Shown here piece by piece: positions 1-64,000 of a DNA stretch of 64,000 nt (positions within the stretch are counted from its first letter, which is position 1; each line of letters starts with the position of its first letter). The notes beneath the pieces are model-generated. The model saw only the letters and a list, made by a program, of their open reading frames with translations. It ran no database searches and was not told where the DNA came from. This stretch comes from Pirellulales bacterium. GTDB lineage: Bacteria > Planctomycetota > Planctomycetia > Pirellulales > Lacipirellulaceae. Location of the stretch: the NCBI GenBank assembly GCA_022448265.1, contig JAKVCC010000013.1, positions 1 to 64,000 on the forward strand, read 5' to 3'. The position numbers were made by a program, and so were the translations under genes.

Positions 1-1514
1 TCCAGGCTATCGACCATCCCGTTCTGGTTGAGGTCGGTGGGAGGGAAGCCACCGGTCAGCAGCAAGCTCATGCTGTCGGGACTGAGTGCAAGTGAAAGCC
101 CGCCGATTCCTGTACCGGTGAGTGCAGGCAAACCGCTGGGCAACTGAATAACACTGGTGGAACTAACCAAGGTTATATCGCCCGTATGTGTTGCTCCATC
201 GAGAAAGTCGACGTTGATCGTGCCGTCGAGGCTGGCCGTATTGCTTACGTTGAACTGGCTGGCACTGTTGGGCGTGATGGCAAAGCCGAGTGTACCGTTA
301 CTGGTCAAGTTGCCGCCAACCGAAGTGGAACTTGCGGTTGCCAGGGTGGCGTTGTTTGTGATGGTGCCCGTGCCCAGGACGATATTGTTGATGTTAACCG
401 CGCCGGTAAAGGTTGCGCCACCAGGATCGTCGTTAATCGTAAGATCGTTGCTACCGAGATCCAACTCGTTGCTGAAAAACAGCTGCGTGTCGTCGCTAAC
501 GGTAATGGTCGCATCGGCGGTAAGGTTCACTTCCGCCTGGAACTGGTGCGACCCGGCAAGGACGTCAATGGACGGATCTCCAAAGGCATCGCTGGGATCG
601 AGGGGATCGTCTGGGTCGAATTCCAGGATCACACTGCCAAATCCGGCGATAGCATAGCTTTCGGCGGAGTTTTCGAAGACAACACGATTCACGCTGACGT
701 CGGCCTGGGTTGACACGGTGGTATCTCCGGAAATGCCAGTTCCAAAGATGGCGGTGTGGGTCGGGCTGTTGGCGCGGTTAACAGGCGCCCCAAAACCGCT
801 TGGAAAACTCCAGTTGTCAGGATCAGCCCAATCGCCGAGATTGCTCGGGATCCACGTGTATTCAGCAGCTTCCCCCAATACGATGTCCGCCGAGAATACT
901 TCTATCTCATTGAGACCCCGTTGATCATTGTCGAGGGAGATGCCTGAGATCGCTACGAACTTCAGGTAACGGACAGGCCCATCGGTGTGAGCGCTTATGC
1001 TGGTAAAAGAGTCAACGGTAGTGATCGGATTCTCCGGCGCTGTATCCGAAAGGGTCCCTGTCAGAATCGTCCTTATGGTACCTGAAAGGTCCATGTCAAA
1101 ATTAGCGTCGACGAAAGAAACTGAGTTGGACGCTTCAATGCGGAAGTCCTCTGTACCAAAATTGCTGCTCGTCCGATTGTGTGTATTGTACAGATCGATC
1201 TGGTCGATGTTGTACGCAGCTCCTAGATCGATCACCAGGTACGCCGGATCTATCGCTTCATCAGTGTTAACAAGCCAAAAATTGAGGTTGTCATTCTCAG
1301 CCTTGCTACCATCCACTACTCTTGTGGCGTTGAATCCTGAGCCTTGGGTGACGTCGGTCGAGTCCCAAAGACCGCCGCCATCGTTAATCGATCCACTTCC
1401 ACCAATGACCGACGACGGCGTCAGCGGCACCTGCGCTGCTTGAGCAATGGACGTGGTTGAAGCAAGACATAGCGTGGCGATGGACGCCAAAAGAACGTGG
1501 ACTTCACGATTCAT
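1..1514 (-). CDS. Secreted discoidin-like / beta-helix surface protein, 3' end outside window
   Basis: Open frame of 504 codons read leftward from ATG at 1514 with no stop before the window edge, so it is a 5' partial gene. It begins MNREVHVLLASIATLCLAST, a signal peptide. Residues about 30-190 resemble an F5/8 type C (discoidin) fold, with the phrases YLVIDLGAAYNIDQIDLYNT and VRYLKF. After that come Thr/Asn/Gly-rich repeats typical of autotransporter-like beta-helices (GTGTITNNATLATA). The last visible residues, DLNQNGMVDSLD, resemble a dockerin-type calcium loop, which in planctomycete proteins often precedes a PEP-CTERM tail. The N-terminal 190 residues are paralogous to the gene at 11291, which supports both start sites. 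The role is probably extracellular adhesion or carbohydrate binding, which is an inference. The C-terminal sorting signal cannot be seen. Confidence 0.85.
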   Translation of the reverse strand, partial: MNREVHVLLASIATLCLASTTSIAQAAQVPLTPSSVIGGSGSINDGGGLWDSTDVTQGSGFNATRVVDGSKAENDNLNFWLVNTDEAIDPAYLVIDLGAAYNIDQIDLYNTHNRTSSNFGTEDFRIEASNSVSFVDANFDMDLSGTIRTILTGTLSDTAPENPITTVDSFTSISAHTDGPVRYLKFVAISGISLDNDQRGLNEIEVFSADIVLGEAAEYTWIPSNLGDWADPDNWSFPSGFGAPVNRANSPTHTAIFGTGISGDTTVSTQADVSVNRVVFENSAESYAIAGFGSVILEFDPDDPLDPSDAFGDPSIDVLAGSHQFQAEVNLTADATITVSDDTQLFFSNELDLGSNDLTINDDPGGATFTGAVNINNIVLGTGTITNNATLATASSTSVGGNLTSNGTLGFAITPNSASQFNVSNTASLDGTINVDFLDGATHTGDITLVSSTSVIQLPSGLPALTGTGIGGLSLALSPDSMSLLLTGGFPPTDLNQNGMVDSL

Positions 1515-1850
1515 ACTCTTTGTCTCCTTCGATCGAAATGGTACTTGAGAGAATTCATTAGCCCGTCCTTTTAAAGTTGAGGCTTAAGACTTAAGACTTA
1601 AGGCTTTACCAATCCGGAATCCGACACCCGCAATCGTGAGGATCTCCCCTTGCTTGTGTGCGGTGTCCGATAGTTTATCGCTGCCAGATGAGTGTTGCGC
1701 GATTGTGGGTCGTCATGAGAACCTTCCCTACTAGACTTGAGAGACTAAGCAACGTCAATGTTTTTGTGCTGGACGATGCCGCCGGCCACCGCTACGACAA
1801 CCGAGGGAATCGCCAAAACTCCCTCCGCTGCAGGGGATTGCGGCGAGCGG
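1515..1850 (-). promoter_or_regulatory. Long conserved 5' leader of the surface-protein gene, copy A
   Basis: The roughly 335 bases upstream of the ATG at 1514 match, in inverted orientation, the leader of the paralogous gene at 11291 (10925-11290). Recognisable blocks in gene direction are a GAGGGA...TCCCTC hairpin near 1805-1830 (loop changed relative to copy B), a block containing GCAACACTCATCTGGCAGC, a block with TTGCGGGTGTCGGATTCCGG, three CTTAAG hexamers spaced 7 bp apart (about 1580-1605), and a purine-rich GAAGGAGACAAAG site just before the start codon. Such length and conservation outside coding sequence suggest a regulatory leader RNA or a recently duplicated promoter region. Which of the two cannot be told from the window. 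Confidence 0.55.
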
Positions 1851-2333
1851 TCGGCCACGAATGCACGATCGGCGGCGTCTGGTTCTTTCTGGCCACAAGG
1901 CGGAAATCCGAAAATCACGGTCACGGATCACCCCACCGAGTCCTTTTAGTTTGATCGACGTTAAGGTCGAGAAGGAAGAAAACTAGCCTCGCAATGCAGA
2001 TATTTGATCGCCGTCTTGAGGTTTGGTATAACCCTGGGTTTTGGTACAAAACGCAGCATGGCTTTATTCTTGCTCGCAAGCTTCGAATTCTTGCCGAGAG
2101 AGAAGTACCATTCGATATGTAAAATGCGCTGATTCGGTGGGATTCCTGACACGGAAATCCGGTGGACCCGCATTCCTCAGTTGTGGTTTGTGTCCACTCT
2201 CGATAATTAGAGAGACACAACCCAAATGAGTGAATTCCTGTTTGCTATCAGTTATGCGCCGTCGCCGACAAAGAGACTGATTGAGGTTGTAGATTGCGTT
2301 TTGTAGATTTTGGTTTAGGAGGTCTGGTGAATC
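1851..2333. other. Intergenic stretch without recognised gene
   Basis: No open frame here has recognisable family similarity or typical planctomycete codon use. The only support for function is a strong AGGAGG ribosome binding site at 2317-2322, which belongs to the DUF1559 gene that starts at 2334. Confidence 0.5.
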
Positions 2334-3311
2334 ATGCGCGTTCGTGGCAATCATCAATCCGAGATCATCAGTCGTAAATCACTCCGGGCTTTCACGCTCG
2401 TTGAGTTGCTGGTCGTGATCGCCATCATCGGCATCCTGGTCGCGCTGTTGCTGCCGGCCGTGCAGGCGGCGCGGGAAGCCGCCCGCCGCACGCACTGCAC
2501 CAACAATCTCAAGCAGATCGGTCTGGCCATGCACAACTACCACGACGCGCACGGGGGGCTACCCTACGGCGCAAGCGGAGTCTTTGACACCGCTATAGGC
2601 GGAACGTGGGGCGCGTCCATACTGCAGTATCTCGAGGACCAGTCGGCGTACGACCAGTTCGATTTCAATTTCCCGATGTTAGACCCCATCAATGCCGAGG
2701 CCGCCAAGAAGGTCGTGCCGGTCTATCTTTGCCCGACCGATCCTGGCTCGCAGGATCCGATCAGCACGGTTCATTGCTCGCGTCATTCGTTGCCGGAAGT
2801 GGTGCGCACTTCCTACTTCGGTTCCATGGGCCCCACGCACATGGGTAGCTGTGGCGATTGTCCCGACCCGACACCCAGCGCTTCGAACTACTGTTGCCGG
2901 TTGAGCTGGAATTTCGGCTCGTTTGCCCACGACGGCCTGGGTGTATCACTCGGTCAATTTCCCGGCATGATTTGCCGTTACCCTCGGAGCATAGCGTTTA
3001 GAGAGGTTACCGACGGGCTGAGCAACACGTTTTTGGTCGGCGAGACGGTTTCGGATCATTGCTGCTTCAACGGGGCTTACGCGACTAACTTCTCAGTCTC
3101 GTCGACCGTCATCGTGCTGAACCTGCTCGTGCGGGACAACCGCGAAGGCGAAATGTACACGACCGCGTGCGGCTTCAAGAGCATGCATCCCGGCGGCGCG
3201 AACTTCGTGATGGGCGACGCTAGCGCGCACTTCATCAGCGAGTCAATCGACTACCGGCTATACAACGAGCTGGGAAGCCGTGCCCACGGCGAGCCGGTCT
3301 CTATCCCCTAG
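2334..3311 (+). CDS. DUF1559 prepilin-like (type II secretion pseudopilin-like) protein
   Basis: A 325-residue protein with the class III signal/N-methylation motif at residues 18-32 ([15 protein letters not shown]), in which cleavage would fall between Ala19 and Phe20 and the Glu at mature position 5 is present. The hydrophobic helix is followed by [20 protein letters not shown] and NYHD, the hallmark opening of DUF1559. The C-terminal part ends in [18 protein letters not shown], close to the consensus H-x-GG-N-x-x-x-x-DGS of the family (here DAS). An AGGAGG site lies 11 bases before the ATG. DUF1559 proteins are abundant in planctomycetes and are thought to be exported surface or pseudopilus components; the precise role is unknown. 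The lipoprotein gene 12 bases downstream is its usual partner. Confidence 0.9.
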
Positions 3312-3323
3312 GCAACAACACAG

Positions 3324-3749
3324 ATGAAGCGCTCTGTTTGTCACTACCGAACCGCCGCAGTCATCTTGTGTGTATTTCTGGGCGGCTGTGGAAGCGTCGA
3401 GCGGCCCACGACCGTGCCGGTCCAGGGGCAGGTTACCTTCGCGGGCGCCCCGTGCCCCGCGCCGGGTACCGTCTTCTTCGGGCCCTTGGAGGTGCCCGAT
3501 GGTCTGCCGCGCCGTCCCGGCCGCGGTCGCTTCGACACCGACGGCGCATTCACCGTGCAGTCGTTCACGCCGGGCGACGGGCTCATTCCGGGACGGTATC
3601 GAACCCGGATAGAGTGCTGGAAAGTTCCGCCGTCGCCCACCTCCGCCGGCGTGAGCTATCTTCCGCCCGGATTCCAAACTCCGGAACTGGTCGTCGAACC
3701 CAGCGGCCCAGTCGAGGTCCGCTACGATGTGCCTTCGGCCGCGCGGTGA
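3324..3749 (+). CDS. Small lipoprotein, carboxypeptidase-regulatory-like domain
   Basis: A 141-residue protein starting with a short lipoprotein signal ending in the lipobox-like LGGCG (Cys about residue 18). After it comes TTVPVQGQVTFAGAPCPAPG, typical of a carboxypeptidase-regulatory/transthyretin-like beta fold, and FTPGDGLIPGRYRTRI, the usual 'PGxY' closing strand. It follows the DUF1559 gene after 12 bases in the same direction, the arrangement commonly seen in planctomycetes, so the two are probably cotranscribed. The molecular role is unknown; an outer-surface accessory of the pseudopilin-like protein is an inference. Confidence 0.8.
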   Translation: MKRSVCHYRTAAVILCVFLGGCGSVERPTTVPVQGQVTFAGAPCPAPGTVFFGPLEVPDGLPRRPGRGRFDTDGAFTVQSFTPGDGLIPGRYRTRIECWKVPPSPTSAGVSYLPPGFQTPELVVEPSGPVEVRYDVPSAAR

Positions 3750-3900
3750 GGCCGACAAACCTGTACCGCTGTTTCCACTCCCATAATCACGGCTTCCTGT
3801 CCGCCCTCGATACCGTGGTCCAGGCTGCCAGTGCGACGGTCAAACATTTTTGTGTCATCTGATCATCATCAGATTCGAGGGGAAAGAGGGAATCGATCGC

Positions 3901-3930
3901 TCTTTGTGCTTCACATCTTTGTGCTTCACC
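3901..3930. repeat. 15-bp perfect-but-one tandem duplication (intergenic)
   Basis: The unit TCTTTGTGCTTCAC(A/C) occurs twice in direct succession at 3901-3915 and 3916-3930. It lies in the 270-bp gap between the lipoprotein gene and the gene at 4020. It is one of six such short duplications in the window; the other five sit at gene ends or junctions. Confidence 0.8.
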
Positions 3931-4019
3931 GTAGAATGACCCTCCCTTGTAACCGCTTTGGAGACGCGACCACAAACGTTCTGTAGTCGCTTCTAGTGTA
4001 AATCCGGGAGTCCCTACTC

Positions 4020-5552
4020 ATGCTGCTGAGAATCTGCAGTTTAGCCGTACTATTATTCATTGAATCCCACTTCACCGTGTTGGCTGCGGAACAGGGAGAG
4101 ATCGTACTATCTCGAAAAGTACCGGTCATCAACAACGAACTTACACTTCGCCTTCAGCCCCCGCAAAACGCTCAACTGCCAGACACCGCGACGTTAAACA
4201 TTTCTCTTGCTGGCCAATCGATCCTTCAGCGAACATTAACGTTGGCAAATGCCGACGGTCGACGGGCGAGTTTCACTCCCCGGGAAACCGGATTCTACAA
4301 GGCAGTTGTTGACTTCGGAGCCGGCAGCAATGCCCAGCGTATCGTCCAGGAATTTCCGGTCGTGTGCCGCGAGATGTATTTCTTGGTTTGGGGGCCACCT
4401 ACGCCCGACCAACGTTTGTCTCATGGTCCACTAACTGCCCAGGTGATTGCGCCGAACAGAAAACCGGAAACGATCAAGTATTGGTTGGACCACGGTTCGG
4501 ATGTCGTGGCCTGGGTTGGAGCTCCCGCATCGCAGCCTTCCGGCGAGATCTCTGACGAGCAGATGGCTGATTGGGTCGAGGAGATCTCGGAGCAGGTTGA
4601 CAGGGGTTGCAATGGAATTTTTATCGACGAGTTCGGAGCTTATCCGACGGAACATGGGATTAAGCGGATGCGGAGCATCAGCGTCATGCTGAAGAAGGCT
4701 CGCGAGCGATTCCCGGACCTGTTGATCATGCCCGCGACCGCCGGCGCGATACAACGTGAACTAGCCATCGGCTACCAAGAGATCGGTGCCGTGGCGCTGC
4801 TGGAGTCTTACCCGACCTGTTTCACGCGGTTCTTTGCCAGCCACAACTTCAAAAAGCACCTTGACTCACGCATCGAGACGGCACGCAATACCGACCTGAT
4901 CCATCGTGTCGGAAAGGGGCAGGCGGCGATTGTTTTACTGGGGACCCGAGTTTGCGGCGCTCACGAAGAGCCGGTGGTGGCAGAGGTCGAGCACCATGTG
5001 CGGTACATCAAGAAGCACGCACCGGAGATGCCGGGAATCGGCTTTTACGGTGATCGTTACGACGGCATGACCTCGCAATTAGTGCGGATGGTGAATGAGT
5101 ATTACATCAAGCCGGTTGTCGATCTGCGCGCGATCCGCTTTGCGCCGTATACCGCTGCCGCTGGCAAGTCCGTGGACGTGCTGGTCGGCATCCACAACCT
5201 TGGCGGCATGACTGCGCGGGATATTAAGGTGCACGTTTATGCAGGCGAACATGGAACGGCGAAGAAAGAGCAGATTGGGACCCTATCGATCAATGCGATT
5301 GGCTATGGCCATCGGGATCTGGAGCCGAAAGAACAAGGGCAACTAGTTGAATACCAGCAGGTCAACGGCAGCCGTTACGCGGTAATCCCCAATGAGGAAA
5401 ACAGGGTTTTTCTGGCCAGAACCACGGGCAAGGTAACGTGGACTCCAGAGCAGTCTGGCTATTACACGATATCGGCCGAGGTCCAACCTTCCGCGCAAGA
5501 TCAGTTTACGATACTTGACGGCGCCGTCCAGGAAACGCTGTTAGTCAAATGA
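4020..5552 (+). CDS. Secreted protein with predicted TIM-barrel and C-terminal CARDB-like domain
   Basis: A 510-residue protein with a signal peptide ending near VLAAEQG. Residues about 25-115 look like a beta-sandwich. Residues about 120-360 carry a pattern of strands and motifs seen in TIM-barrel glycoside hydrolase-like proteins: CNGIFIDEFGAYPTEHG has an acidic pair at a strand end, and PEMPGIGFYGDRYDG closes the barrel. Residues about 370-505 (VDVLVGIHNLGGMTARDIKVHVYAG) match the CARDB style of cell-adhesion beta-sandwich. I cannot assign a substrate or a numbered GH family. It may act on carbohydrates outside the cytoplasm. It stands alone between the lipoprotein gene and an IS3 scrap. 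Confidence 0.75.
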   Translation: MLLRICSLAVLLFIESHFTVLAAEQGEIVLSRKVPVINNELTLRLQPPQNAQLPDTATLNISLAGQSILQRTLTLANADGRRASFTPRETGFYKAVVDFGAGSNAQRIVQEFPVVCREMYFLVWGPPTPDQRLSHGPLTAQVIAPNRKPETIKYWLDHGSDVVAWVGAPASQPSGEISDEQMADWVEEISEQVDRGCNGIFIDEFGAYPTEHGIKRMRSISVMLKKARERFPDLLIMPATAGAIQRELAIGYQEIGAVALLESYPTCFTRFFASHNFKKHLDSRIETARNTDLIHRVGKGQAAIVLLGTRVCGAHEEPVVAEVEHHVRYIKKHAPEMPGIGFYGDRYDGMTSQLVRMVNEYYIKPVVDLRAIRFAPYTAAAGKSVDVLVGIHNLGGMTARDIKVHVYAGEHGTAKKEQIGTLSINAIGYGHRDLEPKEQGQLVEYQQVNGSRYAVIPNEENRVFLARTTGKVTWTPEQSGYYTISAEVQPSAQDQFTILDGAVQETLLVK

Positions 5553-5555
5553 GAC

Positions 5556-5669
5556 TGTAATCTCCAGCGCCTTACAGACTTCCGGAACCTTCTTGCCCTG
5601 GCCGAGTTCCACATCGGCCTTGCGCAGCTTCGAGATAACCTGGTCCACTGAATGACGTTTCTGCTTCAT
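5556..5669 (-). pseudogene. N-terminal remnant of IS3-family transposase OrfA
   Basis: Reading leftward from ATG at 5669, 38 codons give MKQKRHSVDQVISKLRKADV and ELGQGKKVPEVCKALEIT, which is the start of the helix-turn-helix OrfA of IS3-type elements. The similarity stops abruptly just at the stop codon of the preceding gene (5550-5552). The rest of OrfA, OrfB and the terminal repeats are absent, so this is a dead fragment. It marks an old insertion and deletion next to the 4020 gene. Confidence 0.75.
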
Positions 5670-5945
5670 CCGAAAGAATCCTTTCCGCACCCTCTAGCCC
5701 GACTGGCATTCTCCCACTTCTCCTGGACCAATTTTAGGGGAAGAGGTCAATCGCGATGTCCGCGTTAGCGCTTTTCCGCTGGCGGCGACGGTGCTTATAA
5801 TGGAAAATAGTGGATGTTCCGATGAGGATTGCTCAAAATGGAGCAGCCGTCGCGTTCCCAACGGATCCGTAACCGCCCTGGCCTGCCGTATCCAGGCATC
5901 CGGTATCTGACGCCCGATCGAATTCTCCTAGGAGGAGCTCGAGCA

Positions 5946-8900
5946 GTGACTTCAATTCGGAAGACGATGGTGTTGATGGTCACGCTGTTGCTTGCGTTGT
6001 CTGCCTCGGCTTCTCAAGGGGGGGAGGAGACCACGAAGCCGGTCGATTTTGGCCGAGACATTCAGCCGATTTTGACGAACCATTGCTACGCCTGTCACGG
6101 CCCCGACGCTACGAGCCGCGAGGCGGACCTGCGACTGGATAAGCCGGACTTCATCACGGACGATGACGCGGAAATCATCGTACCCGGCGATCCGCAAGCC
6201 AGTGAGTTGGTGCGCAGGATCGAGTCGGACGATCCTGACGAAGTTATGCCTCAGGATCCGGACAAGCGGCTTTCCGCAGAACAGATCGCACTGCTGCGAG
6301 CGTGGGTCGGGCAGGGGGCGAAGTTTCGTGACCATTGGGCGTACGAGAAGCCAATCAAGGCGGCACTGCCCAAGGTACGCAGCACGAAGTGGCCGCAGGG
6401 CGAGATCGATCGTTTCGTGCTGGCGCGGCTCGAAGCAAAGGGTCTGAAGCCAAGCCCCGAGGCGGACCGGGCAGCGCTCGTCCGCCGCGTGACTTTGGAC
6501 CTGACAGGTCTTTTGCCTACACCGAAGGAGGTCGAGGCGTTCGTCGGCGACATGTCGGTCGGCGCTTTCGAAAAAGTGGTCGACCGACTGCTGAAGTCCA
6601 AGAGATACGGCGAGCACCGCGCCCGCTACTGGATGGACTACGCGCGGTTCGGCGACACGTCGGGCCTACACCGCGATTCGTATCAAAGCCGCTGGCCGTA
6701 TCGCGACTGGGTGATCAAGGCGTTCAACGGCGACATGCCCTACGACCGCTTCACGATCGAGCAGCTCGCCGGCGATTTGCTGCCGCCGGACAACGTGGAC
6801 CAGCTCGTGGCGACCGGGTTTCTGCGTTGCGGCATCAACACGGGTGAGGGTGGCTCGATTGTCGAGGAGCTGCGGGTGAACCTGGCCCGTGATCGCACGG
6901 AGGTACTCGGTGGGGTGTATATGGGCATGACGACCGGCTGCGCAATGTGTCACGACCACAAGTACGATCCGTTGACGATGAAAGACTTCTACGCGCTTTC
7001 GGCCTTCTTCAACAACATCGCGGAAAAGGCTTCGGGCGACGACCGTGACGATTGGCCGCCGAGCATCCTCGTTCCGAACCCGGGCAATCGCGCGGCGTAC
7101 GATGCGAAGCTTCGAGAGAAAGGAAACGTACTGCGCAAGCTCGCCCGTCGCAGAGCCAAGGCAGACGAGTTGATCGCCTTGTGGATCAACTCTGGCGGGC
7201 CGAAGGCGGTGCCCGCCGACGGGCTCGAACTCCGCCTGCCACTGGACGAGAACTACCGTCACGGTGATGCGGACCGCACCGTACTGCATAACACCGCGCC
7301 CAACGCGCAACCTAAAACGTTTGTCACCGAGGGCCCCGAGGCGCATTGGGGCGAAGAGACGAATCTCTGGCCGACGTTCCGCTTCGAGACGAACACCAAA
7401 GTGAACCTCGGCACCGCCGGCGACTTTGAAAAGAACGAGGCGTTCAGCGTTGGCGGTTGGATCAAGCCGCGGAACGTACCGGCCGGGCGAGGCTGGAATA
7501 CGAAAGAGGGCGCCCTGATCGCGCGGATGGACGCGGCCAACAAGTTGCGCGGGTGGAACCTGTACGACCTCGACGGCGCGTTGGTAGTTCAACTCGTGCA
7601 CAGCTGGCCCGACGCGATCAGCGTCGAGACCGAGGGCACGACCGAGTACCGCGACCCTTTCATGCCGCCGGAAGGGCACCACAAAATGCCGAACACGATC
7701 GTCGAGACGCTGCCCCGCGGCTGGTGGGCACATGTGATGTTCACGTATGACGGTTCCGGCAAGGCCGGGGGCGTCAAAATATACGTCAACGGCGTCGAGC
7801 AGAAGCTCACGGTCCGTCTCGACCAGTTGACGGGCTCCATCCGCACCGAAGCGCCCACTTGGCTGGGCCGCCGCCATGACACCGAGCCGATGCAAGCAGC
7901 GGCGTACCAGGATATCCGCATCTATCGCCGCGCGCTGACGGCTGACGAGGTCGCCCGCGCGGCCAGGGAGAACGTCGCCGCCGAGATCATCGCGGCAGTC
8001 AAACCGGCCGACTGGAACGAGGATCAGCGGAAAATCATCGAGGATGTCTACTTCGAGCGCTACGACGAGCCGAGCCGGGAACTGGCCGCGCAGCTACCGG
8101 ACATCAACACGCAGCTCGTCAAACTCTCTGACGGCGGGGCGCTGACGCTGATCTGTCGTGAGAAGCCGGCCCTGGCGTATGCCGACACGCTGCATCGCGG
8201 GGCTTTCGGCGAGCGCGTCGAGCGGGTGCGTCCCGATACGCCCCACTTTCTTCCGCCGATGCCGAAGGACGCGCCGCGGAACCGACTCGGTCTCGCCCAA
8301 TGGGTCGTCTCACCCCACAACCGGCTCACGGCCCGCGTCACCGTCAACCGGATGTGGCAGGAAGTGTTTGGCACCGGCCTCGTCGAAACCAGTGGCGACC
8401 TGGGCTTGGTGGGCAGCCGGCCGTCGCACCCCAAGCTGCTCGACTGGCTCGCCGTCGATTTCATCGAAAACGGGTGGCAAGTCAAGCGGCTGTACAAGAT
8501 GCTCGTCATGTCGGCGACATATCGGCAGTCCGTCGAGGCGACCTCCGCAGACGTCGAGCGCGATCCACAGAACCGTCTGCTCGCCCGTGGCCCGCGCTTC
8601 CGGATGGACGCCGAGATGCTGCGCGATACGGCGCTGCAGGCTTCCGGTCTGCTGATCGAGCGGATCGGTGGACCGAGCGTCAAGCCGTACCAACCTGCCA
8701 AGGTGTGGGAAGGCGTCCACACCAATGCAAATTATCCGCAGGACCAGGGGGCCAATCTCTACCGCCGCAGCCTGTACACGTATTGGAAGCGGATGGCACC
8801 TCCGCCGAATATGACGGCCTTTGATGCGACGGATCGCTCCAGCGCGTGCGTCCGCCGCCAACGCACGAACACACCGCTGGCTGCGCTGGTGTTGATGAAC

Positions 8901-9212
8901 GACCCACAGTTCCTCGAAGCGGCCCGACAACTTGGCGCGCTGTCGATCAAGCACGGTGGCGAAACCGACAAGCAGCGGATCGACTACCTCGGACGTATTC
9001 TCCGCAGCCAGTCGTTCGACGACGCTTCGCGTGGCATCCTGCTCACGGCGCTGGAGAAGTTTCGGGCGAACCTCGAAGCCGATCCGGCGAGCGCGAAATC
9101 ACTCTTGGCGGTGGGCGAATCGCCCGCAAGAGAGCCACTATCGACCCAACAAGCGGTCTGGATGATGATGGCCACGACGATCATGAACAGTGACGAAGCA
9201 CTCAACAAATAG
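5946..9212 (+). CDS. Planctomycete cytochrome: PSCyt1 + DUF1549 + LamG + DUF1553
   Basis: An exported c-type cytochrome of about 1088 residues. The GTG at 5946 is chosen because an AGGAGG lies 10 bases before it (5930-5935) and because the signal peptide (MVLMVTLLLALSASA) then follows at once; an in-frame ATG at 5829 would add 39 residues without homology. Haem-binding CYACH is at residues 47-51 in the PSCyt1 domain (FGRDIQPILTNHCYACHGPD). DUF1549 follows (about 130-390) and includes a second CAMCH motif. A LamG/concanavalin-like insert is at about 480-690. DUF1553 ends the protein (ARVTVNRMWQEVFGTGLV, about 790-1040). It pairs with the DUF1501 gene 9 bases downstream. Such pairs are widespread in planctomycetes, with suggested but unproven roles in polysaccharide breakdown. 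Confidence 0.92.
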   Translation: MTSIRKTMVLMVTLLLALSASASQGGEETTKPVDFGRDIQPILTNHCYACHGPDATSREADLRLDKPDFITDDDAEIIVPGDPQASELVRRIESDDPDEVMPQDPDKRLSAEQIALLRAWVGQGAKFRDHWAYEKPIKAALPKVRSTKWPQGEIDRFVLARLEAKGLKPSPEADRAALVRRVTLDLTGLLPTPKEVEAFVGDMSVGAFEKVVDRLLKSKRYGEHRARYWMDYARFGDTSGLHRDSYQSRWPYRDWVIKAFNGDMPYDRFTIEQLAGDLLPPDNVDQLVATGFLRCGINTGEGGSIVEELRVNLARDRTEVLGGVYMGMTTGCAMCHDHKYDPLTMKDFYALSAFFNNIAEKASGDDRDDWPPSILVPNPGNRAAYDAKLREKGNVLRKLARRRAKADELIALWINSGGPKAVPADGLELRLPLDENYRHGDADRTVLHNTAPNAQPKTFVTEGPEAHWGEETNLWPTFRFETNTKVNLGTAGDFEKNEAFSVGGWIKPRNVPAGRGWNTKEGALIARMDAANKLRGWNLYDLDGALVVQLVHSWPDAISVETEGTTEYRDPFMPPEGHHKMPNTIVETLPRGWWAHVMFTYDGSGKAGGVKIYVNGVEQKLTVRLDQLTGSIRTEAPTWLGRRHDTEPMQAAAYQDIRIYRRALTADEVARAARENVAAEIIAAVKPADWNEDQRKIIEDVYFERYDEPSRELAAQLPDINTQLVKLSDGGALTLICREKPALAYADTLHRGAFGERVERVRPDTPHFLPPMPKDAPRNRLGLAQWVVSPHNRLTARVTVNRMWQEVFGTGLVETSGDLGLVGSRPSHPKLLDWLAVDFIENGWQVKRLYKMLVMSATYRQSVEATSADVERDPQNRLLARGPRFRMDAEMLRDTALQASGLLIERIGGPSVKPYQPAKVWEGVHTNANYPQDQGANLYRRSLYTYWKRMAPPPNMTAFDATDRSSACVRRQRTNTPLAALVLMNDPQFLEAARQLGALSIKHGGETDKQRIDYLGRILRSQSFDDASRGILLTALEKFRANLEADPASAKSLLAVGESPAREPLSTQQAVWMMMATTIMNSDEALNK

Positions 9213-9221
9213 GGCAATGCG

Positions 9222-10757
9222 ATGACAACCAGCAACTGTTCAGACAATCACGGGCTGGGACCGACGCCCTGCGACCTGCCCATCCCCCAGGGGCTCAAAG
9301 ACGAATGGAAACGTCTGGCGACGCGCCGTCACTTTCTCGGCGCGAGTGGAAAGGTGCTAGGGGCGGCAGCGCTATCGTCACTGATGGCTGAAACGCTTAC
9401 GAGCCCCGCGCTGGCTGGTCCAAACGCGGCGCGCGATGCGGGCGTGCTCGGCAATCCGCACTTCGTCCCGACCGCCAAACGCGTCATTAACCTGTTCATG
9501 TCCGGCGGGCCACCGCAGATGGACATGTTCGACTACAAGCCCGGGCTGGCGAAGTGGTTCGACAAAGACCTGCCGGAGGACATTCGCGGCACCGCGATGC
9601 CGACGGGCATGACCGCCGGGCAGAACCGATTTCCCGTCGCCCCTTCGAAGTGGGGCTTCAAGCAATACGGCCAGTGCGGCCGCTGGGTTACGGATCTGCT
9701 GCCGCACACGGGTAAGGTCGTCGACGACATGGCATTTCTCCATTCAGTGCACACCGACGCCATCAACCATGAGCCGGCCATCCTCATGATGAACACCGGC
9801 AACATGATCCCGGGCAAGCCGTCGCTCGGCGCGTGGCTCGCCTACGGGCTTGGCAGTGCCAATCACGACCTGCCGACGTACGTCGTGCTTGAAGCCAACT
9901 TCACCCTCGGAAACGACCAGCCGATTAACTCGCGTCTCTGGGGTAGCGGGTTCCTCTCGTCGCGGTTCGCTGGCGTCATGCTGCGATCGGATAACGAGCC
10001 GGTGTTCTACCTAAAAGACCCTGCCGGGATGTCGCGCCGTACCCGGCGCGCGATGATCGATGCGGTGGGCGCCCTCAATCAGCGCACGTACGAGCAGACC
10101 GCCGATCCCGAAACGCACGCCCGGATCAGCCAATATGAAATGGCCTTCAGGATGCAGGCGAGTGTGCCGGAACTGGCGGACCTGTCCGACGAGCCAGAAA
10201 GCACATGGAAGCTGTACGGGCCGGAAGCAAAAGAGCCTGGCAGCTACGCGTACTGCTGCCTGATGGCCCGTCGGCTCGCCGAACGCGGCGTCCGCATCAC
10301 GCAGGTCTACAAGCGCGGCTGGGACCTCCACGGCAACGTCGTCGGCCACCTTCCCACGCTCTGCCGCGATACCGATCTCGCCACCTACGCGCTGATCACC
10401 GATCTCAAACAGCGCGGCATGTTGGATGACACGCTCGTCGTGTGGAACGGTGAGTTCGGCCGCACCGTCTACTCGCAGGGTGGGCTGTCTCATGAGAACT
10501 ACGGCCGCGACCACCACGCCAAGTGTATGACCGTGTGGCTCGCCGGCGGCGGCGTGAAGGGCGGCACGACGTACGGCGAGACCGACGAGTTTAGCTACTC
10601 GATCGCCTCCGATCCGGTCCACGTCCGCGATCTCAACGCTACCATCCTCAAATGCCTGGGGATCGATCACGCGAGGCTCACCCACCGCTTTCAGGGCCTC
10701 GACCAGCGTCTCACCGGCGTAGAAGAGTCCCACATCGTCAAAGATATCCTGGGGTGA
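9222..10757 (+). CDS. DUF1501 protein (alkaline-phosphatase/sulfatase-superfamily fold), Tat-exported
   Basis: A 511-residue protein. The N-terminal ATRRHFLGASGKVLGAAALS is a twin-arginine signal. The DUF1501 body starts with AKRVINLFMSGGPPQMDMFD and includes LPTYVVLEA, WDLHGN and TLVVWNGEFGRTVYSQG, typical of the family, which is related to alkaline phosphatases by fold. It starts 9 bases after the PSCyt gene and is probably translated from the same mRNA. The partner cytochrome and this protein are found side by side across planctomycetes, suggesting one periplasmic complex or pathway. The last codons lie in a 16-bp tandem duplication. Confidence 0.92.
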   Translation: MTTSNCSDNHGLGPTPCDLPIPQGLKDEWKRLATRRHFLGASGKVLGAAALSSLMAETLTSPALAGPNAARDAGVLGNPHFVPTAKRVINLFMSGGPPQMDMFDYKPGLAKWFDKDLPEDIRGTAMPTGMTAGQNRFPVAPSKWGFKQYGQCGRWVTDLLPHTGKVVDDMAFLHSVHTDAINHEPAILMMNTGNMIPGKPSLGAWLAYGLGSANHDLPTYVVLEANFTLGNDQPINSRLWGSGFLSSRFAGVMLRSDNEPVFYLKDPAGMSRRTRRAMIDAVGALNQRTYEQTADPETHARISQYEMAFRMQASVPELADLSDEPESTWKLYGPEAKEPGSYAYCCLMARRLAERGVRITQVYKRGWDLHGNVVGHLPTLCRDTDLATYALITDLKQRGMLDDTLVVWNGEFGRTVYSQGGLSHENYGRDHHAKCMTVWLAGGGVKGGTTYGETDEFSYSIASDPVHVRDLNATILKCLGIDHARLTHRFQGLDQRLTGVEESHIVKDILG

Positions 10758-10777
10758 CAACATCCTGGGGTGACAAT
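10746..10777. repeat. 16-bp tandem duplication covering the stop codon of the DUF1501 gene
   Basis: The unit ATCCTGGGGTGACAA(C/T) is present at 10746-10761 and again at 10762-10777. The first copy contains the TGA stop (10755-10757), so the second copy merely repeats the gene end in non-coding DNA. This looks like a replication-slippage duplication that does not change the protein. Confidence 0.85.
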
Positions 10778-10924
10778 GCCGGACGAGTGCCAAAACGGGA
10801 CACGCAGGCCAGCCTGGCGACACGTAAGCACTTAACAACTAACATCTTAAAGATCATTCCGATGCCAAACCGGTGGCTCGCCGCATTGCATGACTCTTAT
10901 TTATTTTATTTACACGTTCTCGTT

Positions 10925-11290
10925 GGTCCGATCGCTGCAATCCCCTGCAGCGGAGGGAGTTCCGGCGATTCCCTCGGTTGTCGTAGTGGTGACCCGGCAG
11001 CATCGTCCAGATTTTTTTCACCAAGTTCTTGACGCTGCTCAGTTTCTTAAGTTTTAATGAATAGGTAACACGGGGGGGGTCTCACGACGACCCACAATCG
11101 TGCAACACTCATCTGGCAGCAATAAACTATCGGACACCGCACACAAGCAAGGGGAGATCCTCACGATTGCGGGTGTCGGATTCCGGATTGGTAAAGCCTT
11201 AAGTCTTAAGTCTTAAGCCTTAAGCCTCAACTTTAAAAGGACGAGCTAATGAATTCTCTCAAGTACCATTTCGATCGAAGGAGACAAAGT
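10925..11290 (+). promoter_or_regulatory. Long conserved 5' leader of the PEP-CTERM gene, copy B
   Basis: This is the inverted match of the 1515-1850 leader. In gene direction it holds GCTGCA-ATCCCC-TGCAGC (6-bp stem; one pair is broken in copy A), GAGGGA-GTTCCGGCGAT-TCCCTC (6-bp stem, loop altered in copy A), then a less conserved stretch (about 10995-11090), the conserved blocks ending in GTGTCGGATTCCGG, and an array of four CTTAAG hexamers spaced 7 bp (11196-11223; three in copy A). A GAAGGAGACAAAG site precedes the ATG at 11291. The preserved hairpins with loop changes favour an RNA-level function, such as a structured leader. No known riboswitch class is recognised. The transcription start is not identified. 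Confidence 0.55.
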
Positions 11291-12025
11291 ATGAATCGTC
11301 AAGTTCACGTTCTTTTGGCGGCCATCGCCGTGCTATGTCTTGCTACAACCACGTCCAATGCTGCGACGATACCGCTGACGGAGTCGTCGGTCATTGGTGG
11401 AAGTGGATCGCTTAACGATGACGGCTCTCTTTGGGACGGCACCGCCGACGGCGGTATATTCAACGGCTCAAATATCACGGATGGTAGCAAGTCTGAGAAT
11501 GAGAACGGCCGCCAATATTGGCTTGTTAACACTGACGGCGCGGGGGGTGACCCAGGGTATCTGGTGATCGATCTAGGAGATACGTACGATATCGACCAAA
11601 TCGATCTGTACAATACACACAATCGAGGAAGCAACAATTTTTCCACAAAGGACTTCCGCATTGACGCGTCCAACTCAATTTCTTTCATCGACGCTAATTT
11701 TGACATGGACCTTTCAGGTAACATAGCGACGATTCTGTCAGGGACCCTTTCGGAGACAAGCGGGGAGGATCCGATCTCTACCGCTGACTCTTTTACCAAC
11801 ATAACGCCTCACCCCGAACAGTATGTCCGTTACCTGAAGTTCAATTCGCTCGGAGGCTTTACCCATGCGGATGACGGTCCACCTGAAGTAAACTACAAGG
11901 ATAATCAACGGGGTCTTAATGAGATAGAAGTATCTGGGACGCAGGGGGCGCCTGTCCCCGAACCCAGCACGCTCGTTCTCGTCGCCTTTGGCCTACTAGG
12001 CTTCACCCGCCGCCGCGGCAAGTAA
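11291..12025 (+). CDS. PEP-CTERM-sorted protein with discoidin-like domain
   Basis: A 244-residue secreted protein. It starts at ATG 11291 (MNRQVHVLLAAIAVLCLATT, signal peptide) after a GGAGAC site; the in-frame ATG at 11249 lies inside the conserved leader and is unlikely. Residues about 25-215 resemble an F5/8 type C/discoidin domain (YLVIDLGDTYDIDQIDLYNT; YVRYLKF). The C-terminus VPEPSTLVLVAFGLLGFTRR is a classic PEP-CTERM signal: VPEP, hydrophobic helix, Arg-rich tail, expected to be processed by an exosortase. It is paralogous over its first 190 residues to the gene at 1-1514, which has a much longer body. The likely role is cell-surface or biofilm attachment. A strong terminator follows at 12046. 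Confidence 0.9.
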   Translation: MNRQVHVLLAAIAVLCLATTTSNAATIPLTESSVIGGSGSLNDDGSLWDGTADGGIFNGSNITDGSKSENENGRQYWLVNTDGAGGDPGYLVIDLGDTYDIDQIDLYNTHNRGSNNFSTKDFRIDASNSISFIDANFDMDLSGNIATILSGTLSETSGEDPISTADSFTNITPHPEQYVRYLKFNSLGGFTHADDGPPEVNYKDNQRGLNEIEVSGTQGAPVPEPSTLVLVAFGLLGFTRRRGK

Positions 12026-12045
12026 ACCACCCCCCCAACCACCTG

Positions 12046-12087
12046 CGAGCCGGGCCGGTCGCCAGCCGCCCCGGCTCGTTTTGTTTT
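12046..12087 (+). terminator. Intrinsic terminator after the PEP-CTERM gene
   Basis: Perfect 9-bp stem CGAGCCGGG (12046-12054) with CCCGGCTCG (12070-12078), 15-base loop, followed by TTTTGTTTT (12079-12087). It lies 20 bases after the stop codon of the upstream gene and is in the same direction. Confidence 0.85.
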
Positions 12088-12143
12088 GACGCGCCGCCAA
12101 GTTACCATCCGGCGACGGCGTAGCACTCAGCGGCTAACAGCCT

Positions 12144-12174
12144 GTTGAAAAATGCCATCCTGGCATTTTTCAAC
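12144..12174. repeat. Perfect 14-bp-arm hairpin
   Basis: Arms GTTGAAAAATGCCA (12144-12157) and TGGCATTTTTCAAC (12161-12174) around a 3-base loop TCC. It could end transcription in either direction, or be the tip of an eroded inverted-repeat element. It lies 60 bases past the terminator of the PEP-CTERM gene and shortly before an integrase remnant. Confidence 0.7.
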
Positions 12175-12230
12175 CTCGGCGGGCACCGAAGCGCAGCTTT
12201 GGTCGAGGCGGCAGAGCCGCGCTCGCCTCG

Positions 12231-12258
12231 CAAGATAACGACTTAAGTCGTTATCTTG
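12231..12258. repeat. 28-bp perfect palindrome with central CTTAAG
   Basis: The half-site CAAGATAACGACTT (12231-12244) is followed directly by its exact reverse complement (12245-12258), with no spacer. It sits in a non-coding stretch between the hairpin at 12144 and the integrase scrap at 12355. A perfect, spacerless palindrome of this size may be an operator for a dimeric protein, or an eroded element end. No function can be assigned. Confidence 0.7.
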
Positions 12259-12354
12259 GCATCCCATCCATGGACTGCTAATTCGGCGTCTGCTTCGAGC
12301 GCGCTGTCGCTGGAATTCGAGATCGTCGTGGCTACGTTTCAGTCTGCCTCAGTG

Positions 12355-12450
12355 CTGGCCCTTCGGCTACTGGGTTGCCGTGGTAATCGACCATTTCTCC
12401 CGCCGTGCCATTGGGCTTTGCGGTCTTCAAAAAGATCCCTGCTCCCGAGA
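12355..12450 (+). pseudogene. Fragment of DDE integrase/transposase (rve domain), frameshifted
   Basis: One frame reads YWVAVVIDHFSRRAIG, the catalytic-Asp strand of an integrase core (W-x-x-VVIDHFSRR). The continuation FAVFKKIPAPE is found in another frame right after, so a frameshift lies near 12417. The rest of the gene is missing. This is the remains of a transposase, downstream of the palindromes at 12144-12258. Confidence 0.65.
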
Positions 12451-12485
12451 CCTCCGTTCCTTACCGACTACCTCGAACTCCCTCA

Positions 12486-15400
12486 TTAGTCGGGACTCCC
12501 CATCGATATCAATGTTCCGTTGGCGAGCGCGATATAGACACGCTTATTGGCGACGGCCATTCCGTCAAAAACAGGTGGAGCGGGAATCGCAACTTCAGTG
12601 ACGGCAACGCCATCTGCAGTTCTTCTCAGCGACAGGATTCCTCCCTCGGCGGGAGAGTGTGGAGCGCTGGCACTAGCCGACAGTAGATGGTGGCCTGCAA
12701 CCACGAGTGCCCGAACTTGGCGAGGTGCTTTCACTTCGACTGACCACTCCTGTGAGCCGATACCGAACAGCGCAGATTCGCCCTTTCTTTGTAGTACGTT
12801 TTGAATATATGCTCTCTCCGCTTCGCGGTACCCGAAAGTGTCTCCAGCACTCATCGCGAGTAATTGGCCCTCGGCACCCCGGGCAGTCCAGGTATGGATC
12901 TTTTTGCGCAGCGCCAGATCGTCATCAAACCACGAAGCTTCCAGCAGTCCGGCTATCCCGCCCCGGAAGTGTGACGGCGAGTTTGACGGTGTGCATTTCC
13001 CCGTCTTCGCATCGAAACCGAGATTGGAAAGAAAAACCTGATCGCCCTCCGCCACAAGGTAGTCACACACGCCGACCATCTCGGCGCGAGATTTCGCGGA
13101 CCACAACGGGTTACCCGTTTTGATGTCCAACCCCACAACGGTGATCCCTCCATCGGCATCCGGCGACCGTCCTGCCGCGGCGTAGGCGACTTGATCTCGC
13201 ACCAGCACTGCCCCCGCAACCGGCCAAGCGGATTCTACTTGGCCAAAAACTACGATGCGACGGTCTGCCGGCGCCACCAGGTAACGCCACAACAGAGCGC
13301 CATCCTTGGCCCGCAAGCAGTAGACGTAACCATCATGGCTGCCAAACAAGCATCGGCCTTCACTGATCGTGGGTGGCGAATCAATCCGTCCGTCAGCAGT
13401 GAACTCCCAGCGTACCTCTCCGTTGGCATCATCGATCGCCAAAACACGATGATTCTGGACATCGCAGACGAATACCGTATCGCCAGCTATGACAGGAGCA
13501 GAAATCGGCATCCCGGATCGGATTCGCCACGGACCATCCGTTGTCGCATTCAATGGTCGCCCCACGGAAACTTTCCAACGCGTCGCGAGAGTTTCGGGAA
13601 CTATGGTGGGAGAAGCGGCCGACCTCGACGTGTCGTAACGATGCATAGGCCAATCTTGGGACGTGATCTTCCCTGAGGCGGGCGTGGAAACAGGGTCGGC
13701 CAAATAACTGGAAAGGCGATCCTTGTTTTTCAAGATGCTTGCATCAGGAATGGGTCGGGAATGGCTGGCGATAAATCCCCGCACGACTTCGCCGTAACAG
13801 GCACACGCGTGCGGACTAGAGTACAGAAGTCCGTTTGCAGGAATGAAACCGGAACCGCATACGCCGCGCATGAACTTGACTGGAATCTTCGAACCCGATT
13901 CGAAGTCGATGAACGTTGCCAGTCGCGGGACCATGATGAAGCGATTAGACGCGATCATCAACTGGCATCCCAATTTTCCAGGGCTCTTGGATCTCGGCCA
14001 CAGCCCCGATGTAGTTAGGCGACGTTGTTCGCTGCCTGTTTCAGGATCGAATGCGGCCCAGGTGGCTTGTCCGTCAGACTTGTATGGCGTACTCTCCAGT
14101 TGCATCCAGACTAGACCTTGCAGGTAAAAGTGTCCGGCGTAGCGTATGTCTGCATAGTGTTTACCCGTCTTAGCATTGGTTGTCTGGCTCCACAAATGCT
14201 CTCCATCCTTGCCGCGAAACATGTGTAGCAGGGCATGGCCACGCGAAGAAGGGGGAACTTTACCCCGACGGCGGTCCCGAGCGACTGCGAACTCCATGCT
14301 ACGGTCAAGCACTGCCACGTAACCGTCGTTTGCAAAACAGATCCGCACATCCCTTTCTGCCTTCGGCCAGACATTTGCCCCCTCGCGCCACTTTATCTTG
14401 CCGTCGCGCAGGTTGACGCACACCAGTTCGCCAGAGGGACCGTGCTCTGAATCGTTTTTTTGCAGGAACGTGTAAACAAGTTCGCCGTCAACGACGGTTT
14501 CGCCGATGGATCCTCCTGTTAGTTCCCACGCCTTGGTTGACCCTGTTTCACTGAGGATGTGGCAGGCGAGTGTGGATTCACTCTGAACGAGCAGGGATTT
14601 GTCCTGTAAGATCAGTTCCGTCGCAGGTTCTGTGACAGCAATTCGCTCGATCGGTACGCCATCAGCTGCGTTGAGAATCTCGATTCCCTCGAACGATCCC
14701 ACGAACAAACGATCGGACGAGGCGACGATGAGCGGGTTCAGTTCACCGGCCAATTTCTGAATGGGTCCCTTCCACGGTCGCTGCCAGAGAACAAGTCCGT
14801 TGTAGGCATCCCGTGCGACCAGATAGTGGGGCATATTCTCATTGCGTGCCGTCTCGATTTTGCCAATATTGTCAAGGACGTTCTGTGTAATCGTGAAGTG
14901 GCGTCCTCCTGCAGACACGACACTCTGAGTGCTTGTCTTTCGTCCAGCCATTGGAAATTGCGGCCCGTGAATCCATTGGATCCCTGTGGGCACTCCGAGT
15001 GTCTGATCATCGGTAACCAATCCACCATCGGCGCCGTGCCACGGGTGCGTCCACTGATCGGTGCCACTCGGTTCTGGCTTGTGAATAACCCCCTTCTTGT
15101 CGGAACCACGAATAACCATACCACCGGGCCGCAATACGCGCATCAGTTCAGATTCGGGCACCTTGCTCGAACTCTCTACAACGATGACATTTGCTAGATT
15201 GTCTACGTACGGCAATGTTTTGCCCGACCACAACGATGCATGGCACGTGGCGCCATGTTCGCGCAATGTGGCACTTATCTTTCGGGCTGCGGATAAGCTG
15301 TCGAGATCTTTCGACAGAATGTTAACGACGTAATTGCTGGCCCCGTACCGCTTGGTGATTGCCGAGTCGACATCTCCGATCACAACACACAGGCCCCCAA

Positions 15401-15506
15401 AAAAACGAGACGTCGTTTGCGCTTGTTCTTGGGACATGGTCGGCCCAGCAGACAGAAGGCTTACCACTAGTACGATGACCGTGATTCGCAGTTTTACCAT
15501 TTGCAT
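12486..15506 (-). CDS. Exported PQQ-type beta-propeller protein with methyltransferase-like N-terminal part
   Basis: About 1006 residues from ATG at 15506 (MQMVKLRITVIVLVVSLLSA, signal peptide); a start at 15548 would add a polar 14-residue lead. Residues about 30-130 resemble the C-terminal half of a SAM-methyltransferase fold (LPYVDNLANVIVVESSSKV; ELMRVLRPGGMV). There is no clear SAM-binding GxGxG, so catalysis is doubtful. The remaining 850 residues are PQQ/WD-like blades (GEVRWEFTADGRIDSPPTIS; DGYVYCLRAKDGALLWRYLV). This architecture recurs in planctomycetes as 'PQQ-binding-like beta-propeller' proteins of unknown role. Transcription converges on the scrap-filled 12.1-12.5 kb gap. Confidence 0.85.
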   Translation of the reverse strand: MQMVKLRITVIVLVVSLLSAGPTMSQEQAQTTSRFFGGLCVVIGDVDSAITKRYGASNYVVNILSKDLDSLSAARKISATLREHGATCHASLWSGKTLPYVDNLANVIVVESSSKVPESELMRVLRPGGMVIRGSDKKGVIHKPEPSGTDQWTHPWHGADGGLVTDDQTLGVPTGIQWIHGPQFPMAGRKTSTQSVVSAGGRHFTITQNVLDNIGKIETARNENMPHYLVARDAYNGLVLWQRPWKGPIQKLAGELNPLIVASSDRLFVGSFEGIEILNAADGVPIERIAVTEPATELILQDKSLLVQSESTLACHILSETGSTKAWELTGGSIGETVVDGELVYTFLQKNDSEHGPSGELVCVNLRDGKIKWREGANVWPKAERDVRICFANDGYVAVLDRSMEFAVARDRRRGKVPPSSRGHALLHMFRGKDGEHLWSQTTNAKTGKHYADIRYAGHFYLQGLVWMQLESTPYKSDGQATWAAFDPETGSEQRRLTTSGLWPRSKSPGKLGCQLMIASNRFIMVPRLATFIDFESGSKIPVKFMRGVCGSGFIPANGLLYSSPHACACYGEVVRGFIASHSRPIPDASILKNKDRLSSYLADPVSTPASGKITSQDWPMHRYDTSRSAASPTIVPETLATRWKVSVGRPLNATTDGPWRIRSGMPISAPVIAGDTVFVCDVQNHRVLAIDDANGEVRWEFTADGRIDSPPTISEGRCLFGSHDGYVYCLRAKDGALLWRYLVAPADRRIVVFGQVESAWPVAGAVLVRDQVAYAAAGRSPDADGGITVVGLDIKTGNPLWSAKSRAEMVGVCDYLVAEGDQVFLSNLGFDAKTGKCTPSNSPSHFRGGIAGLLEASWFDDDLALRKKIHTWTARGAEGQLLAMSAGDTFGYREAERAYIQNVLQRKGESALFGIGSQEWSVEVKAPRQVRALVVAGHHLLSASASAPHSPAEGGILSLRRTADGVAVTEVAIPAPPVFDGMAVANKRVYIALANGTLISMGSPD

Positions 15507-15548
15507 AAATCCCTTTGACCGAGCACGTTGCTGATCGCTATTATTCAC

Positions 15549-16198
15549 GAGTTAGAGATTGTCGCTGGTCGGCGTCCGAAGGCCGCCTACCTGACCTTCA
15601 CCCTAATCGGGCTTCACTTCTGCTGTCAACGCAAACAACCCGCTTCTCTGGCCTTGGCCCGCCGACCAACGCCCGATCAATCGAGCCGCGAATCTTTTCG
15701 ACCAGATCCAAATTAATCTTACCTGCTTCGGAAACACTCCGGCTTCAGCGTTGACCGAAGCGCCCGTATGTCGCGAATGGAACGCGACATCCGTTCGGGT
15801 GCTTCGGTCATCGGGACGAAACAGGCTGGACGATCCATCGCAAGCGCGCCTGGACGACGCTTTTCAGCGGGTCGCACTACGATTATATTGATTTTTCGAT
15901 CCTCGTTGGCAATGAGTCGGGCAAGACCCAATCGCCTCAAAAAATACGCACTTGTGATGAAGCATCTGTCTGTTTTTTTCATTCGTCTGATTTCGTTCGA
16001 TCACGGCGACTGATCAATTTACTGATAGCGACGTACCACTGACCCGAATCCCAACGAAACGGCAGGAATGTATTGCGTGAGCCCTGTTCACGCGACAAAT
16101 TTGTGGCGTTTTATTCTGGCCGCGCGTGAGTTTTGGCAAGCCGGCCATTCAAAATGCCTATCGTTCAACGACCGCAGCAGCAACCAAGCGAACCCATC
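15549..16198. other. Intergenic stretch without convincing gene
   Basis: Divergent gap between the beta-propeller gene (leftward) and the PfpI-like gene (rightward). Both promoters must lie here. An 87-codon leftward frame at 15719-15982 shows no family resemblance and has poor codon use, so I do not call it. On the same strand, codons for NLDLVEKIRGSIDRALVGG near 15620-15720 may be a decayed gene, but I cannot name it. Confidence 0.4.
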
Positions 16199-16756
16199 AT
16201 GCACAAAGTACTGATTGTGATTGGCGATGCGACAGAGACCTTGGACACGATGTACCCCTACTACCGTCTGCAAGAGGCGGGTTTCCAGCCTGTGGTGGCT
16301 GCGCCCGAGAAGCGCGAGTACCAGATGGTATTACACGAGGTAAAACCTGGCTGGACGATTACCAAAGAGTGGGAGGGATACACGATCGAGTCCGATATTT
16401 CTTTTGCGGATATTAGTCCGGAAGAATACCTGGGTATTTTGTTTTCTGGCGGCCGCGCGCCGGAGTACATTCGCTATGACGAAGATCTGGTCAGAATCAC
16501 GCGGCACTTTTTTGAGGAAGGCAAACCAATTGCCAGCGTCTGCCATGGCGTCGAAATCCCCGCTTACGCCGGCTGTGTGAAGGACCGCCGCATGGCGACG
16601 GTGCCCAAGTGCAAATTCGACCTAGAGGTCTGTGGCGGCACGTTTGTGGACCAGCCGTGCGTAATCGACGGCAACCTGATCAGCGGCCGCACCTTTCACG
16701 ACAACGGTCACTACGTGGGACCATGGATCGATCTGTTATTGAAAGTCGCACGGTAG
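16199..16756 (+). CDS. DJ-1/PfpI family protein (class I glutamine amidotransferase-like)
   Basis: A 185-residue protein from ATG at 16199 (MHKVLIVIGDATETLDTMYP); an in-frame upstream ATG at 16133 adds 22 residues that break the alignment with the first beta strand. The nucleophile elbow IASVCHGVEIPAYAG has Cys followed by His-Gly, as in PfpI/DJ-1 proteins, and ILFSGGRAPEYIR is the usual preceding loop with the acidic residue. The C-terminal GRTFHDNGHYVGPWI closes the fold. Possible activities are glyoxalase III/deglycase-like, chaperone or amidase; the sequence does not decide. It stands alone and is followed by a regulator scrap. Confidence 0.88.
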   Translation: MHKVLIVIGDATETLDTMYPYYRLQEAGFQPVVAAPEKREYQMVLHEVKPGWTITKEWEGYTIESDISFADISPEEYLGILFSGGRAPEYIRYDEDLVRITRHFFEEGKPIASVCHGVEIPAYAGCVKDRRMATVPKCKFDLEVCGGTFVDQPCVIDGNLISGRTFHDNGHYVGPWIDLLLKVAR

Positions 16757-16888
16757 TTAGCACGTTGTATGGCGACAATTGTCTTTGCCCAACCTCTTTT
16801 TTCACGGAAAGACCGATATGGCTTGCCCATATATCGTTTGTGCATTGCTACCTGTTACGGAGACGACTCTCAACAGACACTGTAGGGA

Positions 16889-17008
16889 TTCACGTCGCTG
16901 CTGAACGGGCGCGACCAGCCGTTGTCGGCCATCGCCCGCGACGTCGGCTTCGGCCCGCGGCAGATGATGTACAAAGTCTTCGTCCGCGAAGTAGGCGTCG
17001 CCGAGCGA
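16889..17008 (+). pseudogene. Remnant of AraC-type helix-turn-helix region
   Basis: One frame gives QPLSAIARDVGFGPRQMMYK and VFVREVGVAER, which match the second helix-turn-helix of AraC/XylS regulators (LSxIAxxVGFxxxxYFxxVFxRExGVxP). The expected Tyr-Phe and the 'TPxxYR' ending are lost, and no start codon or N-terminal domain is present. It is probably the decayed 3' end of an AraC-type regulator. The similarity is short, so confidence is modest. Confidence 0.4.
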
Positions 17009-17209
17009 GTATCGCAAGCAGTGTCAATTGGAAACGTAGAACCGTCTCGTCCCCGACGACCGCCGGCTGCCGGAATCGCAAAGGCCGCCGGATGCCACCG
17101 CTATCTTGGCGCGGCCGTGAGGCGAATCTAAAGTAAACATACCTTGTTCGTGCGCAATCAGATTGGCTGCGCTTTTCCGGCGGCCTTTCGCCAAAATTGG
17201 AGACAAGCG

Positions 17210-18217
17210 ATGACCATGAAGCTGTTGAAGGATGCCGATGCATCTCTCGAAGGACTGTCCGGTCAGACAGTGGCCGTTCTGGGATACGGAAATCAGGGGC
17301 GCGCCCAGGCTCTCAATCTCCGTGATAGCGGTGTGAACGTCATCGTCGGCAATCGGGACGACGAATATTTTCAACATGCCGTCGAGGACGGTTTTCGGCC
17401 GACATCGATAGGGGAGGCCGCAGAAGCCGGAGATGTCCTGCTGGTGCTCACCACCGATGAATCGCAACCGCTCATCTGGGACGAACAGATTGCACCCGGC
17501 GTGAAGCCCGGCAACGCGCTTGTCTGGGCCAGCGGTTATAACGTCGGGTATGACCTGATTACGCTGCCGGAAGACGTGGACGTGCTGCTCGTTGCGCCAC
17601 GGATGACCGGCAACATGGTCCGGAAGCTGTTCGAGAACGGCAAAGGCGCGATCGCGCAATATGCCGTACACCAGGATGCGACGGGCACAGCAAGGGATCG
17701 CGTCCTCGCATTGTGCAAGGGCATTGGTCTGACACGCGGCGGTGTGTTCGAGTCGTCGTTCCGTGAAGAAGCCGAACTCGATCTTTTCGCCGAGCAGATT
17801 GTTTGGCCGGTCCTCGCCGCCTGGATGAAGAGCAGTTTCGATTTAGGAGTCGAATTTGGCTTTTCGCCGGAGTTGATGGTGATGGAGCTCTACGCTTCCG
17901 GCGAGACCGCGGAGATCACCGGCGCGATGGCGTCCAATGGTTTCTTCCGCCAGTTGGCCCATCACTCGACGACCAGCCAATACGGCACGCTTTCCCGCGG
18001 CCCGGAACTCGTGACCGACGCCATGCGCGAAAAAGCCCGCGAGCTTTTCCAGCGGGACATTCGTGGTGGCGCGTTTGTGAAGGAATGGACCGAAGAACAG
18101 GCGACCGGATCAAAGAAGCTCGAAGCCTTGAAGAACGACGCGCTGTCCCACGGCATGAGTAAGGCGGAACTCGGCGTGATCGAAGCGGTGCAGGGCGCCC
18201 ATTCGTTGAATGACTAA
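17210..18217 (+). CDS. Ketol-acid reductoisomerase-like protein with altered catalytic residues
   Basis: A 335-residue protein from ATG at 17210. The Rossmann part has VAVLGYGNQGRAQALNLRDS (residues 21-40), strongly KARI-like. The C-terminal knotted helical part keeps EEAELDLFAEQ (Asp191 and Glu195, matching the Mg ligands) and SPELMVMELY (Glu226). However, the KARI HGFN histidine is Ser108 in ASGYN, the catalytic Lys of APKGPG is Arg131 in APRMTG, and the last Mg-ligand Glu (position 230) is Ser. It is therefore unlikely to be the IlvC of branched-chain amino acid synthesis. A related NAD(P)-dependent reductase or isomerase is more likely. An SDR remnant follows after 2 bases, so it was once an operon partner. 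Confidence 0.75.
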   Translation: MTMKLLKDADASLEGLSGQTVAVLGYGNQGRAQALNLRDSGVNVIVGNRDDEYFQHAVEDGFRPTSIGEAAEAGDVLLVLTTDESQPLIWDEQIAPGVKPGNALVWASGYNVGYDLITLPEDVDVLLVAPRMTGNMVRKLFENGKGAIAQYAVHQDATGTARDRVLALCKGIGLTRGGVFESSFREEAELDLFAEQIVWPVLAAWMKSSFDLGVEFGFSPELMVMELYASGETAEITGAMASNGFFRQLAHHSTTSQYGTLSRGPELVTDAMREKARELFQRDIRGGAFVKEWTEEQATGSKKLEALKNDALSHGMSKAELGVIEAVQGAHSLND

Positions 18218-18219
18218 GC

Positions 18220-18357
18220 ATGACACGCAGACTAGAGGACAACGTTGCCTGGATCAGCGGCGGTGCATCCGGCATCGGCGGAAGCGACAACGGCCCGGAG
18301 TCCGTTGCCGAAACGGTTCGCCGCTGGCTGGATCAGGAATTGGTAGCAGGTCACTAA
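18220..18357 (+). pseudogene. Short-chain dehydrogenase remnant with large internal deletion
   Basis: An open frame of 45 residues starts with MTRRLEDNVAWISGGASGIG, which is the first strand and the TGxxxGIG cofactor loop of an SDR. It then jumps to NGPESVAETVRRWLDQELVAGH, which resembles an SDR/short enzyme C-terminal helix. The catalytic Tyr-x-x-x-Lys region is absent. The frame is intact across the junction, so a small protein could still be made, but it cannot be an active SDR. It directly follows the KARI-like gene. Confidence 0.65.
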
Positions 18358-18445
18358 ACCCTGATTCTCTCACTCACCCTGGTACAAACTCTGGGGGGTG
18401 GTCAGCCAGACCGAGGACGCCTTCGCGCCAGTCGTCGCATCTCGA

Positions 18446-19528
18446 TCAACTGCCGACGTTATAGCCGCTGGCTCGCAGGATCGCTTCGTGGACCGCCAGT
18501 TCGTGAGCGAGTGGATAGTCGGTCGCTTTCTCATCGCGCAGAATTGCCGCCATGTCGCGCAGCGCGCTGGCAAAGATGCCGGGGCCTGCCGGCAAGGTAA
18601 CGTCCTGGTATCCTTTCTTGTACTTTCCCTGCGGACGTTCAAGCGCCAGACGAAAGCTCCGTCCACCCAAGGGACGCAAGTCAAACGTGCCATGCTCGCC
18701 GCAGACGGTGAATTGCCGCCGCTGTCCGCCATCGTACTCCACCAGCGTGCTGCGGACCGAGGCGATCGCCGCCGGATAGTCGAAGACCGCCAGCTGGTTG
18801 TCGACGAGCGAATCCCGGTCAGGATGCGTCTTGCGGGAATACGAGGTGACCGTCTGCGGCGCGCCGAGGACGCGGACCAGCGCGTCGATGACGTGGCAAC
18901 CGATTTCGAACATCGACCCGCCGGTGAACCGCGAGAGATGCTTGCGAGAATCCGGGCCGACCTTTTTGCTCATCACGGCGTGCACTTCAAACACGTCACC
19001 CAGCCAGCCGTCGGCGACGGCGCGATAGCAGAACTGAAAAGCAGGATGGTAGCGATAGATGTAGCCCATCTGCAGGTGCAGTTTGCGGCGCTCGATCTCG
19101 TCCAGCAATTGCTTGTAGTCGGCCAGATTCTCGCCCGCCGGCTTGTCGAGATGAATGTGCAGTCCCGCCGCTGCGCACCGCCGCGCCGTCGGCAGCAGAT
19201 CCTGCACTTCCGTCTCCACAACGACCGCCTGCAATCCCTTGGTGTTAAGCAGTTGCTCTTCGCTGATCAGTTTCACGCCCTGATAGTTATCGCCCAGTGC
19301 CTTGCGCCGCTCGGGATCGTTTTCCACGACGCCGACGATTTCGTATTCGTCCTCGACCTGCCGCAGTTGCGAGAAGACGCCCCGCGCGTGGGCGTGCCCG
19401 GTGCCGATCTGTCCGATCTTGATTTTCTCTCGCTTCGCAGCGGCCCGGCTTGTTGAATGGCTCAAAGCCAGGCCAGCCGTTGCGGCGCCCACGGTTGTCA
19501 GAAAATTGCGGCGATGGACGGTCGACAT
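18446..19528 (-). CDS. Tat-exported Gfo/Idh/MocA oxidoreductase
   Basis: A 360-residue protein. The N-terminal VHRRNFLTTVGAATAGLALS is a Tat signal, so the enzyme should act outside the cytoplasm, as many planctomycete Gfo/Idh proteins do. The nucleotide fold has KIGQIGTGHAHARG, the lysine motif is HLDKPAGENL (in place of the common EKP), and SMFEIGCHVIDALVRVLG holds the usual catalytic-region His. The likely role is oxidation or epimerisation of a sugar or cyclitol; the substrate is unknown. It is divergent from the second Gfo/Idh gene at 19708, with about 180 bases between them that probably hold both promoters. Confidence 0.88.
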   Translation of the reverse strand: MSTVHRRNFLTTVGAATAGLALSHSTSRAAAKREKIKIGQIGTGHAHARGVFSQLRQVEDEYEIVGVVENDPERRKALGDNYQGVKLISEEQLLNTKGLQAVVVETEVQDLLPTARRCAAAGLHIHLDKPAGENLADYKQLLDEIERRKLHLQMGYIYRYHPAFQFCYRAVADGWLGDVFEVHAVMSKKVGPDSRKHLSRFTGGSMFEIGCHVIDALVRVLGAPQTVTSYSRKTHPDRDSLVDNQLAVFDYPAAIASVRSTLVEYDGGQRRQFTVCGEHGTFDLRPLGGRSFRLALERPQGKYKKGYQDVTLPAGPGIFASALRDMAAILRDEKATDYPLAHELAVHEAILRASGYNVGS

Positions 19529-19707
19529 TTCAGTTCTCCTGCCAGAGCGGATGAGGTGTTAATCCCGCTTTGAACATACCGAAATCGCCCGTCGTACAGA
19601 ACAGTCTGATCGTCGAGATTCTCGCACCGGGCTTGCTCCAGTGCATGGCGGGCTGCAGAATAAGGGAAGTCCCGTTTCGGAAGGCATCCAATAACAGAAA
19701 ACGAATC

Positions 19708-21033
19708 ATGCAACAGCAAACCACGCGGCGCAAATTTCTACAGCGGTCGACCGAGACGGCGGCGATTTCCGGGGCGGCAATGGCTTTGACCGGGATGCCG
19801 GTCTTTGCGGCCGAAAAGCCGCAGACCGTCCGGCTGGGGATCATCGGCTGCGGCGGCATCATGACGCATCACGTCAGAGGGCTCGTCGAGCGCGGCAATG
19901 AGGTTTCGATCGGCTGGCTGTGTGACGTCGATCCACAACAGATCGAGCGAATGCACGGTTTCATGCGCGGCTCGGACGCGGCGACGGTTCGACGGACCTC
20001 GCGGCATGAGGATGTCCTGGCCGACAAGAATATCGATGCGGTGATCATCGCCACGCCGCATCACTGGCACGCGCCGATTGCTCTGGAGGCGATGGCCGAA
20101 GGTAAGGACGTCTACATCGAAAAACCGATCTCGCACGTCTACAACGAAGGTCCGCTAATTATCGCGGCCGCTAAGAAATATAACCGGGTCGTCCAACAAG
20201 GCAGCCAGATGCGAAGCAGCAAGGTCACCGAGCGCGCCGGTAAGCTGTTAGCGGAGGGTATCATCGGCGAAGTCAAAGTGGCCCGCGCTTGGACCGCCGA
20301 AACGCGCAATGTGGTCAAACCGGTGCCGGACAGTGCGCCGCCTGCGGGCGTCGACTACGACCGCTGGCTGGGGCCCGCACCGAAGCGGCCGTTTAACAAA
20401 TATCGGTTCCACAAAACTTGGCGGATGTACCGCGATTACGGCAACGGCGAAATCGGCGACGACGGCATCCACGACTTGGACATGGCGGCGTGGGGGCTCG
20501 GTGTGGAGACACTCCCGAAACAGATCACCGCTCGCGGCGGACGGATGATGCTGCACGGTCACGCCGGCGAGTATCCCGATAACATGGTCGTCAACTACGA
20601 ATACCCCGACGGCCGGTTGCTGGTCTATGAAAACTATCCCTTCACCGCGTACGGCATGCACGGCTTCGACAACGGCAACGTCTTCTACGGCACGGAGGGG
20701 TATATGATCTTCTCCCGCCGCGGCGCGTTCAGCGTGTTTTTAGGACCAAAGTCGCAAAAGGGCCCGACGGAAGGGGACGCACGGCGGGATCGCGGCTATG
20801 AGGCGCACATGAGCGATTTTCTCAACGCCGTTCGCACTCGCGACACGCACACCCGCGCTCCGGCGGAAACGGCCCACCGCTCCTGTGCGCTGGTGCACCT
20901 GGGCGAAATCGCCTTCCGCACACGGGGACAACTGGATTTCGACGTCGAGAAGGAACAGTTCATCGATTGCGATGAAGCAAACGAGATGCTGAGTAAGAGT
21001 TATCGCGAGCCGTACGGGCTACCGGTGGTTTAA
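19708..21033 (+). CDS. Tat-exported Gfo/Idh/MocA oxidoreductase (glucose-fructose-oxidoreductase-like)
   Basis: A 441-residue protein from ATG at 19708, which puts the Tat motif TTRRKFLQRS at residues 5-14; the upstream in-frame ATG (19570) adds 46 residues with no signal-like character. It has VRLGIIGCGGIMTHHVRGL (NAD(P) loop), YIEKPISHVYNEG (EKP lysine), and GNGEIGDDGIHDLDMAAWGL, the 'G-(D/N)-x-x-x-H-x-x-D' active-site strand of exported Gfo/Idh enzymes. The C-terminal part includes RSCALVHLGEIAFRTRG, common in planctomycete members. The substrate is not predictable. It is divergent from the gene at 18446. Confidence 0.9.
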   Translation: MQQQTTRRKFLQRSTETAAISGAAMALTGMPVFAAEKPQTVRLGIIGCGGIMTHHVRGLVERGNEVSIGWLCDVDPQQIERMHGFMRGSDAATVRRTSRHEDVLADKNIDAVIIATPHHWHAPIALEAMAEGKDVYIEKPISHVYNEGPLIIAAAKKYNRVVQQGSQMRSSKVTERAGKLLAEGIIGEVKVARAWTAETRNVVKPVPDSAPPAGVDYDRWLGPAPKRPFNKYRFHKTWRMYRDYGNGEIGDDGIHDLDMAAWGLGVETLPKQITARGGRMMLHGHAGEYPDNMVVNYEYPDGRLLVYENYPFTAYGMHGFDNGNVFYGTEGYMIFSRRGAFSVFLGPKSQKGPTEGDARRDRGYEAHMSDFLNAVRTRDTHTRAPAETAHRSCALVHLGEIAFRTRGQLDFDVEKEQFIDCDEANEMLSKSYREPYGLPVV

Positions 21034-21099
21034 TCGGCTCTAAGAATCAGCAAAAAACAGCTTAGCGGGATCGTTGGAGCAACCGGCCGACTTGAGGAG

Positions 21100-21290
21100 T
21101 CATTCCGTCTTCTCCTTAATAATCTCGGCCGTCCTGTCGACGTCTGACTTCTCGGATTGCCTGGTGTCATGGGGCCAACGGATCTCGATATCCACCGGAT
21201 CGGTTCTCTTGCCAAGCCCGAAATGCAGAGTGAGGTCGTTCTGGTTACCTTCACCGGTGGCTCTCTCAACCTGTCGCGTTGCCCACATGC
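21100..21290 (-). pseudogene. C-terminal remnant of an ASPIC/UnbV (CRTAC1-like) protein
   Basis: Reading leftward, the frame ending at the TGA at 21100-21102 gives LTLHFGLGKRTDPVDIEIRW, then P and about 20 more residues. This is the characteristic FGLG...VDxIxIxWP core of ASPIC/UnbV domains. Preceding FG-GAP repeats and a signal peptide are missing, and upstream sequence in the same frame is not similar to the family. It is a truncated gene end. Confidence 0.6.
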
Positions 21291-21681
21291 ACTCACACCT
21301 GTGCGCCGATCGCATAGGCGTTACTGAATCGCATGTTTCATGATTCCTGTTTGCTGAGACGACAAGCTCGTGAATGCCGAGCTGACGAATTCGCAGATTT
21401 GCTTGAGGTTTGTACAGCGGTGACCCGAGCCATGTAAAATCTACGGCGAAGGCCTTAGCTACCATAGCCCACTCAGGGCTACGGTGTGAAACCGCTTCAC
21501 GGTAGAATCCACTCACCAGCGACGGATAACCTAAAGGCAGCAAGTGGACGAACAACCATGGATCTGAACAGCAAGACGGCGTTCAAGGCGAAAAAACCGC
21601 CACGCCCGGTCGTTGTCGGAAATGATATAATAAGGTACTGGTTTTAACTGTCAGAGCGACCCGTATGGGATCGACAGAACG
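21291..21681. other. Intergenic stretch before the ABC operon
   Basis: No convincing gene. A 29-codon frame starts at 21558 (MDLNSKTAFKAKKPPRP) and ends at 21647, but has no recognised family. The promoter of the six-gene operon that starts at 21682 presumably lies here; TATAAT occurs at about 21626-21631 (GATATAATAAGG), without an evident -35 partner. Confidence 0.4.
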
Positions 21682-22926
21682 ATGTGGAATTCATTGCTTT
21701 GGACGAAAGTCACCGCTGGCCTGTACGTGGCTTGCTTGGCGACGTTTTTGGCTGATTCGGTCTGCGCTTGCAATGTGCCCGTCTTCCGCTACGCGCTCCA
21801 GCGCTGGCAGCCCGATCCGCTCGAGGCACTTGTGCTGCACCGCGGGCCGCTGGACGAGCAGCACATTGGCCTGGTCCAGACTCTGGAGGACGTGATCGGC
21901 GATGACGATGCGCCGGCCAACCTGGCCGTGCGGACGGTGGATCTGGAACAGCTTTCGGACGACGACGCGCAAGAGTTGCTCGAGGAAGCCGGCGCGCCCG
22001 AGGAGTTACCCAGGCTGCTGGTCCGTTATCCTCCCTTCACGAGGACCGACCGTCCCGCGTTTTGCGGTCCGCTGAACGACTCTGCAGTCCACGCTCTGGT
22101 TGACTCGCCCGCGCGCCGCGAACTCGTGCGCCGGATCGGCGATGGCCATTCCGCCGTTTGGGTGCTGGTGGCCAGCGGCGACCGGGACCAAGACGAGGCG
22201 GCCGCACAGCTCTTGCAGGAACGCCTGCGGCACCTGGAATCGACCGTCGACCTTTCCGCACGCGATTGGTACGCACCTGATTCGTCGCTGCCACCGCAGC
22301 CAGACACGACTGCAACTGCGCAGCCGCGCAACGAGCTTAGATTGCAGTTTTCCGTGATAACGGTTTCCCGCGACGACCCCGCGGAGCGCGCCTTTGTATC
22401 CATGCTGATCAACAGCGAGCCGGACCTGTATGAGTTCGATGAACCAATCGCCATCCCGGTTTACGGTCGGGGCCGAGCCCACTTCGCGCTGGTCGGCCAG
22501 GGCATCGGCGAAGAGAACATCGATGATACGTGTGACTTCCTCGCCGGTGCGTGCTCGTGCGTAATCAAAGCACAAAACCCGGGCGCAGACATGCTGATCC
22601 GTGTAAACTGGGACCTGCTGGTCAGCAGCCAGGATGTCGAGGAAAAAATCCTGCCCGAACTGACTGGTCTGGGAGCCTTCACGTCGGATCCAGAAGTAGA
22701 GCACGACAATACCGATACACGAAGCGTGGCGGTAGCCGCCGCAGAGTCGTTTCCGACGACAAGCGCCGGCGGCTCACACACACTGGCCGTGGTCACTCCG
22801 GCGCCCGTGCCGCCAACAGTCGAACCGTCGTCGACAATGCTTGTTTTTCCCGTGGTGGGCGTCGTGCTGCTGGTGTTGGTCGTGGTGGTGCTTGGCACCT
22901 TGTGGATCAGAAGCCGGGGCAGTTAA
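21682..22926 (+). CDS. Cys-rich exported, C-terminally anchored protein of an ABC operon (unknown function)
   Basis: A 414-residue protein that I cannot place in a characterised family. It has a signal peptide ending in ADSVCACNVPVFRYAL, so a C-x-C motif is at or near the mature N-terminus. Residues 30-200 have an alpha/beta pattern with WQPDPLEALVLHRGPLDEQH and AVWVLVASGDRDQDEAAAQLL, which may be thioredoxin-like tandem halves. A second part has ACSCVIK. The C-terminus has a Pro/Thr-rich linker, then a membrane helix (MLVFPVVGVVLLVLVVVVLG) and a short basic tail, so most of it faces the periplasm. It is the first gene of a tight operon with FtsX-type and molybdate-type transporter genes. The Cys motifs hint at metal or thiol chemistry; this is an inference. 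Confidence 0.75.
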   Translation: MWNSLLWTKVTAGLYVACLATFLADSVCACNVPVFRYALQRWQPDPLEALVLHRGPLDEQHIGLVQTLEDVIGDDDAPANLAVRTVDLEQLSDDDAQELLEEAGAPEELPRLLVRYPPFTRTDRPAFCGPLNDSAVHALVDSPARRELVRRIGDGHSAVWVLVASGDRDQDEAAAQLLQERLRHLESTVDLSARDWYAPDSSLPPQPDTTATAQPRNELRLQFSVITVSRDDPAERAFVSMLINSEPDLYEFDEPIAIPVYGRGRAHFALVGQGIGEENIDDTCDFLAGACSCVIKAQNPGADMLIRVNWDLLVSSQDVEEKILPELTGLGAFTSDPEVEHDNTDTRSVAVAAAESFPTTSAGGSHTLAVVTPAPVPPTVEPSSTMLVFPVVGVVLLVLVVVVLGTLWIRSRGS

Positions 22927-22974
22927 GCTAGCTGCACCAGCTTCCTCGTTGTTCTCTGCATTGAAGTCAGTCTC

Positions 22975-24207
22975 ATGAAGTTATCCCATCTGGTAATCCA
23001 GGAAATCTCACATCGCCGGCTGAACTTCCTGATGGCGTCGCTGACGATTGCGGTCGCAGTGGCATGCGCCGTGGGTGTAGTGACCCTGCTGAGGGGTTAC
23101 GAAATCCACACGGCGGCTCAGGTTGCTGCCCTGGACGACGAGATTCGCAAGATTACCAAAAAGATGGGCTTCAACGTATTGATTCTCCCGCGAGAACTGA
23201 ACCTGGCCGAATTCTTTGCGGACGATTTCGCGGACCAGACCATGCCCGAAACTCATGTCGACCTGCTGGCCCAGAGCCGCGATGTGATGACCATTCAGCA
23301 TCTGCGACCGGCACTGGTCCGCAAGATCGCGTGGCCCGAGCAGAACCGGGATATCATCATGATGGGCGTGCGGGGGATTGTGCCTTTTGCGCATCGCAAA
23401 GCGAAAAAACCGCTGGCCGACCCGGTACCGCCTGGGAAGATTGACGTCGGTCATTTGCTGGCCCGTGAATTGGATCTGGCCCCAAGTAGCTCCCTGACGT
23501 TGCTCGGTGAATCCTATGAAGTAAACAAGGTGTATCCGCCACGGGGCAACCAGGATGACATCACCGTCTGGATTGATCTGGCCCAGGCCCAGCAGATCTT
23601 GGGGCTGGAGGGACAGATTAACATGATTCAGGCGCTGGAGTGCAATTGCGCGTCGATCGACAGATTGGCCGAAATCGAAAGCGAGGTCTCCGCTGTGCTG
23701 GGCGACCAGGTTCAGGTGATTGAGTTGGCGACGACCGCCATTGCGCGAGCCCAGGCCCGTACACGGGTCAGCGAGGCGGGCGCCGCAACACGCAATCGAG
23801 TGATGCGACTGGCCGCGATGCTGATTCCCATGGTTATCGCCGGAGCGGTGGTGATCGTTGGACTGTTATCCCTGGCGAATGTTCGGCAGCGACGACCCGA
23901 GATCGGCATCCTCCGCGCGGTGGGCCTGCGATCCAGCCAGATCCTCCGCGTTTTCCTCGCCAAGGCCGCACTTGTTGGTGTGACAGGCGCCGTGTTAGGG
24001 TACGTGATTGGTTTTGGCGTGGCCGTTGCTATCCAGTCGCAATGGAGCGGTGATCCGACACAGCAACTGGGGCTGGCAGTCCTGTTCATCCCCGTTTTGT
24101 TACTGACCGTGCTCCTGCTGACACCGCTGTTGTCCGTGATGGCCGGATGGTTGCCCGCACTCTCGGCGGCCGCCCAGGATCCGGCTACCATCCTGCACGA
24201 GGAATAG
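22975..24207 (+). CDS. FtsX/MacB-type ABC transporter permease
   Basis: A 410-residue membrane protein. TM1 is at about residues 17-38 (FLMASLTIAVAVACAVGVVT), followed by a periplasmic domain of about 240 residues, and then three more helices (LAAMLIPMVIAGAVVIVGLL; ALVGVTGAVLGYVIGFGVAV; LAVLFIPVLLLTVLLLTPLL). The layout and the motif RQRRPEIGILRAVGLRSSQI are diagnostic of the FtsX domain in LolC/MacB permeases, which work by mechanotransmission rather than import. The periplasmic domain includes LECNCASIDRLAEI with a C-x-C motif, as in the neighbour upstream. Partner ATPase is the next gene. The gene end lies in a triple 22-bp tandem repeat. Confidence 0.9.
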   Translation: MKLSHLVIQEISHRRLNFLMASLTIAVAVACAVGVVTLLRGYEIHTAAQVAALDDEIRKITKKMGFNVLILPRELNLAEFFADDFADQTMPETHVDLLAQSRDVMTIQHLRPALVRKIAWPEQNRDIIMMGVRGIVPFAHRKAKKPLADPVPPGKIDVGHLLARELDLAPSSSLTLLGESYEVNKVYPPRGNQDDITVWIDLAQAQQILGLEGQINMIQALECNCASIDRLAEIESEVSAVLGDQVQVIELATTAIARAQARTRVSEAGAATRNRVMRLAAMLIPMVIAGAVVIVGLLSLANVRQRRPEIGILRAVGLRSSQILRVFLAKAALVGVTGAVLGYVIGFGVAVAIQSQWSGDPTQQLGLAVLFIPVLLLTVLLLTPLLSVMAGWLPALSAAAQDPATILHEE

Positions 24208-24254
24208 TGGCATCTTGCACGAGGAATAGTGGCATCTTGCACGAGGAATAGTAG
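24189..24254. repeat. 22-bp unit repeated three times across a stop codon and ribosome binding site
   Basis: Three successive units at 24189-24210, 24211-24232 and 24233-24254. Each includes TGCACGAGGAATAGT. The first carries the last codons and TAG stop (24205-24207) of the FtsX-type permease; the last provides the GAGGAA ribosome binding site of the ATPase gene at 24257. The expansion lengthens the intergenic spacer and multiplies Shine-Dalgarno-like sequences without changing either protein. Confidence 0.9.
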
Positions 24255-24256
24255 CG

Positions 24257-24958
24257 ATGGCGCTCAAGCTCGAAAACGTCAGCAAAACTTACACGCGCAA
24301 TGGCCTGGATGTGCTGGCGTTACAAGAAGGCAGCTGCAGCATTGAACCGGGTCAGTTCATCGCTGTGTGCGGGCCTAGCGGTTGCGGTAAATCGACGTTG
24401 CTCCAGGTCAGCGGCGGTCTGATGCGACCCGATGCGGGAACCGTCACGCTAGACGACCAAGACATCTACGCCTTGTCGGCGGACGAGCGGGCCGGCTTCC
24501 GAGGTGCCAGCCTGGGCTTTGTGTTCCAACAGTTTCACCTGGTCCCGTACCTGAACGTGCTGGAGAATGTGCTGGTTGCCTCACTAGCGCTGCCCGCCAA
24601 GTCCCCCGCCAGCCAGCGAGACGCCCGTGACCGCGGGTTGGCTTTGATCGACCGATTCGGACTCCGCGACCGGGCATTCCATCGTGCTGCCCAGCTCTCC
24701 ACGGGCGAGCGTCAGCGCGTGGCGCTGGCCCGGGCCTTGCTGAACGAACCCCGCTTCATCCTGGCTGACGAGCCAACAGGCAATCTGGACGAGGCCAATG
24801 GCGAAGAAGTACTCCGCCATCTGGCCGAGTGTGCCGAGCAGGGGACGGGAGTGCTGTTGGTCACGCACGATGCCCGCGCGGCGGAAGTTGCCAGCCGGGT
24901 CGTGGAGATGGAAGCGGGCTCGATCCGCGATGAGGCAATGCCATGGGGTGTGGCATGA
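24257..24958 (+). CDS. LolD/MacB-type ABC transporter ATP-binding protein
   Basis: A 233-residue ATPase with Walker A GPSGCGKST (residues 39-47), Q-loop region FVFQQFHLVPYLNVLENVLV, signature LSTGERQRVALARALLNEPR (Thr in place of the second Gly of LSGGE), Walker B FILADEPTGNLDE and the switch His in LLVTHDARAAE. The ADEPTGNLD string and the length place it in the LolD/MacB/FtsE group. It is the partner of the FtsX-type permease immediately upstream. It overlaps the next gene by an ATGA junction at 24955, so translation is likely coupled. Confidence 0.93.
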   Translation: MALKLENVSKTYTRNGLDVLALQEGSCSIEPGQFIAVCGPSGCGKSTLLQVSGGLMRPDAGTVTLDDQDIYALSADERAGFRGASLGFVFQQFHLVPYLNVLENVLVASLALPAKSPASQRDARDRGLALIDRFGLRDRAFHRAAQLSTGERQRVALARALLNEPRFILADEPTGNLDEANGEEVLRHLAECAEQGTGVLLVTHDARAAEVASRVVEMEAGSIRDEAMPWGVA

Positions 24959-26544
24959 ATTCAGCCAAAGCGGCGGCACTCGGATCGATTGTCGTCTCCC
25001 TGGTGATCGCGGGGTTGCTCTGGGCACCATGGAACCGCCCGGCTGTCGCCGCAGGCGAGCCATTGACCCTGTACTGTGCCGCCGGCATCCTGCGGCCGGT
25101 GGAACAGATTGCCGCCGAGTACCAACGGGAATACGGCGTGCGCATCCAGATCGAACCGGATGGATCAGGCAAGCTGTTGACGAAGATCAAGGGCGCACCG
25201 CACCGGGGTGAATTGTATCTGGCGGCGGATCCGTCGTACATCATTCAGGCCCAAAAACTGGGGCTGGTGGCGGAGTCCATACCCGTCGCCCGGATTCGGC
25301 CGGTGATCGTGGTCCATTCGAAGACACAACAGCAACTCACAACCGACGGAAACCCGATCCAATCGCTGGACGATCTGCTGCGCACGGACATTTCGATTGT
25401 GCTGGCCAATCCCGAGCTGGCGTCGGTCGGTAAGTTGACCGAACAATTGCTGACTGCCAGCGGACATTGGGCGACGCTGGAAGAGCGCATGCAGCAGCAC
25501 ACCGGTGCGCAGGTTTCCACGTTGGGCACGGTGACGGAGGTAGCCCAGGCCGTGAAGCTGAAGCCCGGCTATGTCGGCATCGTGTGGGACGCGGTCGCCA
25601 CGCGCTACGAGGGCTTGGACGTAGTCCACACAGAGGAACTCGACCAGGCGATCCAGCACATCACGATTGGGGTGCTGACGGGCGCACGGGATGAGCGAGC
25701 AACGGCAGCCCTGCTGTTCGCCCGCTACCTGACTGCCCGTGACAAGGGCCTGACCCACTTCGCGCAATTCGAATTCGAACCGGTTCCGGACGCCGACGTG
25801 TGGGCCGAGCGGCCCGCGCCGATCCTGATGAGTGGCGCCATGCTCAAGCCGGGAATTGACGAGATTATCAAGGCATTCGCCCGGCGGGAAGGGGTTGACG
25901 TCAATACCAACTATAACGGTTGCGGAATTCTCGTGTCGCAGATGCAGAGCATTCGCACCAACGGTTCGACGGATCAGTTTCCGGACGCATACTTCTCGTG
26001 CAACGCCACCTTCATGACCATGGTCCAGAAGTGGTTTGACGCGGCTGAGACCATCTCCAGGAATGACATCGTGATGATTGTCAGCAAAGGCAATCCGCTC
26101 GGGATCCGCTCGCAGGAGGATTTAACCCGCACCGACCTGAAGATCGGCCTGGCGCACCCCGAGAACTCGGCGCTTGGCACCTTGACGGACGAACTGCTGA
26201 CGCAAGTCGGCCTGCACTCGCGAGTCTATACGGATGACTGGCGCGAGCGAATCGTGCATACGGACGCGGGGCACGACCTGGTCAACAAGGTGCGCGTCGG
26301 GGCGCTCGATCTGGCCGTCGTGTATCGCAGCAACGCCCAGGCGACGCCGTCGAACCTGGAAAAACACATGGAGATCGTGGAGATCAATGTGGCCGGCGCG
26401 CTGGCGGAGCAGCCGTTTGCCGTTGCCGCGGATTCTGACCACAAGTACCTGATGAAACGGCTACTCCAGGCGATCGTGGCCGAACCATCGCAGGATCGTT
26501 TCCGGTCGTTGGGCTTCCAATGGGTGTACACGGCGAACCGGTGA
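24955..26544 (+). CDS. Double-domain molybdate/tungstate-type solute-binding protein
   Basis: A 529-residue protein from the ATG at 24955, which overlaps the upstream stop (ATGA). It has a signal anchor (AALGSIVVSLVIAGLLWAPW). Two PBP type II (ModA-like) units are in tandem: unit 1 at about 35-280 (LTLYCAAGILRPVEQIAAEY; DGSGKLL; GELYLAADPSYI), and unit 2 at about 285-525 (LMSGAMLKPGIDEIIKAFAR; YNGCGILVSQM; DAYFSCNATFM). Unit 1 keeps a Ser at the oxyanion site; unit 2 has Cys at the corresponding place, and another Cys in the next strand. ModA proteins normally have one unit of about 230 residues, so this is a duplicated or fused form. It serves the permease and ATPase downstream. The ligand may differ from molybdate. 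Confidence 0.88.
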   Translation: MNSAKAAALGSIVVSLVIAGLLWAPWNRPAVAAGEPLTLYCAAGILRPVEQIAAEYQREYGVRIQIEPDGSGKLLTKIKGAPHRGELYLAADPSYIIQAQKLGLVAESIPVARIRPVIVVHSKTQQQLTTDGNPIQSLDDLLRTDISIVLANPELASVGKLTEQLLTASGHWATLEERMQQHTGAQVSTLGTVTEVAQAVKLKPGYVGIVWDAVATRYEGLDVVHTEELDQAIQHITIGVLTGARDERATAALLFARYLTARDKGLTHFAQFEFEPVPDADVWAERPAPILMSGAMLKPGIDEIIKAFARREGVDVNTNYNGCGILVSQMQSIRTNGSTDQFPDAYFSCNATFMTMVQKWFDAAETISRNDIVMIVSKGNPLGIRSQEDLTRTDLKIGLAHPENSALGTLTDELLTQVGLHSRVYTDDWRERIVHTDAGHDLVNKVRVGALDLAVVYRSNAQATPSNLEKHMEIVEINVAGALAEQPFAVAADSDHKYLMKRLLQAIVAEPSQDRFRSLGFQWVYTANR

Positions 26545-27377
26545 GCAATCGATCCTCTTCAGCAACAGCGACCCACCCCACCCGCGTCCCGTCGGACGTG
26601 CCGTTTTTTACTGCGCTGCTGCTGTTGAGCGCCAGCTACGCGCTGTTGCTGCTGGGCATGCTGGTGGCGATGGGCTCCTTCACGTCGCCGGTGCATCTGT
26701 GGGCGGCCGTCCAGAGCGAGGAAATCATTTATGCCACACGGTTGAGCCTGCTGTCCTGTTCGATGGCGGCGATCTGGGCGGTGTGGGTGGCGGTGCCGAT
26801 CGGGTACCTGATGTCGCGGTATAAATTCGCCGGCAAGAATTTTGTGGATGCGTTGTTCGATATTCCGATCGTCCTGCCCCCGCTGGTGATCGGCCTGGCA
26901 TTGCTCATCCTGTTTCAGACTCAGGTCGGCCAGTTTTTCGAGAACCTGGTACCCGGAGGGATCACGTTCGCCGTGCCCGCCGTGATTCTGGCACAGTTCA
27001 TGGTGGCAACTGCGTTCGCGATTCGGACGATGCGCGTGACGTTCGACGGCATCAATCCGCGCACCGAACAGGTAGCCCTGACGTTGGGTTGCAATCGCAG
27101 CCAGGCGTTCTGGCAGGTCGTCCTGCCGGAAACCAGGAACGGTGTCGTGACCGCCGGCACTTTGGCTTGGGCGCGGGCCCTGGGTGAGTTCGGCCCGATC
27201 CTTGTCTTCGCGGGGGCAACGCGGATGCGCACCGAAGTGCTGCCGACCAGCGTCTTCCTCGAACTGAGTGTCGGCAACATTGAAGCGGCCGTCGCCGTAT
27301 CGCTGATCATGGTCTGCCTAGCCATGATCGTACTGGTGATCGCGAGAGTTTTTGGGATGCATGATCTATTCTTGTAG
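26541..27377 (+). CDS. Molybdate-type ABC transporter permease (ModB-like)
   Basis: A 278-residue permease from GTG at 26541, which overlaps the previous stop as GTGA; an ATG at 26520 in the same frame would overlap by 25 bases. About six hydrophobic segments are visible (FFTALLLLSASYALLLLGML; LSLLSCSMAAIWAVWVAVPI; ALFDIPIVLPPLVIGLALLI). The cytoplasmic EAA-type loop is EQVALTLGCNRSQAFWQVVL-P, and ARALGEFGPILVFAGATRMR is the conserved stretch of ModB/CysW permeases (usually GEFGAT...N). It works with the binding protein upstream and the ATPase downstream. Confidence 0.9.
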   Translation: MSNRSSSATATHPTRVPSDVPFFTALLLLSASYALLLLGMLVAMGSFTSPVHLWAAVQSEEIIYATRLSLLSCSMAAIWAVWVAVPIGYLMSRYKFAGKNFVDALFDIPIVLPPLVIGLALLILFQTQVGQFFENLVPGGITFAVPAVILAQFMVATAFAIRTMRVTFDGINPRTEQVALTLGCNRSQAFWQVVLPETRNGVVTAGTLAWARALGEFGPILVFAGATRMRTEVLPTSVFLELSVGNIEAAVAVSLIMVCLAMIVLVIARVFGMHDLFL

Positions 27378-27386
27378 GAGCCGGAT

Positions 27387-28034
27387 GTGATTCAGGTCGA
27401 CCAACTGGAGGTTATCCAGGGCGATTTTTCGTTGCGGGAAGTCAGCCTGCACATCCCCACAGGGCAATACGGCGTGCTCATGGGCCGCACCGGTTGTGGC
27501 AAAACGACGGTGCTCGAAGCGATCTGCGGCCTCAGAAAAATCGAGTCCGGGCGGATCGTTCTGGCCGATCGCGATGTAACCGATCTGAAGCCAGCAGCAC
27601 GCAATGTCGGTTATATTCCCCAGGACGGCGTCCTTTTCTCCACGATGACAGTGCGACAGCATCTGGCGTTCGCACCCAAGGTCCGCAAGCTGGATCACCA
27701 CGTGACGGGCGAGTGGATCGATGAGCTGGCGGACCTGCTGGACATCCGGCACCTGTTGAACCGGAAACCGGCGAAGCTCAGCGGAGGCGAGCGACAGAGG
27801 GTCGCGTTGGGACGCGCTTTGTCGTTCCACCCGCCCGTGTTGCTGATGGACGAACCGCTCAGCGCCCTGGATGACGAGACGCGCAGCCAGATGTATGATG
27901 TGATTCAACGAGTGCGCCGGCACACGGGCGTCACCGCCCTGCACGTTACCCACAATGTGAGTGAGGCAGCCGGGTTGGCCGACGTACTGTTTGCCTTTGA
28001 GGACGGCGTCATTCAAGAGCGGCCATTGGCGTAA
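27387..28034 (+). CDS. ModC-like ABC importer ATP-binding protein lacking the regulatory domain
   Basis: A 215-residue ATPase. It starts at GTG 27387 after an AGGAG at 27376-27380; no in-frame ATG exists upstream. Walker A is GRTGCGKTT, signature LSGGERQRVALGRALSFHPP, Walker B VLLMDEPLSALDD, switch His ALHVTHNVSEA. The string DEPLSALDD and the neighbours make it the energiser of the ModB-like permease. It ends after the ATPase core and has no C-terminal TOBE/mop domain, which in typical ModC binds the oxyanion and mediates inhibition. It is the last gene of the operon that starts at 21682. Confidence 0.92.
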   Translation: MIQVDQLEVIQGDFSLREVSLHIPTGQYGVLMGRTGCGKTTVLEAICGLRKIESGRIVLADRDVTDLKPAARNVGYIPQDGVLFSTMTVRQHLAFAPKVRKLDHHVTGEWIDELADLLDIRHLLNRKPAKLSGGERQRVALGRALSFHPPVLLMDEPLSALDDETRSQMYDVIQRVRRHTGVTALHVTHNVSEAAGLADVLFAFEDGVIQERPLA

Positions 28035-28203
28035 CTGCAGTTCTGCCCCTTGGTGACGTGTCTCGCACAGGGTAGCCTTACGTGAACTCCGACCCGCCCG
28101 CCGACGTCGAGCGGCCATTTGGCAGTGGCAGATGTGGGTCCACGGCTTCGGCGAGACCGGCCAGGAGAAACTCAAAGGGGCATGATCGCATGACGGACAA
28201 TCC

Positions 28204-29898
28204 ATGACACGGCGTTCTGATCCTGATCCTCTCAACCGTTGTCATCGGGGCGACCAACTACATGCAAAGCATGTCATAAGAAACCTGGATGTGCATGGCG
28301 CTCATATAGAGGGCCAACCCTATATTCGCAAGGGAAATCAAATTTCCTATCCTTCATGCCGATTCCTAAAAAATAATAGACTTCTCTCAAAGAAATCAAA
28401 AATAAAAAAAACGTTGCCGTTTCTCCTTCAGATTTTCGTTTTGGGATGTTTATCCGTAAACGCAGAAACCCAAAGACCTAACATCATCCTTTTCCTTGTT
28501 GATGACATGGGCTTGATGGACACCTCCGTTCCGATGTTGGCCGATCAGGATGGTAAACCAAAACGTCATCCGCTCAATGATTGGTATCGCACCCCGAATA
28601 TGGAACAGTTGGCCAAGCAGGGGATGCGGTTCTCCCAGTTTTACGCCCAGTCAGTTTGCTCTCCGACGAGAGCCTCCATCATGACAGGCCAAAACTCTGC
28701 TCGGCACCGGGTGACCCAGTTCATTGCGCCTGAGAAGCGCAACAACGGGCCAAAAGGCTGGCGCTGGGAAGGCTTAACTCAAAAGGACGTCACTCTCCCT
28801 TTGCTCCTCCGCAAGCAAGGCTATCACACCATTTTTGCCGGCAAGGCCCACTTCGCCCCAGTCGGATTCGAAGGCGAGGATCCAAAAAATCTAGGCTTCG
28901 ACATAAACATTGCGGGGTGTTCCTTTGGGCAGCCTGGAAGTTATTACGGGGAAGATGGCTATGGAAACTTGAACCCTAAACGCAAAAAGCGGGCTGTACC
29001 CGGGCTAGAGAAATACCATACGACTGACATCTTCCTCTCCGAAGCCATCACCCTTGAAGCCAAAGACGCCATTGATCGATCGTTGAAAAAGAAGAAGCCG
29101 TTCTTTCTTTATATGTCTCACTATGCGGTTCATAGCCCATTCAATTCGGACCCTCGGTTTGCTGCCAACTACAAGAACTCAGAAAAGCCAAAGAATGCTC
29201 AGGCATACGCTACCTTAATCGAAGGAATCGACAAATCCCTTGGTGACTTGATGGATCATGTTGCAGGTAAGGGTGAGGCTGAAAACACTTTGATTCTGTT
29301 TGTCGGCGACAATGGATCGGACGCGCCTTTGGGTCCGGTTCATGGATACTCCAGTTCCTCTCCGCTCCGTGGAAAGAAGGGAACCTGCTACGAGGGAGGT
29401 ATGCGTGTCCCCTTCATTGCGAGCTGGGCCAAACCCGGTAAAAAAAATACTTTTCCCATCGCAAGAGATTCGCTTCACAACGATCAAATTGGAACCGTGA
29501 TGGATATCTATTCGACCATTCTTGAAACCGCGAGGGTAAAGAATCCCTCGGACCACGTCGTGGACGGGGTGAGTTTACTCAAGCAATTGTCGGGTAGGAT
29601 AAACCCGGGGCGGCCTGATTATTTCATGTGTCACTTTCCTCATTCTCATCGCAGTTCCAACTTCACTGTTTTTCGTCAGGGTGATTGGAAATTGATCTAC
29701 CGTTATAAAGAAACGAAAAGATACGAACTGTACGACTTGCAGAAGGATCCCTTCGAAACCAAAAACCTGGCCGAAAGCGAGCCCAAGAAACTGAAGACAA
29801 TGACTGAGGCAATGGCTGCTCGCCTCGAAAAGGAAGGCGCGCTATATCCTTCTGCAGGTGACACAGCATTGAAGCCGGAGATTCCGGGCTCAAACTGA
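28204..29898 (+). CDS. Sulfatase, lipoprotein- or signal-bearing, AT-richer than its surroundings
   Basis: A 564-codon frame. The sulfatase begins near residue 65 (SKIKKTLPFLLQIFVLGCLS, a signal or lipobox-like Cys) and has PNIILFLVDDMGLM (metal-binding Asp pair), the formylglycine site VCSPTRASIMTG (Cys152 of the frame), GYHTIFAGKAHF and LFVGDNGSDAPLG. It is thus a type I sulfatase, acting on sulfated polysaccharides or small sulfate esters after Cys-type maturation. The true start is unclear: the only in-frame ATG is at 28204 and adds about 60 residues without similarity; a GTG at 28291 is possible. From about 28300 to 29950 the DNA is clearly richer in A and T and in Lys codons AAA/AAG than its neighbours, suggesting acquisition. 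Confidence 0.85.
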   Translation: MTRRSDPDPLNRCHRGDQLHAKHVIRNLDVHGAHIEGQPYIRKGNQISYPSCRFLKNNRLLSKKSKIKKTLPFLLQIFVLGCLSVNAETQRPNIILFLVDDMGLMDTSVPMLADQDGKPKRHPLNDWYRTPNMEQLAKQGMRFSQFYAQSVCSPTRASIMTGQNSARHRVTQFIAPEKRNNGPKGWRWEGLTQKDVTLPLLLRKQGYHTIFAGKAHFAPVGFEGEDPKNLGFDINIAGCSFGQPGSYYGEDGYGNLNPKRKKRAVPGLEKYHTTDIFLSEAITLEAKDAIDRSLKKKKPFFLYMSHYAVHSPFNSDPRFAANYKNSEKPKNAQAYATLIEGIDKSLGDLMDHVAGKGEAENTLILFVGDNGSDAPLGPVHGYSSSSPLRGKKGTCYEGGMRVPFIASWAKPGKKNTFPIARDSLHNDQIGTVMDIYSTILETARVKNPSDHVVDGVSLLKQLSGRINPGRPDYFMCHFPHSHRSSNFTVFRQGDWKLIYRYKETKRYELYDLQKDPFETKNLAESEPKKLKTMTEAMAARLEKEGALYPSAGDTALKPEIPGSN

Positions 29899-29997
29899 AC
29901 CGTCATTACCCGAAGATAGCCCTAGTAAATTTTTTTGTCCAAATTCGGACTGTTTGGTGGACCTGTATGAAAATTAGCTTGACTACTCAAAACGACC

Positions 29998-30159
29998 ATG
30001 GATCATCAAAACAACCACGAACGTTTCACACGGCTGCTCCTAGAGGCGGAGCCGGTGATGTTGCATTCGGTTCTTGTGATGGTGCCGAACCGTACGGATG
30101 CCCGGGATATTCTGCATTCACAGGTCGGCAACAAAACTGAAACGAGATCGATATCATGA
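29998..30159 (+). pseudogene. N-terminal remnant of an ECF sigma factor
   Basis: A 53-codon frame starting MDHQNNHERFTRLLLEAEPV and including VLVMVPNRTDARDILHSQ matches the sigma region 2.1-2.2 opening of planctomycete ECF sigma factors (RFxRLLxxxxPxLxxYVLxLVPNxxDAxDVLQE). It then ends at a TGA that overlaps the ATG of the next gene (ATGA at 30156). Regions 2.4 and 4 are absent. A truncated protein could still be translated and be coupled to the downstream gene, but it could not act as a sigma factor. Confidence 0.6.
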
Positions 30160-31193
30160 AGCAAAGCAACTGTTTTCAGTTGGGGCTAAGCGCCGAGCTG
30201 CTGGGCGAAGACGGCGAGGTTCGCTTCGGTGAGATCGGATTGAGCCGCCTCGACGATGCTGGCATACCCTATCGCTTTTTCGAGCGTGACCATATCGTCA
30301 AGCCTGAGCAGATCGCCGGATTCGATGCGGTTGTTCCCGTGCACGAACATTACACGCGGGCCTTGCTGCAGGAGAGTCCGCAACTCCTCGCGATCGTTTG
30401 TTTTGGTGTCGGCTTCGACCATGTCGACGTGGCGGCGTGTACCGACACGGATATCTTGCTGTGCCACCAGCGCGGCGTCGGCAACAACGCCATGGCGGAA
30501 TCGATTGTCTGCTGGATGCTGTCGCTGGCACACCGGGCGCCTGAAAAGGACCAGCTGGCACGACATGGACGCTGGTCGGAGGCGGCGGCGTACAACGGCT
30601 TCGAACTGCGCGACCGGATCGTGGGACTGGTCGGTTTTGGCGGTATCAGCACACGCCTGGTGGAAATGCTGCAGGGTTTTAACATGCAGCAGCCGATTGC
30701 CTGCGACCCCTACGTCGACGCGGTGCACGCAACGCAATGTGGTGTTCGCATGGTCCCCCTGGATGAGCTGCTGAAGACGGCGGACTTCGTCTGTGTCTGC
30801 TGCCCGCTTAATGATGAAACCCGCAATCTGATCGGCCGAACCGAATTGCGTATAATGCAACCGACCGCCTGTCTGATCAACACGTCACGCGGCGGCATTG
30901 TCAACGAAGACGCCCTAGACGAGGCCTTGGCCGAGCACTGGATCGCTGCCGCCGCCGTCGACGTGTGGATCGACGAACCGCCCCCCGACGATCATCCCTA
31001 CCTCGGACTTGACAATATCATTCTGGCACCCCACTGTATCGGCTGGACCCACGAACTGTTCCGAGATATCGGGCACATGGCATTCAGCAAGGTTATCAAA
31101 CTTGCGGGCGGCCGGGTTCCGGACCACGTGATCAATCCCGAAGTTCTCGAGCGCCCCGGCTTTCGCCGCAAGCTGGAAAGATTTCAATCATGA
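30156..31193 (+). CDS. D-isomer-specific 2-hydroxyacid dehydrogenase, NAD-binding
   Basis: A 345-residue enzyme. The Rossmann loop is GFGGIS (160-165), the catalytic Arg is Arg245 in INTSRGGIVNEDAL, Glu274 is in WIDEPPPDDHP and His293 in APHCIGWTHE. It probably interconverts a 2-hydroxy acid and a 2-keto acid with NAD(P)H, in the cytoplasm. It begins a run of overlapping genes (dehydrogenase, PhyH oxygenase, aldolase), which suggests a shared catabolic pathway for a sugar acid or similar compound. A 41-bp piece of this gene (31039-31079) recurs at 35168-35208. Confidence 0.92.
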   Translation: MKQSNCFQLGLSAELLGEDGEVRFGEIGLSRLDDAGIPYRFFERDHIVKPEQIAGFDAVVPVHEHYTRALLQESPQLLAIVCFGVGFDHVDVAACTDTDILLCHQRGVGNNAMAESIVCWMLSLAHRAPEKDQLARHGRWSEAAAYNGFELRDRIVGLVGFGGISTRLVEMLQGFNMQQPIACDPYVDAVHATQCGVRMVPLDELLKTADFVCVCCPLNDETRNLIGRTELRIMQPTACLINTSRGGIVNEDALDEALAEHWIAAAAVDVWIDEPPPDDHPYLGLDNIILAPHCIGWTHELFRDIGHMAFSKVIKLAGGRVPDHVINPEVLERPGFRRKLERFQS

Positions 31194-32065
31194 CGACGAC
31201 CGGAAAACTCAGCGAAGTCCAGACCGAAGCCTACCGCCGAGACGGCTATGTGGTTGTTGAACGGTTCTTTGACGGCGCGATGCTGACGCGCATCGACGAG
31301 GCCATTGCGGAAATCACCGCCAAAGCTCTCACGCAGGATGACTACTCCGATGTGCTCGAGCTCGAACCGGTCGACGGCCAGCAGTTACCCCGCCGGATTT
31401 ACGACCCGTATGCCCTGCACCCGTCATTTCGCGCACTGCTCGAGGACGACCGCCTGCAGGACTGCGTCGAGCAACTGATCGGCCCCAATATCCTGCTGCA
31501 GTATACGAAGCTGAACATGAAGCCGCCGCGCGTTGGTTCAGTCGTCGAGTGGCATCAGGACATGACTTACTATCCCTGCACCAACGACGATATCGTCACC
31601 GTACTCGTGTACCTCGACGATGCCACGGAGGCAAACGGCTGCCTGCGCGTGCTTCCCCGACATCACACTCATTTTTTCAGCCACGAGACAGACGACGGCC
31701 AATTCGCCGGCATGATCACCGACGACCTCGACAGTGGCCGGTTCGGCGAAATCGTGCCGCTGGAGGCACCTGCAGGTAGCGTTATCTTCATGCATTGCAT
31801 TACCCCGCACAGCTCGCTGCCGAATCGCTCCGAACATGCACGACGCACGGTGATCGCGGAAATGCGCGCCGCAGACTCGTTCCCCATTTATTTCGGCGAG
31901 ATGACCCAGGCCGTCGCAAAGCAGCGCATCGTCCGCGGCCGACCGCAGAAGTTTGCCCGGTTCGGCGGACCCCGGCCGTTGATCCCGCAGACCGGGACCT
32001 ACAGTTCGATCTACGATCTGCAGGCGCAGACCCGCAAGAAACTCGCAGCGGATCCGCCGCCATGA
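31190..32065 (+). CDS. Phytanoyl-CoA dioxygenase (PhyH) family oxygenase
   Basis: A 291-residue non-haem Fe(II)/2-oxoglutarate oxygenase. The iron ligands are His122 and Asp124 in VEWHQDMTYYP and His207 in CITPHSSLPNRSEHARRT, where an Arg about 11 residues later would bind 2-oxoglutarate. It overlaps the dehydrogenase by ATGA at 31190 and the aldolase by ATGA at 32062, so the three are translationally coupled. PhyH proteins in such clusters hydroxylate or demethylate small molecules; the substrate here is unknown. Confidence 0.9.
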   Translation: MTTTGKLSEVQTEAYRRDGYVVVERFFDGAMLTRIDEAIAEITAKALTQDDYSDVLELEPVDGQQLPRRIYDPYALHPSFRALLEDDRLQDCVEQLIGPNILLQYTKLNMKPPRVGSVVEWHQDMTYYPCTNDDIVTVLVYLDDATEANGCLRVLPRHHTHFFSHETDDGQFAGMITDDLDSGRFGEIVPLEAPAGSVIFMHCITPHSSLPNRSEHARRTVIAEMRAADSFPIYFGEMTQAVAKQRIVRGRPQKFARFGGPRPLIPQTGTYSSIYDLQAQTRKKLAADPPP

Positions 32066-32091
32066 CTTTGAAAGAGATGACTTTGAAAGAG
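32062..32091. repeat. 15-bp tandem duplication over the start of the aldolase gene
   Basis: ATGACTTTGAAAGAG is present twice (32062-32076 and 32077-32091) and is followed by a third ATG at 32092. The first copy overlaps the PhyH stop codon. The result is a choice of three in-frame ATG starts and a possible MTLKEMTLKEM leader. Confidence 0.9.
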
Positions 32092-32841
32092 ATGACCCGC
32101 ACGCGAACGCCGAAGTTCGGCACCTTCCTGCTCGAGTTCGTGACTCCCGGGATCGGCCATCTGCTGAAGGCTGCCGGCTGCGATTTTGTCTTCGTCGACC
32201 TCGAGCACAGCGGTCTCGGCCAGGAAACATTGAAACGGCTCCTGCGATACCTCGAAGCCGCCGGACTGCCTGCCCTTGTGGGACTCCAGGCCAAGGACAA
32301 CCACTTCATCAGCCGCACGCTGGACCTCGGCGCGGAGGGTGTCATGCCGCCGATGGTCGCGACGGCCGACGAGGTGCGGGAGATGGTCAGTCACGTGAAG
32401 TTTCCGCCGGACGGCCAGCGCGCTGTTTCGATCCAGGTGGGACACGACCGATACACGCCAGCTCCGGTTCGGCAGATGCTAGCCGAAACCAACGCGCGCA
32501 CCGTCTTCTTTGCCAAAGTCGAGACCGCCACGGCCATCGACAACATCGACGAGATTGCGGCCGTGCCCGGCGTCGACGGGCTGTGGGTCGGGCATTACGA
32601 TCTCAGCACGTCGATGGGGATACCCGGTGAATTCGAGAACCCGCGGTTCACCGACGCGATCGACCGCGTCGTCGCCGCCTGCCGTGCAAACGATCTGGCC
32701 CTTGGCCGCATCGTGTCGTCTGTGGACGAGGGGAAGGCGCTGATTGATACGGGCTTTGATTTCATTGGCTATTCCGGTGACGCTTGGATCATGCGCGATG
32801 CCTTGCGAAAGGCCATCGACAGCTTGCGAGGAGCGTCTTGA
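32062..32841 (+). CDS. HpcH/HpaI family aldolase (4-hydroxy-2-oxovalerate/2-keto-3-deoxy acid aldolase-like)
   Basis: A 259-residue TIM-barrel aldolase. The start at 32062 is coupled to the previous stop, but 32077 or 32092 are equally possible because of a 15-bp duplication. DLEHSGLG (46-53) matches the D-x-EH strand, and the divalent-metal ligands would be Glu154 (KVETATAIDNIDEIAAVPG) and Asp180 (VGHYDLS). The family cleaves 2-keto-3-deoxy or 4-hydroxy-2-oxo acids to pyruvate plus an aldehyde. Its tail (from 32746) is duplicated at 35212, together with the start of the next gene. Confidence 0.9.
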   Translation: MTLKEMTLKEMTRTRTPKFGTFLLEFVTPGIGHLLKAAGCDFVFVDLEHSGLGQETLKRLLRYLEAAGLPALVGLQAKDNHFISRTLDLGAEGVMPPMVATADEVREMVSHVKFPPDGQRAVSIQVGHDRYTPAPVRQMLAETNARTVFFAKVETATAIDNIDEIAAVPGVDGLWVGHYDLSTSMGIPGEFENPRFTDAIDRVVAACRANDLALGRIVSSVDEGKALIDTGFDFIGYSGDAWIMRDALRKAIDSLRGAS

Positions 32842-33112
32842 AACAGGTGCGCTGTGCCTCGGTGCGGGTTCCTGGGGTACAACGGCGCACGTGCCGGCCC
32901 TGATCGAGCATCCCCAGGCGGAGCTTGTCGCCATTCAGCATCATCAGCCGGAAACCGCAGCCCGGATCGCCCGCGACTTCGACATTCCCCATGGGTTTCC
33001 GACCGCTGAAGAAATACTGGTGCTCAAGCCATTGGACGCCGTCGTCGTCAGCTCGATTCCTGCACGCCATTACGAACATGCTGCTGCCGCACTCGGGCGC
33101 GGCTGTCACGTC
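32746..33112 (+). repeat. Direct repeat copy 1 (aldolase tail plus Gfo/Idh start)
   Basis: 367 bases that are nearly identical to 35212-35582 (371 bases), in the same orientation. The 4-base length difference is the loss of ATCA in this copy within the Gfo/Idh start region. The repeat pair brackets the SSS symporter and an IS3 scrap. Confidence 0.9.
32838..33112 (+). pseudogene. Truncated, frameshifted copy of the Gfo/Idh gene
   Basis: This copy corresponds to the first 93 codons of the intact gene at 35304. Its start codon is TTG instead of ATG, a 4-base deletion shortly after the start destroys the frame, and similarity ends at TGTCACGTC (33112), replaced by unrelated DNA. It keeps long stretches of identity (HYEHAAAALGRGCHV in the shifted frame), so it decayed recently. 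Confidence 0.9.
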
Positions 33113-33172
33113 TCCAGCGGCGTCGCTGGGCAAAGGTCCAATGATCGATCGTAACATCGAGCGAAAACAATG

Positions 33173-34741
33173 TCAGACCATGGACTCGCTTGAAGGGGGC
33201 AGGTCACTGAATCCCACAGATGCTTTTGCCGCCAAATAGTGCTTTCTGCCAATCCATGGTGGGCCCACTCGGTCATAAAAAGCGATACGCTTTGCTGTTT
33301 CCGTCGCCGACGTCTTCGTAAGCAACGACGTGACGATACCCGTCGCGAACGTCAAGGGTACGACCGCGCAAACATAGAGCGGCATCCAGGCGTTAGCATC
33401 AAGTCCATCCGTGCCCCATTTCATGACCATCGTCACGGCCCCGGTCGCGAGACAGACAACCATGCTGGCCAACGCACCTCTTTGATTGATATGCCAGACG
33501 TAAAAACCCGCAACACACGGAAAGAACAACATGGCCAGCAGAATGTTGGTGATCAGCAACGATGTCATGAGATACTTAATGACGGTGAGCGCTAGAATGA
33601 TCGTCAACGCTCCCAGCAACACGGTGACGACTCTCGATACCAAAAGACGTTCTCGATCCGTTGGGTTGGGATTGATAAAACGCGAATAGACGTCATTCTC
33701 GATCATGGCCGCATCCGTATTCCACATGGCGCACATCGTCGTTTGACATATCGCGAAGACGATACCTAGCGTGACGCCACGCAGCCCCGCGGGAAGCCAA
33801 TCCACTACCACATGAGCAAACGAGAGGCTCATATTCTCACCGGTGAGATCCGGCCAGGCGGTCTTTGCCAGTGCCGCGGCACCCATCACCAGGGCGTAAA
33901 GACACGCAGTAATAACGGCGTTCAAGCACACCGCCCAGAACACGGTTTTCTCGCTCTTCCCAGCGAACATTCGTTGCGCGATGTGAGGTGCGGAAAAATA
34001 GATCAGCAGGATCAAAAAGAAGAATGAAACCATGAACTGCGTTGACAAGACGGTATCCGCCCAGTTCTGCACCGGATTTATACCCAAATGTTTGGGGGGA
34101 TACATCTGACTCAATCCCTCCATTCCCCCGGCCTTTTGCCAAGCTATCACAAACATTACCGGAATGACCACGATCGTGACCATAAACGACACCACATCGG
34201 TCCAGATTACGGACAGCAGTCCCCCGGCCAGCGTGATGCAGAGGACGACGGAGCACATGATCAATATCGTTTGCGTCAATCCGATGCCAAACGCGACTTC
34301 AAACACGAGCGCCGCGGCCTTCAAATAGACACTGCATAGCCAGGAGTAGACTAATATGAGTACGATGGTCGTGACGAGCGATGTGGTATCTCCGTATCGT
34401 TGGGAGAACAACGTATTGACCGAGACCGCATCGAGCCGCTTCCACTTTTTGGCGACGGTAACCGCATAGACCAAGAAAGGACCGGAAAAGACAAAGAACG
34501 GCAGCAACATGGCCCAAAGGCCCGCGCTGTAGCCGACCCCCGCGAAGGCCATCAACGTGGCGCTGTTGAGTTCCGCCATGACCAATGTGCTGGTCAGCCC
34601 TATCACTCCTACGCTGCGTCCCGCCACAAGGAAGTCTTCGGATGTCTTTACCTTCCTGGCCCGATACAGCCCATACGCGAGAAGGGACACCACGCAAACG
34701 ACAACAATTGGCAAATCGATTCCAGAAATGCTCGCATTCAT
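33173..34741 (-). CDS. Sodium:solute symporter (SSS family)
   Basis: A 522-residue membrane protein with about 13-14 hydrophobic helices, starting MNASISGIDLPIVVVCVVSL. SSS features are KVKTSEDFLVAGRSVGV after TM1, GVGYSAGLWAMLLPFFVF, TLAGGLLSVIWTDVVSFMV (the usual AGG-x-x-A-V-x-T-D-x-x-Q-region), and FSAPHIAQRMFAGKSEKTVF (consensus QRx-x-A-K/S). It imports an organic solute with Na+, presumably the substrate of the surrounding catabolic cluster. It is on the opposite strand to that cluster and lies exactly between the two copies of a 370-bp direct repeat, so it probably arrived by, or was trapped in, the rearrangement. Confidence 0.93.
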   Translation of the reverse strand: MNASISGIDLPIVVVCVVSLLAYGLYRARKVKTSEDFLVAGRSVGVIGLTSTLVMAELNSATLMAFAGVGYSAGLWAMLLPFFVFSGPFLVYAVTVAKKWKRLDAVSVNTLFSQRYGDTTSLVTTIVLILVYSWLCSVYLKAAALVFEVAFGIGLTQTILIMCSVVLCITLAGGLLSVIWTDVVSFMVTIVVIPVMFVIAWQKAGGMEGLSQMYPPKHLGINPVQNWADTVLSTQFMVSFFFLILLIYFSAPHIAQRMFAGKSEKTVFWAVCLNAVITACLYALVMGAAALAKTAWPDLTGENMSLSFAHVVVDWLPAGLRGVTLGIVFAICQTTMCAMWNTDAAMIENDVYSRFINPNPTDRERLLVSRVVTVLLGALTIILALTVIKYLMTSLLITNILLAMLFFPCVAGFYVWHINQRGALASMVVCLATGAVTMVMKWGTDGLDANAWMPLYVCAVVPLTFATGIVTSLLTKTSATETAKRIAFYDRVGPPWIGRKHYLAAKASVGFSDLPPSSESMV

Positions 34742-34831
34742 GCCGAAGTTTCCTTTTCCACGGTGCGATCTCCTCTCGCTTTAGAGCACAAAGTGCGTTC
34801 CGCCGGTCCGGGAGTTCCCCTAGGTTCCCAG

Positions 34832-35086
34832 CAACTGTACCCGAAAACACCGGCCGATGTCATTGGCCACAGCTCGGCGGACGAACAAGTCACTCAGTCG
34901 CTCCAGGACGTCTTCGCTGGTCAGCTTGCTGGCCACGTCGATCGCCAGACACTCCTGTGTCTACTCGTCGATCAGGGTCAGCAGACGAATGGCCCGTCCA
35001 TCGTGCGTCCGTACCTGCATGAAGTCATAGCTCCACACATGGTCTCTGTGCCCGGGAAGCAATCGCACGAATCGCTCTTTCGCCAT
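34832..35086 (-). pseudogene. Fragment of IS3-family transposase OrfB (rve integrase), with in-frame stop
   Basis: Read leftward from ATG at 35086: MAKERFVRLLPGHRDHVWSY, then DFMQVRTHDGRAIRLLTLID with catalytic-strand Asp, E, then a TAG, then TQECLAIDVASKLTSEDVLE in the same frame. This is the integrase core of IS3-type OrfB, interrupted by one stop codon and cut off after about 85 codons. No second half, OrfA or terminal repeats are present. It lies next to the recombined junction at 35168. Confidence 0.8.
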
Positions 35087-35167
35087 ACATTGCCTCCTTG
35101 ATCAAGGTCCAAAACCGCGATTATAACATCATGCGGCTGGACTTGGTTTAGGGGGCAAGGTCATGGT

Positions 35168-35303
35168 TCGGCTGGACCCACGAACTGTTCCGGGATATCG
35201 GGCACATGATGGATACGGGCTTTGATTTCATTGGCTATTCCGGTGACGCCTGGATCATGCGCGATGCCTTGCGAAAGGCCATCGACAGATTACGAGGAGC
35301 GTC
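35168..35303 (+). pseudogene. Chimeric scrap: 41 bp of the 2-hydroxyacid dehydrogenase joined to the aldolase tail
   Basis: 35168-35208 matches 31039-31079 of the dehydrogenase gene with one mismatch. It is joined directly, at GGCACATG, to 35212 onward, which matches the aldolase tail from 32746. The whole PhyH gene and most of the aldolase are missing from this copy. The scrap shows that the cluster was once duplicated in full or in large part and then lost internal DNA. Confidence 0.85.
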
Positions 35304-35582
35304 ATGAAAAAAGTGCGATGTGCCATCATCGGTGCGGGTTCCTGGGGCACAACGGCCCACGCGCCGGCCCTAATCGAGCATCCCCAGGCGGAGCTCGTCG
35401 CCATTCAGCATCACGAACCGGAAACCGCAGCCCGGATCGCCCGCGACTTCGACATCCCCCATGGGTTTACGACCGCTGAAGAAGTACTGGCATTGGAGCC
35501 ATTGGACGCCGTCGTCGTCAGCTCGATTCCTGCACGCCATTACGAACATGCTGCTGCCGCACTCGGGCGCGGCTGTCACGTC
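35212..35582 (+). repeat. Direct repeat copy 2 (aldolase tail plus intact Gfo/Idh start)
   Basis: 371 bases matching 32746-33112. In this copy the Gfo/Idh gene has an ATG start (35304) and an unbroken frame. The two copies are 2.4 kb apart and could recombine, which would delete the symporter gene. Confidence 0.9.
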
Positions 35583-36434
35583 CTAATCGAGAAACCGATG
35601 ACGATCACCGGTGTCGAAGCCAATGAGCTGGTCGCAATTGCGGACTCCGCTAATCTACACTTCAGTGTGGGCGCCACCTGGCATCATACCGCCCACTGCA
35701 TCGAAGCGCGGCGTGTCATTCAATCCGGCAGCCTCGGCGAACTGCGGATGATGAGTATTCTGATGACCAATATCAGTCAGGCACTTTATCGCGGTGTGCC
35801 ATTGGACGAGGTGCTGATCGGCGACGACGAAACACGACGCGCCGAACACCAGCCCCCCTATTGCGCGCCCGGTCGGACGGCATACAGCGATCCGAAACTC
35901 GCAGGCGGCGGCCAGATCTATTGCCAAGCATCCCATCCCGCCGCCTACATCAGCTTCCTGACCGAGCGTCAGCCCGTCGACGTATTTGCACGCTTTGAAA
36001 ATGACGGGGCGCCGGTCGATATCTATAACGCCCTGACCATCACGCTGGATGACGGCACCCTCGTCTCGCTGGCAAGCAATGGCGCCGCCGTCCCGGAGCA
36101 GATGCATTACGAACTGCGCGCGTTCGGCACCGAGGGTATTCTGGTGCAGGAGCTGTGGCAGGGAACGCTGTCTGTCTTCGATCGCAAGGGCAACGCTCAC
36201 CACTACGACCCTCTGGGCGAGGACGAGATCTATCCGCTGCACGCGCCTGCGAAGAACCTCGTCGATACGATTCTGGGTACAGCCGAAAACGGCTCCCCGG
36301 CGCGGCACGGCGCACTGGCCGCCTGGATCACCGAAGCTGCCTGCGAATCCGTGCGCACTGGCGCCAATGTCTCCGTGCGCACTGGCGCCAATGTCTCCGT
36401 GCGCACTGGCGCCAATGTCAAAGTCGATCGATAA
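35304..36434 (+). CDS. Cytoplasmic Gfo/Idh/MocA oxidoreductase with C-terminal repeat tail
   Basis: A 376-residue enzyme without signal peptide. The nucleotide loop is AIIGAGSWGTTAHAPALIEH, the lysine motif is LIEKPMTITG, and GGGQIYCQASHPAAYISFLT has the usual active-site His region. The C-terminus ends in three copies of SVRTGANV followed by KVDR, coded by a 24-bp triple repeat. The substrate is probably a sugar-like compound of the surrounding cluster. A broken copy of its first 93 codons is at 32838. It is followed by an isomerase gene after 109 bases. Confidence 0.9.
   Translation: MKKVRCAIIGAGSWGTTAHAPALIEHPQAELVAIQHHEPETAARIARDFDIPHGFTTAEEVLALEPLDAVVVSSIPARHYEHAAAALGRGCHVLIEKPMTITGVEANELVAIADSANLHFSVGATWHHTAHCIEARRVIQSGSLGELRMMSILMTNISQALYRGVPLDEVLIGDDETRRAEHQPPYCAPGRTAYSDPKLAGGGQIYCQASHPAAYISFLTERQPVDVFARFENDGAPVDIYNALTITLDDGTLVSLASNGAAVPEQMHYELRAFGTEGILVQELWQGTLSVFDRKGNAHHYDPLGEDEIYPLHAPAKNLVDTILGTAENGSPARHGALAAWITEAACESVRTGANVSVRTGANVSVRTGANVKVDR
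36348..36419 (+). repeat. 24-bp in-frame triple tandem repeat at the end of the Gfo/Idh gene
   Basis: Three identical 24-bp units at 36348-36371, 36372-36395 and 36396-36419, each coding SVRTGANV, ending 12 bases before the stop codon at 36432. The identical DNA in all copies points to recent slippage; it lengthens the protein tail by 16 residues. Confidence 0.95.
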
Positions 36435-36543
36435 TGGTAGGATACTGGGATTGAGCCCTCAAAGCTGGATCGTCTGCGAAACCTATTAGATCACGGCATC
36501 GCAGCATTCCAGCAACTGAATTTCAGAAACTGTGGAGCAACAC

Positions 36544-37383
36544 ATGAAATTCGCCTGCGCCGATTACGCGTTCCCTCTGCTCAGTCACGAGCAGATTTTC
36601 GATCTTCTGGCATCCCTGGCAATCCCCGCTGTGGACATTGCCCTCTTCGACAATCGTTCCCATATCCAGCATGCCGACGTGCTCCCAGACCCGGCCGCTG
36701 CGGCTCGCGAGCTGTGCGGCAAACTCAACGCCCGCGGTCTGGTCTTGGCAGACGTTTTTCATCAATCCGGCCCGGATCTCGAAACTCTGGCGGAGAATCA
36801 ACCCGATCCCGAACGTCGTCTGCAGGCTCGCGACCTGTTTCAGCGGACGCTCGAGTTCGTGGTTCTTTGCGGCGCCACACACATGACAGCCCTGCCCGGC
36901 ATCCACTGGCCCGAGGAACCCTACGAAGCCTCACTCGAGCGCGCTGCCGAGGAACAAGCCTGGCGCGTCGAACAGGCAGCAAAGTCGAACGTTGTCTACG
37001 CTGTGGAACCGCATATGTGGTCGATTGTCAAGACGCCGGAACAAACTGCTCGGCTGCTCGACATGACGCCCGAACTCACACTAGCGCTGGACTTCGCCCA
37101 CTTCACTGCGCAAGACATCCCCGATGAACAAGTGCTGCCGCTTCTGCAACACACCTCCCATATCCACGCCCGCTGCGCCGCTCCGGGCCTCGTACAATGT
37201 TCGCTGGCAAATAACACGATCGACTGGGAAGGCGTCGTGCGCGCCAGTGCCAGGTCGGATTACAGCGGCTACTTTGCTCTTGAGTACGTCGTCATGGATA
37301 ACGAGAGCGTCGCCGATGTCGACAATATTTCAGAAACCATTCGCCTCCGCGATCTGCTGCGTAACTGTGATGAGGCTGCGTAA
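36544..37383 (+). CDS. Xylose-isomerase-like TIM-barrel protein (sugar phosphate isomerase/epimerase family)
   Basis: A 279-residue protein from ATG at 36544 (MKFACADYAFPLLSHEQIFD). It has the AP-endonuclease-2/xylose isomerase-like barrel pattern: VVYAVEPHMWSIVKTPEQTA (metal-ligand Glu), LTLALDFAHFTAQDIPDEQV (Asp and His), SHIHARCAAPG (His) and GYFALEYVVMDNES (final Glu). Such enzymes isomerise or epimerise keto-sugars or inosose-like compounds, or dehydrate them. It fits with the Gfo/Idh gene before it, a frequent pair in cyclitol and sugar catabolism. The end of the gene is within a 19-bp tandem repeat. Confidence 0.85.
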   Translation: MKFACADYAFPLLSHEQIFDLLASLAIPAVDIALFDNRSHIQHADVLPDPAAAARELCGKLNARGLVLADVFHQSGPDLETLAENQPDPERRLQARDLFQRTLEFVVLCGATHMTALPGIHWPEEPYEASLERAAEEQAWRVEQAAKSNVVYAVEPHMWSIVKTPEQTARLLDMTPELTLALDFAHFTAQDIPDEQVLPLLQHTSHIHARCAAPGLVQCSLANNTIDWEGVVRASARSDYSGYFALEYVVMDNESVADVDNISETIRLRDLLRNCDEAA

Positions 37384-37393
37384 CTGTGATGAG
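37357..37393. repeat. 19-bp tandem duplication across a stop codon and the next start
   Basis: CTGCGTAACTGTGATGAG(G) occurs at 37357-37375 and again at 37376-37393. The second copy contains the TAA stop (37381-37383) of the isomerase gene and the ATGATG region where the ceramidase-like gene begins. The duplication extends the upstream protein by a few residues (RNCDEAA end). Confidence 0.9.
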
Positions 37394-38843
37394 TACGGCG
37401 ATGACTGATTCACTGCGTGCCGGTGCTGCCCGCCGCACGATCAACCCACAATTGGGGCTCAATCGGCCCGGACTGCGGTTGTTCGCGGACCCGATTGAGG
37501 CGATCGAGAGTGATCTGACCGCAACGGCCGTTGTGGTCTCAGACGGCGACACCAAAGTGGTCCTTGTGGCACTGGACCTCATGGTTTGCTCCGTTTCCTT
37601 TGCCCAGGACATCCGCCGGCGAATCGGCGACGTGGTCGGCACCCCGGCGTCGCATGTGCTGCTCAATCTTAGTCATACCCACAGCGCCGGCGCATTTCCG
37701 GAGTGGCTTCCGGACGAACCGGACCAGATGCGGATGAAGGCCGAGTACAAGGCACACGTGACCGCGGGCATCATCGAGGCTGCGAGGGAAGCCGACCAAG
37801 GCCTGCAGCCCGCCCGGATCGGCACCGGATGGGGTAAATCAGACATCGGCATCTATCGACGCGAGACGGGGCCAGACGGCCGCGACGTTCTGGGCGAAGT
37901 GCCCGATGCACCGATCGACGACGCGGTCGGCGTCATCCGAATCGACGACCTCGACGGTCGCCCCATCGCCATTCTGTTCAGCTACGGCTGCCACACGGTG
38001 ACCATGGGGCCGCGATCGATGGTGGCATCGTCCGATTTTCCGGGACCGGCCCGCGACTTGGTCGAACAGGCATTGGGTGGCTGTGCGATGTTTCTGCAGG
38101 CCTGCGGCGGCAACATCAATCCGCGGCATGGCATCGGCTACGAAGAGGATTGCAGCGACACCAAGAACCGGACCGGCATGCGACTCGGCGCCGAGGTGGT
38201 CCAAGTGGCAGCCGACATTCGAACCCATGTCAGACGTGCCGAATCACGGCGTCCGATGGACTCGATCCCCAACATCCTGTTCTGGTCGTGGGGCCCGGTA
38301 AGCGACGAGCAGGTGAGCTGCATACGCGCTGTCGACGAGACCATGCAGTTCCGCTATGGCGAGCTGCCGAACCTCGCAGCAGCGGAGTCGATACATCAGG
38401 CGTGGCAGGAGAGACTCGCGCAGGCCGAAACAAATGACGTCCCCAAATGGGAACGCATGGTAGCGCAGCGTTTTTTGATCTGGTCGGGCAAGCTGGTTGA
38501 TGCGGTTAAAGCGAATGACCCCACCTTCGATGCCGTTATCCAGGCGATTCGGATCAACGACATCGTACTGGCCGGTATCAGTGTCGAGGCGTTCTTCGAA
38601 ACCGGCCTGGCGGTCCGGGCCGATTCACCATTCCCCTTTACCCAGCTCCTGGGCTTCACCAACGGCTGCGAGGCGTACCTGCCGCGAGCTGAGGATTATC
38701 CTGCTGGCGGCTGGAAACCGACCGAATCCTATGCCGTTCCCGATCTGCTCGTCCAGTCGTACAGCCTGCCGGTGGCCTTCCATCCGGACACCGAGCAGCA
38801 GGTCGTGCAGCGGATGTCGGCGCTGATCCGGCAATTGGTTTGA
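37386..38843 (+). CDS. Neutral/alkaline ceramidase-like N-terminal domain hydrolase
   Basis: A 485-residue protein. The start in use is uncertain (37386 at GTG/ATG, or ATG at about 37401, MTDSLRAGAARRTINP). It opens with RAGAARRTINPQLGLNRPG, the 'G-x-A-x-x-x-I-T-P' entry of the neutral ceramidase fold, and has VLLNLSHTHSAGAFPE (zinc-ligand His pair region), ILFSYGCHTVTMGP (His), and FLQACGGNINPR, all in family order. No signal peptide is visible, so it is probably cytoplasmic and more likely a hydrolase of a small amide or ester than a lipid ceramidase. It is the last gene of the catabolic cluster. Confidence 0.85.
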   Translation: MMSTAMTDSLRAGAARRTINPQLGLNRPGLRLFADPIEAIESDLTATAVVVSDGDTKVVLVALDLMVCSVSFAQDIRRRIGDVVGTPASHVLLNLSHTHSAGAFPEWLPDEPDQMRMKAEYKAHVTAGIIEAAREADQGLQPARIGTGWGKSDIGIYRRETGPDGRDVLGEVPDAPIDDAVGVIRIDDLDGRPIAILFSYGCHTVTMGPRSMVASSDFPGPARDLVEQALGGCAMFLQACGGNINPRHGIGYEEDCSDTKNRTGMRLGAEVVQVAADIRTHVRRAESRRPMDSIPNILFWSWGPVSDEQVSCIRAVDETMQFRYGELPNLAAAESIHQAWQERLAQAETNDVPKWERMVAQRFLIWSGKLVDAVKANDPTFDAVIQAIRINDIVLAGISVEAFFETGLAVRADSPFPFTQLLGFTNGCEAYLPRAEDYPAGGWKPTESYAVPDLLVQSYSLPVAFHPDTEQQVVQRMSALIRQLV

Positions 38844-38963
38844 GTTTATTTATTTGACCGCCTGATGGTGGGTTGTTTTTGGTCTTCCCCCTAAAACTGA
38901 TCCAGATTTCATGAGAGAATCGCATCCGGCAAACCGAACTTTCAGATCGTCAAGGAGATAGCC

Positions 38964-41333
38964 ATGTCAACTCGCATGCCATGCCGCGGGCGCCTGCTGG
39001 GCGTCGTCGCGGCAACGTTTGTGCTGCTCGTAAGCCAAGCTTCAGCCCAGCAGCAGTTTCTGGCAAAAGGCGGCCAGGCGGAAGCCGTGATCGTGGTCGG
39101 CCACGAGGGCGACAACTTCGACCATTGGGTGGCCGGCGAGTTGCAGCGGTACGTTGAACAGCTTTCCGGAGCGGAGCTTTCGATCGTCAGCAGCGATAGA
39201 ATCCCACCGCAGAAGCTGCTCATCGTGGTCGGCAGTCCGGAAAGCAACCCCCTGGTCGCTTCCGCTGAGGAAAAAGAGCTTGTCAGCTTCGCCGGCCTGA
39301 AGCCGGGGGGGCTGGTTCTGAAGACCGTCGACCTGGAGGGCCGGCCCGCCGTGCTGGTCGGCGCGGGCGACGAGACCGGCACGATGTATGCAGCCTACGA
39401 GCTGTTGGAGCGGCTGGGGATCGTGTTCCAACTGTCCAACGACATCATCCCCCAGCAGAAACCTGACTTGCCCCTGCCATCGCTCGACGTCCGCATGGAG
39501 CCGGCGTTCAAGGATCGGGGCATGTTCTGCTGGCACCAAATTCGCTGGTACATGGGCTTGAAGGAATTGCGTCAGGAGATCGACCAGTTGGCCAAACTGA
39601 AAATGAACGTCTTCCAATTCTATTGGGGCATCGGCGGGCCGTGGGCCGAGTTTTCCTATGATGGCAAGAAGGCCGAGATCTTTGGGATCAAAGAGTCCGG
39701 CTTCGTCGCCTGGGCGTCCGACGTCGTCACCTGGGGTAGGTCCAGCGGGACGGCGGACAGCGTGATCGTCGGCCGGGAGTGTTTTCGGGAAGACGGATAC
39801 ATGGGTCCGCCGGAGTTTGCCAACGTGCAAACGCAGGAGGAGGCTTACCGCACCGCCCGCGAATTCCTTCGCGAAGTGATCCGCTACGCCCACTCGCGCA
39901 AGGTCCAGGTCTGGCTGGCGATGGGTGAAACGCCGTATGTACCTCCCAACCTGATACCACCCGAGTCGAAGAAGTTCAGATCGTTCTATTGTGGAACTGC
40001 GATCCCACACGGCGATCCCGCCATGCTCGACATCTGGGAGGCGGCAGTGCAGAGCATGATCGAAAGCTACCCGGAGGCGGATCGCTATTGTGTCGTCAGC
40101 GGACCGGAACACCTATTCGAAGCGGACCTGCCGCAAACCCAGGCGCTGATCCGCGACTACGATCATCTGCGCCCCTTGCTTCCGCAGAAGTCGAAGGCCG
40201 ACAGCGACATCGATCTGGCCGACGTGGCCGTAGCCGACAAGCTCATCCGCCGGATTAAGGACCGCTATCCAGAGACAAAGTTAGGGGTACAGTTGATTTT
40301 TCGCGGCGGCCAGCTCCGCCCGCTGGACGCCGTGCTGCCCAAGGACGTCGCACTGATGAACATGGTGAACTTTCGACGCCCCCCGAGCGAGTATGAGATG
40401 GACTACTTTGACGGGATTCAAGGCCGAGACCTGCTCGTATGGCCCCGGATTACCGACGATGGATGCGATTTGCATATGCAACTCAACGCGACCCTGTACG
40501 ACGAACGTGACAATACCATCCGCGACGCTGTACGGTACGGGCTGACAGGCGTCCTGGGCCAATTGCACAAATCGCGTGGCGCGGAGCAGAGCGCCCAGTA
40601 CATCGCCGAAGGAGCCTGGAACCCGGACATCAGCGCCCAGTCCTTCTACCAGCGCTACCTCCGTCGTCTGTACGGCTCGGATGCGCTGGATCTGATGCTG
40701 AAAGCATTCCTGCTGCTCGAAGCAAACGAGAGGGAGATGGGCTGGGATGTACGGAGAGTAGGAGTGCTACTGAACATCTGGAAGGCCGGAAGTAATTTTG
40801 CCTATTTGCTGAGGAAGGTCGACTACCAGGCGGAGAAACTGGAACTCGATCGCCAGGAAGTGGAGAAGGCCATTGAGGTTGCCGAGCAGCGGCGAGAGTT
40901 CTGGGACGATCGCGTGGCCGATTGCCGCCAGGCCCTGGGACTGTTGCAACAGGCGCGGCCCAAGGTTTTGCCCGGATCGCTCGATGAGTTGGACTACGTG
41001 ACCTACAAGACTGAGAACTTCGCCACAGCCCTCGAGGTGCTCAGTGCCGCGGAGGACGCCAAGATCGCCTTTGACGGGGCTCTGTTGGCCATGAGCGATG
41101 GAAAAGCGGACGAGGTCGACAAGCAGTTGGAGCAGACCCAGACGGCAGTGGATCGGGCGGACCGGCTGGTCCGGGAGGCGGCCGAACAGATGATCCCCTT
41201 CGCCCACATCCCGACCGAGAGGCATATCCTGTGGGTCTTCAACAATGGGTTCCCTTTCCACGAAAGGGCGCGAGCTTACCTGGCCGAGGTCGTTGCGTTC
41301 CGCAAGGCAGAGACTCAAGGAGAGAAGCCATGA
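38964..41333 (+). CDS. Large secreted glycosidase-like protein (alpha-glucuronidase/hexosaminidase N-domain plus TIM barrel)
   Basis: A 789-residue protein with a signal peptide ending at SQASAQQ. Residues about 30-170 resemble the GH67/GH20 domain-2-like N-terminal domain (NFDHWVAGELQRYVEQLSGA; LLIVVGSPESNPL; GTMYAAYELLERLGIVFQLS). Residues about 190-600 form a TIM-barrel-like part (DRGMFCWHQIRWYMGLKELR; KMNVFQFYWGIGG; YCVVSGPEHLFEADLPQTQA). The last 170 residues are helical and charged, possibly a coiled-coil tail (LELDRQEVEKAIEVAEQRRE). It probably cleaves acidic or amino-sugar polysaccharides outside the cytoplasm. I cannot give the GH family for sure. It starts 120 bases after the catabolic cluster. 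Confidence 0.75.
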   Translation: MSTRMPCRGRLLGVVAATFVLLVSQASAQQQFLAKGGQAEAVIVVGHEGDNFDHWVAGELQRYVEQLSGAELSIVSSDRIPPQKLLIVVGSPESNPLVASAEEKELVSFAGLKPGGLVLKTVDLEGRPAVLVGAGDETGTMYAAYELLERLGIVFQLSNDIIPQQKPDLPLPSLDVRMEPAFKDRGMFCWHQIRWYMGLKELRQEIDQLAKLKMNVFQFYWGIGGPWAEFSYDGKKAEIFGIKESGFVAWASDVVTWGRSSGTADSVIVGRECFREDGYMGPPEFANVQTQEEAYRTAREFLREVIRYAHSRKVQVWLAMGETPYVPPNLIPPESKKFRSFYCGTAIPHGDPAMLDIWEAAVQSMIESYPEADRYCVVSGPEHLFEADLPQTQALIRDYDHLRPLLPQKSKADSDIDLADVAVADKLIRRIKDRYPETKLGVQLIFRGGQLRPLDAVLPKDVALMNMVNFRRPPSEYEMDYFDGIQGRDLLVWPRITDDGCDLHMQLNATLYDERDNTIRDAVRYGLTGVLGQLHKSRGAEQSAQYIAEGAWNPDISAQSFYQRYLRRLYGSDALDLMLKAFLLLEANEREMGWDVRRVGVLLNIWKAGSNFAYLLRKVDYQAEKLELDRQEVEKAIEVAEQRREFWDDRVADCRQALGLLQQARPKVLPGSLDELDYVTYKTENFATALEVLSAAEDAKIAFDGALLAMSDGKADEVDKQLEQTQTAVDRADRLVREAAEQMIPFAHIPTERHILWVFNNGFPFHERARAYLAEVVAFRKAETQGEKP

Positions 41334-41484
41334 GAAGTTCTCTGGCAACCATGAGCACCTGGCTGGCCTAGTGGGCGCCTACAGTGGAAGCCATCGTGGG
41401 ACTTGATCTGCCCCCACGTGAGAAACCAGTTATCAAGTTAGCCACCCTTAAGCACCAGCCGGTAAGCGACTGGGATACCGACAG

Positions 41485-41960
41485 TCAATCTCCCGTCGCC
41501 TGTCGCTCCGGGTAGTGATCCTGCCTGCCCAACGAGTGCGCGGGGACCATATCCTGCCGCTGTTTGTCCCATCCCATCATCTGCCCGCTGCGCCACGACT
41601 CATTGGCCATATTGACGGCAATAACTCCCGCCAGCCCCAGTTCCACCGGGCAGTTCAAAGGCACCGATCGATCGCGCAGGTGATTGTGCAGGTTGGTGTG
41701 ATGCAGACGAATGTCTTCGCCACCCGATTTGGCGTGGCTTGCCAGATCTTTGCCATCTTTGTCCTGGGCTACCCAGCCGGTCTTGTTGAAGAAAAGGGTT
41801 CCGCGACAACCCCGGATGAGGTGATCAACGCCAACACGGTTGCTCATCGTCCCCAAAACGTAAACGGTCATTCCACGTGGATATTCGCAGATCATTTCAA
41901 AGATGTCGGGCAGGTCGCGAAGTTCGTTCTGCTGTCCCAGGCGGTGGGTTGAAACAAAAG
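41485..41960 (-). pseudogene. C-terminal remnant of a Gfo/Idh/MocA oxidoreductase
   Basis: Read leftward the frame gives RVGVDHLIRGCRGTLFFNKT, GWVAQDKDGKDLASH, GGEDIRLHHTNLHNHLRD, LNCPVELGLAGVIAVNMANE and SWRSGQMMGWD. This is the typical end of planctomycete Gfo/Idh proteins (substrate-contacting domain and C-terminal helices). The whole N-terminal Rossmann half is missing and a stop codon lies just upstream, so the fragment is dead. It lies between the glycosidase-like gene and the ThiF/MoaD pair. Confidence 0.8.
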
Positions 41961-42322
41961 GCTGTTCAAATTATTCCAACGGAATTTAATCGCAAATCAA
42001 AATTGAAGGCCACTTTCCAGGCGGGAGAGAACGAGAAACAATTTGATCTGAAAACGCAGACAGATCCGGAGGAGGAAAGGTAGCGGAAGCGGAGCAGGAG
42101 GCGTTAGGGGGTCTGTAAGACGGTAAGACTTCTTGATTGTGGGGTGGAGTTAGTTCGGTGGGATTTCAAGGGGAATGATGGGTGGTGTCCGTCAAGTTGC
42201 GCACTTTCGATTTGGGCAAGTTCTCCAACCTGGTAGATCCGCCCGCAAGTGCGCAGCTTTGTAGCAGCGAGATGAGGCCTCACTGCATCACGATAATGAC
42301 AACAAAAAAACTTTGGGGCGAT
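41961..42322. other. Intergenic stretch without recognised gene
   Basis: No frame with family resemblance was seen. The stretch lies between the Gfo/Idh remnant and the stop codon of the ThiF-like gene at 42323. No T-rich hairpin terminator was found for that leftward gene. Confidence 0.4.
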
Positions 42323-43087
42323 TCATGGTGCTGCTGATGGTACCGACTGGCATACTGCACAATCGATACGACGCTGAATCGCAATCTTACGCAGATTCAT
42401 CCCTGCCGTGTCGATGTAGATCATCTTGCCGAGATGTGCATCGCCAATACCGGTTAACAGGCAGATTCCCTGGACGACAGCAATATTCGCAATCAAGGAC
42501 GACACGGCGCCCAACACGGGAAATCGTCGGTTCCAGTGGGGTGGTTCTTCGGGGTAGAGGCACGCCAAGCAGGGCGTCAGGCCGGGCACGATGGTAACGA
42601 CCTGACCTTCCATGCTGAACATCGCGGCGTCGATCAGCGATTTACGCTGCCGCACACACTGCCGGTTCAGGAGAAATCGCTCGTTAAACCGTGGCGCCGC
42701 GTCGAAGACGATGTCTGCGCTGCCTACCAGTTCCTCCGCATTTTCCTCGTTGATGTTGGCGTTAACCGTTTCCACGGTAATATGCGGATTAAACGCCTGC
42801 AAGGTCTCGCGAGCACTTTCGATGCGTGGTTGCCCCAGGGATCCATGCCGCATGAGGACCTGACGATTCAGATCGCTCGGCTGTAGGTTACCTCCGTGCG
42901 CCAAAACCAGTTTACCGATTCCGGCGGCGGCAAGTTGCAGGGCGATCGGTCCGCCAAGTCCTCCAGTGCGCGAAACCAGCGCTGTGGTGTTGCGCAGTTT
43001 TTCCTGACCCTCCTGGCCAAAGCCGGGAATGTCCAACTGCCACTCGTAGAAAGCGCGGTCCCGGTCACTGAGCGGATTGTTGCAAAT
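42323..43087 (-). CDS. ThiF/MoeB/HesA-like adenylyltransferase, probable ATT start, atypical active site
   Basis: A 254-residue protein. Family similarity begins with NPLSDRDRAFYEWQLDIPGF, upstream of any ATG, GTG or TTG except a TTG within it. The codon at 43087-43085 is ATT, placed 8 bases after a perfect AGGAGG (43096-43101), so ATT is the most likely start. It has a nucleotide loop (RTGGLGGP) and LQPSDLNRQVLMRHGSLGQP (the NLNRQ region), and both zinc CxxC pairs (TPCLACL, DCAVCQ). The usual catalytic-loop Cys before VLGAV is absent (FPVLGAV), and the acidic residue at 'VDxD' is replaced (LAHGGN). It probably activates the MoaD-like protein coded 4 bases upstream, by adenylation without a thioester step. 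Confidence 0.85.
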   Translation of the reverse strand: MCNNPLSDRDRAFYEWQLDIPGFGQEGQEKLRNTTALVSRTGGLGGPIALQLAAAGIGKLVLAHGGNLQPSDLNRQVLMRHGSLGQPRIESARETLQAFNPHITVETVNANINEENAEELVGSADIVFDAAPRFNERFLLNRQCVRQRKSLIDAAMFSMEGQVVTIVPGLTPCLACLYPEEPPHWNRRFPVLGAVSSLIANIAVVQGICLLTGIGDAHLGKMIYIDTAGMNLRKIAIQRRIDCAVCQSVPSAAP

Positions 43088-43091
43088 TTCT

Positions 43092-43382
43092 TTATCCTCC
43101 TGAGATTGGCATCATGAGAAACAAATCATGATCACGCTCCAACGAAAATGAATCAGGATTCGTAATCTGTGATCCGTCTACCACAACGACAATGCTCTTC
43201 CTGAGCGTATCGTCCGAATCAAACAGCAGCTCTTTCATTTCCGCCGAACATGCCACGGCTCGATCGCGCAGCAGCAGGGTCAAAGGCGAGCCTTGCATCG
43301 CCGTCGCCGATTCCTGCTCGACACCAGCGGCGCGAGCCAGTTGAGCCGTGTAGGTTATCGTCACATTGACTGTCTTAGGCAT
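43092..43382 (-). CDS. MoaD/ThiS-like ubiquitin-fold sulfur carrier
   Basis: A 96-residue protein from ATG at 43382 (MPKTVNVTITYTAQLARAAG); a longer frame to 43448 has no added similarity. It has the beta-grasp pattern VNVTITYTAQL...IVVVVDGSQI...LERDHDLFLMMPISGG and ends in Gly-Gly, required for C-terminal adenylation. Its stop codon lies 4 bases from the ATT start of the ThiF-like gene, and its last codons contain that gene's Shine-Dalgarno sequence. The two form a carrier-activator pair, used in molybdopterin/tungstopterin, thiamine or cysteine-type pathways. Which one cannot be read here. Confidence 0.88.
   Translation of the reverse strand: MPKTVNVTITYTAQLARAAGVEQESATAMQGSPLTLLLRDRAVACSAEMKELLFDSDDTLRKSIVVVVDGSQITNPDSFSLERDHDLFLMMPISGG
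43096..43101 (-). promoter_or_regulatory. Shine-Dalgarno that decides the ATT start of the ThiF-like gene
   Basis: AGGAGG on the minus strand inside the final codons (Ser-Gly-Gly) of the MoaD-like gene. It lies 8 bases before the ATT at 43087-43085, the ideal spacing, whereas no canonical start codon in the correct frame is within reach. Confidence 0.75.
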
Positions 43383-43643
43383 ACGTCCCGTCCCGAATCG
43401 CAACGGATCACAGTTTCTGATCATAACCCAGTTGTCCAGAATCCACATGCCCTAAATATGATCCTGCTCGTGCTCCGGGCCCTGCTCTTGTATGACTGAC
43501 TACCAGTCAGCCTAATGACACGTTTATGACACGGTATTCAGATATCGCCACATAAAAGCATGGACGAAATGGAAAGGAGAGAAATTGGCCCGATTATCGC
43601 AATTCGTTTCCAATTAAAAGATTACTGTAAAAACAGCGGAAAA

Positions 43644-43692
43644 CGATCTCCTGCCCCCAGTCAAACGCGCTACCAGACTGCGCCACGGCCCG
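43644..43692 (-). tRNA. tRNA-Pro(GGG) 5' fragment, truncated
   Basis: On the minus strand, the bases from 43692 to about 43644 read as the 5' acceptor strand (CGGGCCG), TG, D-arm (GCGCAGTCTGGTAGCGC), and anticodon arm (TTTGACTGGGGGCAGGAG) with anticodon GGG, as in proline tRNAs. After that the T-arm (GGTTCGAATCC) and 3' acceptor strand do not follow; instead there is AT-rich DNA. The anticodon stem also lacks one base on its 3' side. It is therefore a 5' remnant, not a functional tRNA. Confidence 0.55.
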
Positions 43693-44059
43693 AAACTCCT
43701 TGCAGTTGCACTGTAATAACTTAACCGATGCCGCCAACCCCTTTAATGCAACCTGACCTTACTCCGCTTTTAGTACGGGCCTAAGTAAGAGAATCATGGC
43801 TAAAGATTCCGCTGTTCCTTTGGAGCGAGTCCGTAGCCTCCAGCGAAAGAGAGCAGTGGTCGGCAAATGCCACGACCAAGTGGTTCTTCGCGAGGACAAT
43901 TCATATACCCCTCAGAGCTGACCCACTATCCTACGAGCTGCGTCTTGAGGAAAAACATCACCTACAGTAGCATGACGCTTCGCAGCATGGGTGCCTCCCG
44001 CTTCCTTTGCCTTCAGCTGGCGACTTCACAGTTTTCCTTCCGGATGGAGTAAACGCGCG
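43693..44059. other. Intergenic stretch upstream of the beta-propeller gene
   Basis: No gene recognised. It should hold the promoter of the gene at 44060. A short frame in the region near 43867 has no similarity to known families. TGGAG at 44045-44049 is a suitable ribosome binding site for the ATG at 44060. Confidence 0.4.
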
Positions 44060-45304
44060 ATGCCCAAGATTATTCTGGTCGGGCTACTAGGGCTTCTTTT
44101 TAATTCACTGCCGGCAATGGCCACCGATGGTCCTTGGCCGCAGTGGCGCGGCCCCCAACGCGACGACGTATCGGAAGAAACAGGACTGCTCCAAGCATGG
44201 CCCGAGGATGGACCTCCACACCGCTGGCTGTTTAAGGAATGTGGCCTGGGCTATGCGGGACCGGCCATTGTAGGAGATAGACTTTACATCTTAGGAGCGC
44301 GAGCAGGTCAAGAAGAGCTAATCTGCTTGGATGTAAATGAGGGGCGAGAAGTTTGGTCCAAACCGCTCGGCCTCGTTTACGAGAACGGCTGGGGCGATGG
44401 CCCCCGCTCGACGCCAACAGTCGAAGGAAAATTCATTTACGTGCTAGCCGCCCGAGGCAATCTAGCTTGCTTGCAGATCGACGACGGCACCATTGTTTGG
44501 CAACGGACCATGCAGGATTTGGGCGGCCAAACTCCCAATTGGGGTTATAGCGAATCGCCGCTGATTCACGAGGAAAAAATACTCTGTACTCCCGGAGGCG
44601 AACAAGGAGCTGTGGCAGCGCTTGACAAGGCCACTGGAGATCTCCTCTGGCAAACTTCTTCGGTTGACGAAACAGCCCACTACTCGTCGATCGTCGTAAC
44701 GGAACAAGCGGGGCGCGAGATTGGCGTCCAGCTACTCGTCAGCCAACTTATAGGATTCAGTCTGAACGATGGCAAGGTCTTGTGGAGCGTTCCCTGGGGC
44801 GGAAGCACGGCAGTGGTCCCGACACCGATCGTCTGGAAAAACGATGTCTATGTTACCTCCGGCTACGGCGCAGGCTGCATGCTGGTCCGCTTGCATAACG
44901 ATGATACGATCGAACAGATTTACGACAACAATCTGATGACTAACCATCATGGTGGTGTCATTCGCCTTGGCAATTACCTCTACGGCTATTCTGATGGCAA
45001 AGGCTGGGTCTGCCAGAACTTTGCCACCGGGACAAAAAAGTGGAGCGAACGCACGGCGCTGGGAAAAGGAGCCATTGCGTATGCCGATAGTCGATTTTAC
45101 TGCATCAGCGAGGATGAAGGCCACGTGGTCTTGATCGATGCCTCTGAAGAAGGCTGGCACGAGCAGGGCCGTTTTACCCTCGATCCGCAAACCGAATTGA
45201 GGAAACCGCGCGGCAAGATATGGGTGCATCCGGTCATTGCAAACGGACGACTCTACCTTCGCGATCAGGAATTGTTATTTTGCTTTGATATCAGAGACTA
45301 CTGA
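44060..45304 (+). CDS. Exported PQQ-type beta-propeller protein
   Basis: A 414-residue protein from ATG at 44060 (MPKIILVGLLGLLFNSLPAM, signal peptide); the in-frame ATG at 43991 adds 23 residues before the signal. It begins with WPQWRGPQRDDVSEETGLL, the hallmark entry of planctomycete PQQ-like propellers. Repeated blades include AGPAIVGDRLYILGA, GGEQGAVAALDKATGDLLWQ and QELLFCFDIRDY. These proteins are thought to be binding scaffolds or inactive relatives of quinoprotein dehydrogenases; no catalytic residues for PQQ are evident. The DUF6807 gene starts 15 bases downstream, so they probably form one operon. Confidence 0.88.
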   Translation: MPKIILVGLLGLLFNSLPAMATDGPWPQWRGPQRDDVSEETGLLQAWPEDGPPHRWLFKECGLGYAGPAIVGDRLYILGARAGQEELICLDVNEGREVWSKPLGLVYENGWGDGPRSTPTVEGKFIYVLAARGNLACLQIDDGTIVWQRTMQDLGGQTPNWGYSESPLIHEEKILCTPGGEQGAVAALDKATGDLLWQTSSVDETAHYSSIVVTEQAGREIGVQLLVSQLIGFSLNDGKVLWSVPWGGSTAVVPTPIVWKNDVYVTSGYGAGCMLVRLHNDDTIEQIYDNNLMTNHHGGVIRLGNYLYGYSDGKGWVCQNFATGTKKWSERTALGKGAIAYADSRFYCISEDEGHVVLIDASEEGWHEQGRFTLDPQTELRKPRGKIWVHPVIANGRLYLRDQELLFCFDIRDY

Positions 45305-45319
45305 TCGCTAGAAACGCCA

Positions 45320-46330
45320 ATGCGCCCTACACCGAGATTTCGAGTTTTTTTTGCCCGTTGGAGTGCGCGGGTCTGCCGGAGCTTCTTAGCCGCGGCCTTA
45401 ATCTATTTAGCCCACCTGAATTGCGGCACCGCTCTTGAGGGCGCTGAGGTCACCGCGAAGCATAGCGAACATGGTGCTGTGGTGCGCATCGACGGCAAAC
45501 TATTTGCCGAATATCGCACGCGATCCGGGCATCAACCGGCCATATGGCCAATTATTGGCCCCACCGGGAAGCCGACAACCCGTTCGTTCCCCATTGGGCC
45601 ACGAGAGCCAACTGAAAGGTCCGACCATCCGCATCACCACTCACTCTGGTTCGCTCATCAAGATGTGAACGGGCACGACTTCTGGCATGGAGACGGGGGG
45701 CGCAACGTCATCAAACATTTGGAATTCTCCAAGATTGAAAACCTCGGCCAGGAGGCCGTCGTGGTGACCCGCAATCGCTGGCTGGCAGGCGAAGAAAATC
45801 CGATCTGCGACGAGCGGCGAACGTTTCGTTTTGGTGCAAATGATGCAGCTCGGTGGATCGATTTCACTTCGGAGATTGTGGCCGCTCACGGCGCAGTGAC
45901 TTTCGGCGACATGAAAGACGGTGCATTTTCAGTGCGCGTGGCGGGTACTATGAAAGTCGACGCTGGCTTGGGAGGAAGCATCTTCAGTAGCGCTGGGCTC
46001 ACCGATCAGGATGCTTGGGGACTTCCCGCCGAGTGGGTCGATTACCACGGACCGGTCGAAGGGGAAACGGTCGGAATCGCCATCTTTAGCCATCCCTCCA
46101 ACTTTCAGCATCCGTGCCGGTGGCACGTTCGCAGCTACGGACTCTTTAGTGCTAACCCGTTTGGCGAACGCCCATTTCCGCAGATCAAATTCAAACAAAC
46201 GCCCAAGACAATTGCCAAGGGCGATACCATGACACTCCGTTACCGGGTGTTCATTCATCGCGGCAATACGAACACGGGCAAAGTGCGAGAAGCCTACGCG
46301 AGCTATGCGGGAGATGCCAGCAAGGGCTAA
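45320..46330 (+). CDS. DUF6807 / methane oxygenase PmoA-like exported protein
   Basis: A 336-residue protein with a signal peptide after a basic lead (FARWSARVCRSFLAAALIYL). It carries the family's motif string RSDHPHHHSLWFAHQDVNGH and DFWHG, followed by a galactose-mutarotase-like beta-supersandwich (RRTFRFGANDAARWIDFTSE; HPCRWHVRSYGLFSANPFGE). The name PmoA-like comes from annotation tradition and does not mean methane oxidation. The His-rich motif suggests metal or carbohydrate binding. It follows the beta-propeller gene by 15 bases and converges on the DUF1552 gene at 46336. Confidence 0.88.
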   Translation: MRPTPRFRVFFARWSARVCRSFLAAALIYLAHLNCGTALEGAEVTAKHSEHGAVVRIDGKLFAEYRTRSGHQPAIWPIIGPTGKPTTRSFPIGPREPTERSDHPHHHSLWFAHQDVNGHDFWHGDGGRNVIKHLEFSKIENLGQEAVVVTRNRWLAGEENPICDERRTFRFGANDAARWIDFTSEIVAAHGAVTFGDMKDGAFSVRVAGTMKVDAGLGGSIFSSAGLTDQDAWGLPAEWVDYHGPVEGETVGIAIFSHPSNFQHPCRWHVRSYGLFSANPFGERPFPQIKFKQTPKTIAKGDTMTLRYRVFIHRGNTNTGKVREAYASYAGDASKG

Positions 46331-46335
46331 TGGCC

Positions 46336-47697
46336 TCAAGCCAAGATAGATGACAGCGTTCCTGTGCTGTCCGCATAGTGCTTGCGCTCCATGCCAAGAG
46401 CATGCAACTGAGCGAGCCAAAGATTGGCCAAAGGTGTTCCCTGCTCGCACTGTATATGTCGCCCTTGTTTCAGTTTTCCGCCGCCACCACCTGCGACCAC
46501 CAGCGGCAAGTCGTTGTATTGATGCGTGGACCCATCCCCAAGCCCTGCACCAAGGGTAAAGATGATGTTGTCGAGCAGGGTGGTCCCGCCGGCCTCCTCG
46601 ATCGAATCCATCTTCTCGAGCAATCGGGTAAAAGCGCTCACATGAAAATGATCCAGCTTCAACAGGTCGTCAATAAACTCGGATTGGTTGTGCGACATTG
46701 CGTGATGACTGCGTGGCTGATCCAAAATGCCTTCATATTGATTGGTCGTTTGCCATCGTTCGGGAGCCACCATCAGCGTGCCCACGTTGGTTAAACCCGC
46801 TTGCAGTGCGGTGACCAGCAGATCCCCCATGACGTGAATGTATTCGTTGCGTGGAAGATGGTCGCCAGGCCGTTCTGTTCGGTATTCTGCAACCTCGGCT
46901 TTCATCGCATCGATCTTATCCATGCGCTGTTCAATCGAACGAATGGATTCATAGTACTCACCAAACTTGTGGCGGTCTGCCACACCGAGTTGCTTCTCAA
47001 GATCGCGCGCGTTGTCAAGGACAAGGTCGGTGATGTTGCGATAACGGGTGTGGGAGCGAGTGCTGAACAAACGGTCGTAAACCTGACGTGGATCACGTAA
47101 CGACGGCGCGACATGCCCAGGGCCGTACCACGACATGTTATCGAAATAAATGGACTCAACATTATCCTTCGCATCATTGCAACTCAACTCAAGTGTTGGA
47201 AACGGGGTCGTGCTTCCGATCTGGTCGCCAACTACGTGGTCCAACGTTCGATCGATGGGATAGGCCGAACGAAGCTCCGTATAGGGGGCACAACTGGAAA
47301 GGAAACAAGAAGCCGCCTGGGCATGGGAATCTGTGCCCTGTTGAAAAGTTCGGTCCAGGCCCGTGACCAAAGTGATCCGCTCCTTCATTTTTTGTAAGGG
47401 ATCAAGCGTTGGCGTAAAGGTAAGAGGGTGACTCCCAACCGGAGCGGCTTCTCCTACAAAGCGCCAGACGTCGTTTTGACTTGTGGCTTTAGGTAGCGCC
47501 CGCTGGGATTCTCCCGGGAAAAAACCTTGCCGGACTAGACCATTGGGGAGATAGAAAAAAGCCATACGAACGGCCGGCACTTCGGCCTGGGCAGCGACGG
47601 CTAGGCTCTCGAGACACGGCAGGCTCAATAGGGATCCGCCAAGACCACCTAAAAATCTGCGGCGCGATACTTGCTGCGCTTGCGCATCATTCTTCAT
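46336..47697 (-). CDS. DUF1552 protein, Tat-exported
   Basis: A 453-residue protein. The start at 47697 (MKNDAQAQQVSRRRFLGGLG) puts the Tat motif at residues 11-17 and overlaps the end of the DUF1592 gene by 11 bases; a longer in-frame start at 47712 adds 5 residues. DUF1552 features are RMAFFYLPNGLVRQGFFPG, DSHAQAASCFLSSCAP, DHVVGDQIG and NIIFTLGAGLGDGSTHQYND followed by LPLVVAGGGGGKLKQGRHIQ. It is an alkaline-phosphatase-superfamily-like exported partner of DUF1592 cytochromes. The two gene orders here and at 60801 are alike. Confidence 0.93.
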   Translation of the reverse strand: MKNDAQAQQVSRRRFLGGLGGSLLSLPCLESLAVAAQAEVPAVRMAFFYLPNGLVRQGFFPGESQRALPKATSQNDVWRFVGEAAPVGSHPLTFTPTLDPLQKMKERITLVTGLDRTFQQGTDSHAQAASCFLSSCAPYTELRSAYPIDRTLDHVVGDQIGSTTPFPTLELSCNDAKDNVESIYFDNMSWYGPGHVAPSLRDPRQVYDRLFSTRSHTRYRNITDLVLDNARDLEKQLGVADRHKFGEYYESIRSIEQRMDKIDAMKAEVAEYRTERPGDHLPRNEYIHVMGDLLVTALQAGLTNVGTLMVAPERWQTTNQYEGILDQPRSHHAMSHNQSEFIDDLLKLDHFHVSAFTRLLEKMDSIEEAGGTTLLDNIIFTLGAGLGDGSTHQYNDLPLVVAGGGGGKLKQGRHIQCEQGTPLANLWLAQLHALGMERKHYADSTGTLSSILA

Positions 47698-49774
47698 GCT
47701 CGACCTCTCCAAGGGGGGCGCCTCGTGTGTTTTTGTGGTGAAATGGTTCGCTTAAGGCAACCATCTTCAGTATGGTGCGTATTGAATCCTGCCCCGACAT
47801 CGCACTCTCGGCAATCTTGGCAAGCGCAGGCGAGTCTGCGGGGCTAAGTTCGCGTCCCAAGGCATAGGATAGCAGATGTGCCGAGAACCCGCGAACAAAC
47901 CGGCGCTTTTCCTTCATAATACTCCGTTTGAATTCAACGGATGTCATAAATTCGTGCCGATTAAACAACTTGCCGCTCGGATCTACCTGTCGCCCGTTTT
48001 CATATTTATCGCGCCACAGGCCAGTCGGTCCGTAGTTTTCCAAAGCGAAACCCAACGGATCAATCTGTTTGTGACAACTCGCACAGTCTTGGCGGGTGCG
48101 ATGCTCAGAAAATCGCTCGCGAATGGTAAGATTTTTTAGATACCCTTCGTCCGGTTCAGGCAGTGGTGGCACATCCGCCGGCGGAGGATCAGGTGGATCA
48201 TTGAAGATTACCGTGTTGACCCAAGCGCCACGCGTGATGGGCTGGGTACGTGTAGGTGACGAGGTCATGGTCATTACTGCTGCATTTGTGATCACGCCAC
48301 CCCATCGCGGATCAGTAACGGGAATTCTTTTGAAAGTGATTTTATTCACCGACCCGCCACGCGTTTTTGCATCGCCATTGTAACTGCGGGCAAGTACGTC
48401 GCTGCGCCAGGAGAATTTCGGATCGATCAGCTCCAGAATGGACCGGTCTTCGATATAGACTGTTTCGAACAACAGCAGCGGTTCCATCATCATGTGCATA
48501 CTGACTCGGTACCCGCCGACGAAATAAAAAGATTCGAACTTCTCGGGATCTGGAATCGAAGTAATCAGACGGTCCAGTTGCAACCACTGGCTGGGAAAAG
48601 CTTCACAGAACCGAGCCGTCCGGCGATCGTTCAACATACGATCAATCTGGGCGTTCAGCGTTGATGGTTCGCTCAATTCGCCCCGCTGGGCCAGATCCAG
48701 CAGCGTAGCATCAGGGATACTGCTCCATAGAAAAAACGAGAGCCTGGAAGCGAGTTCAAAATCGCCCAAAGGCTGGCGGGTTGCTGAGGCTTCGCCCCTT
48801 TCCTGTGTGTCGTACAAATACAGAAAGTCGGGAGAGGCGAGGGTCGCACCAACCACGGTCTTCATGGTGGTGGTGAAACTCGCACCCGACTCAAGGCTGT
48901 TTTTCGCAAAGGCGACAAAGCGGTCGAGTGTCTCAGGATTAACAGGGCGTCGAAACGCTCGGCGGAGAAACTCTGTCAAGCGCGTGCGAATCGCCTGGAG
49001 TTGGTCGCCATCGGTGGGGGGCATGAAAAATCGGTTCCAGCTCCGGCATTCTTTCGGATTCAGGTCGCGGCTATCAACAATCGTTTGGCTCAGGAGCAGA
49101 AAAGATTCTAACAGCAGCGGTGAAAGGGTCAGATGGTCAGCGCGGTTGTCGTAACCATGTTCCGCCCGCAAATCTTGAGGAAACGCAGCCGCGCCCATGA
49201 ATCCCTCAGCCCTTTGGAGGTCTCGATCTTTTCCGAGGGGCCGGCTAGCGACCTCAACCTCTGGAGGCATTTTTCCTTTTTCGGGATGAAAGTAATCCGT
49301 GTAGCGCCGCATTAATCGTTCGTTCAACCGGAAAATGTTTCTCTCGAGTTCCAGAAGATCAACTACCGCATTGTTGTATTGGAAACGATTCATCCGCCTA
49401 ATCGGCGTAGAAGCGAAGGATTGAGTCGCCAGCGATTGCTCCAGTATCGCTTCCAAATGTTGGATCATTGCGTCACGAGTTCCAACTTCAAGGGGCTCTT
49501 CCTCTTCAGGTGGCATGTCCTGATCACTCAGGACACCAATCAGGGTTTCCAGAAGATCCGGCTGGCGCAAGAGGTCACTAAAACTTCTAAGATTGAGGAG
49601 GTTGACTTCGCCCTCGAGCCGGCCTTCCTCGCCGTGACATTTGACACAATGAGCCGCAAACGTCGGCTGCAGTAGCGAAGAAAAGGCGTCCGTGGCATCA
49701 CTCCGTACCGGTGGCAAGCCAATAGCAATCGCGAAGGCAGCCAAGTGGATCAAATTTTTAACCGGCACGATCAT
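47687..49774 (-). CDS. Planctomycete cytochrome with DUF1587/1592/1588/1585 domains
   Basis: A 695-residue exported c-type cytochrome. It has a signal peptide (LAAFAIAIGLPPVRSDA), haem motif CVKCH at about residue 43 in a PSCyt-like domain, RRMNRFQYNNAVVDLLELER (DUF1587), a DUF1592 part (LASRLSFFLWSSIPDATLLD), DUF1588 (TRGAWVNTVIFNDPPDPPPA), a second haem site CASCHKQIDPLGFALENY, and DUF1585 at the C-terminus (SYALGRELSPADSPALAKIA). It starts a two-gene unit with the DUF1552 gene, which overlaps it. The role is unproven; redox or polysaccharide-related functions have been suggested for such pairs. Confidence 0.93.
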   Translation of the reverse strand: MIVPVKNLIHLAAFAIAIGLPPVRSDATDAFSSLLQPTFAAHCVKCHGEEGRLEGEVNLLNLRSFSDLLRQPDLLETLIGVLSDQDMPPEEEEPLEVGTRDAMIQHLEAILEQSLATQSFASTPIRRMNRFQYNNAVVDLLELERNIFRLNERLMRRYTDYFHPEKGKMPPEVEVASRPLGKDRDLQRAEGFMGAAAFPQDLRAEHGYDNRADHLTLSPLLLESFLLLSQTIVDSRDLNPKECRSWNRFFMPPTDGDQLQAIRTRLTEFLRRAFRRPVNPETLDRFVAFAKNSLESGASFTTTMKTVVGATLASPDFLYLYDTQERGEASATRQPLGDFELASRLSFFLWSSIPDATLLDLAQRGELSEPSTLNAQIDRMLNDRRTARFCEAFPSQWLQLDRLITSIPDPEKFESFYFVGGYRVSMHMMMEPLLLFETVYIEDRSILELIDPKFSWRSDVLARSYNGDAKTRGGSVNKITFKRIPVTDPRWGGVITNAAVMTMTSSPTRTQPITRGAWVNTVIFNDPPDPPPADVPPLPEPDEGYLKNLTIRERFSEHRTRQDCASCHKQIDPLGFALENYGPTGLWRDKYENGRQVDPSGKLFNRHEFMTSVEFKRSIMKEKRRFVRGFSAHLLSYALGRELSPADSPALAKIAESAMSGQDSIRTILKMVALSEPFHHKNTRGAPLGEVEHEE

Positions 49775-50460
49775 TGGTCCTACAGAATCACACTCGCGGA
49801 TTGGCCATCTGCGGATTGGAATAACCGATAGGAGACGGACGCCCAGATTTCAATTGCAAGCCCCCGACCGGCTAGGACTCAGTCCCTAGTCCGGTCTTGA
49901 CCAATTATTCTCCATAGGGATCCAGCCCCGAAACAAGTCTAGACCTACTACATCGTCATTCTAACAACAATTTTTCCGTAAAAATACTACGGGGTACCTT
50001 TCTGAAATTCTTCCGGTACTCGCCCGGCCAGAGAAGTGGGGACCTACTCGACGCGATGCGCATGACCATGGCCAATTCCGCCCCGGAATTTTTTACTAAA
50101 AAACGTTACCACGAGTTCGGCACTGGTATGGCCGTAGTCAAACTCTGCCCCCAAGTTGACCGCCTGTGTAAACGAAACACGGTGTCTTGCCCGGCAGGCC
50201 TTCGGCCGCGGCGCTGGCCAGTGCTGAGGAGTGACAAGGGAGATTGCCCCCTGTCATTAGGTTGGTCGCCACAGCCCAAACAGTTTGCAAAATCCATGGT
50301 GTGACTCGCCTGCTCTGCAAATCCCGGGCGACCTAACTGTTAGAATCGTTTTTTTCCTTATTCATCTGAGCCGGCCTAGTTGGGCAACGCGGCCTACACT
50401 ATAAGATGTCCCCAATCGCAACTTCGAAGACACACCCCCAACTTGCCAGGAAACACGAAT
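49775..50460. other. Divergent intergenic stretch without recognised gene
   Basis: About 690 bases between the leftward DUF1592 gene and the rightward hydrolase gene. Short frames here (for example 50056-50304) have no family resemblance. Promoters for both neighbours are expected, but I cannot place them. Confidence 0.4.
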
Positions 50461-51423
50461 ATGCTATCGCGCCGTGAAGCCCTCGCGGTTGGGGGAACCC
50501 TACTTGCGTCCAGCCTGCCTGGATCGCGCGCGCTGGCAGAGGCTACATCGCCGATCGCTGATGGACGTATTCGTTTGGTCGACGGCCGGTGGCTCGCCTA
50601 CCGCCAGTACGGCCCTACCTCAGGGCCACCTGTTTTCTACTTTCACGGTACTCCCGGCTCGCGGCTCGAACTGGCGCAATGCGACTCAGAGAGATGCTGC
50701 TCGGGCCGCCGAGTGATCGCTATCGATCGCCCTGGAATGGGGGGGTCGAGTTACCAATACGGTCGCCGCATCCTGGACTGGCCGCGCGACGTTGAACAAT
50801 TGGCCGCCTCGCTCGGATATACCGACCGGCCCTTCGGCGTGATCGGCCTTTCTGGAGGCGCTCCGTACGCCGCCGCATGTGCAGCAAAGATTCCCCATCG
50901 CCTGACCCATGTGGCCCTCGTGTCCGGCCATGCACCCCTAGGGGCGTGCGGCACTTGCCCCGGGAACAAGGACCGATTGGTCAAGCTGATTTCGCGCCGA
51001 CCACAGCTGGGGAAAATCGGCGTCAATCTGATTAGCCGAAAGCTGATTCGAAGTCCTGACCGTGTGATTGCCAAGATGGCCGAGAGCTGGAGTGCTGCAG
51101 ATCGCCAGCTTATCTATTGCAATCCAAAGCTCTACCATGACCTGATCGCCAGTTTGCACGAATCGACGCGCTGCGGTCCGGCAGGACTAGTCACGGATAT
51201 TCGTCTCCTCGCTAGCGATTGGGGATTTAGGCCGTGCGAGATCCAAGGCGTGCCTGTGTCGATATGGCAAGGCGGTGACGACCGCATCGTCACGCCGTCG
51301 ATGGCCCACTATTTTCATCAACAAATCGCCGGCAGTGAGCTGAACATCGATCCCCAAGCCGGACACATCACGATGTTCAAAAAACACGCCACGAATATTC
51401 TCTCGCGATTTGTGTCTACTTAA
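50461..51423 (+). CDS. Alpha/beta-hydrolase fold protein with Tat-like signal
   Basis: A 320-residue protein from ATG at 50461 (MLSRREALAVGGTLLASSLP), where SRREAL resembles a Tat motif; the ATG at 50380 in the same frame would add 27 residues before it. The fold is shown by PPVFYFHGTPGSRLELA (oxyanion HG), IAIDRPGMGGSS, the nucleophile elbow GVIGLSGGAPYA (Ser in G-x-S-x-G), GDDRIVTPSMAHYF (acid) and AGHITMFKKH (His). It is likely an esterase, lipase or similar hydrolase. The substrate is unknown. Confidence 0.88.
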   Translation: MLSRREALAVGGTLLASSLPGSRALAEATSPIADGRIRLVDGRWLAYRQYGPTSGPPVFYFHGTPGSRLELAQCDSERCCSGRRVIAIDRPGMGGSSYQYGRRILDWPRDVEQLAASLGYTDRPFGVIGLSGGAPYAAACAAKIPHRLTHVALVSGHAPLGACGTCPGNKDRLVKLISRRPQLGKIGVNLISRKLIRSPDRVIAKMAESWSAADRQLIYCNPKLYHDLIASLHESTRCGPAGLVTDIRLLASDWGFRPCEIQGVPVSIWQGGDDRIVTPSMAHYFHQQIAGSELNIDPQAGHITMFKKHATNILSRFVST

Positions 51424-51639
51424 CCACTGCGGGACTGGCCTATTGCAGCCGTCACACTTCGTGTGACGATTGCTCTGGAGCAAGTTGGCGTTCGCAGCAC
51501 GACTGGTCCACCTGATATGCAACCTATAGGAAATTCCCCAAGAGGCATGCCTCTACGAGGATTAGGTTCGTCATGCGGACCATGGTGGTTAGAATTCCAT
51601 ACCTTCTGACGCGTTAATTGCCTGTTGTCGATTATCCAT

Positions 51640-52252
51640 TCAAAACTTGGCAGTCGACCTAACCAGCAACCGGAAAAGGCCATGGCGCTCACGCTGGAGG
51701 GTCTGATTCGACGCGAGTACCCAGGCGACTACTTAGAGTTCGTCCAATTGTTCAGCTTTGCCAAGGTGGTCGAGCGCGGAAAAATTGTCCAACTGATGCC
51801 CAAGCCGGTGACGCTGCACGACCCAGTCGTGCGATTGTGGGTCGACATGAGCCGAACAGATGTCAGTGAATACCAGGTACCGCCGCACTTTACGAACATT
51901 CAGCACGGCCTGGCCACTGCTCGGCGCTTGCTCGCCGCGCAAGACACACCAAACCGTCAAATCGTATTGATCACCGACGGACTGCCAACGGCCCATTTTG
52001 AGGACCAGATATTATACACCCGCTCCGCAAACGGAGTCGGCTACGATGCGTGAAGCACAGTTGTGCCAGCGCGAGGGAATTACAATCAACTTGTTCTTGC
52101 TCCCGAGTTGGTCACAATCTGAGGAGGACGTGCGTTTTGGCTATCGGCTGGCCGAGTCGACGCAGGGCCGGGTCTTTTTTACCGCTAGGCACGACCTGGA
52201 CCGTTTCGTGGTATGGGACTATTTGCAGAGGCGCTGCGATATCGTCTCCTGA
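51640..52252 (+). pseudogene. VWA-domain protein, truncated and frameshifted
   Basis: The first frame (to 52053) reads NQQPEKAMALTLEGLIRREY, PPHFTNIQHGLATARRLLAA and QDTPNRQIVLITDGLPTAHF, a von Willebrand A-type domain (ITDG strand, metal-site residues). The continuation ATMREAQLCQREGITINLFL, LPSWSQSEEDVRFGYRLAES and RDLDRFVVWDYLQRR is in another frame from about 52010, so a frameshift lies near 52000-52035. The N-terminal MIDAS strand (DxSxS) is missing. Relatives are cytoplasmic VWA proteins encoded near MoxR ATPases. This copy is broken. Confidence 0.85.
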
Positions 52253-52514
52253 GGGGGAAACCTGCTAATCCACAATAAAAAACTGGCATTTCCTCCTCTA
52301 ATTCCCCCTATTTTAACAACGTCCCAATTCTGCGGCTGGGACGTGTTGGCTCTGTTGGGTAAGCTCTACGCAGCTACGCTAGCTTGGCAACATAATATGT
52401 TGCCCCGGCGCCGATAGATCACTAAAGTCCCCCGCGCCGTCATCACCTTCCAAAAGGTACATCCCTCATTCGATTCTTCCCCCGGCTGCCAGGCCCCCAC
52501 CCAGCAGGATTATC

Positions 52515-54494
52515 GTGATCTCAGTTAGACGAACCCTATCCTTGTGCGCGCTGATTTTATCCAGCGGCTTGCTGATCTCAGCACCCGCCACGGCGGCAGT
52601 ACGCCCGCACTCTAGCGATACCCTCATGGGTCCCCAAACGCGCGGCTTTGTGTCGATCATCGACATCAACAAGCTCCATAAACAATGGCTACAGACGCAA
52701 ATGGGACAACTTCTGCAAGACGATGCGATGCAGCCTTTCGTCGAGGACTTGAAGCACCAGCTCAAGAGCAAGATCTCCGGATTGCGCGAAAAATTAGGTG
52801 TGGATCTAGCCGACCTGCAAGACATCGCCGGAGGCGAAATTGCGATCGGCCTCATCGAGCGTGAAAACGACCGGGCGTCGGTGGCCCTGGTCGTGAATGT
52901 GACGGGCCATCGCAGCCAACTCGACGCATTGCTGACGAAGGTCGACAAAGAACTCGCCAAGCGAGATGCAACCAAAACAACCACCGGCGATACAGAAACG
53001 CCGATCACAACCTATCAGATTCCTTCGAAGAAAAAAGACGGACAACCTCGCACCGCAGTTTTCTTCGTCAAAAATAATATGCTTTGCGTTTGTGACAACG
53101 CCGCAGAATCCCAGGAAATGCTCAGCCGTTTTGACGGCGGCTCGCCTGGATTGTCGAGTATTCAAGCTTATCAAAAAACCATGCGCCGCTGCCTGAAGGA
53201 ATCCAAGGGGCTCGTACCCGAGCTGCGATGGTACGTCGACCCGTTCGGCTACGCCCGTGCTATCCACTCACTGGATTCGAAGAAAAAGCAGCAACACCAC
53301 AAAGACTACGTGAAGATCCTCAGCGAGCAGGGGTTTGACGCAATCACAGGCCTCGGAGGCTTCGTTAATCTGTCCGCGGGCGGCGGCTCTTTCGAGTTGC
53401 TTCATCGTACGTCTGTCTACGCGCCGCCAATCCCAGACGATGTGGAAAACTATCGCCTCGCAATGCGGATGATGAAGTTTCCGAACCAACGGTCCATGAC
53501 GGCTCTCCCCTGGCTGCCTCACACATTGGCAACCTACCGGACATTCAACTGTGATCTGAAGAATGCGTTCGACAAGTTTGATACGCTGTTCGACGCGATT
53601 ATTGGCCAAGAAGAGGCTTTTGCCGGAATGCTGGAAGGATTGGAGCTCGATCCGTACGGACCTCAAGTCGATATCCGCAAAGATTTTGTAGCCCATCTAG
53701 GCGAGCGGGTGGTTTTGGTCACCGATTACAAGTTGCCTGTCACCCCCAAATGCGAACGATTTTTGATCGCCATCCAATTGACCGATGAACAAGCCATTAC
53801 GAAGACCGTAGAAAAGATCATGGCGAATGAACCGGACGCCTCTCAGTCGGAATTTGAAGGCAAGATCCTTTGGGAAGTCCACGAACCAAACGAAGACTTT
53901 GTCGACCTAGATATTTCCTCTTCCGATTTGGATCTCTTGGATCCGGTGGAAGATCCTGTGGAAGAAGACAGTCTGGAAGTAACGCCCTCCGAGGCGTCAG
54001 CCGTTTGCGTTGCCGAGGGCCACTTGTTCATTGCCTCCCACGCGGAATTTTTGAAAGAAGTTTTTTCGACGAAAGATCCGCAAGACCGGCTAAACGTTGC
54101 GGCCGACTTCCGACAGGTTGAGATCGCCCTCTCCCGCCTGCTGCCCGGTGCCGCATCTGTGAAGTCGTTTGTTCGAACCGACGAAGCATTTCGGCCCGTC
54201 TACGAACTATTGCGAAAGGGAAAAATGCCCGAATCAGAAACCTTGCTCGGGCGATTGCTGAATCGACTACTAACACCACCTGATGAAGAAGATGAGGGTA
54301 TTTTGCGGGAACAAAAAATCGACGGTCGTCAGCTTCCCGATTTTGAGATGGTACGCCGGTACTTCGGACCTGCCGGCACCATCATCCGTAGCGACGAAGA
54401 CGGCTGGATGGTGGTTGGCGCTACGCTAAGTAAACCCGTAGGCCAGGCCCGCATTCCTGCCGGCGCCTCCGCCGACCAGGGGAAGCTGCGCTAA
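52515..54494 (+). CDS. Large exported protein resembling planctomycete DUF3352-type proteins
   Basis: A 659-residue protein with a signal peptide ending at SAPATAAVRP. The body has repeating alpha/beta elements of the kind in DUF3352-like planctomycete proteins: RGFVSIIDINKLHKQWLQTQ, LADLQDIAGGEIAIGLIERE, SVALVVNVTGHRSQLDALLT, RTAVFFVKNNMLCVCDNAAE and VCVAEGHLFIASHAEFLKEV. The order (substrate 'volunteer' helices, then 'fraction' loops) repeats about twice. No catalytic motif is seen. Function unknown. It converges on the 54500 gene, with 5 bases between stops. Confidence 0.75.
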   Translation: MISVRRTLSLCALILSSGLLISAPATAAVRPHSSDTLMGPQTRGFVSIIDINKLHKQWLQTQMGQLLQDDAMQPFVEDLKHQLKSKISGLREKLGVDLADLQDIAGGEIAIGLIERENDRASVALVVNVTGHRSQLDALLTKVDKELAKRDATKTTTGDTETPITTYQIPSKKKDGQPRTAVFFVKNNMLCVCDNAAESQEMLSRFDGGSPGLSSIQAYQKTMRRCLKESKGLVPELRWYVDPFGYARAIHSLDSKKKQQHHKDYVKILSEQGFDAITGLGGFVNLSAGGGSFELLHRTSVYAPPIPDDVENYRLAMRMMKFPNQRSMTALPWLPHTLATYRTFNCDLKNAFDKFDTLFDAIIGQEEAFAGMLEGLELDPYGPQVDIRKDFVAHLGERVVLVTDYKLPVTPKCERFLIAIQLTDEQAITKTVEKIMANEPDASQSEFEGKILWEVHEPNEDFVDLDISSSDLDLLDPVEDPVEEDSLEVTPSEASAVCVAEGHLFIASHAEFLKEVFSTKDPQDRLNVAADFRQVEIALSRLLPGAASVKSFVRTDEAFRPVYELLRKGKMPESETLLGRLLNRLLTPPDEEDEGILREQKIDGRQLPDFEMVRRYFGPAGTIIRSDEDGWMVVGATLSKPVGQARIPAGASADQGKLR

Positions 54495-54499
54495 GGGTT

Positions 54500-56896
54500 T
54501 TACGGCACTTGCAACTTCGCCCAGAAGGGGCGGTGGCGGTCGCCTCGCTGGCGCACGTCTTCCAGCAACACGGCCAGATCAGGCCCTATCGTGGTGCTCG
54601 CGCGCGTGAGCCTTCGTCCGTTAAGAGTAATGCGGATTGGCTTTGAGAAATCAACGACGTCGGGACTAAGCCAAAAGGTAGTTTGCGCAGAGGCTGTTTT
54701 AACCAACAGATTGTTGTCCTGCAGCCGTCGACCGTAAATCTGCGTCGGCCGAGCGCCGCGAACCGGCCAACTGGCCGGATGGACCGTGCCCGGAAAATCG
54801 CGACCTTCAATCCACCAAAAAAAATTGTCCCACGGCCGCATGGTTTTACATGCAAATACTTCGGGCGGTCCGCGACGACGGTGGTTCGGCAAATTCATCC
54901 ACGCGAACGCTTCCAATATTTCGTCGTGGAACGATTCGTGCCCCCGCCCCAAAAACTCAACGACGGTCGTATCAAACCGCTTGAGAAAATACTTGTCGAG
55001 CACGGCAGCATTATTCACCATGATCTTGCCATCTTTTTCACCCGCCACGAAATACAAGGGAACGAACTGCGCGTTCACGCCGTAGTGCTGCACGTACTTT
55101 TTGACCTGGCTAAACTGCGCCACAAAGGGGAGCACCCCGGCCCACACGTCAGGGTGCGACAAGGCCAAATCCCAAGCCGCATCTCCACCGGTACTATGGC
55201 CCGTGAGATAGACTCGATCGGTGTCGATGCTAAAACGCCGCATCGCATCACGAAGACTCGTGAGCACCGCCTCATGCTCACGAAGCGAATACTCGTAATC
55301 GTGTTGCTGGGGCTTCTGCCAGTCGATGGAAATGGTTATGAATCCATGCCGCATGGCTTGTCCGCGGCGCGGACCGGTGACTTCGCCGGCCTCATCCACT
55401 TGGTGCGCTCCCGTCCAAAACGTCAGCTCTTGCAATGGCGTGTTGTAGTCGCCGTTGAGCGCAACAATCGTGGGGTAGCGCCGGTACGCATCATATTCCG
55501 GCGGCAGTTGGACGAGATAACGAAAATCGCCGTTCTCACTTTGGCCCGGGGCGCTAAGCTCGTATGCGCCGTGCCCCAAGACGGCCTGCTCGGGAATGTC
55601 CCAAGGCGGCCTCATGTGGGATAAGAGCCGGGCTATATTTTCAATCGAGGCTCCCTCCGCGCTGCGAATTGACTCTAGCAAGGTAATGCGCTCGTGTGCA
55701 AGCGATTCGCGCAGGTAGCGCCGTACCCAGTTGCGGACCTGGACGAGTGAAATAGCCACCGATATTTTTTGCGATGCACCGTCCGCACCCAAGATCCACC
55801 CACTCGTAGCGAGCGCGACTTTTTCTTCGGTTGAGAGAGATGTATCATCGATCAACTGCGCGAACGGCGCCAAACGGTTACTATTGTTGTGCGTTAGGTC
55901 GGTGAGGATCTCTTGGGCCAAAGGCTGTATCAGTCGGCGGTGGTCGACGTCAGAAACCGCGTCTGCCAGAGTCCGCAGCGTCTCCTTCACCGCCTGCAGG
56001 CGCGCATCCCCTGCCGCGTATTCAGCTGTCATCTCGCGCACTTGTTGCAATGTTTCTCCGGCAACCTCCTCGGGAGGAAAGTTGTCCAGCAGGGCAGTCA
56101 CCAACGCGTGCTGCCCGGCCACACGACGCAGTTGCACTTCCTTGAGAATGCGGTCAGCACCCATTTTTTTGAGCTCTCGCGCTTCGGCTGCCAATTCTTT
56201 CATTTCGGGAAAACGGCGCAGGATCGCTTCCAGTTCGAGACGGGCTTCACGATAACGCTCCGCCTGCAAATAGAATCGCACTACTTGGAGCCACTCCTGG
56301 GGATCGTCGTGAGAAACCGCGTTGGAGAGAATCCGGGCGAGGGTGTCGCGCGGGATCGAACTAGTTGCCATACGCATGTCCCACGTTGGCGAACGCGGTT
56401 GACCGCGTAGCCCTTCGATTTTCACATAACGTGGGGTCAATACTGTAATCCCCTGGACAATCGCTAAGGGACCGTCTTTGGTTTGCATGTTGTAGGTGCG
56501 GCGCCCCCATTGGTCGAATGGCGTAATCCCCAAACTCGGGCCGACGCTGCCGATCGTGCCAACCGACTTGGAGACATTTTGCCAAGGCAAGCTGATCCGG
56601 ACCCGCGTCCCGGCAGCCTCATCGAGCACATTGGCCAAAAAATGCTTCGGTACATAGACCCGGCGCAGCTGGTCATCGATCATCAAGATGGGCGTTGATT
56701 GGTTGGGCTCTTTTTCGGCTCGGATGGCAACCGGGTTCTTGGCGACACCCGCCACGTTGGTCATTCGCCCCTGCAGAATCCGCCCATCCTTAAGCTGCAC
56801 CTTCTGAGCAGCCGCGATCATTGCTAACCCACAGACCAGCGCGCACGTCGAAACCCGGACAAGGTGTTGGACAACTTGCAAAAAGATTGGATTCAA
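54500..56896 (-). CDS. Exported fused protein: SH3-like/TPR stalk plus alpha/beta-hydrolase (esterase-like)
   Basis: A 798-residue protein with a signal peptide (CALVCGLAMIAAAQ). Residues about 30-200 are beta-rich (VQLKDGRILQGRMTNVAGVA). About 200-350 are helical with TPR-like spacing (VVRFYLQAERYREARLELEA). About 430-700 is an alpha/beta-hydrolase: RYPTIVALNGDYNTP, ISIDWQKPQQHDYEYS, nucleophile YLTGHSTGGDAAWDLAL (Ser in GHSTGG), and a His in GRGHESFHDEILEAF. The layout is that of poly-hydroxyalkanoate-depolymerase-like or peptidase S9-like esterases. The substrate is unknown; export suggests polymer hydrolysis at the surface. Confidence 0.85.
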   Translation of the reverse strand: MNPIFLQVVQHLVRVSTCALVCGLAMIAAAQKVQLKDGRILQGRMTNVAGVAKNPVAIRAEKEPNQSTPILMIDDQLRRVYVPKHFLANVLDEAAGTRVRISLPWQNVSKSVGTIGSVGPSLGITPFDQWGRRTYNMQTKDGPLAIVQGITVLTPRYVKIEGLRGQPRSPTWDMRMATSSIPRDTLARILSNAVSHDDPQEWLQVVRFYLQAERYREARLELEAILRRFPEMKELAAEARELKKMGADRILKEVQLRRVAGQHALVTALLDNFPPEEVAGETLQQVREMTAEYAAGDARLQAVKETLRTLADAVSDVDHRRLIQPLAQEILTDLTHNNSNRLAPFAQLIDDTSLSTEEKVALATSGWILGADGASQKISVAISLVQVRNWVRRYLRESLAHERITLLESIRSAEGASIENIARLLSHMRPPWDIPEQAVLGHGAYELSAPGQSENGDFRYLVQLPPEYDAYRRYPTIVALNGDYNTPLQELTFWTGAHQVDEAGEVTGPRRGQAMRHGFITISIDWQKPQQHDYEYSLREHEAVLTSLRDAMRRFSIDTDRVYLTGHSTGGDAAWDLALSHPDVWAGVLPFVAQFSQVKKYVQHYGVNAQFVPLYFVAGEKDGKIMVNNAAVLDKYFLKRFDTTVVEFLGRGHESFHDEILEAFAWMNLPNHRRRGPPEVFACKTMRPWDNFFWWIEGRDFPGTVHPASWPVRGARPTQIYGRRLQDNNLLVKTASAQTTFWLSPDVVDFSKPIRITLNGRRLTRASTTIGPDLAVLLEDVRQRGDRHRPFWAKLQVP

Positions 56897-57113
56897 GAAT
56901 CTGTTCCGACGCTATAGAGTCGCCGCCCTCGACGGACTAATTCCATTGTGTCGTAAAGGCAAGGGGAGTCAAATTCAGAACTGCAGCGGTTGGGCGATAA
57001 CAGACAAGGCTGGGCAGAATGACTAGAATCAGTCCCAAAACCTGGTTTTGGAGCCACGATTCTCGAAGATCCTGCCGTCGAAGGATGGTCTTGAAATGGG
57101 TTCTACTACATCA

Positions 57114-57257
57114 ATGATCAAATGCCCAATGAGAATGGTTCATTTTTGCCCGCGAGCAGACTCAAGCCCATTGACAGCACCTAGCGCCAGCCCGGACAAT
57201 TCCATCTGCACAAAATGCGGTGAATGCACAGAATGCGCGACCTCTTTCTCGACTTAA
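57114..57257 (+). CDS. Possible small Cys-rich protein (weak)
   Basis: A 47-residue frame (MIKCPMRMVHFCPRADSSPL...) ending with NSICTKCGECTECATSFST, that is, four Cys in C-x2-C-x2-C-x2-C, plus two earlier Cys. It stops 10 bases before the membrane protein gene at 57268. It could be a small zinc- or iron-binding protein. It could also be chance, because no family is recognised and no clear ribosome binding site is seen. Reported because of the regular Cys spacing. Confidence 0.25.
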   Translation: MIKCPMRMVHFCPRADSSPLTAPSASPDNSICTKCGECTECATSFST

Positions 57258-57267
57258 CCAGCCCCCT

Positions 57268-57498
57268 ATGAATTCTCGCTCCGCGGTCTTATTTTTACTG
57301 GTACTCGTACTGGGAATTCCCCTTCTTCAGGCGGTGTTAACCTGGGTCATTAGCCTGCTCGCAGCCATGGGCGATGAGCCGGCAGGCAACGTACTGACCT
57401 TTGTCAACACAGGCTTTCGCGTCACGTGGCTGGTTTGCATTGTAGGTCTGGTGGTAGCACTGGCACTGCGGTCGGTGGATGAGTCCAAGGGAGAGTGA
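57268..57498 (+). CDS. Small membrane protein with two helices
   Basis: A 76-residue protein from ATG at 57268 (MNSRSAVLFLLVLVLGIPLL). It has two hydrophobic segments: about residues 5-32 (ending SLLAAMG) and 50-68 (FRVTWLVCIVGLVVALAL), and a charged end. No family is recognised. It is probably real because of its clean hydrophobic pattern and start. It lies upstream of the HD-domain gene by about 230 bases. Confidence 0.55.
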   Translation: MNSRSAVLFLLVLVLGIPLLQAVLTWVISLLAAMGDEPAGNVLTFVNTGFRVTWLVCIVGLVVALALRSVDESKGE

Positions 57499-57724
57499 CT
57501 CCCAGGCATCAAGCCTAACCGTGGGACATCCATATCTGGCCCGTTGTGTAGCTGCCTGGTGTTTTTGGGATAGGTTCTTGGTGACCAGTTACCGTGACAC
57601 GTATTCTAAATGCTCCAACCGAACTGCCGGCGCTAGACACACGTAGCTCCCCGGTCATTTGCAAACCCTCTGCCAGCAGCGGCCCCACGTCCGCCCATTG
57701 CCCAGCGAGGCAGTCGCCGAAACA

Positions 57725-59131
57725 ATGAACTGCATGAAAGACCTGCAACGCGAAAGCCTCTGCCATGACCCGATTCACGGATATATTCCGTTCGTATCTC
57801 TAGTCGACTCGGGAGAATGCTCTGAACGGACTCTGCTCGACCACCCGTGGCTCCAGCGTTTGCGACAAATCCACCAGTTGCAAACAGCTTGGTGGGTCTA
57901 TCCGACCGCCGAGCATACGCGTTTCCAGCACGTGGTAGGCGCTATGCACATGGCCAGTCGCGTTGTGGCAGGCGTGTACCCAAGCCTACGGGATGTTTGT
58001 CCCGATGCGCCCAGTCGTGGCTATGTCGAGTGTCTAGCCCGCTTAGCGGCCCTACTACACGATGTGGGCCACGGTCCTTTCGGTCATTTTTTTGATGCCC
58101 ATTTCCTACGAGACTACGGCCTGACTCATGAGAAACTCGGCGCGCACATCATTCGTCATGAACTGGGCCCATTACTAAAAAAAGTGCGTACGTGCCCCAA
58201 CAGTTGCCTCGCCGCCGATGAGACGATCGATCCCGAACAGATCGCCTGGCTGATTACGCGCCCGGACGGCGACGATACCGCCGATGCACCTCGCTGGCTC
58301 GTGATGATGCGGAGCCTGTTCTGCGGTCTATACACGGTCGACAACATGGACTTCGTTCTGCGCGATGCCTATATGTCGGGCTATAGCAGTCGCGCCTATG
58401 ATCTGGACCGACTGCTACACTATACTTTTTTTAGCAAGCACGGCTTGACGATACACGACCGGGGCATGAACGCACTCATCCGATTTCGCCAGGCCCGCAG
58501 CGAGCTGTTTCGCTCCGTATATTTTCATCGCACCGTGCGGGCAATCGACAAAACATTGGAAGACTTGTTTCGCGATGGGCGTCATTTCCTGTTCCCGGGC
58601 AATCCGCTTGAACACCTGGGCGCCTATCAGCAGTTTACCGAATGGTCCTTACTGGTCGACGTAGCCCGTTGGCACCAGAGCGACAACGGTGAAAAACGGG
58701 CTCTGGGAGAACGGTGGCAGCGACTCCTCCGCCGCCAGATGGATTGGGAATTGGCCGACGAGAGGATTCGACTCGATTCGCAAGCCACCGACATATTTCA
58801 CAAAGGCCGCGAAACGGTTGCACTGCAGGTGATCCGGGAAGAATTGCCGGCGGAGCTGCGGGAAATCGAGATGAAATGCGATCTTCCCAACTACATCGAC
58901 CGACCTGATCCCAAGACAGCGGCCGCAGGACAAAATTTTCTCTGCCGGGCGGCGACCGGACAAATCGGTCCTCTCACCGACAACGAACTGTACAAACATT
59001 TGCCCTTAAGCCAACTCGTCTGCCGAGTCTACCTGCCGAAAGATGCACCAAAGGCACATGCGTCTGCGGTTTCCGCAGCGCTGGATAAACTGCTTGGCAG
59101 CGGTGACGAGGATGATCTAACGAATATGTGA
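57725..59131 (+). CDS. HD-domain phosphohydrolase (dGTPase/SAMHD1-like)
   Basis: A 468-residue protein; ATG at 57725 (an alternative is 57734). It has the HD superfamily signature: HTRFQHVVGAMHMASRVV (first His), LARLAALLHDVGHGPFGHFF (HD pair and following His), EKLGAHIIRHEL, and VDNMDFVLRDAYMSGYSS (final Asp), in the order of SAMHD1/dGTP triphosphohydrolases. It also has IRRLRQIHQLQ-like (LQRLRQIHQLQTAWWVYPTA) lead-in, which precedes the first His in that group. It probably hydrolyses dNTPs or a related nucleotide. It is followed by purB after about 190 bases, giving a nucleotide-related pair. Confidence 0.88.
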   Translation: MNCMKDLQRESLCHDPIHGYIPFVSLVDSGECSERTLLDHPWLQRLRQIHQLQTAWWVYPTAEHTRFQHVVGAMHMASRVVAGVYPSLRDVCPDAPSRGYVECLARLAALLHDVGHGPFGHFFDAHFLRDYGLTHEKLGAHIIRHELGPLLKKVRTCPNSCLAADETIDPEQIAWLITRPDGDDTADAPRWLVMMRSLFCGLYTVDNMDFVLRDAYMSGYSSRAYDLDRLLHYTFFSKHGLTIHDRGMNALIRFRQARSELFRSVYFHRTVRAIDKTLEDLFRDGRHFLFPGNPLEHLGAYQQFTEWSLLVDVARWHQSDNGEKRALGERWQRLLRRQMDWELADERIRLDSQATDIFHKGRETVALQVIREELPAELREIEMKCDLPNYIDRPDPKTAAAGQNFLCRAATGQIGPLTDNELYKHLPLSQLVCRVYLPKDAPKAHASAVSAALDKLLGSGDEDDLTNM

Positions 59132-59320
59132 GCGGGAGAAGATAGGGGTTAGGCGCCCGAGAGTAAGAGCAGGCAGAAACGAAAGCCTCGGCATGCCCTG
59201 TATCGTAGGCCAAACCGGGCGGCTAAAATAGAATAGTACTTGGGCGTCCCTCGCACTTTGCACACTAGCGGGGCTCCACCTCAGGCATTGGCCACTCAAC
59301 CCCACCTCAGTTTGTTTCTA

Positions 59321-60748
59321 ATGTCCCACAATCAATACGAAAACCCGCTTACGGCGCGCTACGCCTCGCCAGCAATGAGCCGGCTGTTCAGTCCGCAACA
59401 TAAGCATAGTACTTGGCGGCGGCTGTGGGTGGCGCTGGCGGAGTCGCAAGCCGAGCTAGGACTGCCCATCACTGCAGAGCAGATCGCCCAACTCCGTGCT
59501 ACGGTCGATGATATCGACTTCGCCGCAGCCGCGGACCACGAGGCCCGGCTGCGTCACGATGTGATGGCCCACGTTCATGCGTATGGAGATCAGTGTCCCA
59601 GCGCGCGGCCGATCATTCACCTGGGAGCTACCAGTTGTTATGTCACCGACAACACCGATCTGTTGGTGCTGCGCGATGCCCTGGAGCTGGTATGCCGGCG
59701 CGTAGCGGCCGTGGTCGACGCACTGGGAAATTTTGCGGCCGGCCATCGCGATTTGCCGACGCTCGGGTTCACGCATTTGCAACCCGCGCAGCCAACCTCG
59801 GTGGGTCGCCGAGCCTGTCTGTGGGCATACGATCTGGCACTCGACCTGACCGAACTCGAACATCGTCTAGCCAACTTGCGAGCGCGGAGCACCAAAGGGA
59901 CTACCGGAACACAAGCCAGCTTTTTGCAACTGTTTGATGGCGACCATGGGAAAGTGCGGCAGCTCGAACAGCGGGTTGCCGAGAAAATGGACTTTTCTGG
60001 CACGTACACCATCACGGGGCAAACCTATTCCCGAAAAATCGATGCTCAGGTCCTGGACGCCCTGTCGGGCGTCGCATCCTCGGCCCATAAAGGGGCCAGC
60101 GACCTGCGCATTCTCGCACATCGCAAGGAAATCGAGGAACCTTTTGAAGAAAGCCAAATCGGTTCTTCGGCAATGGCCTACAAACGCAATCCGATGCGCA
60201 GCGAGCGCATCTGCGGTTTGTCGCGATTCGTAATGAGCCTGCCGGCCAACACAACTGCAACTGCAGCCACTCAATGGATGGAACGCACACTCGACGACAG
60301 TTCAAACCGTCGATTGGTGATTCCTCAGGCGTTTTTGGCCGTTGATGCGGTGCTGATTCTGTATCGCAACGTCGCCAATGGATTAGTCGTTTATCCCGAG
60401 GTAATTGCCCGTAACCTGCGCGAAGAGCTCCCCTTCATGGTCACCGAGAACCTCTTGATGGCAGCAGTGGCAGCCGGCGGAGATCGCCAGGACCTACATG
60501 AGCGCATCCGCACCCACAGCCAAGCGGCGGCGGAGGAGGTCAAGCAACATGGTCGCGCGAACGATCTATTGGACCGATTATCCCGAGACCCGGCTTTTGC
60601 CGGAATCGATTTAGAAGCTGCCGTGGATGCCAGCCAGCTGATGGGGCGCAGTGCTGAGCAAGTGGATGAGTTTCTCAGCGAAGTTGCCGGGCCAATCCGC
60701 CAGCGCTATGCCGATCGCCAACCCGACTCGGCGGATGTCGCCGTGTAA
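59321..60748 (+). CDS. purB: Adenylosuccinate lyase
   Basis: A 475-residue enzyme from ATG at 59321 ([20 protein letters not shown]). It belongs to the fumarase/aspartase superfamily, with the signature [20 protein letters not shown] carrying the catalytic-loop Ser. The regions [15 protein letters not shown] and [20 protein letters not shown] are typical for PurB of the longer eukaryote/planctomycete type. It splits adenylosuccinate to AMP and fumarate, and SAICAR to AICAR and fumarate, in purine synthesis. An upstream in-frame ATG (59240) adds 27 residues that look non-coding. Highly confident. Confidence 0.95.
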
Positions 60749-60800
60749 GGGAATATGGCGCAGAGGACAACTTACGTAAGGGACGAAAGCCTCGGAGAGG

Positions 60801-62144
60801 CTAGATGCCAGCGAGGCGTCCGGTGCTGTCTCCTAGACGGTCGGCTTCGACACCTAGTCGGTCAAGGAGCGAGAGATAGAGATTGGTCATCGGTACGTCT
60901 TCGCCAACCTTGACGTGGCGCCCGGGCGTGAGTGAGCCGCGTCCGCCACCGGCCAGTAGGATCGGCAAATCATTGTGGGCGTGAGAATGGCCGTCGCTGA
61001 TGGCGCAGCCGTACACGATCATAGAATTGTCGAGTACACTGGACCCTCCGGGCTCCTTGGCGGCGTCCAGCCGCTGCAGAAAATAGGCGAGCTGCTCAAC
61101 GTAGAAGTGGTCGATCTTGGCAATTTTCTCCAAATTTTCTACCTGGCCTTTGTGATGCGACAGATCGTGATGGCCTTCGTCGATACCCAATTCTGGAAAG
61201 CTACGATTACTCCCCTCGTGTGCCAGCGGAAATGTCGCTAGGCGGGTCGAATCGGTCTGAAATGCCAGAACCAACAAATCAAACATCACTCGAAGATGCG
61301 TCTGGTGATCCTCGGGAATCCTGTCCGGACACGACATGGTTGTCTGCGCCAGCGTGAACTGCTCCGACCGGTCAATCTGCTGCTCAACACTCCGCACGCT
61401 CGTAAGGTACTCATCCAGTTTGTGCCGATCGTTACTGCCCAAACGACGCGAAATTGTGCGGCTATCCTCTGCAATAAAGTCTAAAACACTGAGCCTCTGC
61501 TGCTGCCGGACGCGCAGATTGCGTTGCCGCTGGTCCGGCGCACCGATGCCAAACAAGTTTTCGAAAACGGCGCGGGGATTGGGCTCAGGCGCCAGGGGCA
61601 TGGTGGGCGAGGCCCAGGATAAATTGAGTTGGTACGCGCAGCTATAGCCAGAGTCACAATTGCCCGTAGAACGTCCCGCCTCGGAGCCGAGTTGGAGCGA
61701 CGGAATGCGTGTCAAATGCCCAATGCGCTGGGCGGCCAGTTGATCGACGGAAATACCATTGCGAAAGTTGGCGCCCGCTGTTTTAAGCGGCCGTGCACCA
61801 GTGAGAAATACGGCATTGGCTCTGGCGTGGTCCCCGGCACCGTCCTGCATGGCATATGCGTTACGGTGAGCAAACCCACTAAAGACTTGGAACATGTGTC
61901 GCATCGAATCGAGTGGCGCAAATGTGTCGTTCAACTCATAGGTTAGGCCAACTCCTTTCGGTCGCCACCGCTCCATGTTCACTCCGTCCGGAACCGCCAA
62001 GAAAGCAGCACGCAACGGGGCTTGGCGGGCGGCCACCTCCACCCCTTGGACGCTTGGCACCAACGATTCCATCAGCGGAAGTGCTAGACAGGCTCCCGCA
62101 CCACGAAGAAATCGGCGACGTTCGAATTGCTGTGAAAAAGCCAT
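60801..62144 (-). CDS. DUF1552 protein, Tat-exported
   Basis: A 447-residue protein with Tat signal QFERRRFLRGAGACLALPLM. Family marks are LRAAFLAVPDGVNMERWRPK, DHARANAVFLTGARPL, SVDQLAAQRIGHLTRIPSLQ, HHDLSHHKGQ and NSMIVYGCAISDGHSHAHND followed by LPILLAGGGRG. It starts 5 bases after the stop of the DUF1592 gene (62150), as in the related pair at 46336-49774. It is a paralogue of that DUF1552 protein, but clearly diverged. Confidence 0.93.
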   Translation of the reverse strand: MAFSQQFERRRFLRGAGACLALPLMESLVPSVQGVEVAARQAPLRAAFLAVPDGVNMERWRPKGVGLTYELNDTFAPLDSMRHMFQVFSGFAHRNAYAMQDGAGDHARANAVFLTGARPLKTAGANFRNGISVDQLAAQRIGHLTRIPSLQLGSEAGRSTGNCDSGYSCAYQLNLSWASPTMPLAPEPNPRAVFENLFGIGAPDQRQRNLRVRQQQRLSVLDFIAEDSRTISRRLGSNDRHKLDEYLTSVRSVEQQIDRSEQFTLAQTTMSCPDRIPEDHQTHLRVMFDLLVLAFQTDSTRLATFPLAHEGSNRSFPELGIDEGHHDLSHHKGQVENLEKIAKIDHFYVEQLAYFLQRLDAAKEPGGSSVLDNSMIVYGCAISDGHSHAHNDLPILLAGGGRGSLTPGRHVKVGEDVPMTNLYLSLLDRLGVEADRLGDSTGRLAGI

Positions 62145-62149
62145 GCTGC

Positions 62150-64000
62150 TTACTCCCGCGGCGCGCCGGCAGCACCGCCGCGCCGCGACTGAAACTGGGG
62201 CGACTGGATAACGGCCAATAGCATAGTAGAAAAACGTCCTTTCCCATCTATCATAGCATCGACAATGCTTTCTATCGTCGGAGTATCAGTATACTCGATG
62301 CCCCGACCTATCGCATAAATCATCATTTTCCGAGTCAGGCAACGGTAAAACAGTCGCCGTTTGCCAACGAGAATCTTGCGCAGCTCACCGATCCCCGAGA
62401 ACTCCTCGCCGCTGGCTAATTGCCCGCTGGAATCAATAGGCTCTCCATCGTCCGTGTCGCGCCAACGACCAATCGCATCGAAATTTTCCATACCAAGGCC
62501 CAGCGGATCCATCCGATCGTGGCAGGATGCGCACACCGGGTCCTCTCGATGCAGAGCCAACTGCTCGCGCACGCTCATCTTCCATGTGACTCCCTTTATC
62601 GATTCTTCGATCGCTGGCACCTCCGGTGGCGGAGGGAGCGCAGGTGTACCCAGAATATTGTCCAAGATAAACCGGCCTCGCTTCACAGGGGAAGTACGAT
62701 TGGGACTCGAAGTTACCAGCAAGACACCAGCGTGCGCGAGGACGCCACCCCGCGGGCTGTCGGCCGGCAACTTGACCAAACGCGCAGTTTTTCCTTCAAC
62801 ACCCGGAATGCCATAGAACTCGGCCAGTCGCTCATCGAGAAATGTGTAATCCGCCGCAATCAAATCGATAACGTCGCAATCGGATCGCATGACGTGCGCA
62901 AATAGCATTTCAGTTTCGCGGCGCATTGCAGGCCGAAGATGACCAAGCTGTTGGCGCAAGTCTCCCGCCTTAAAGATTCCTTCAACGTTCCGCGTGCGCA
63001 GCCATTGGCCGACAAAATTTTCCACAAAACGATTCGACTTTGGATCTGCCATCATTCGCGTGACTTGCTGGGGCAGCTCCGCGCGCAGCTGGCCTTGCTC
63101 GGCTAGGTCAAAAAGTTGCCGATCCGGAATACTCGACCAGAGAAAATAAGAAAGACGCGCGGCCAGCGCGTACTCGTCTAAGGGATGCACTTGGCGCGGA
63201 TCATCCGGGGCCGGCTGAAGCTCGGCCCGGTAAAGGAACCGGGGAGATACCAGTATTGCCACCAAGGCTCGACCCACAGCCGCCTCGAAGCTGGCATCCT
63301 CTTCCTCGAGGTCCGTCGTCGAGAGAGACACCAGCTTTTCGACGATCGTCTCTTCCACCGGCCGTCGAAAAGCCCGCTCGGCGAGCTGCTCGATAATTCG
63401 TCGGGCATATTTCAGTCGCTTGCCCGGCTCAGCCGGCGGCGCGCCGTCGAAGAACACGGCCTTAATCATCGCAGCGTTTTTTTTCGATGGCTGTAATTCG
63501 CGCGGATCAGCGATCCTCGAGACAATCTCCTCTGCAGCCGAAAAATACTTTTCCATCAGCGGCGGTGGCACGGTGAGCACGTCGCCAATTGTGTCGAACC
63601 CGTATCCCGTATCGTCGGCGGGAAAGTGGTCGTAGACCGGAAAATCGACACCTAGCAAATCATAAACCGAATAACGATACTCCTCGCGATTGAGCCGCCG
63701 GATCGTCACCCGGCCCGGGTCTGGCGCCATGGGGTCGATGCCAAAAACCTGCCGTGCAATCCAATCCGACAGCGTCTTTCGCTCGCTTCGGGTGGGCTGC
63801 GGCATATCCGCCGGCGGCATCGTCTCGGTAAGCAGGTTGTCCCAAACGGGGCCCCACAGTTGCCTGTTAGCGACCAATTCTTCAACCGATCCGTAAACAT
63901 CAAACTGGAGGCCACCCTCGCTAGCGCCGTCGCCGTGGCAATCATAACAAAGTTTTTTCAGCAAGGGCTCGATGCGTGACTCGAAACTCGAAATCTCCGC
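62150..64000 (-). CDS. Planctomycete cytochrome with DUF1587/1592/1588/1585 domains, 5' end outside window
   Basis: A frame of 616 codons that is open to the right edge, so the start and signal peptide are missing. It begins in the PSCyt domain (RIEPLLKKLCYDCHGDGASE, haem motif CYDCH). DUF1587 (RRLNREEYRYSVYDLLGVDF), DUF1592 (LAARLSYFLWSSIPDRQLFD), DUF1588 (KRGRFILDNILGTPALPPPP), a second haem motif CASCHDRMDPLGLGMENF, and DUF1585 (RCLTRKMMIYAIGRGIEYTD) follow. It is paired with the DUF1552 gene at 60801. It is the same type as the gene at 47687. Confidence 0.93.
   Translation of the reverse strand, partial: AEISSFESRIEPLLKKLCYDCHGDGASEGGLQFDVYGSVEELVANRQLWGPVWDNLLTETMPPADMPQPTRSERKTLSDWIARQVFGIDPMAPDPGRVTIRRLNREEYRYSVYDLLGVDFPVYDHFPADDTGYGFDTIGDVLTVPPPLMEKYFSAAEEIVSRIADPRELQPSKKNAAMIKAVFFDGAPPAEPGKRLKYARRIIEQLAERAFRRPVEETIVEKLVSLSTTDLEEEDASFEAAVGRALVAILVSPRFLYRAELQPAPDDPRQVHPLDEYALAARLSYFLWSSIPDRQLFDLAEQGQLRAELPQQVTRMMADPKSNRFVENFVGQWLRTRNVEGIFKAGDLRQQLGHLRPAMRRETEMLFAHVMRSDCDVIDLIAADYTFLDERLAEFYGIPGVEGKTARLVKLPADSPRGGVLAHAGVLLVTSSPNRTSPVKRGRFILDNILGTPALPPPPEVPAIEESIKGVTWKMSVREQLALHREDPVCASCHDRMDPLGLGMENFDAIGRWRDTDDGEPIDSSGQLASGEEFSGIGELRKILVGKRRLFYRCLTRKMMIYAIGRGIEYTDTPTIESIVDAMIDGKGRFSTMLLAVIQSPQFQSRRGGAAGAPRE

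Follow-up and report, generated by a model that had tools for sequence, protein, structure and literature searches.

The six-gene operon at positions 21682-28034 of the window (the whole 64,000-nucleotide stretch of Pirellulales DNA analysed here) belongs to a conserved system, and both the membership of this system and its tie to large propeller proteins with four conserved cysteines (Cys4 propellers) are shown here by sequence comparison. In the reading that we favour, with a confidence somewhat short of even, the operon would form the centre of a conserved envelope machinery for the maturation of exported PQQ-type Cys4 propellers, which it would load with a metal and/or sulfur group. By the same comparisons the system is larger than six genes and includes a MoaD-like carrier, a ThiF/MoeB-like E1 and the Cys4 propellers, which an earlier interpretation of this DNA (the sequence-only reading) had missed. 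The latter had also named no described system with this layout, and our literature search found no paper on it.

The operon and its companions in the window

The six genes are co-directional and encode, in order, the leader, FtsX, LolD, tandem ModA, ModB and ModC; our coordinates, strand and families agree with the sequence-only reading, which had noted the overlaps and short gaps between them. The gaps measure 48 nt (leader to FtsX), 49 nt (FtsX to LolD) and 9 nt (ModB to ModC), and the overlaps 16 nt (LolD and tandem ModA) and 25 nt (tandem ModA and ModB). The features are as follows:

21682-22926, + strand: leader, a C-terminally anchored Cys protein (ORF; own alignment of relatives and predicted structure)
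22975-24207, + strand: FtsX-type (type VII ABC) permease with C223-x-C225 (PF02687)
24189-24252, + strand: 22-bp tandem repeat, 2.9 copies, spanning the ftsX stop codon and filling the ftsX-lolD gap
24257-24958, + strand: LolD-type ATPase (ABC_tran; NCBIfam LolD is the best model, below cut-off)
24943-26544, + strand: tandem ModA binding protein with a predicted N-terminal membrane helix (TIGR01256)
26520-27377, + strand: ModB-type permease (TIGR02141; the sole match in the genome at E<=1e-20)
27387-28034, + strand: ModC/WtpC-type ATPase, 215 aa (Pfam/NCBIfam models)
42326-43036, frame open to 43111, - strand: ThiF/MoeB-like E1 adenylyltransferase with two CxxC (PF00899 and neighbour-cluster profile)
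43095-43448, - strand: MoaD-like sulfur-carrier or ubiquitin-like protein with C-terminus PISGG (neighbour-cluster profile)
12489-15548, - strand: PQQ-type propeller of 1020 aa that carries the four-Cys motif and is a candidate client of the system (PF13360)

Terminator-like sites are at background (6 observed, 6.1 expected), and an Rfam search of the window returned no match, neither a riboswitch nor another RNA. In relatives the system is extended by the MoaD-like carrier, the ThiF/MoeB-like E1 and giant PQQ-type propellers; in the window, all three lie no more than 15 kb from the operon. Its propeller lies 6 kb from the operon on the opposite strand, and its sulfur pair 14 kb away; the E1 family, often found after modC in relatives, is split off from the operon in the window.

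Distribution of the system and of the Cys4 propellers

Among 392 genomes of the phylum, the leader was found in 53, FtsX (E<=1e-30) in 54 and full-length tandem ModA (judged by model span) in 48; with the best three to five candidates scored per genome, both presence and copy number are minimum estimates. The overlaps between leader, FtsX and tandem ModA amount to 43, 39 and 37 genomes (Fisher p 3e-37, 1e-32 and 2e-29), statistics that ignore kinship and treat related genomes as independent. All 41 strong-FtsX genomes have the leader. The proposal that the leader belongs with both ABC modules in a single conserved unit is thus borne out by co-occurrence far beyond chance. Rather than always being separate in relatives, the modules are linked, and the leader, FtsX and tandem ModA each keep conserved cysteines.

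Tandem ModA occurs with no leader match in 11 genomes, ten of which have FtsX; in the eleventh (G404) there is only a CEC-bearing piece at the edge of the examined stretch. A divergent leader with a mature Cys and CEC stands directly upstream of FtsX in nine of these ten genomes, and its profile aligns to the leader profile (hhalign 97.7%, E 2e-12). The tenth (G134) encodes a CFC-bearing protein that scores 110 bits against the leader profile. The CxC is lacking in two of 13 divergent FtsX proteins (L211 and L212). The leader is also present in records labelled Verrucomicrobia, Kiritimatiellae, Sumerlaeota and others. FtsX (E<=1e-30) is missing from eight genomes with both leader and tandem ModA, including two single-contig assemblies (G163 and G428), so that a fixed relay of two pumps does not hold throughout.

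At the level of loci, 115 non-redundant leader loci were counted with profiles, a count redone after neighbour genes called by longest ORF had missed the leader in some loci. The system FtsX accompanies the leader in 62 of them, on the same strand and within 600 nt in 60, and a ModA of the system profile in 41. Some leader loci have one ABC module only, and 17 of the 115 show no partner in the DNA examined, some loci being on short contigs. Same-strand runs of 8-10 system-family genes were found in L206, L211 and L213, the last stretch ending inside the leader. A related-locus search with tandem ModA alone gave no relative, probably because the search patterns fell on poorly conserved stretches. 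A four-protein cluster was also seen beside leaders, and the one member scanned (L154) has a cupredoxin domain, the only hint of copper. A search for defence systems found nothing for the leader, the MoaD-like protein or the propeller; it gave a distant E1-E2 match for the E1 and an equally distant kind of match, CARF-LolE, for the permease.

The propellers are about 1000-1500 aa long and carry the motif C-x37-C-x19-C-x-C, with a spacing of 37-39/19 in all 30 rows of propeller profile A4. Each of 40 system genomes has a match to A4 or A7, as opposed to none of 40 controls, and each system genome has at least one match with all four Cys in place, as checked on profile alignment rows for nine of them and separately for the other 31. 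The system genomes were hand-picked from 64 with leader or tandem ModA (nine from one genus); the controls, also hand-picked, are at least 90% complete and are devoid of FtsX, leader and full-length tandem ModA; 21 belong to the order or class of the window, and a single-domain ModA is present in some. At least eight of the 30 A4 rows and three of the six A7 rows come from genomes later tested, which makes the 40/40 partly circular; this circularity does not touch the lack of matches in the controls or the matches in other genomes. The propeller genes are often unlinked to the operon, with up to at least 13 matches per genome, many of them far away (up to 39-40 candidates scored per genome, some perhaps pieces of one gene), and in G067 four of five matches inspected are without the four-Cys pattern. 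The window propeller (PF13360, 96.3 bits) is the sole A7 match in its genome and is itself a row of A7.

Like BamB-like proteins and quinoprotein dehydrogenases, the Cys4 proteins have PF13360 repeats in propellers, but they differ in their size, their four conserved Cys and their scores far under the cut-off of the PQQ alcohol dehydrogenase model TIGR03075 (19.2 bits for the window protein and 38.9 for L050, vs 480.05). A methyltransferase-like domain is also present in one of three propellers scanned (L075). The libraries searched assigned no specific function to the family. The Cys4 site could be structural, formed by disulfides or Zn. The sequence-only reading had proposed a coordinated capture, release and import of cargo; the propeller profile (40/40 vs 0/40) points to maturation of exported proteins at least as much as to import.

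Component families and alternative readings

The binding protein has a predicted N-terminal membrane helix followed by two complete ModA domains, and is not a single soluble ModA. It reaches the family score of TIGR01256 (82.5 bits, cut-off 62.5), with the best stretch in domain 1. C45 in domain 1 is kept in 19 of 22 rows, and C327 and C353, at binding- or cleft-loop positions of domain 2, each in 21 of 22 (window row included). The cysteines that had been assigned to a second lobe are therefore conserved, but the supposed lobe is an entire second ModA domain. In the split ModA genes inspected (L047 and L072) the domain-2 pair is not kept in place. The module resembles ModABC and WtpABC in its twofold ModA fold, its ModB-type permease and its ModC/WtpC-type ATPase, and departs from them in the membrane-anchored tandem binding protein, the Cys in the cleft loops and the short ModC, whose 215 aa lack the C-terminal part of the WtpC and ModC models (347-353 aa). 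Equivalog cut-offs are missed for ModB (157.7 vs 182.6 bits), ModC (168.8 vs 285.05), WtpB (138 vs 340) and WtpC (211.8 vs 440).

An alternative that we consider possible but doubtful is that the whole system serves import. The Cys4 propellers and the leader would act in surface or periplasmic capture, FtsX/LolD would release to ModA2 a metal or oxyanion bound by thiols, which ModB-ModC would then import for MoaD/ThiF, the Mo/W supply of the cell depending on the system. In its favour, of 13 system genomes, every one with moaA over cut-off, 11 have their sole ModB-like permease (TIGR02141) next to tandem ModA. In G163 the sole ModB-like match is far from tandem ModA, and two further ModB-like matches occur in G428. 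Among five non-system genomes in the same survey, ModB was over cut-off in two, two others had an adjacent pair that scored below it, and the last had none. Moreover, a non-tandem ModA match occurs in at most four of the 48 tandem-ModA genomes, whereas of the remaining 344 genomes 158 have a ModA match of whatever kind (Fisher 2e-7), these 344 including about 13 leader genomes with a cut or split ModA. The distribution of moaA does not discriminate (391 of 392 genomes at E<=1e-3, 275 over cut-off). The Cys at binding-loop positions of domain 2 would also suit import, but the numerous and distant propeller matches resemble clients rather than importer parts, and we see no reason for molybdate to require thiol capture. 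Because of the adjacency in 11 of 13 genomes, Mo/W appears to be the best-supported metal for the system.

The leader comprises a signal peptide, a mature N-terminal Cys (C30), C291-x-C293 and a C-terminal membrane anchor. Among 46 rows (window row included), C30 is kept in all, and C291 and C293 in 45. The CACN motif, previously read as a C-x-C at the mature start, did not survive alignment: C28 is unconserved and falls at position -2 of an AxA-like signal-peptide site (a simple rule finds such a site in 38 of 41 rows), and the real CxC is C291-x-C293. The recurrence of extracytoplasmic Cys pairs accordingly holds for FtsX and the binding protein, but not for the CACN pair. Neither a Pfam/NCBIfam scan (no family above cut-off) nor a PDB sequence search matched the leader. 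A predicted thioredoxin-like fold is best supported for residues 142-289 (VIA: Z 8.9, rmsd 2.4, 99 residues); Foldseek with the whole model gave a best E of 5.4e-4 at a low TM of 0.17, and the leader probably has two domains in tandem, the second being the thioredoxin-like one. The likeness to thioredoxin and PDI-like proteins is supported for these residues, 142-289, and CxxC is absent among the conserved Cys columns.

FtsX (PF02687, 65 bits, cut-off 25.5) keeps C223 and C225 in all 31 close rows (window row included), in a part that is probably its extracytoplasmic domain. The type VII ABC class is described in PMC12646458 as driving cell-envelope processes. As in LolCDE, MacB, FtsEX and YbbAP, an FtsX-fold permease is paired with a LolD-like ATPase; unlike in those systems, there is a single permease gene, a probably extracytoplasmic CxC, an unfused ATPase and a Cys leader as partner. 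LolD is the best NCBIfam model for the ATPase (199.4 bits, cut-off 307.75), and scores fall below the equivalogs for LolC/E (60.9 vs 362.45), FtsE (173.5 vs 264.85), FtsX (21.4 vs 255) and MacB (44.6 and 174.8 vs 966, with ATPase and permease as separate genes).

These features also bear on an explanation by disulfide or sulfur chemistry only, which we judge unlikely, and in which the leader acts on the propeller Cys as a disulfide isomerase or persulfide carrier, energised by FtsX/LolD, with no metal cofactor and with the Mod module as a passenger or regulatory partner. The thioredoxin-like fold, the CxC in leader, FtsX and clients, and the presence of a sulfur carrier and E1 agree with it. 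The lack of a conserved CxxC in the leader does not, and the linkage of tandem ModA, about as tight as that of FtsX and persisting in the eight FtsX-less genomes, would be left unexplained.

The E1 is well defined (PF00899 174.3 bits, cut-off 28.1; 352 bits to the neighbour-cluster profile) but is not a MoeB equivalog (TIGR02355, 145.3 vs 376.55). The MoaD-like protein scores 67 bits against its neighbour-cluster profile and has no match in a Pfam scan; the MoaD model TIGR01682 does not match it, and gives 22.8 vs 66.15 for its counterpart in L059. The idea that these proteins are the molybdenum-cofactor pair was rejected for the window genome, where a ThiS-family protein adjoins moaA elsewhere, with another ThiF, both apart from the window pair, and where the PF02597 matches do not include the MoaD-like protein; a 140-aa neighbour there looks by eye like MoaE. 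A ubiquitin-like (SAMP-like) conjugation pair that tags and regulates the transporter, instead of donating sulfur, seems very improbable: SAMP1 is the sole NCBIfam match of the MoaD-like protein, which ends in PISGG, and the E1 matches UbaA (162.5 bits), but the former is weak (26 bits vs 60), the latter is under its cut-off of 450, and MoeB models score the E1 equally or better (188.4 and 165.6 bits).

Finally, two unrelated neighbours, an ordinary LolCDE/MacB/FtsEX beside an ordinary ModABC, are scarcely credible and in the main refuted, since genome-wide co-occurrence, the shared CxC pattern and the equivalog cut-offs missed by FtsX, LolD, ModB and ModC outweigh the known superfamily of each protein and the loci with one module.

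A possible maturation route and its significance

Nitrous oxide reductase is a beta-propeller protein. A close parallel to the maturation that we favour is nosDFYL, described in PMC6530538 as an ABC transporter thought to supply sulfur which, with a Cu(I) chaperone, equips the periplasmic nitrous oxide reductase. The likeness lies in ABC machinery that equips an enzyme outside the cytoplasm; the present system differs in its FtsX/LolD type VII pair, thioredoxin-like leader, tandem-ModA importer, sulfur carrier and E1, and Cys4 PQQ-type clients.

In such a maturation route, ModA2-ModB-ModC would import molybdate, tungstate or a similar species also able to meet thiols, and the ThiF-like E1 would charge the MoaD-like carrier for sulfur supply. 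Outside the membrane, the anchored thioredoxin-like leader may use C30 and C291-x-C293 to hold its cargo, a metal or a metal-sulfur group. FtsX/LolD, like other type VII ABC machines, would push periplasmic partners rather than pump, promoting hand-over to the four Cys of the propeller; it would be a helper and not an essential part, because some genomes lack it. A more specific version, which is speculative and on balance unlikely, would make the Cys4 propellers a novel class of metalloprotein outside the cytoplasm and the operon a dedicated assembly line for a pterin-free Mo/W-type (or thiophilic-metal) and sulfur centre, its parts coming from the importer and the sulfur-carrier pair inside and being fitted outside by the thioredoxin-like chaperone pushed by FtsX/LolD.

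The analysis provides a candidate molybdate-family importer for genomes with no other ModB-like permease match, and a testable role for a large exported propeller family with up to at least 13 matches in one genome of the phylum. If the proposal is true, the system would add to the cases in which ABC machinery is used to build an extracytoplasmic protein centre, and it might represent a new way for biology to use molybdenum, tungsten or a different metal.

The six-gene operon and its distribution

All six genes assigned to the operon in the sequence-only reading (21682-28034, + strand) are present at their positions. In order, they code for a 414-aa anchored cysteine protein (the leader), an FtsX-type permease, a LolD-type ATPase, a tandem ModA protein, a ModB-type permease and a short ModC/WtpC-type ATPase. 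The genes overlap or are separated by gaps of less than 50 nt, and terminator-like sites occur at background level. The leader matched no known family in Pfam or NCBIfam. The tandem ModA protein, composed of two ModA domains preceded by a predicted membrane helix, is a ModA by family score; the FtsX, LolD, ModB, ModC and ThiF/MoeB-like E1 proteins of the window miss the curated cut-offs and fall outside LolCDE, MacB, FtsEX, ModB/ModC, WtpB/WtpC and MoeB. A short repeat lies at the ftsX-lolD junction:

24189-24252, 22-bp tandem repeat, 2.9 copies, covering the end of ftsX with its stop codon and the ftsX-lolD gap

Both the context of the ftsX stop and a GAGG-like site thus recur within it.

Among 392 genomes of the phylum, the leader occurs in 53, the FtsX protein (E<=1e-30) in 54 and a full-length tandem ModA in 48. 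The genome sets overlap extensively: 43 genomes share leader and FtsX (Fisher p 3e-37), 39 share FtsX and tandem ModA (p 1e-32) and 37 share leader and tandem ModA (p 2e-29), and the leader is present in all 41 genomes with a strong FtsX match. Besides the 37 leader genomes with a tandem ModA, two contain a truncated one and nine, by hand count, two nearby single-domain ModA genes (e.g., loci L047 and L072). FtsX was not found at E<=1e-30 in eight genomes with leader and tandem ModA, including the single-contig genomes G163 and G428. Across the loci examined, the leader is accompanied by FtsX/LolD only, by ModA2-ModB-ModC only or by both, so that the unit is modular. In locus L149 (3833-6445), the leader is followed by two tandem FtsX-type permease genes and a single LolD gene. 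The leader was also found on metagenome-assembled contigs (L102, L106, L125, L153) labelled "Akkermansia muciniphila", "Klebsiella pneumoniae" and "Prosthecobacter debontii", of which the Klebsiella label, at least, is questionable.

Ten genomes with a tandem ModA have no leader match and match FtsX more weakly. Twenty loci from these and other genomes were examined. Nine of the ten genomes encode, directly upstream of FtsX, a divergent but similarly built protein with a "CRYTVRD"-like mature start (CEYCVRE in locus L211) and a CEC motif, most with an anchor visible at the C-terminus; in the tenth (G134, locus L204), a CFC-bearing protein scores 110 bits to the leader profile. A profile of the divergent proteins aligns to that of the leader across 181 columns and places CEC on CSC (97.7%, E 2e-12). 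The FtsX proteins of the divergent loci retain CxC in 11 of 13 cases, the exceptions being L211 and L212. In L206, L211 and L213 the system forms a single-strand run of 8 to 10 genes, drawn in varying order and content from leader, FtsX, LolD, propeller, ModA2, ModB, ModC, MoaD-like and ThiF-like genes; the L211 run has no MoaD match, and the L213 stretch ends inside the leader. The unit extends beyond the genomes found by the leader search.

Conserved cysteines and predicted structures

For each protein, cysteine conservation was assessed in an alignment of 22 to 46 rows, the window's own row included. In the leader, C30 is retained in 46/46 rows and C291 and C293 in 45/46; in FtsX, C223 and C225 in 31/31; and in the tandem ModA, C45 in 19/22 and C327 and C353 in 21/22. 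The operon stands as a real observation, with one correction: C28 had been considered half of a leading C-x-C, but it is unconserved and lies just ahead of the signal-peptide cut site (AxA-like in 38/41 rows), so that the mature leader starts with Cys.

A Foldseek search with the AlphaFold2 leader model (pLDDT 82.9) retrieved two-domain disulfide oxidoreductases and PDI fragments, with E values from 5e-4 and low TM scores, and thioredoxins match residues 142-289 (VIA Z 8.9, rmsd 2.4 over 99 residues). From its secondary structure, the leader would consist of two thioredoxin-like domains in tandem, the structure match covering residues 142-289. Its C-x-C is positioned past the last helix of the second domain, and no CxxC is conserved in the 46-row alignment. 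The tandem ModA model (pLDDT 91.4) is most similar to the ModA-like protein 7tav and molybdate/tungstate-binding proteins. When its halves are aligned with solved ModA proteins, C45 coincides with the leading Ala of "AAAS" and C353 with the Ala of "SAD", and C327 sits in the serine loop, all in loops which we take to be ligand-facing; the domain 2 cysteines suggest that a thiophilic species is handled as well.

Cys4 propellers and the sulfur pair

Recurrent neighbors of the leader are giant PQQ-type propellers, a MoaD-like small protein and a ThiF/MoeB-like E1, the genes for the latter two often following modC. Among 115 non-redundant leader loci, a propeller with a four-Cys site (Cys4 propeller) occurs in 59 (in 40 at <=600 nt from the leader), a MoaD-like gene in 23 and a ThiF-like gene in 25. 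The window contains all three, but scattered:

12489-15548, - strand, PQQ-type Cys4 propeller
42326-43036, - strand, ThiF-like
43095-43448, - strand, MoaD-like

This MoaD-like/ThiF-like pair is probably not the housekeeping sulfur pair of the genome, since a ThiS-family protein adjoins moaA on a different contig and a further ThiF protein scores better.

The first propeller subfamily exhibits C-x37(-39)-C-x19-C-x-C in 30/30 rows; in the second, which includes the propeller of the window, all six rows share four cysteines in that order. Profiles of both Cys regions were compared with 40 system genomes (chosen from the 64 with leader or tandem ModA) and 40 controls. The first matched 37/40 system genomes and the second 25/40, including the three missed by the first (G168, G198 and the window's own genome, G000); neither matched any of the 40 controls, although these gave 4 to 110 first-look propeller-like candidates each over both searches. 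Combined, the profiles distinguish 40/40 system genomes from 0/40 controls (Fisher 2e-23, relatedness ignored). A profile may match without the cysteines, and one or more matches were therefore checked in every system genome: the four-Cys pattern was confirmed in 40/40, nine via alignment rows and 31 via fetched pieces. The weakest case is G067, with the pattern in one of five propeller matches. The contrast holds within one genus, between G163 (system) and G145 (control). In five genus g43 genomes (loci L052, L057, L058, L059, L061) no propeller gene was called beside the operon, yet 4 to 8 matches occur genome-wide. The operon and Cys4 propellers thus co-occur even when they are not neighbors, the strongest single result of this study.

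Several loci and window features are of separate interest. In 20/115 loci (L050, L088, L106, L107 and others) the leader is paired with a Cys4 propeller and no ABC module in the stretch covered; several are labelled Verrucomicrobia. The propeller of L075 (4620-8543) carries a laminin-G-like domain and, at its N-terminus, a domain resembling methyltransferases (PF13649, 28.5 bits, cut-off 27), a SAM-type fold that is puzzling in an exported protein. In L151, L154, L155 and L161 a protein of 1056-1087 aa, from a single cluster, stands close behind the leader; the copy scanned, that of L154, combines a DUF6797 and a cupredoxin domain and may point to copper or to electron transfer. In the window, a DUF6807 protein (45320-46327; PF14100, 234 bits) lies directly downstream of a small PQQ-type propeller (43991-45301), and two gene pairs (46339-49774 and 60804-63964, - strand) resemble, by eye, planctomycete cytochrome-type proteins and partner proteins.

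Proposed substrate and function

The importer is likely to carry molybdate or tungstate: of 13 system genomes, 11 have their sole ModB-like permease (E<=1e-20) beside the tandem ModA, and moaA scores over its cut-off in all 13, so that molybdenum is presumably needed. Of the two exceptions, G428 has two more adjacent ModB-like matches, and the only one in G163 (C1:6348980-6349399) is far from the tandem ModA (258404-259927). According to a 2018 survey, every sequenced member of the Planctomycetes that it included uses Mo, and some Mo users lack any known transporter (PMC6147048).

The Cys4 propellers are most simply interpreted as clients and the operon set as their maturation system, because these exported proteins have a common four-Cys site and are accompanied by an anchored, chaperone-like Cys protein, a molybdate-family importer, a sulfur-carrier pair and, often, an ATP-driven envelope machine. 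The sequence-only reading, which proposed capture, release and import of a cargo, is partly supported. For the maturation reading, the gene content, cysteines and co-occurrence are observed, whereas the metal, the sulfur transfer, the direction and the hand-over are what we infer. The nearest functional parallel is nosDFYL, where a periplasmic enzyme would obtain its sulfur through an ABC transporter and receives its copper from the Cu(I) protein NosL (PMC6530538). No description of this gene layout was found in full-text searches of open papers, in a library that covers few subscription articles and no bioRxiv preprints. The operon and its partners represent a conserved envelope system, apparently undescribed so far, with a clear candidate client family.
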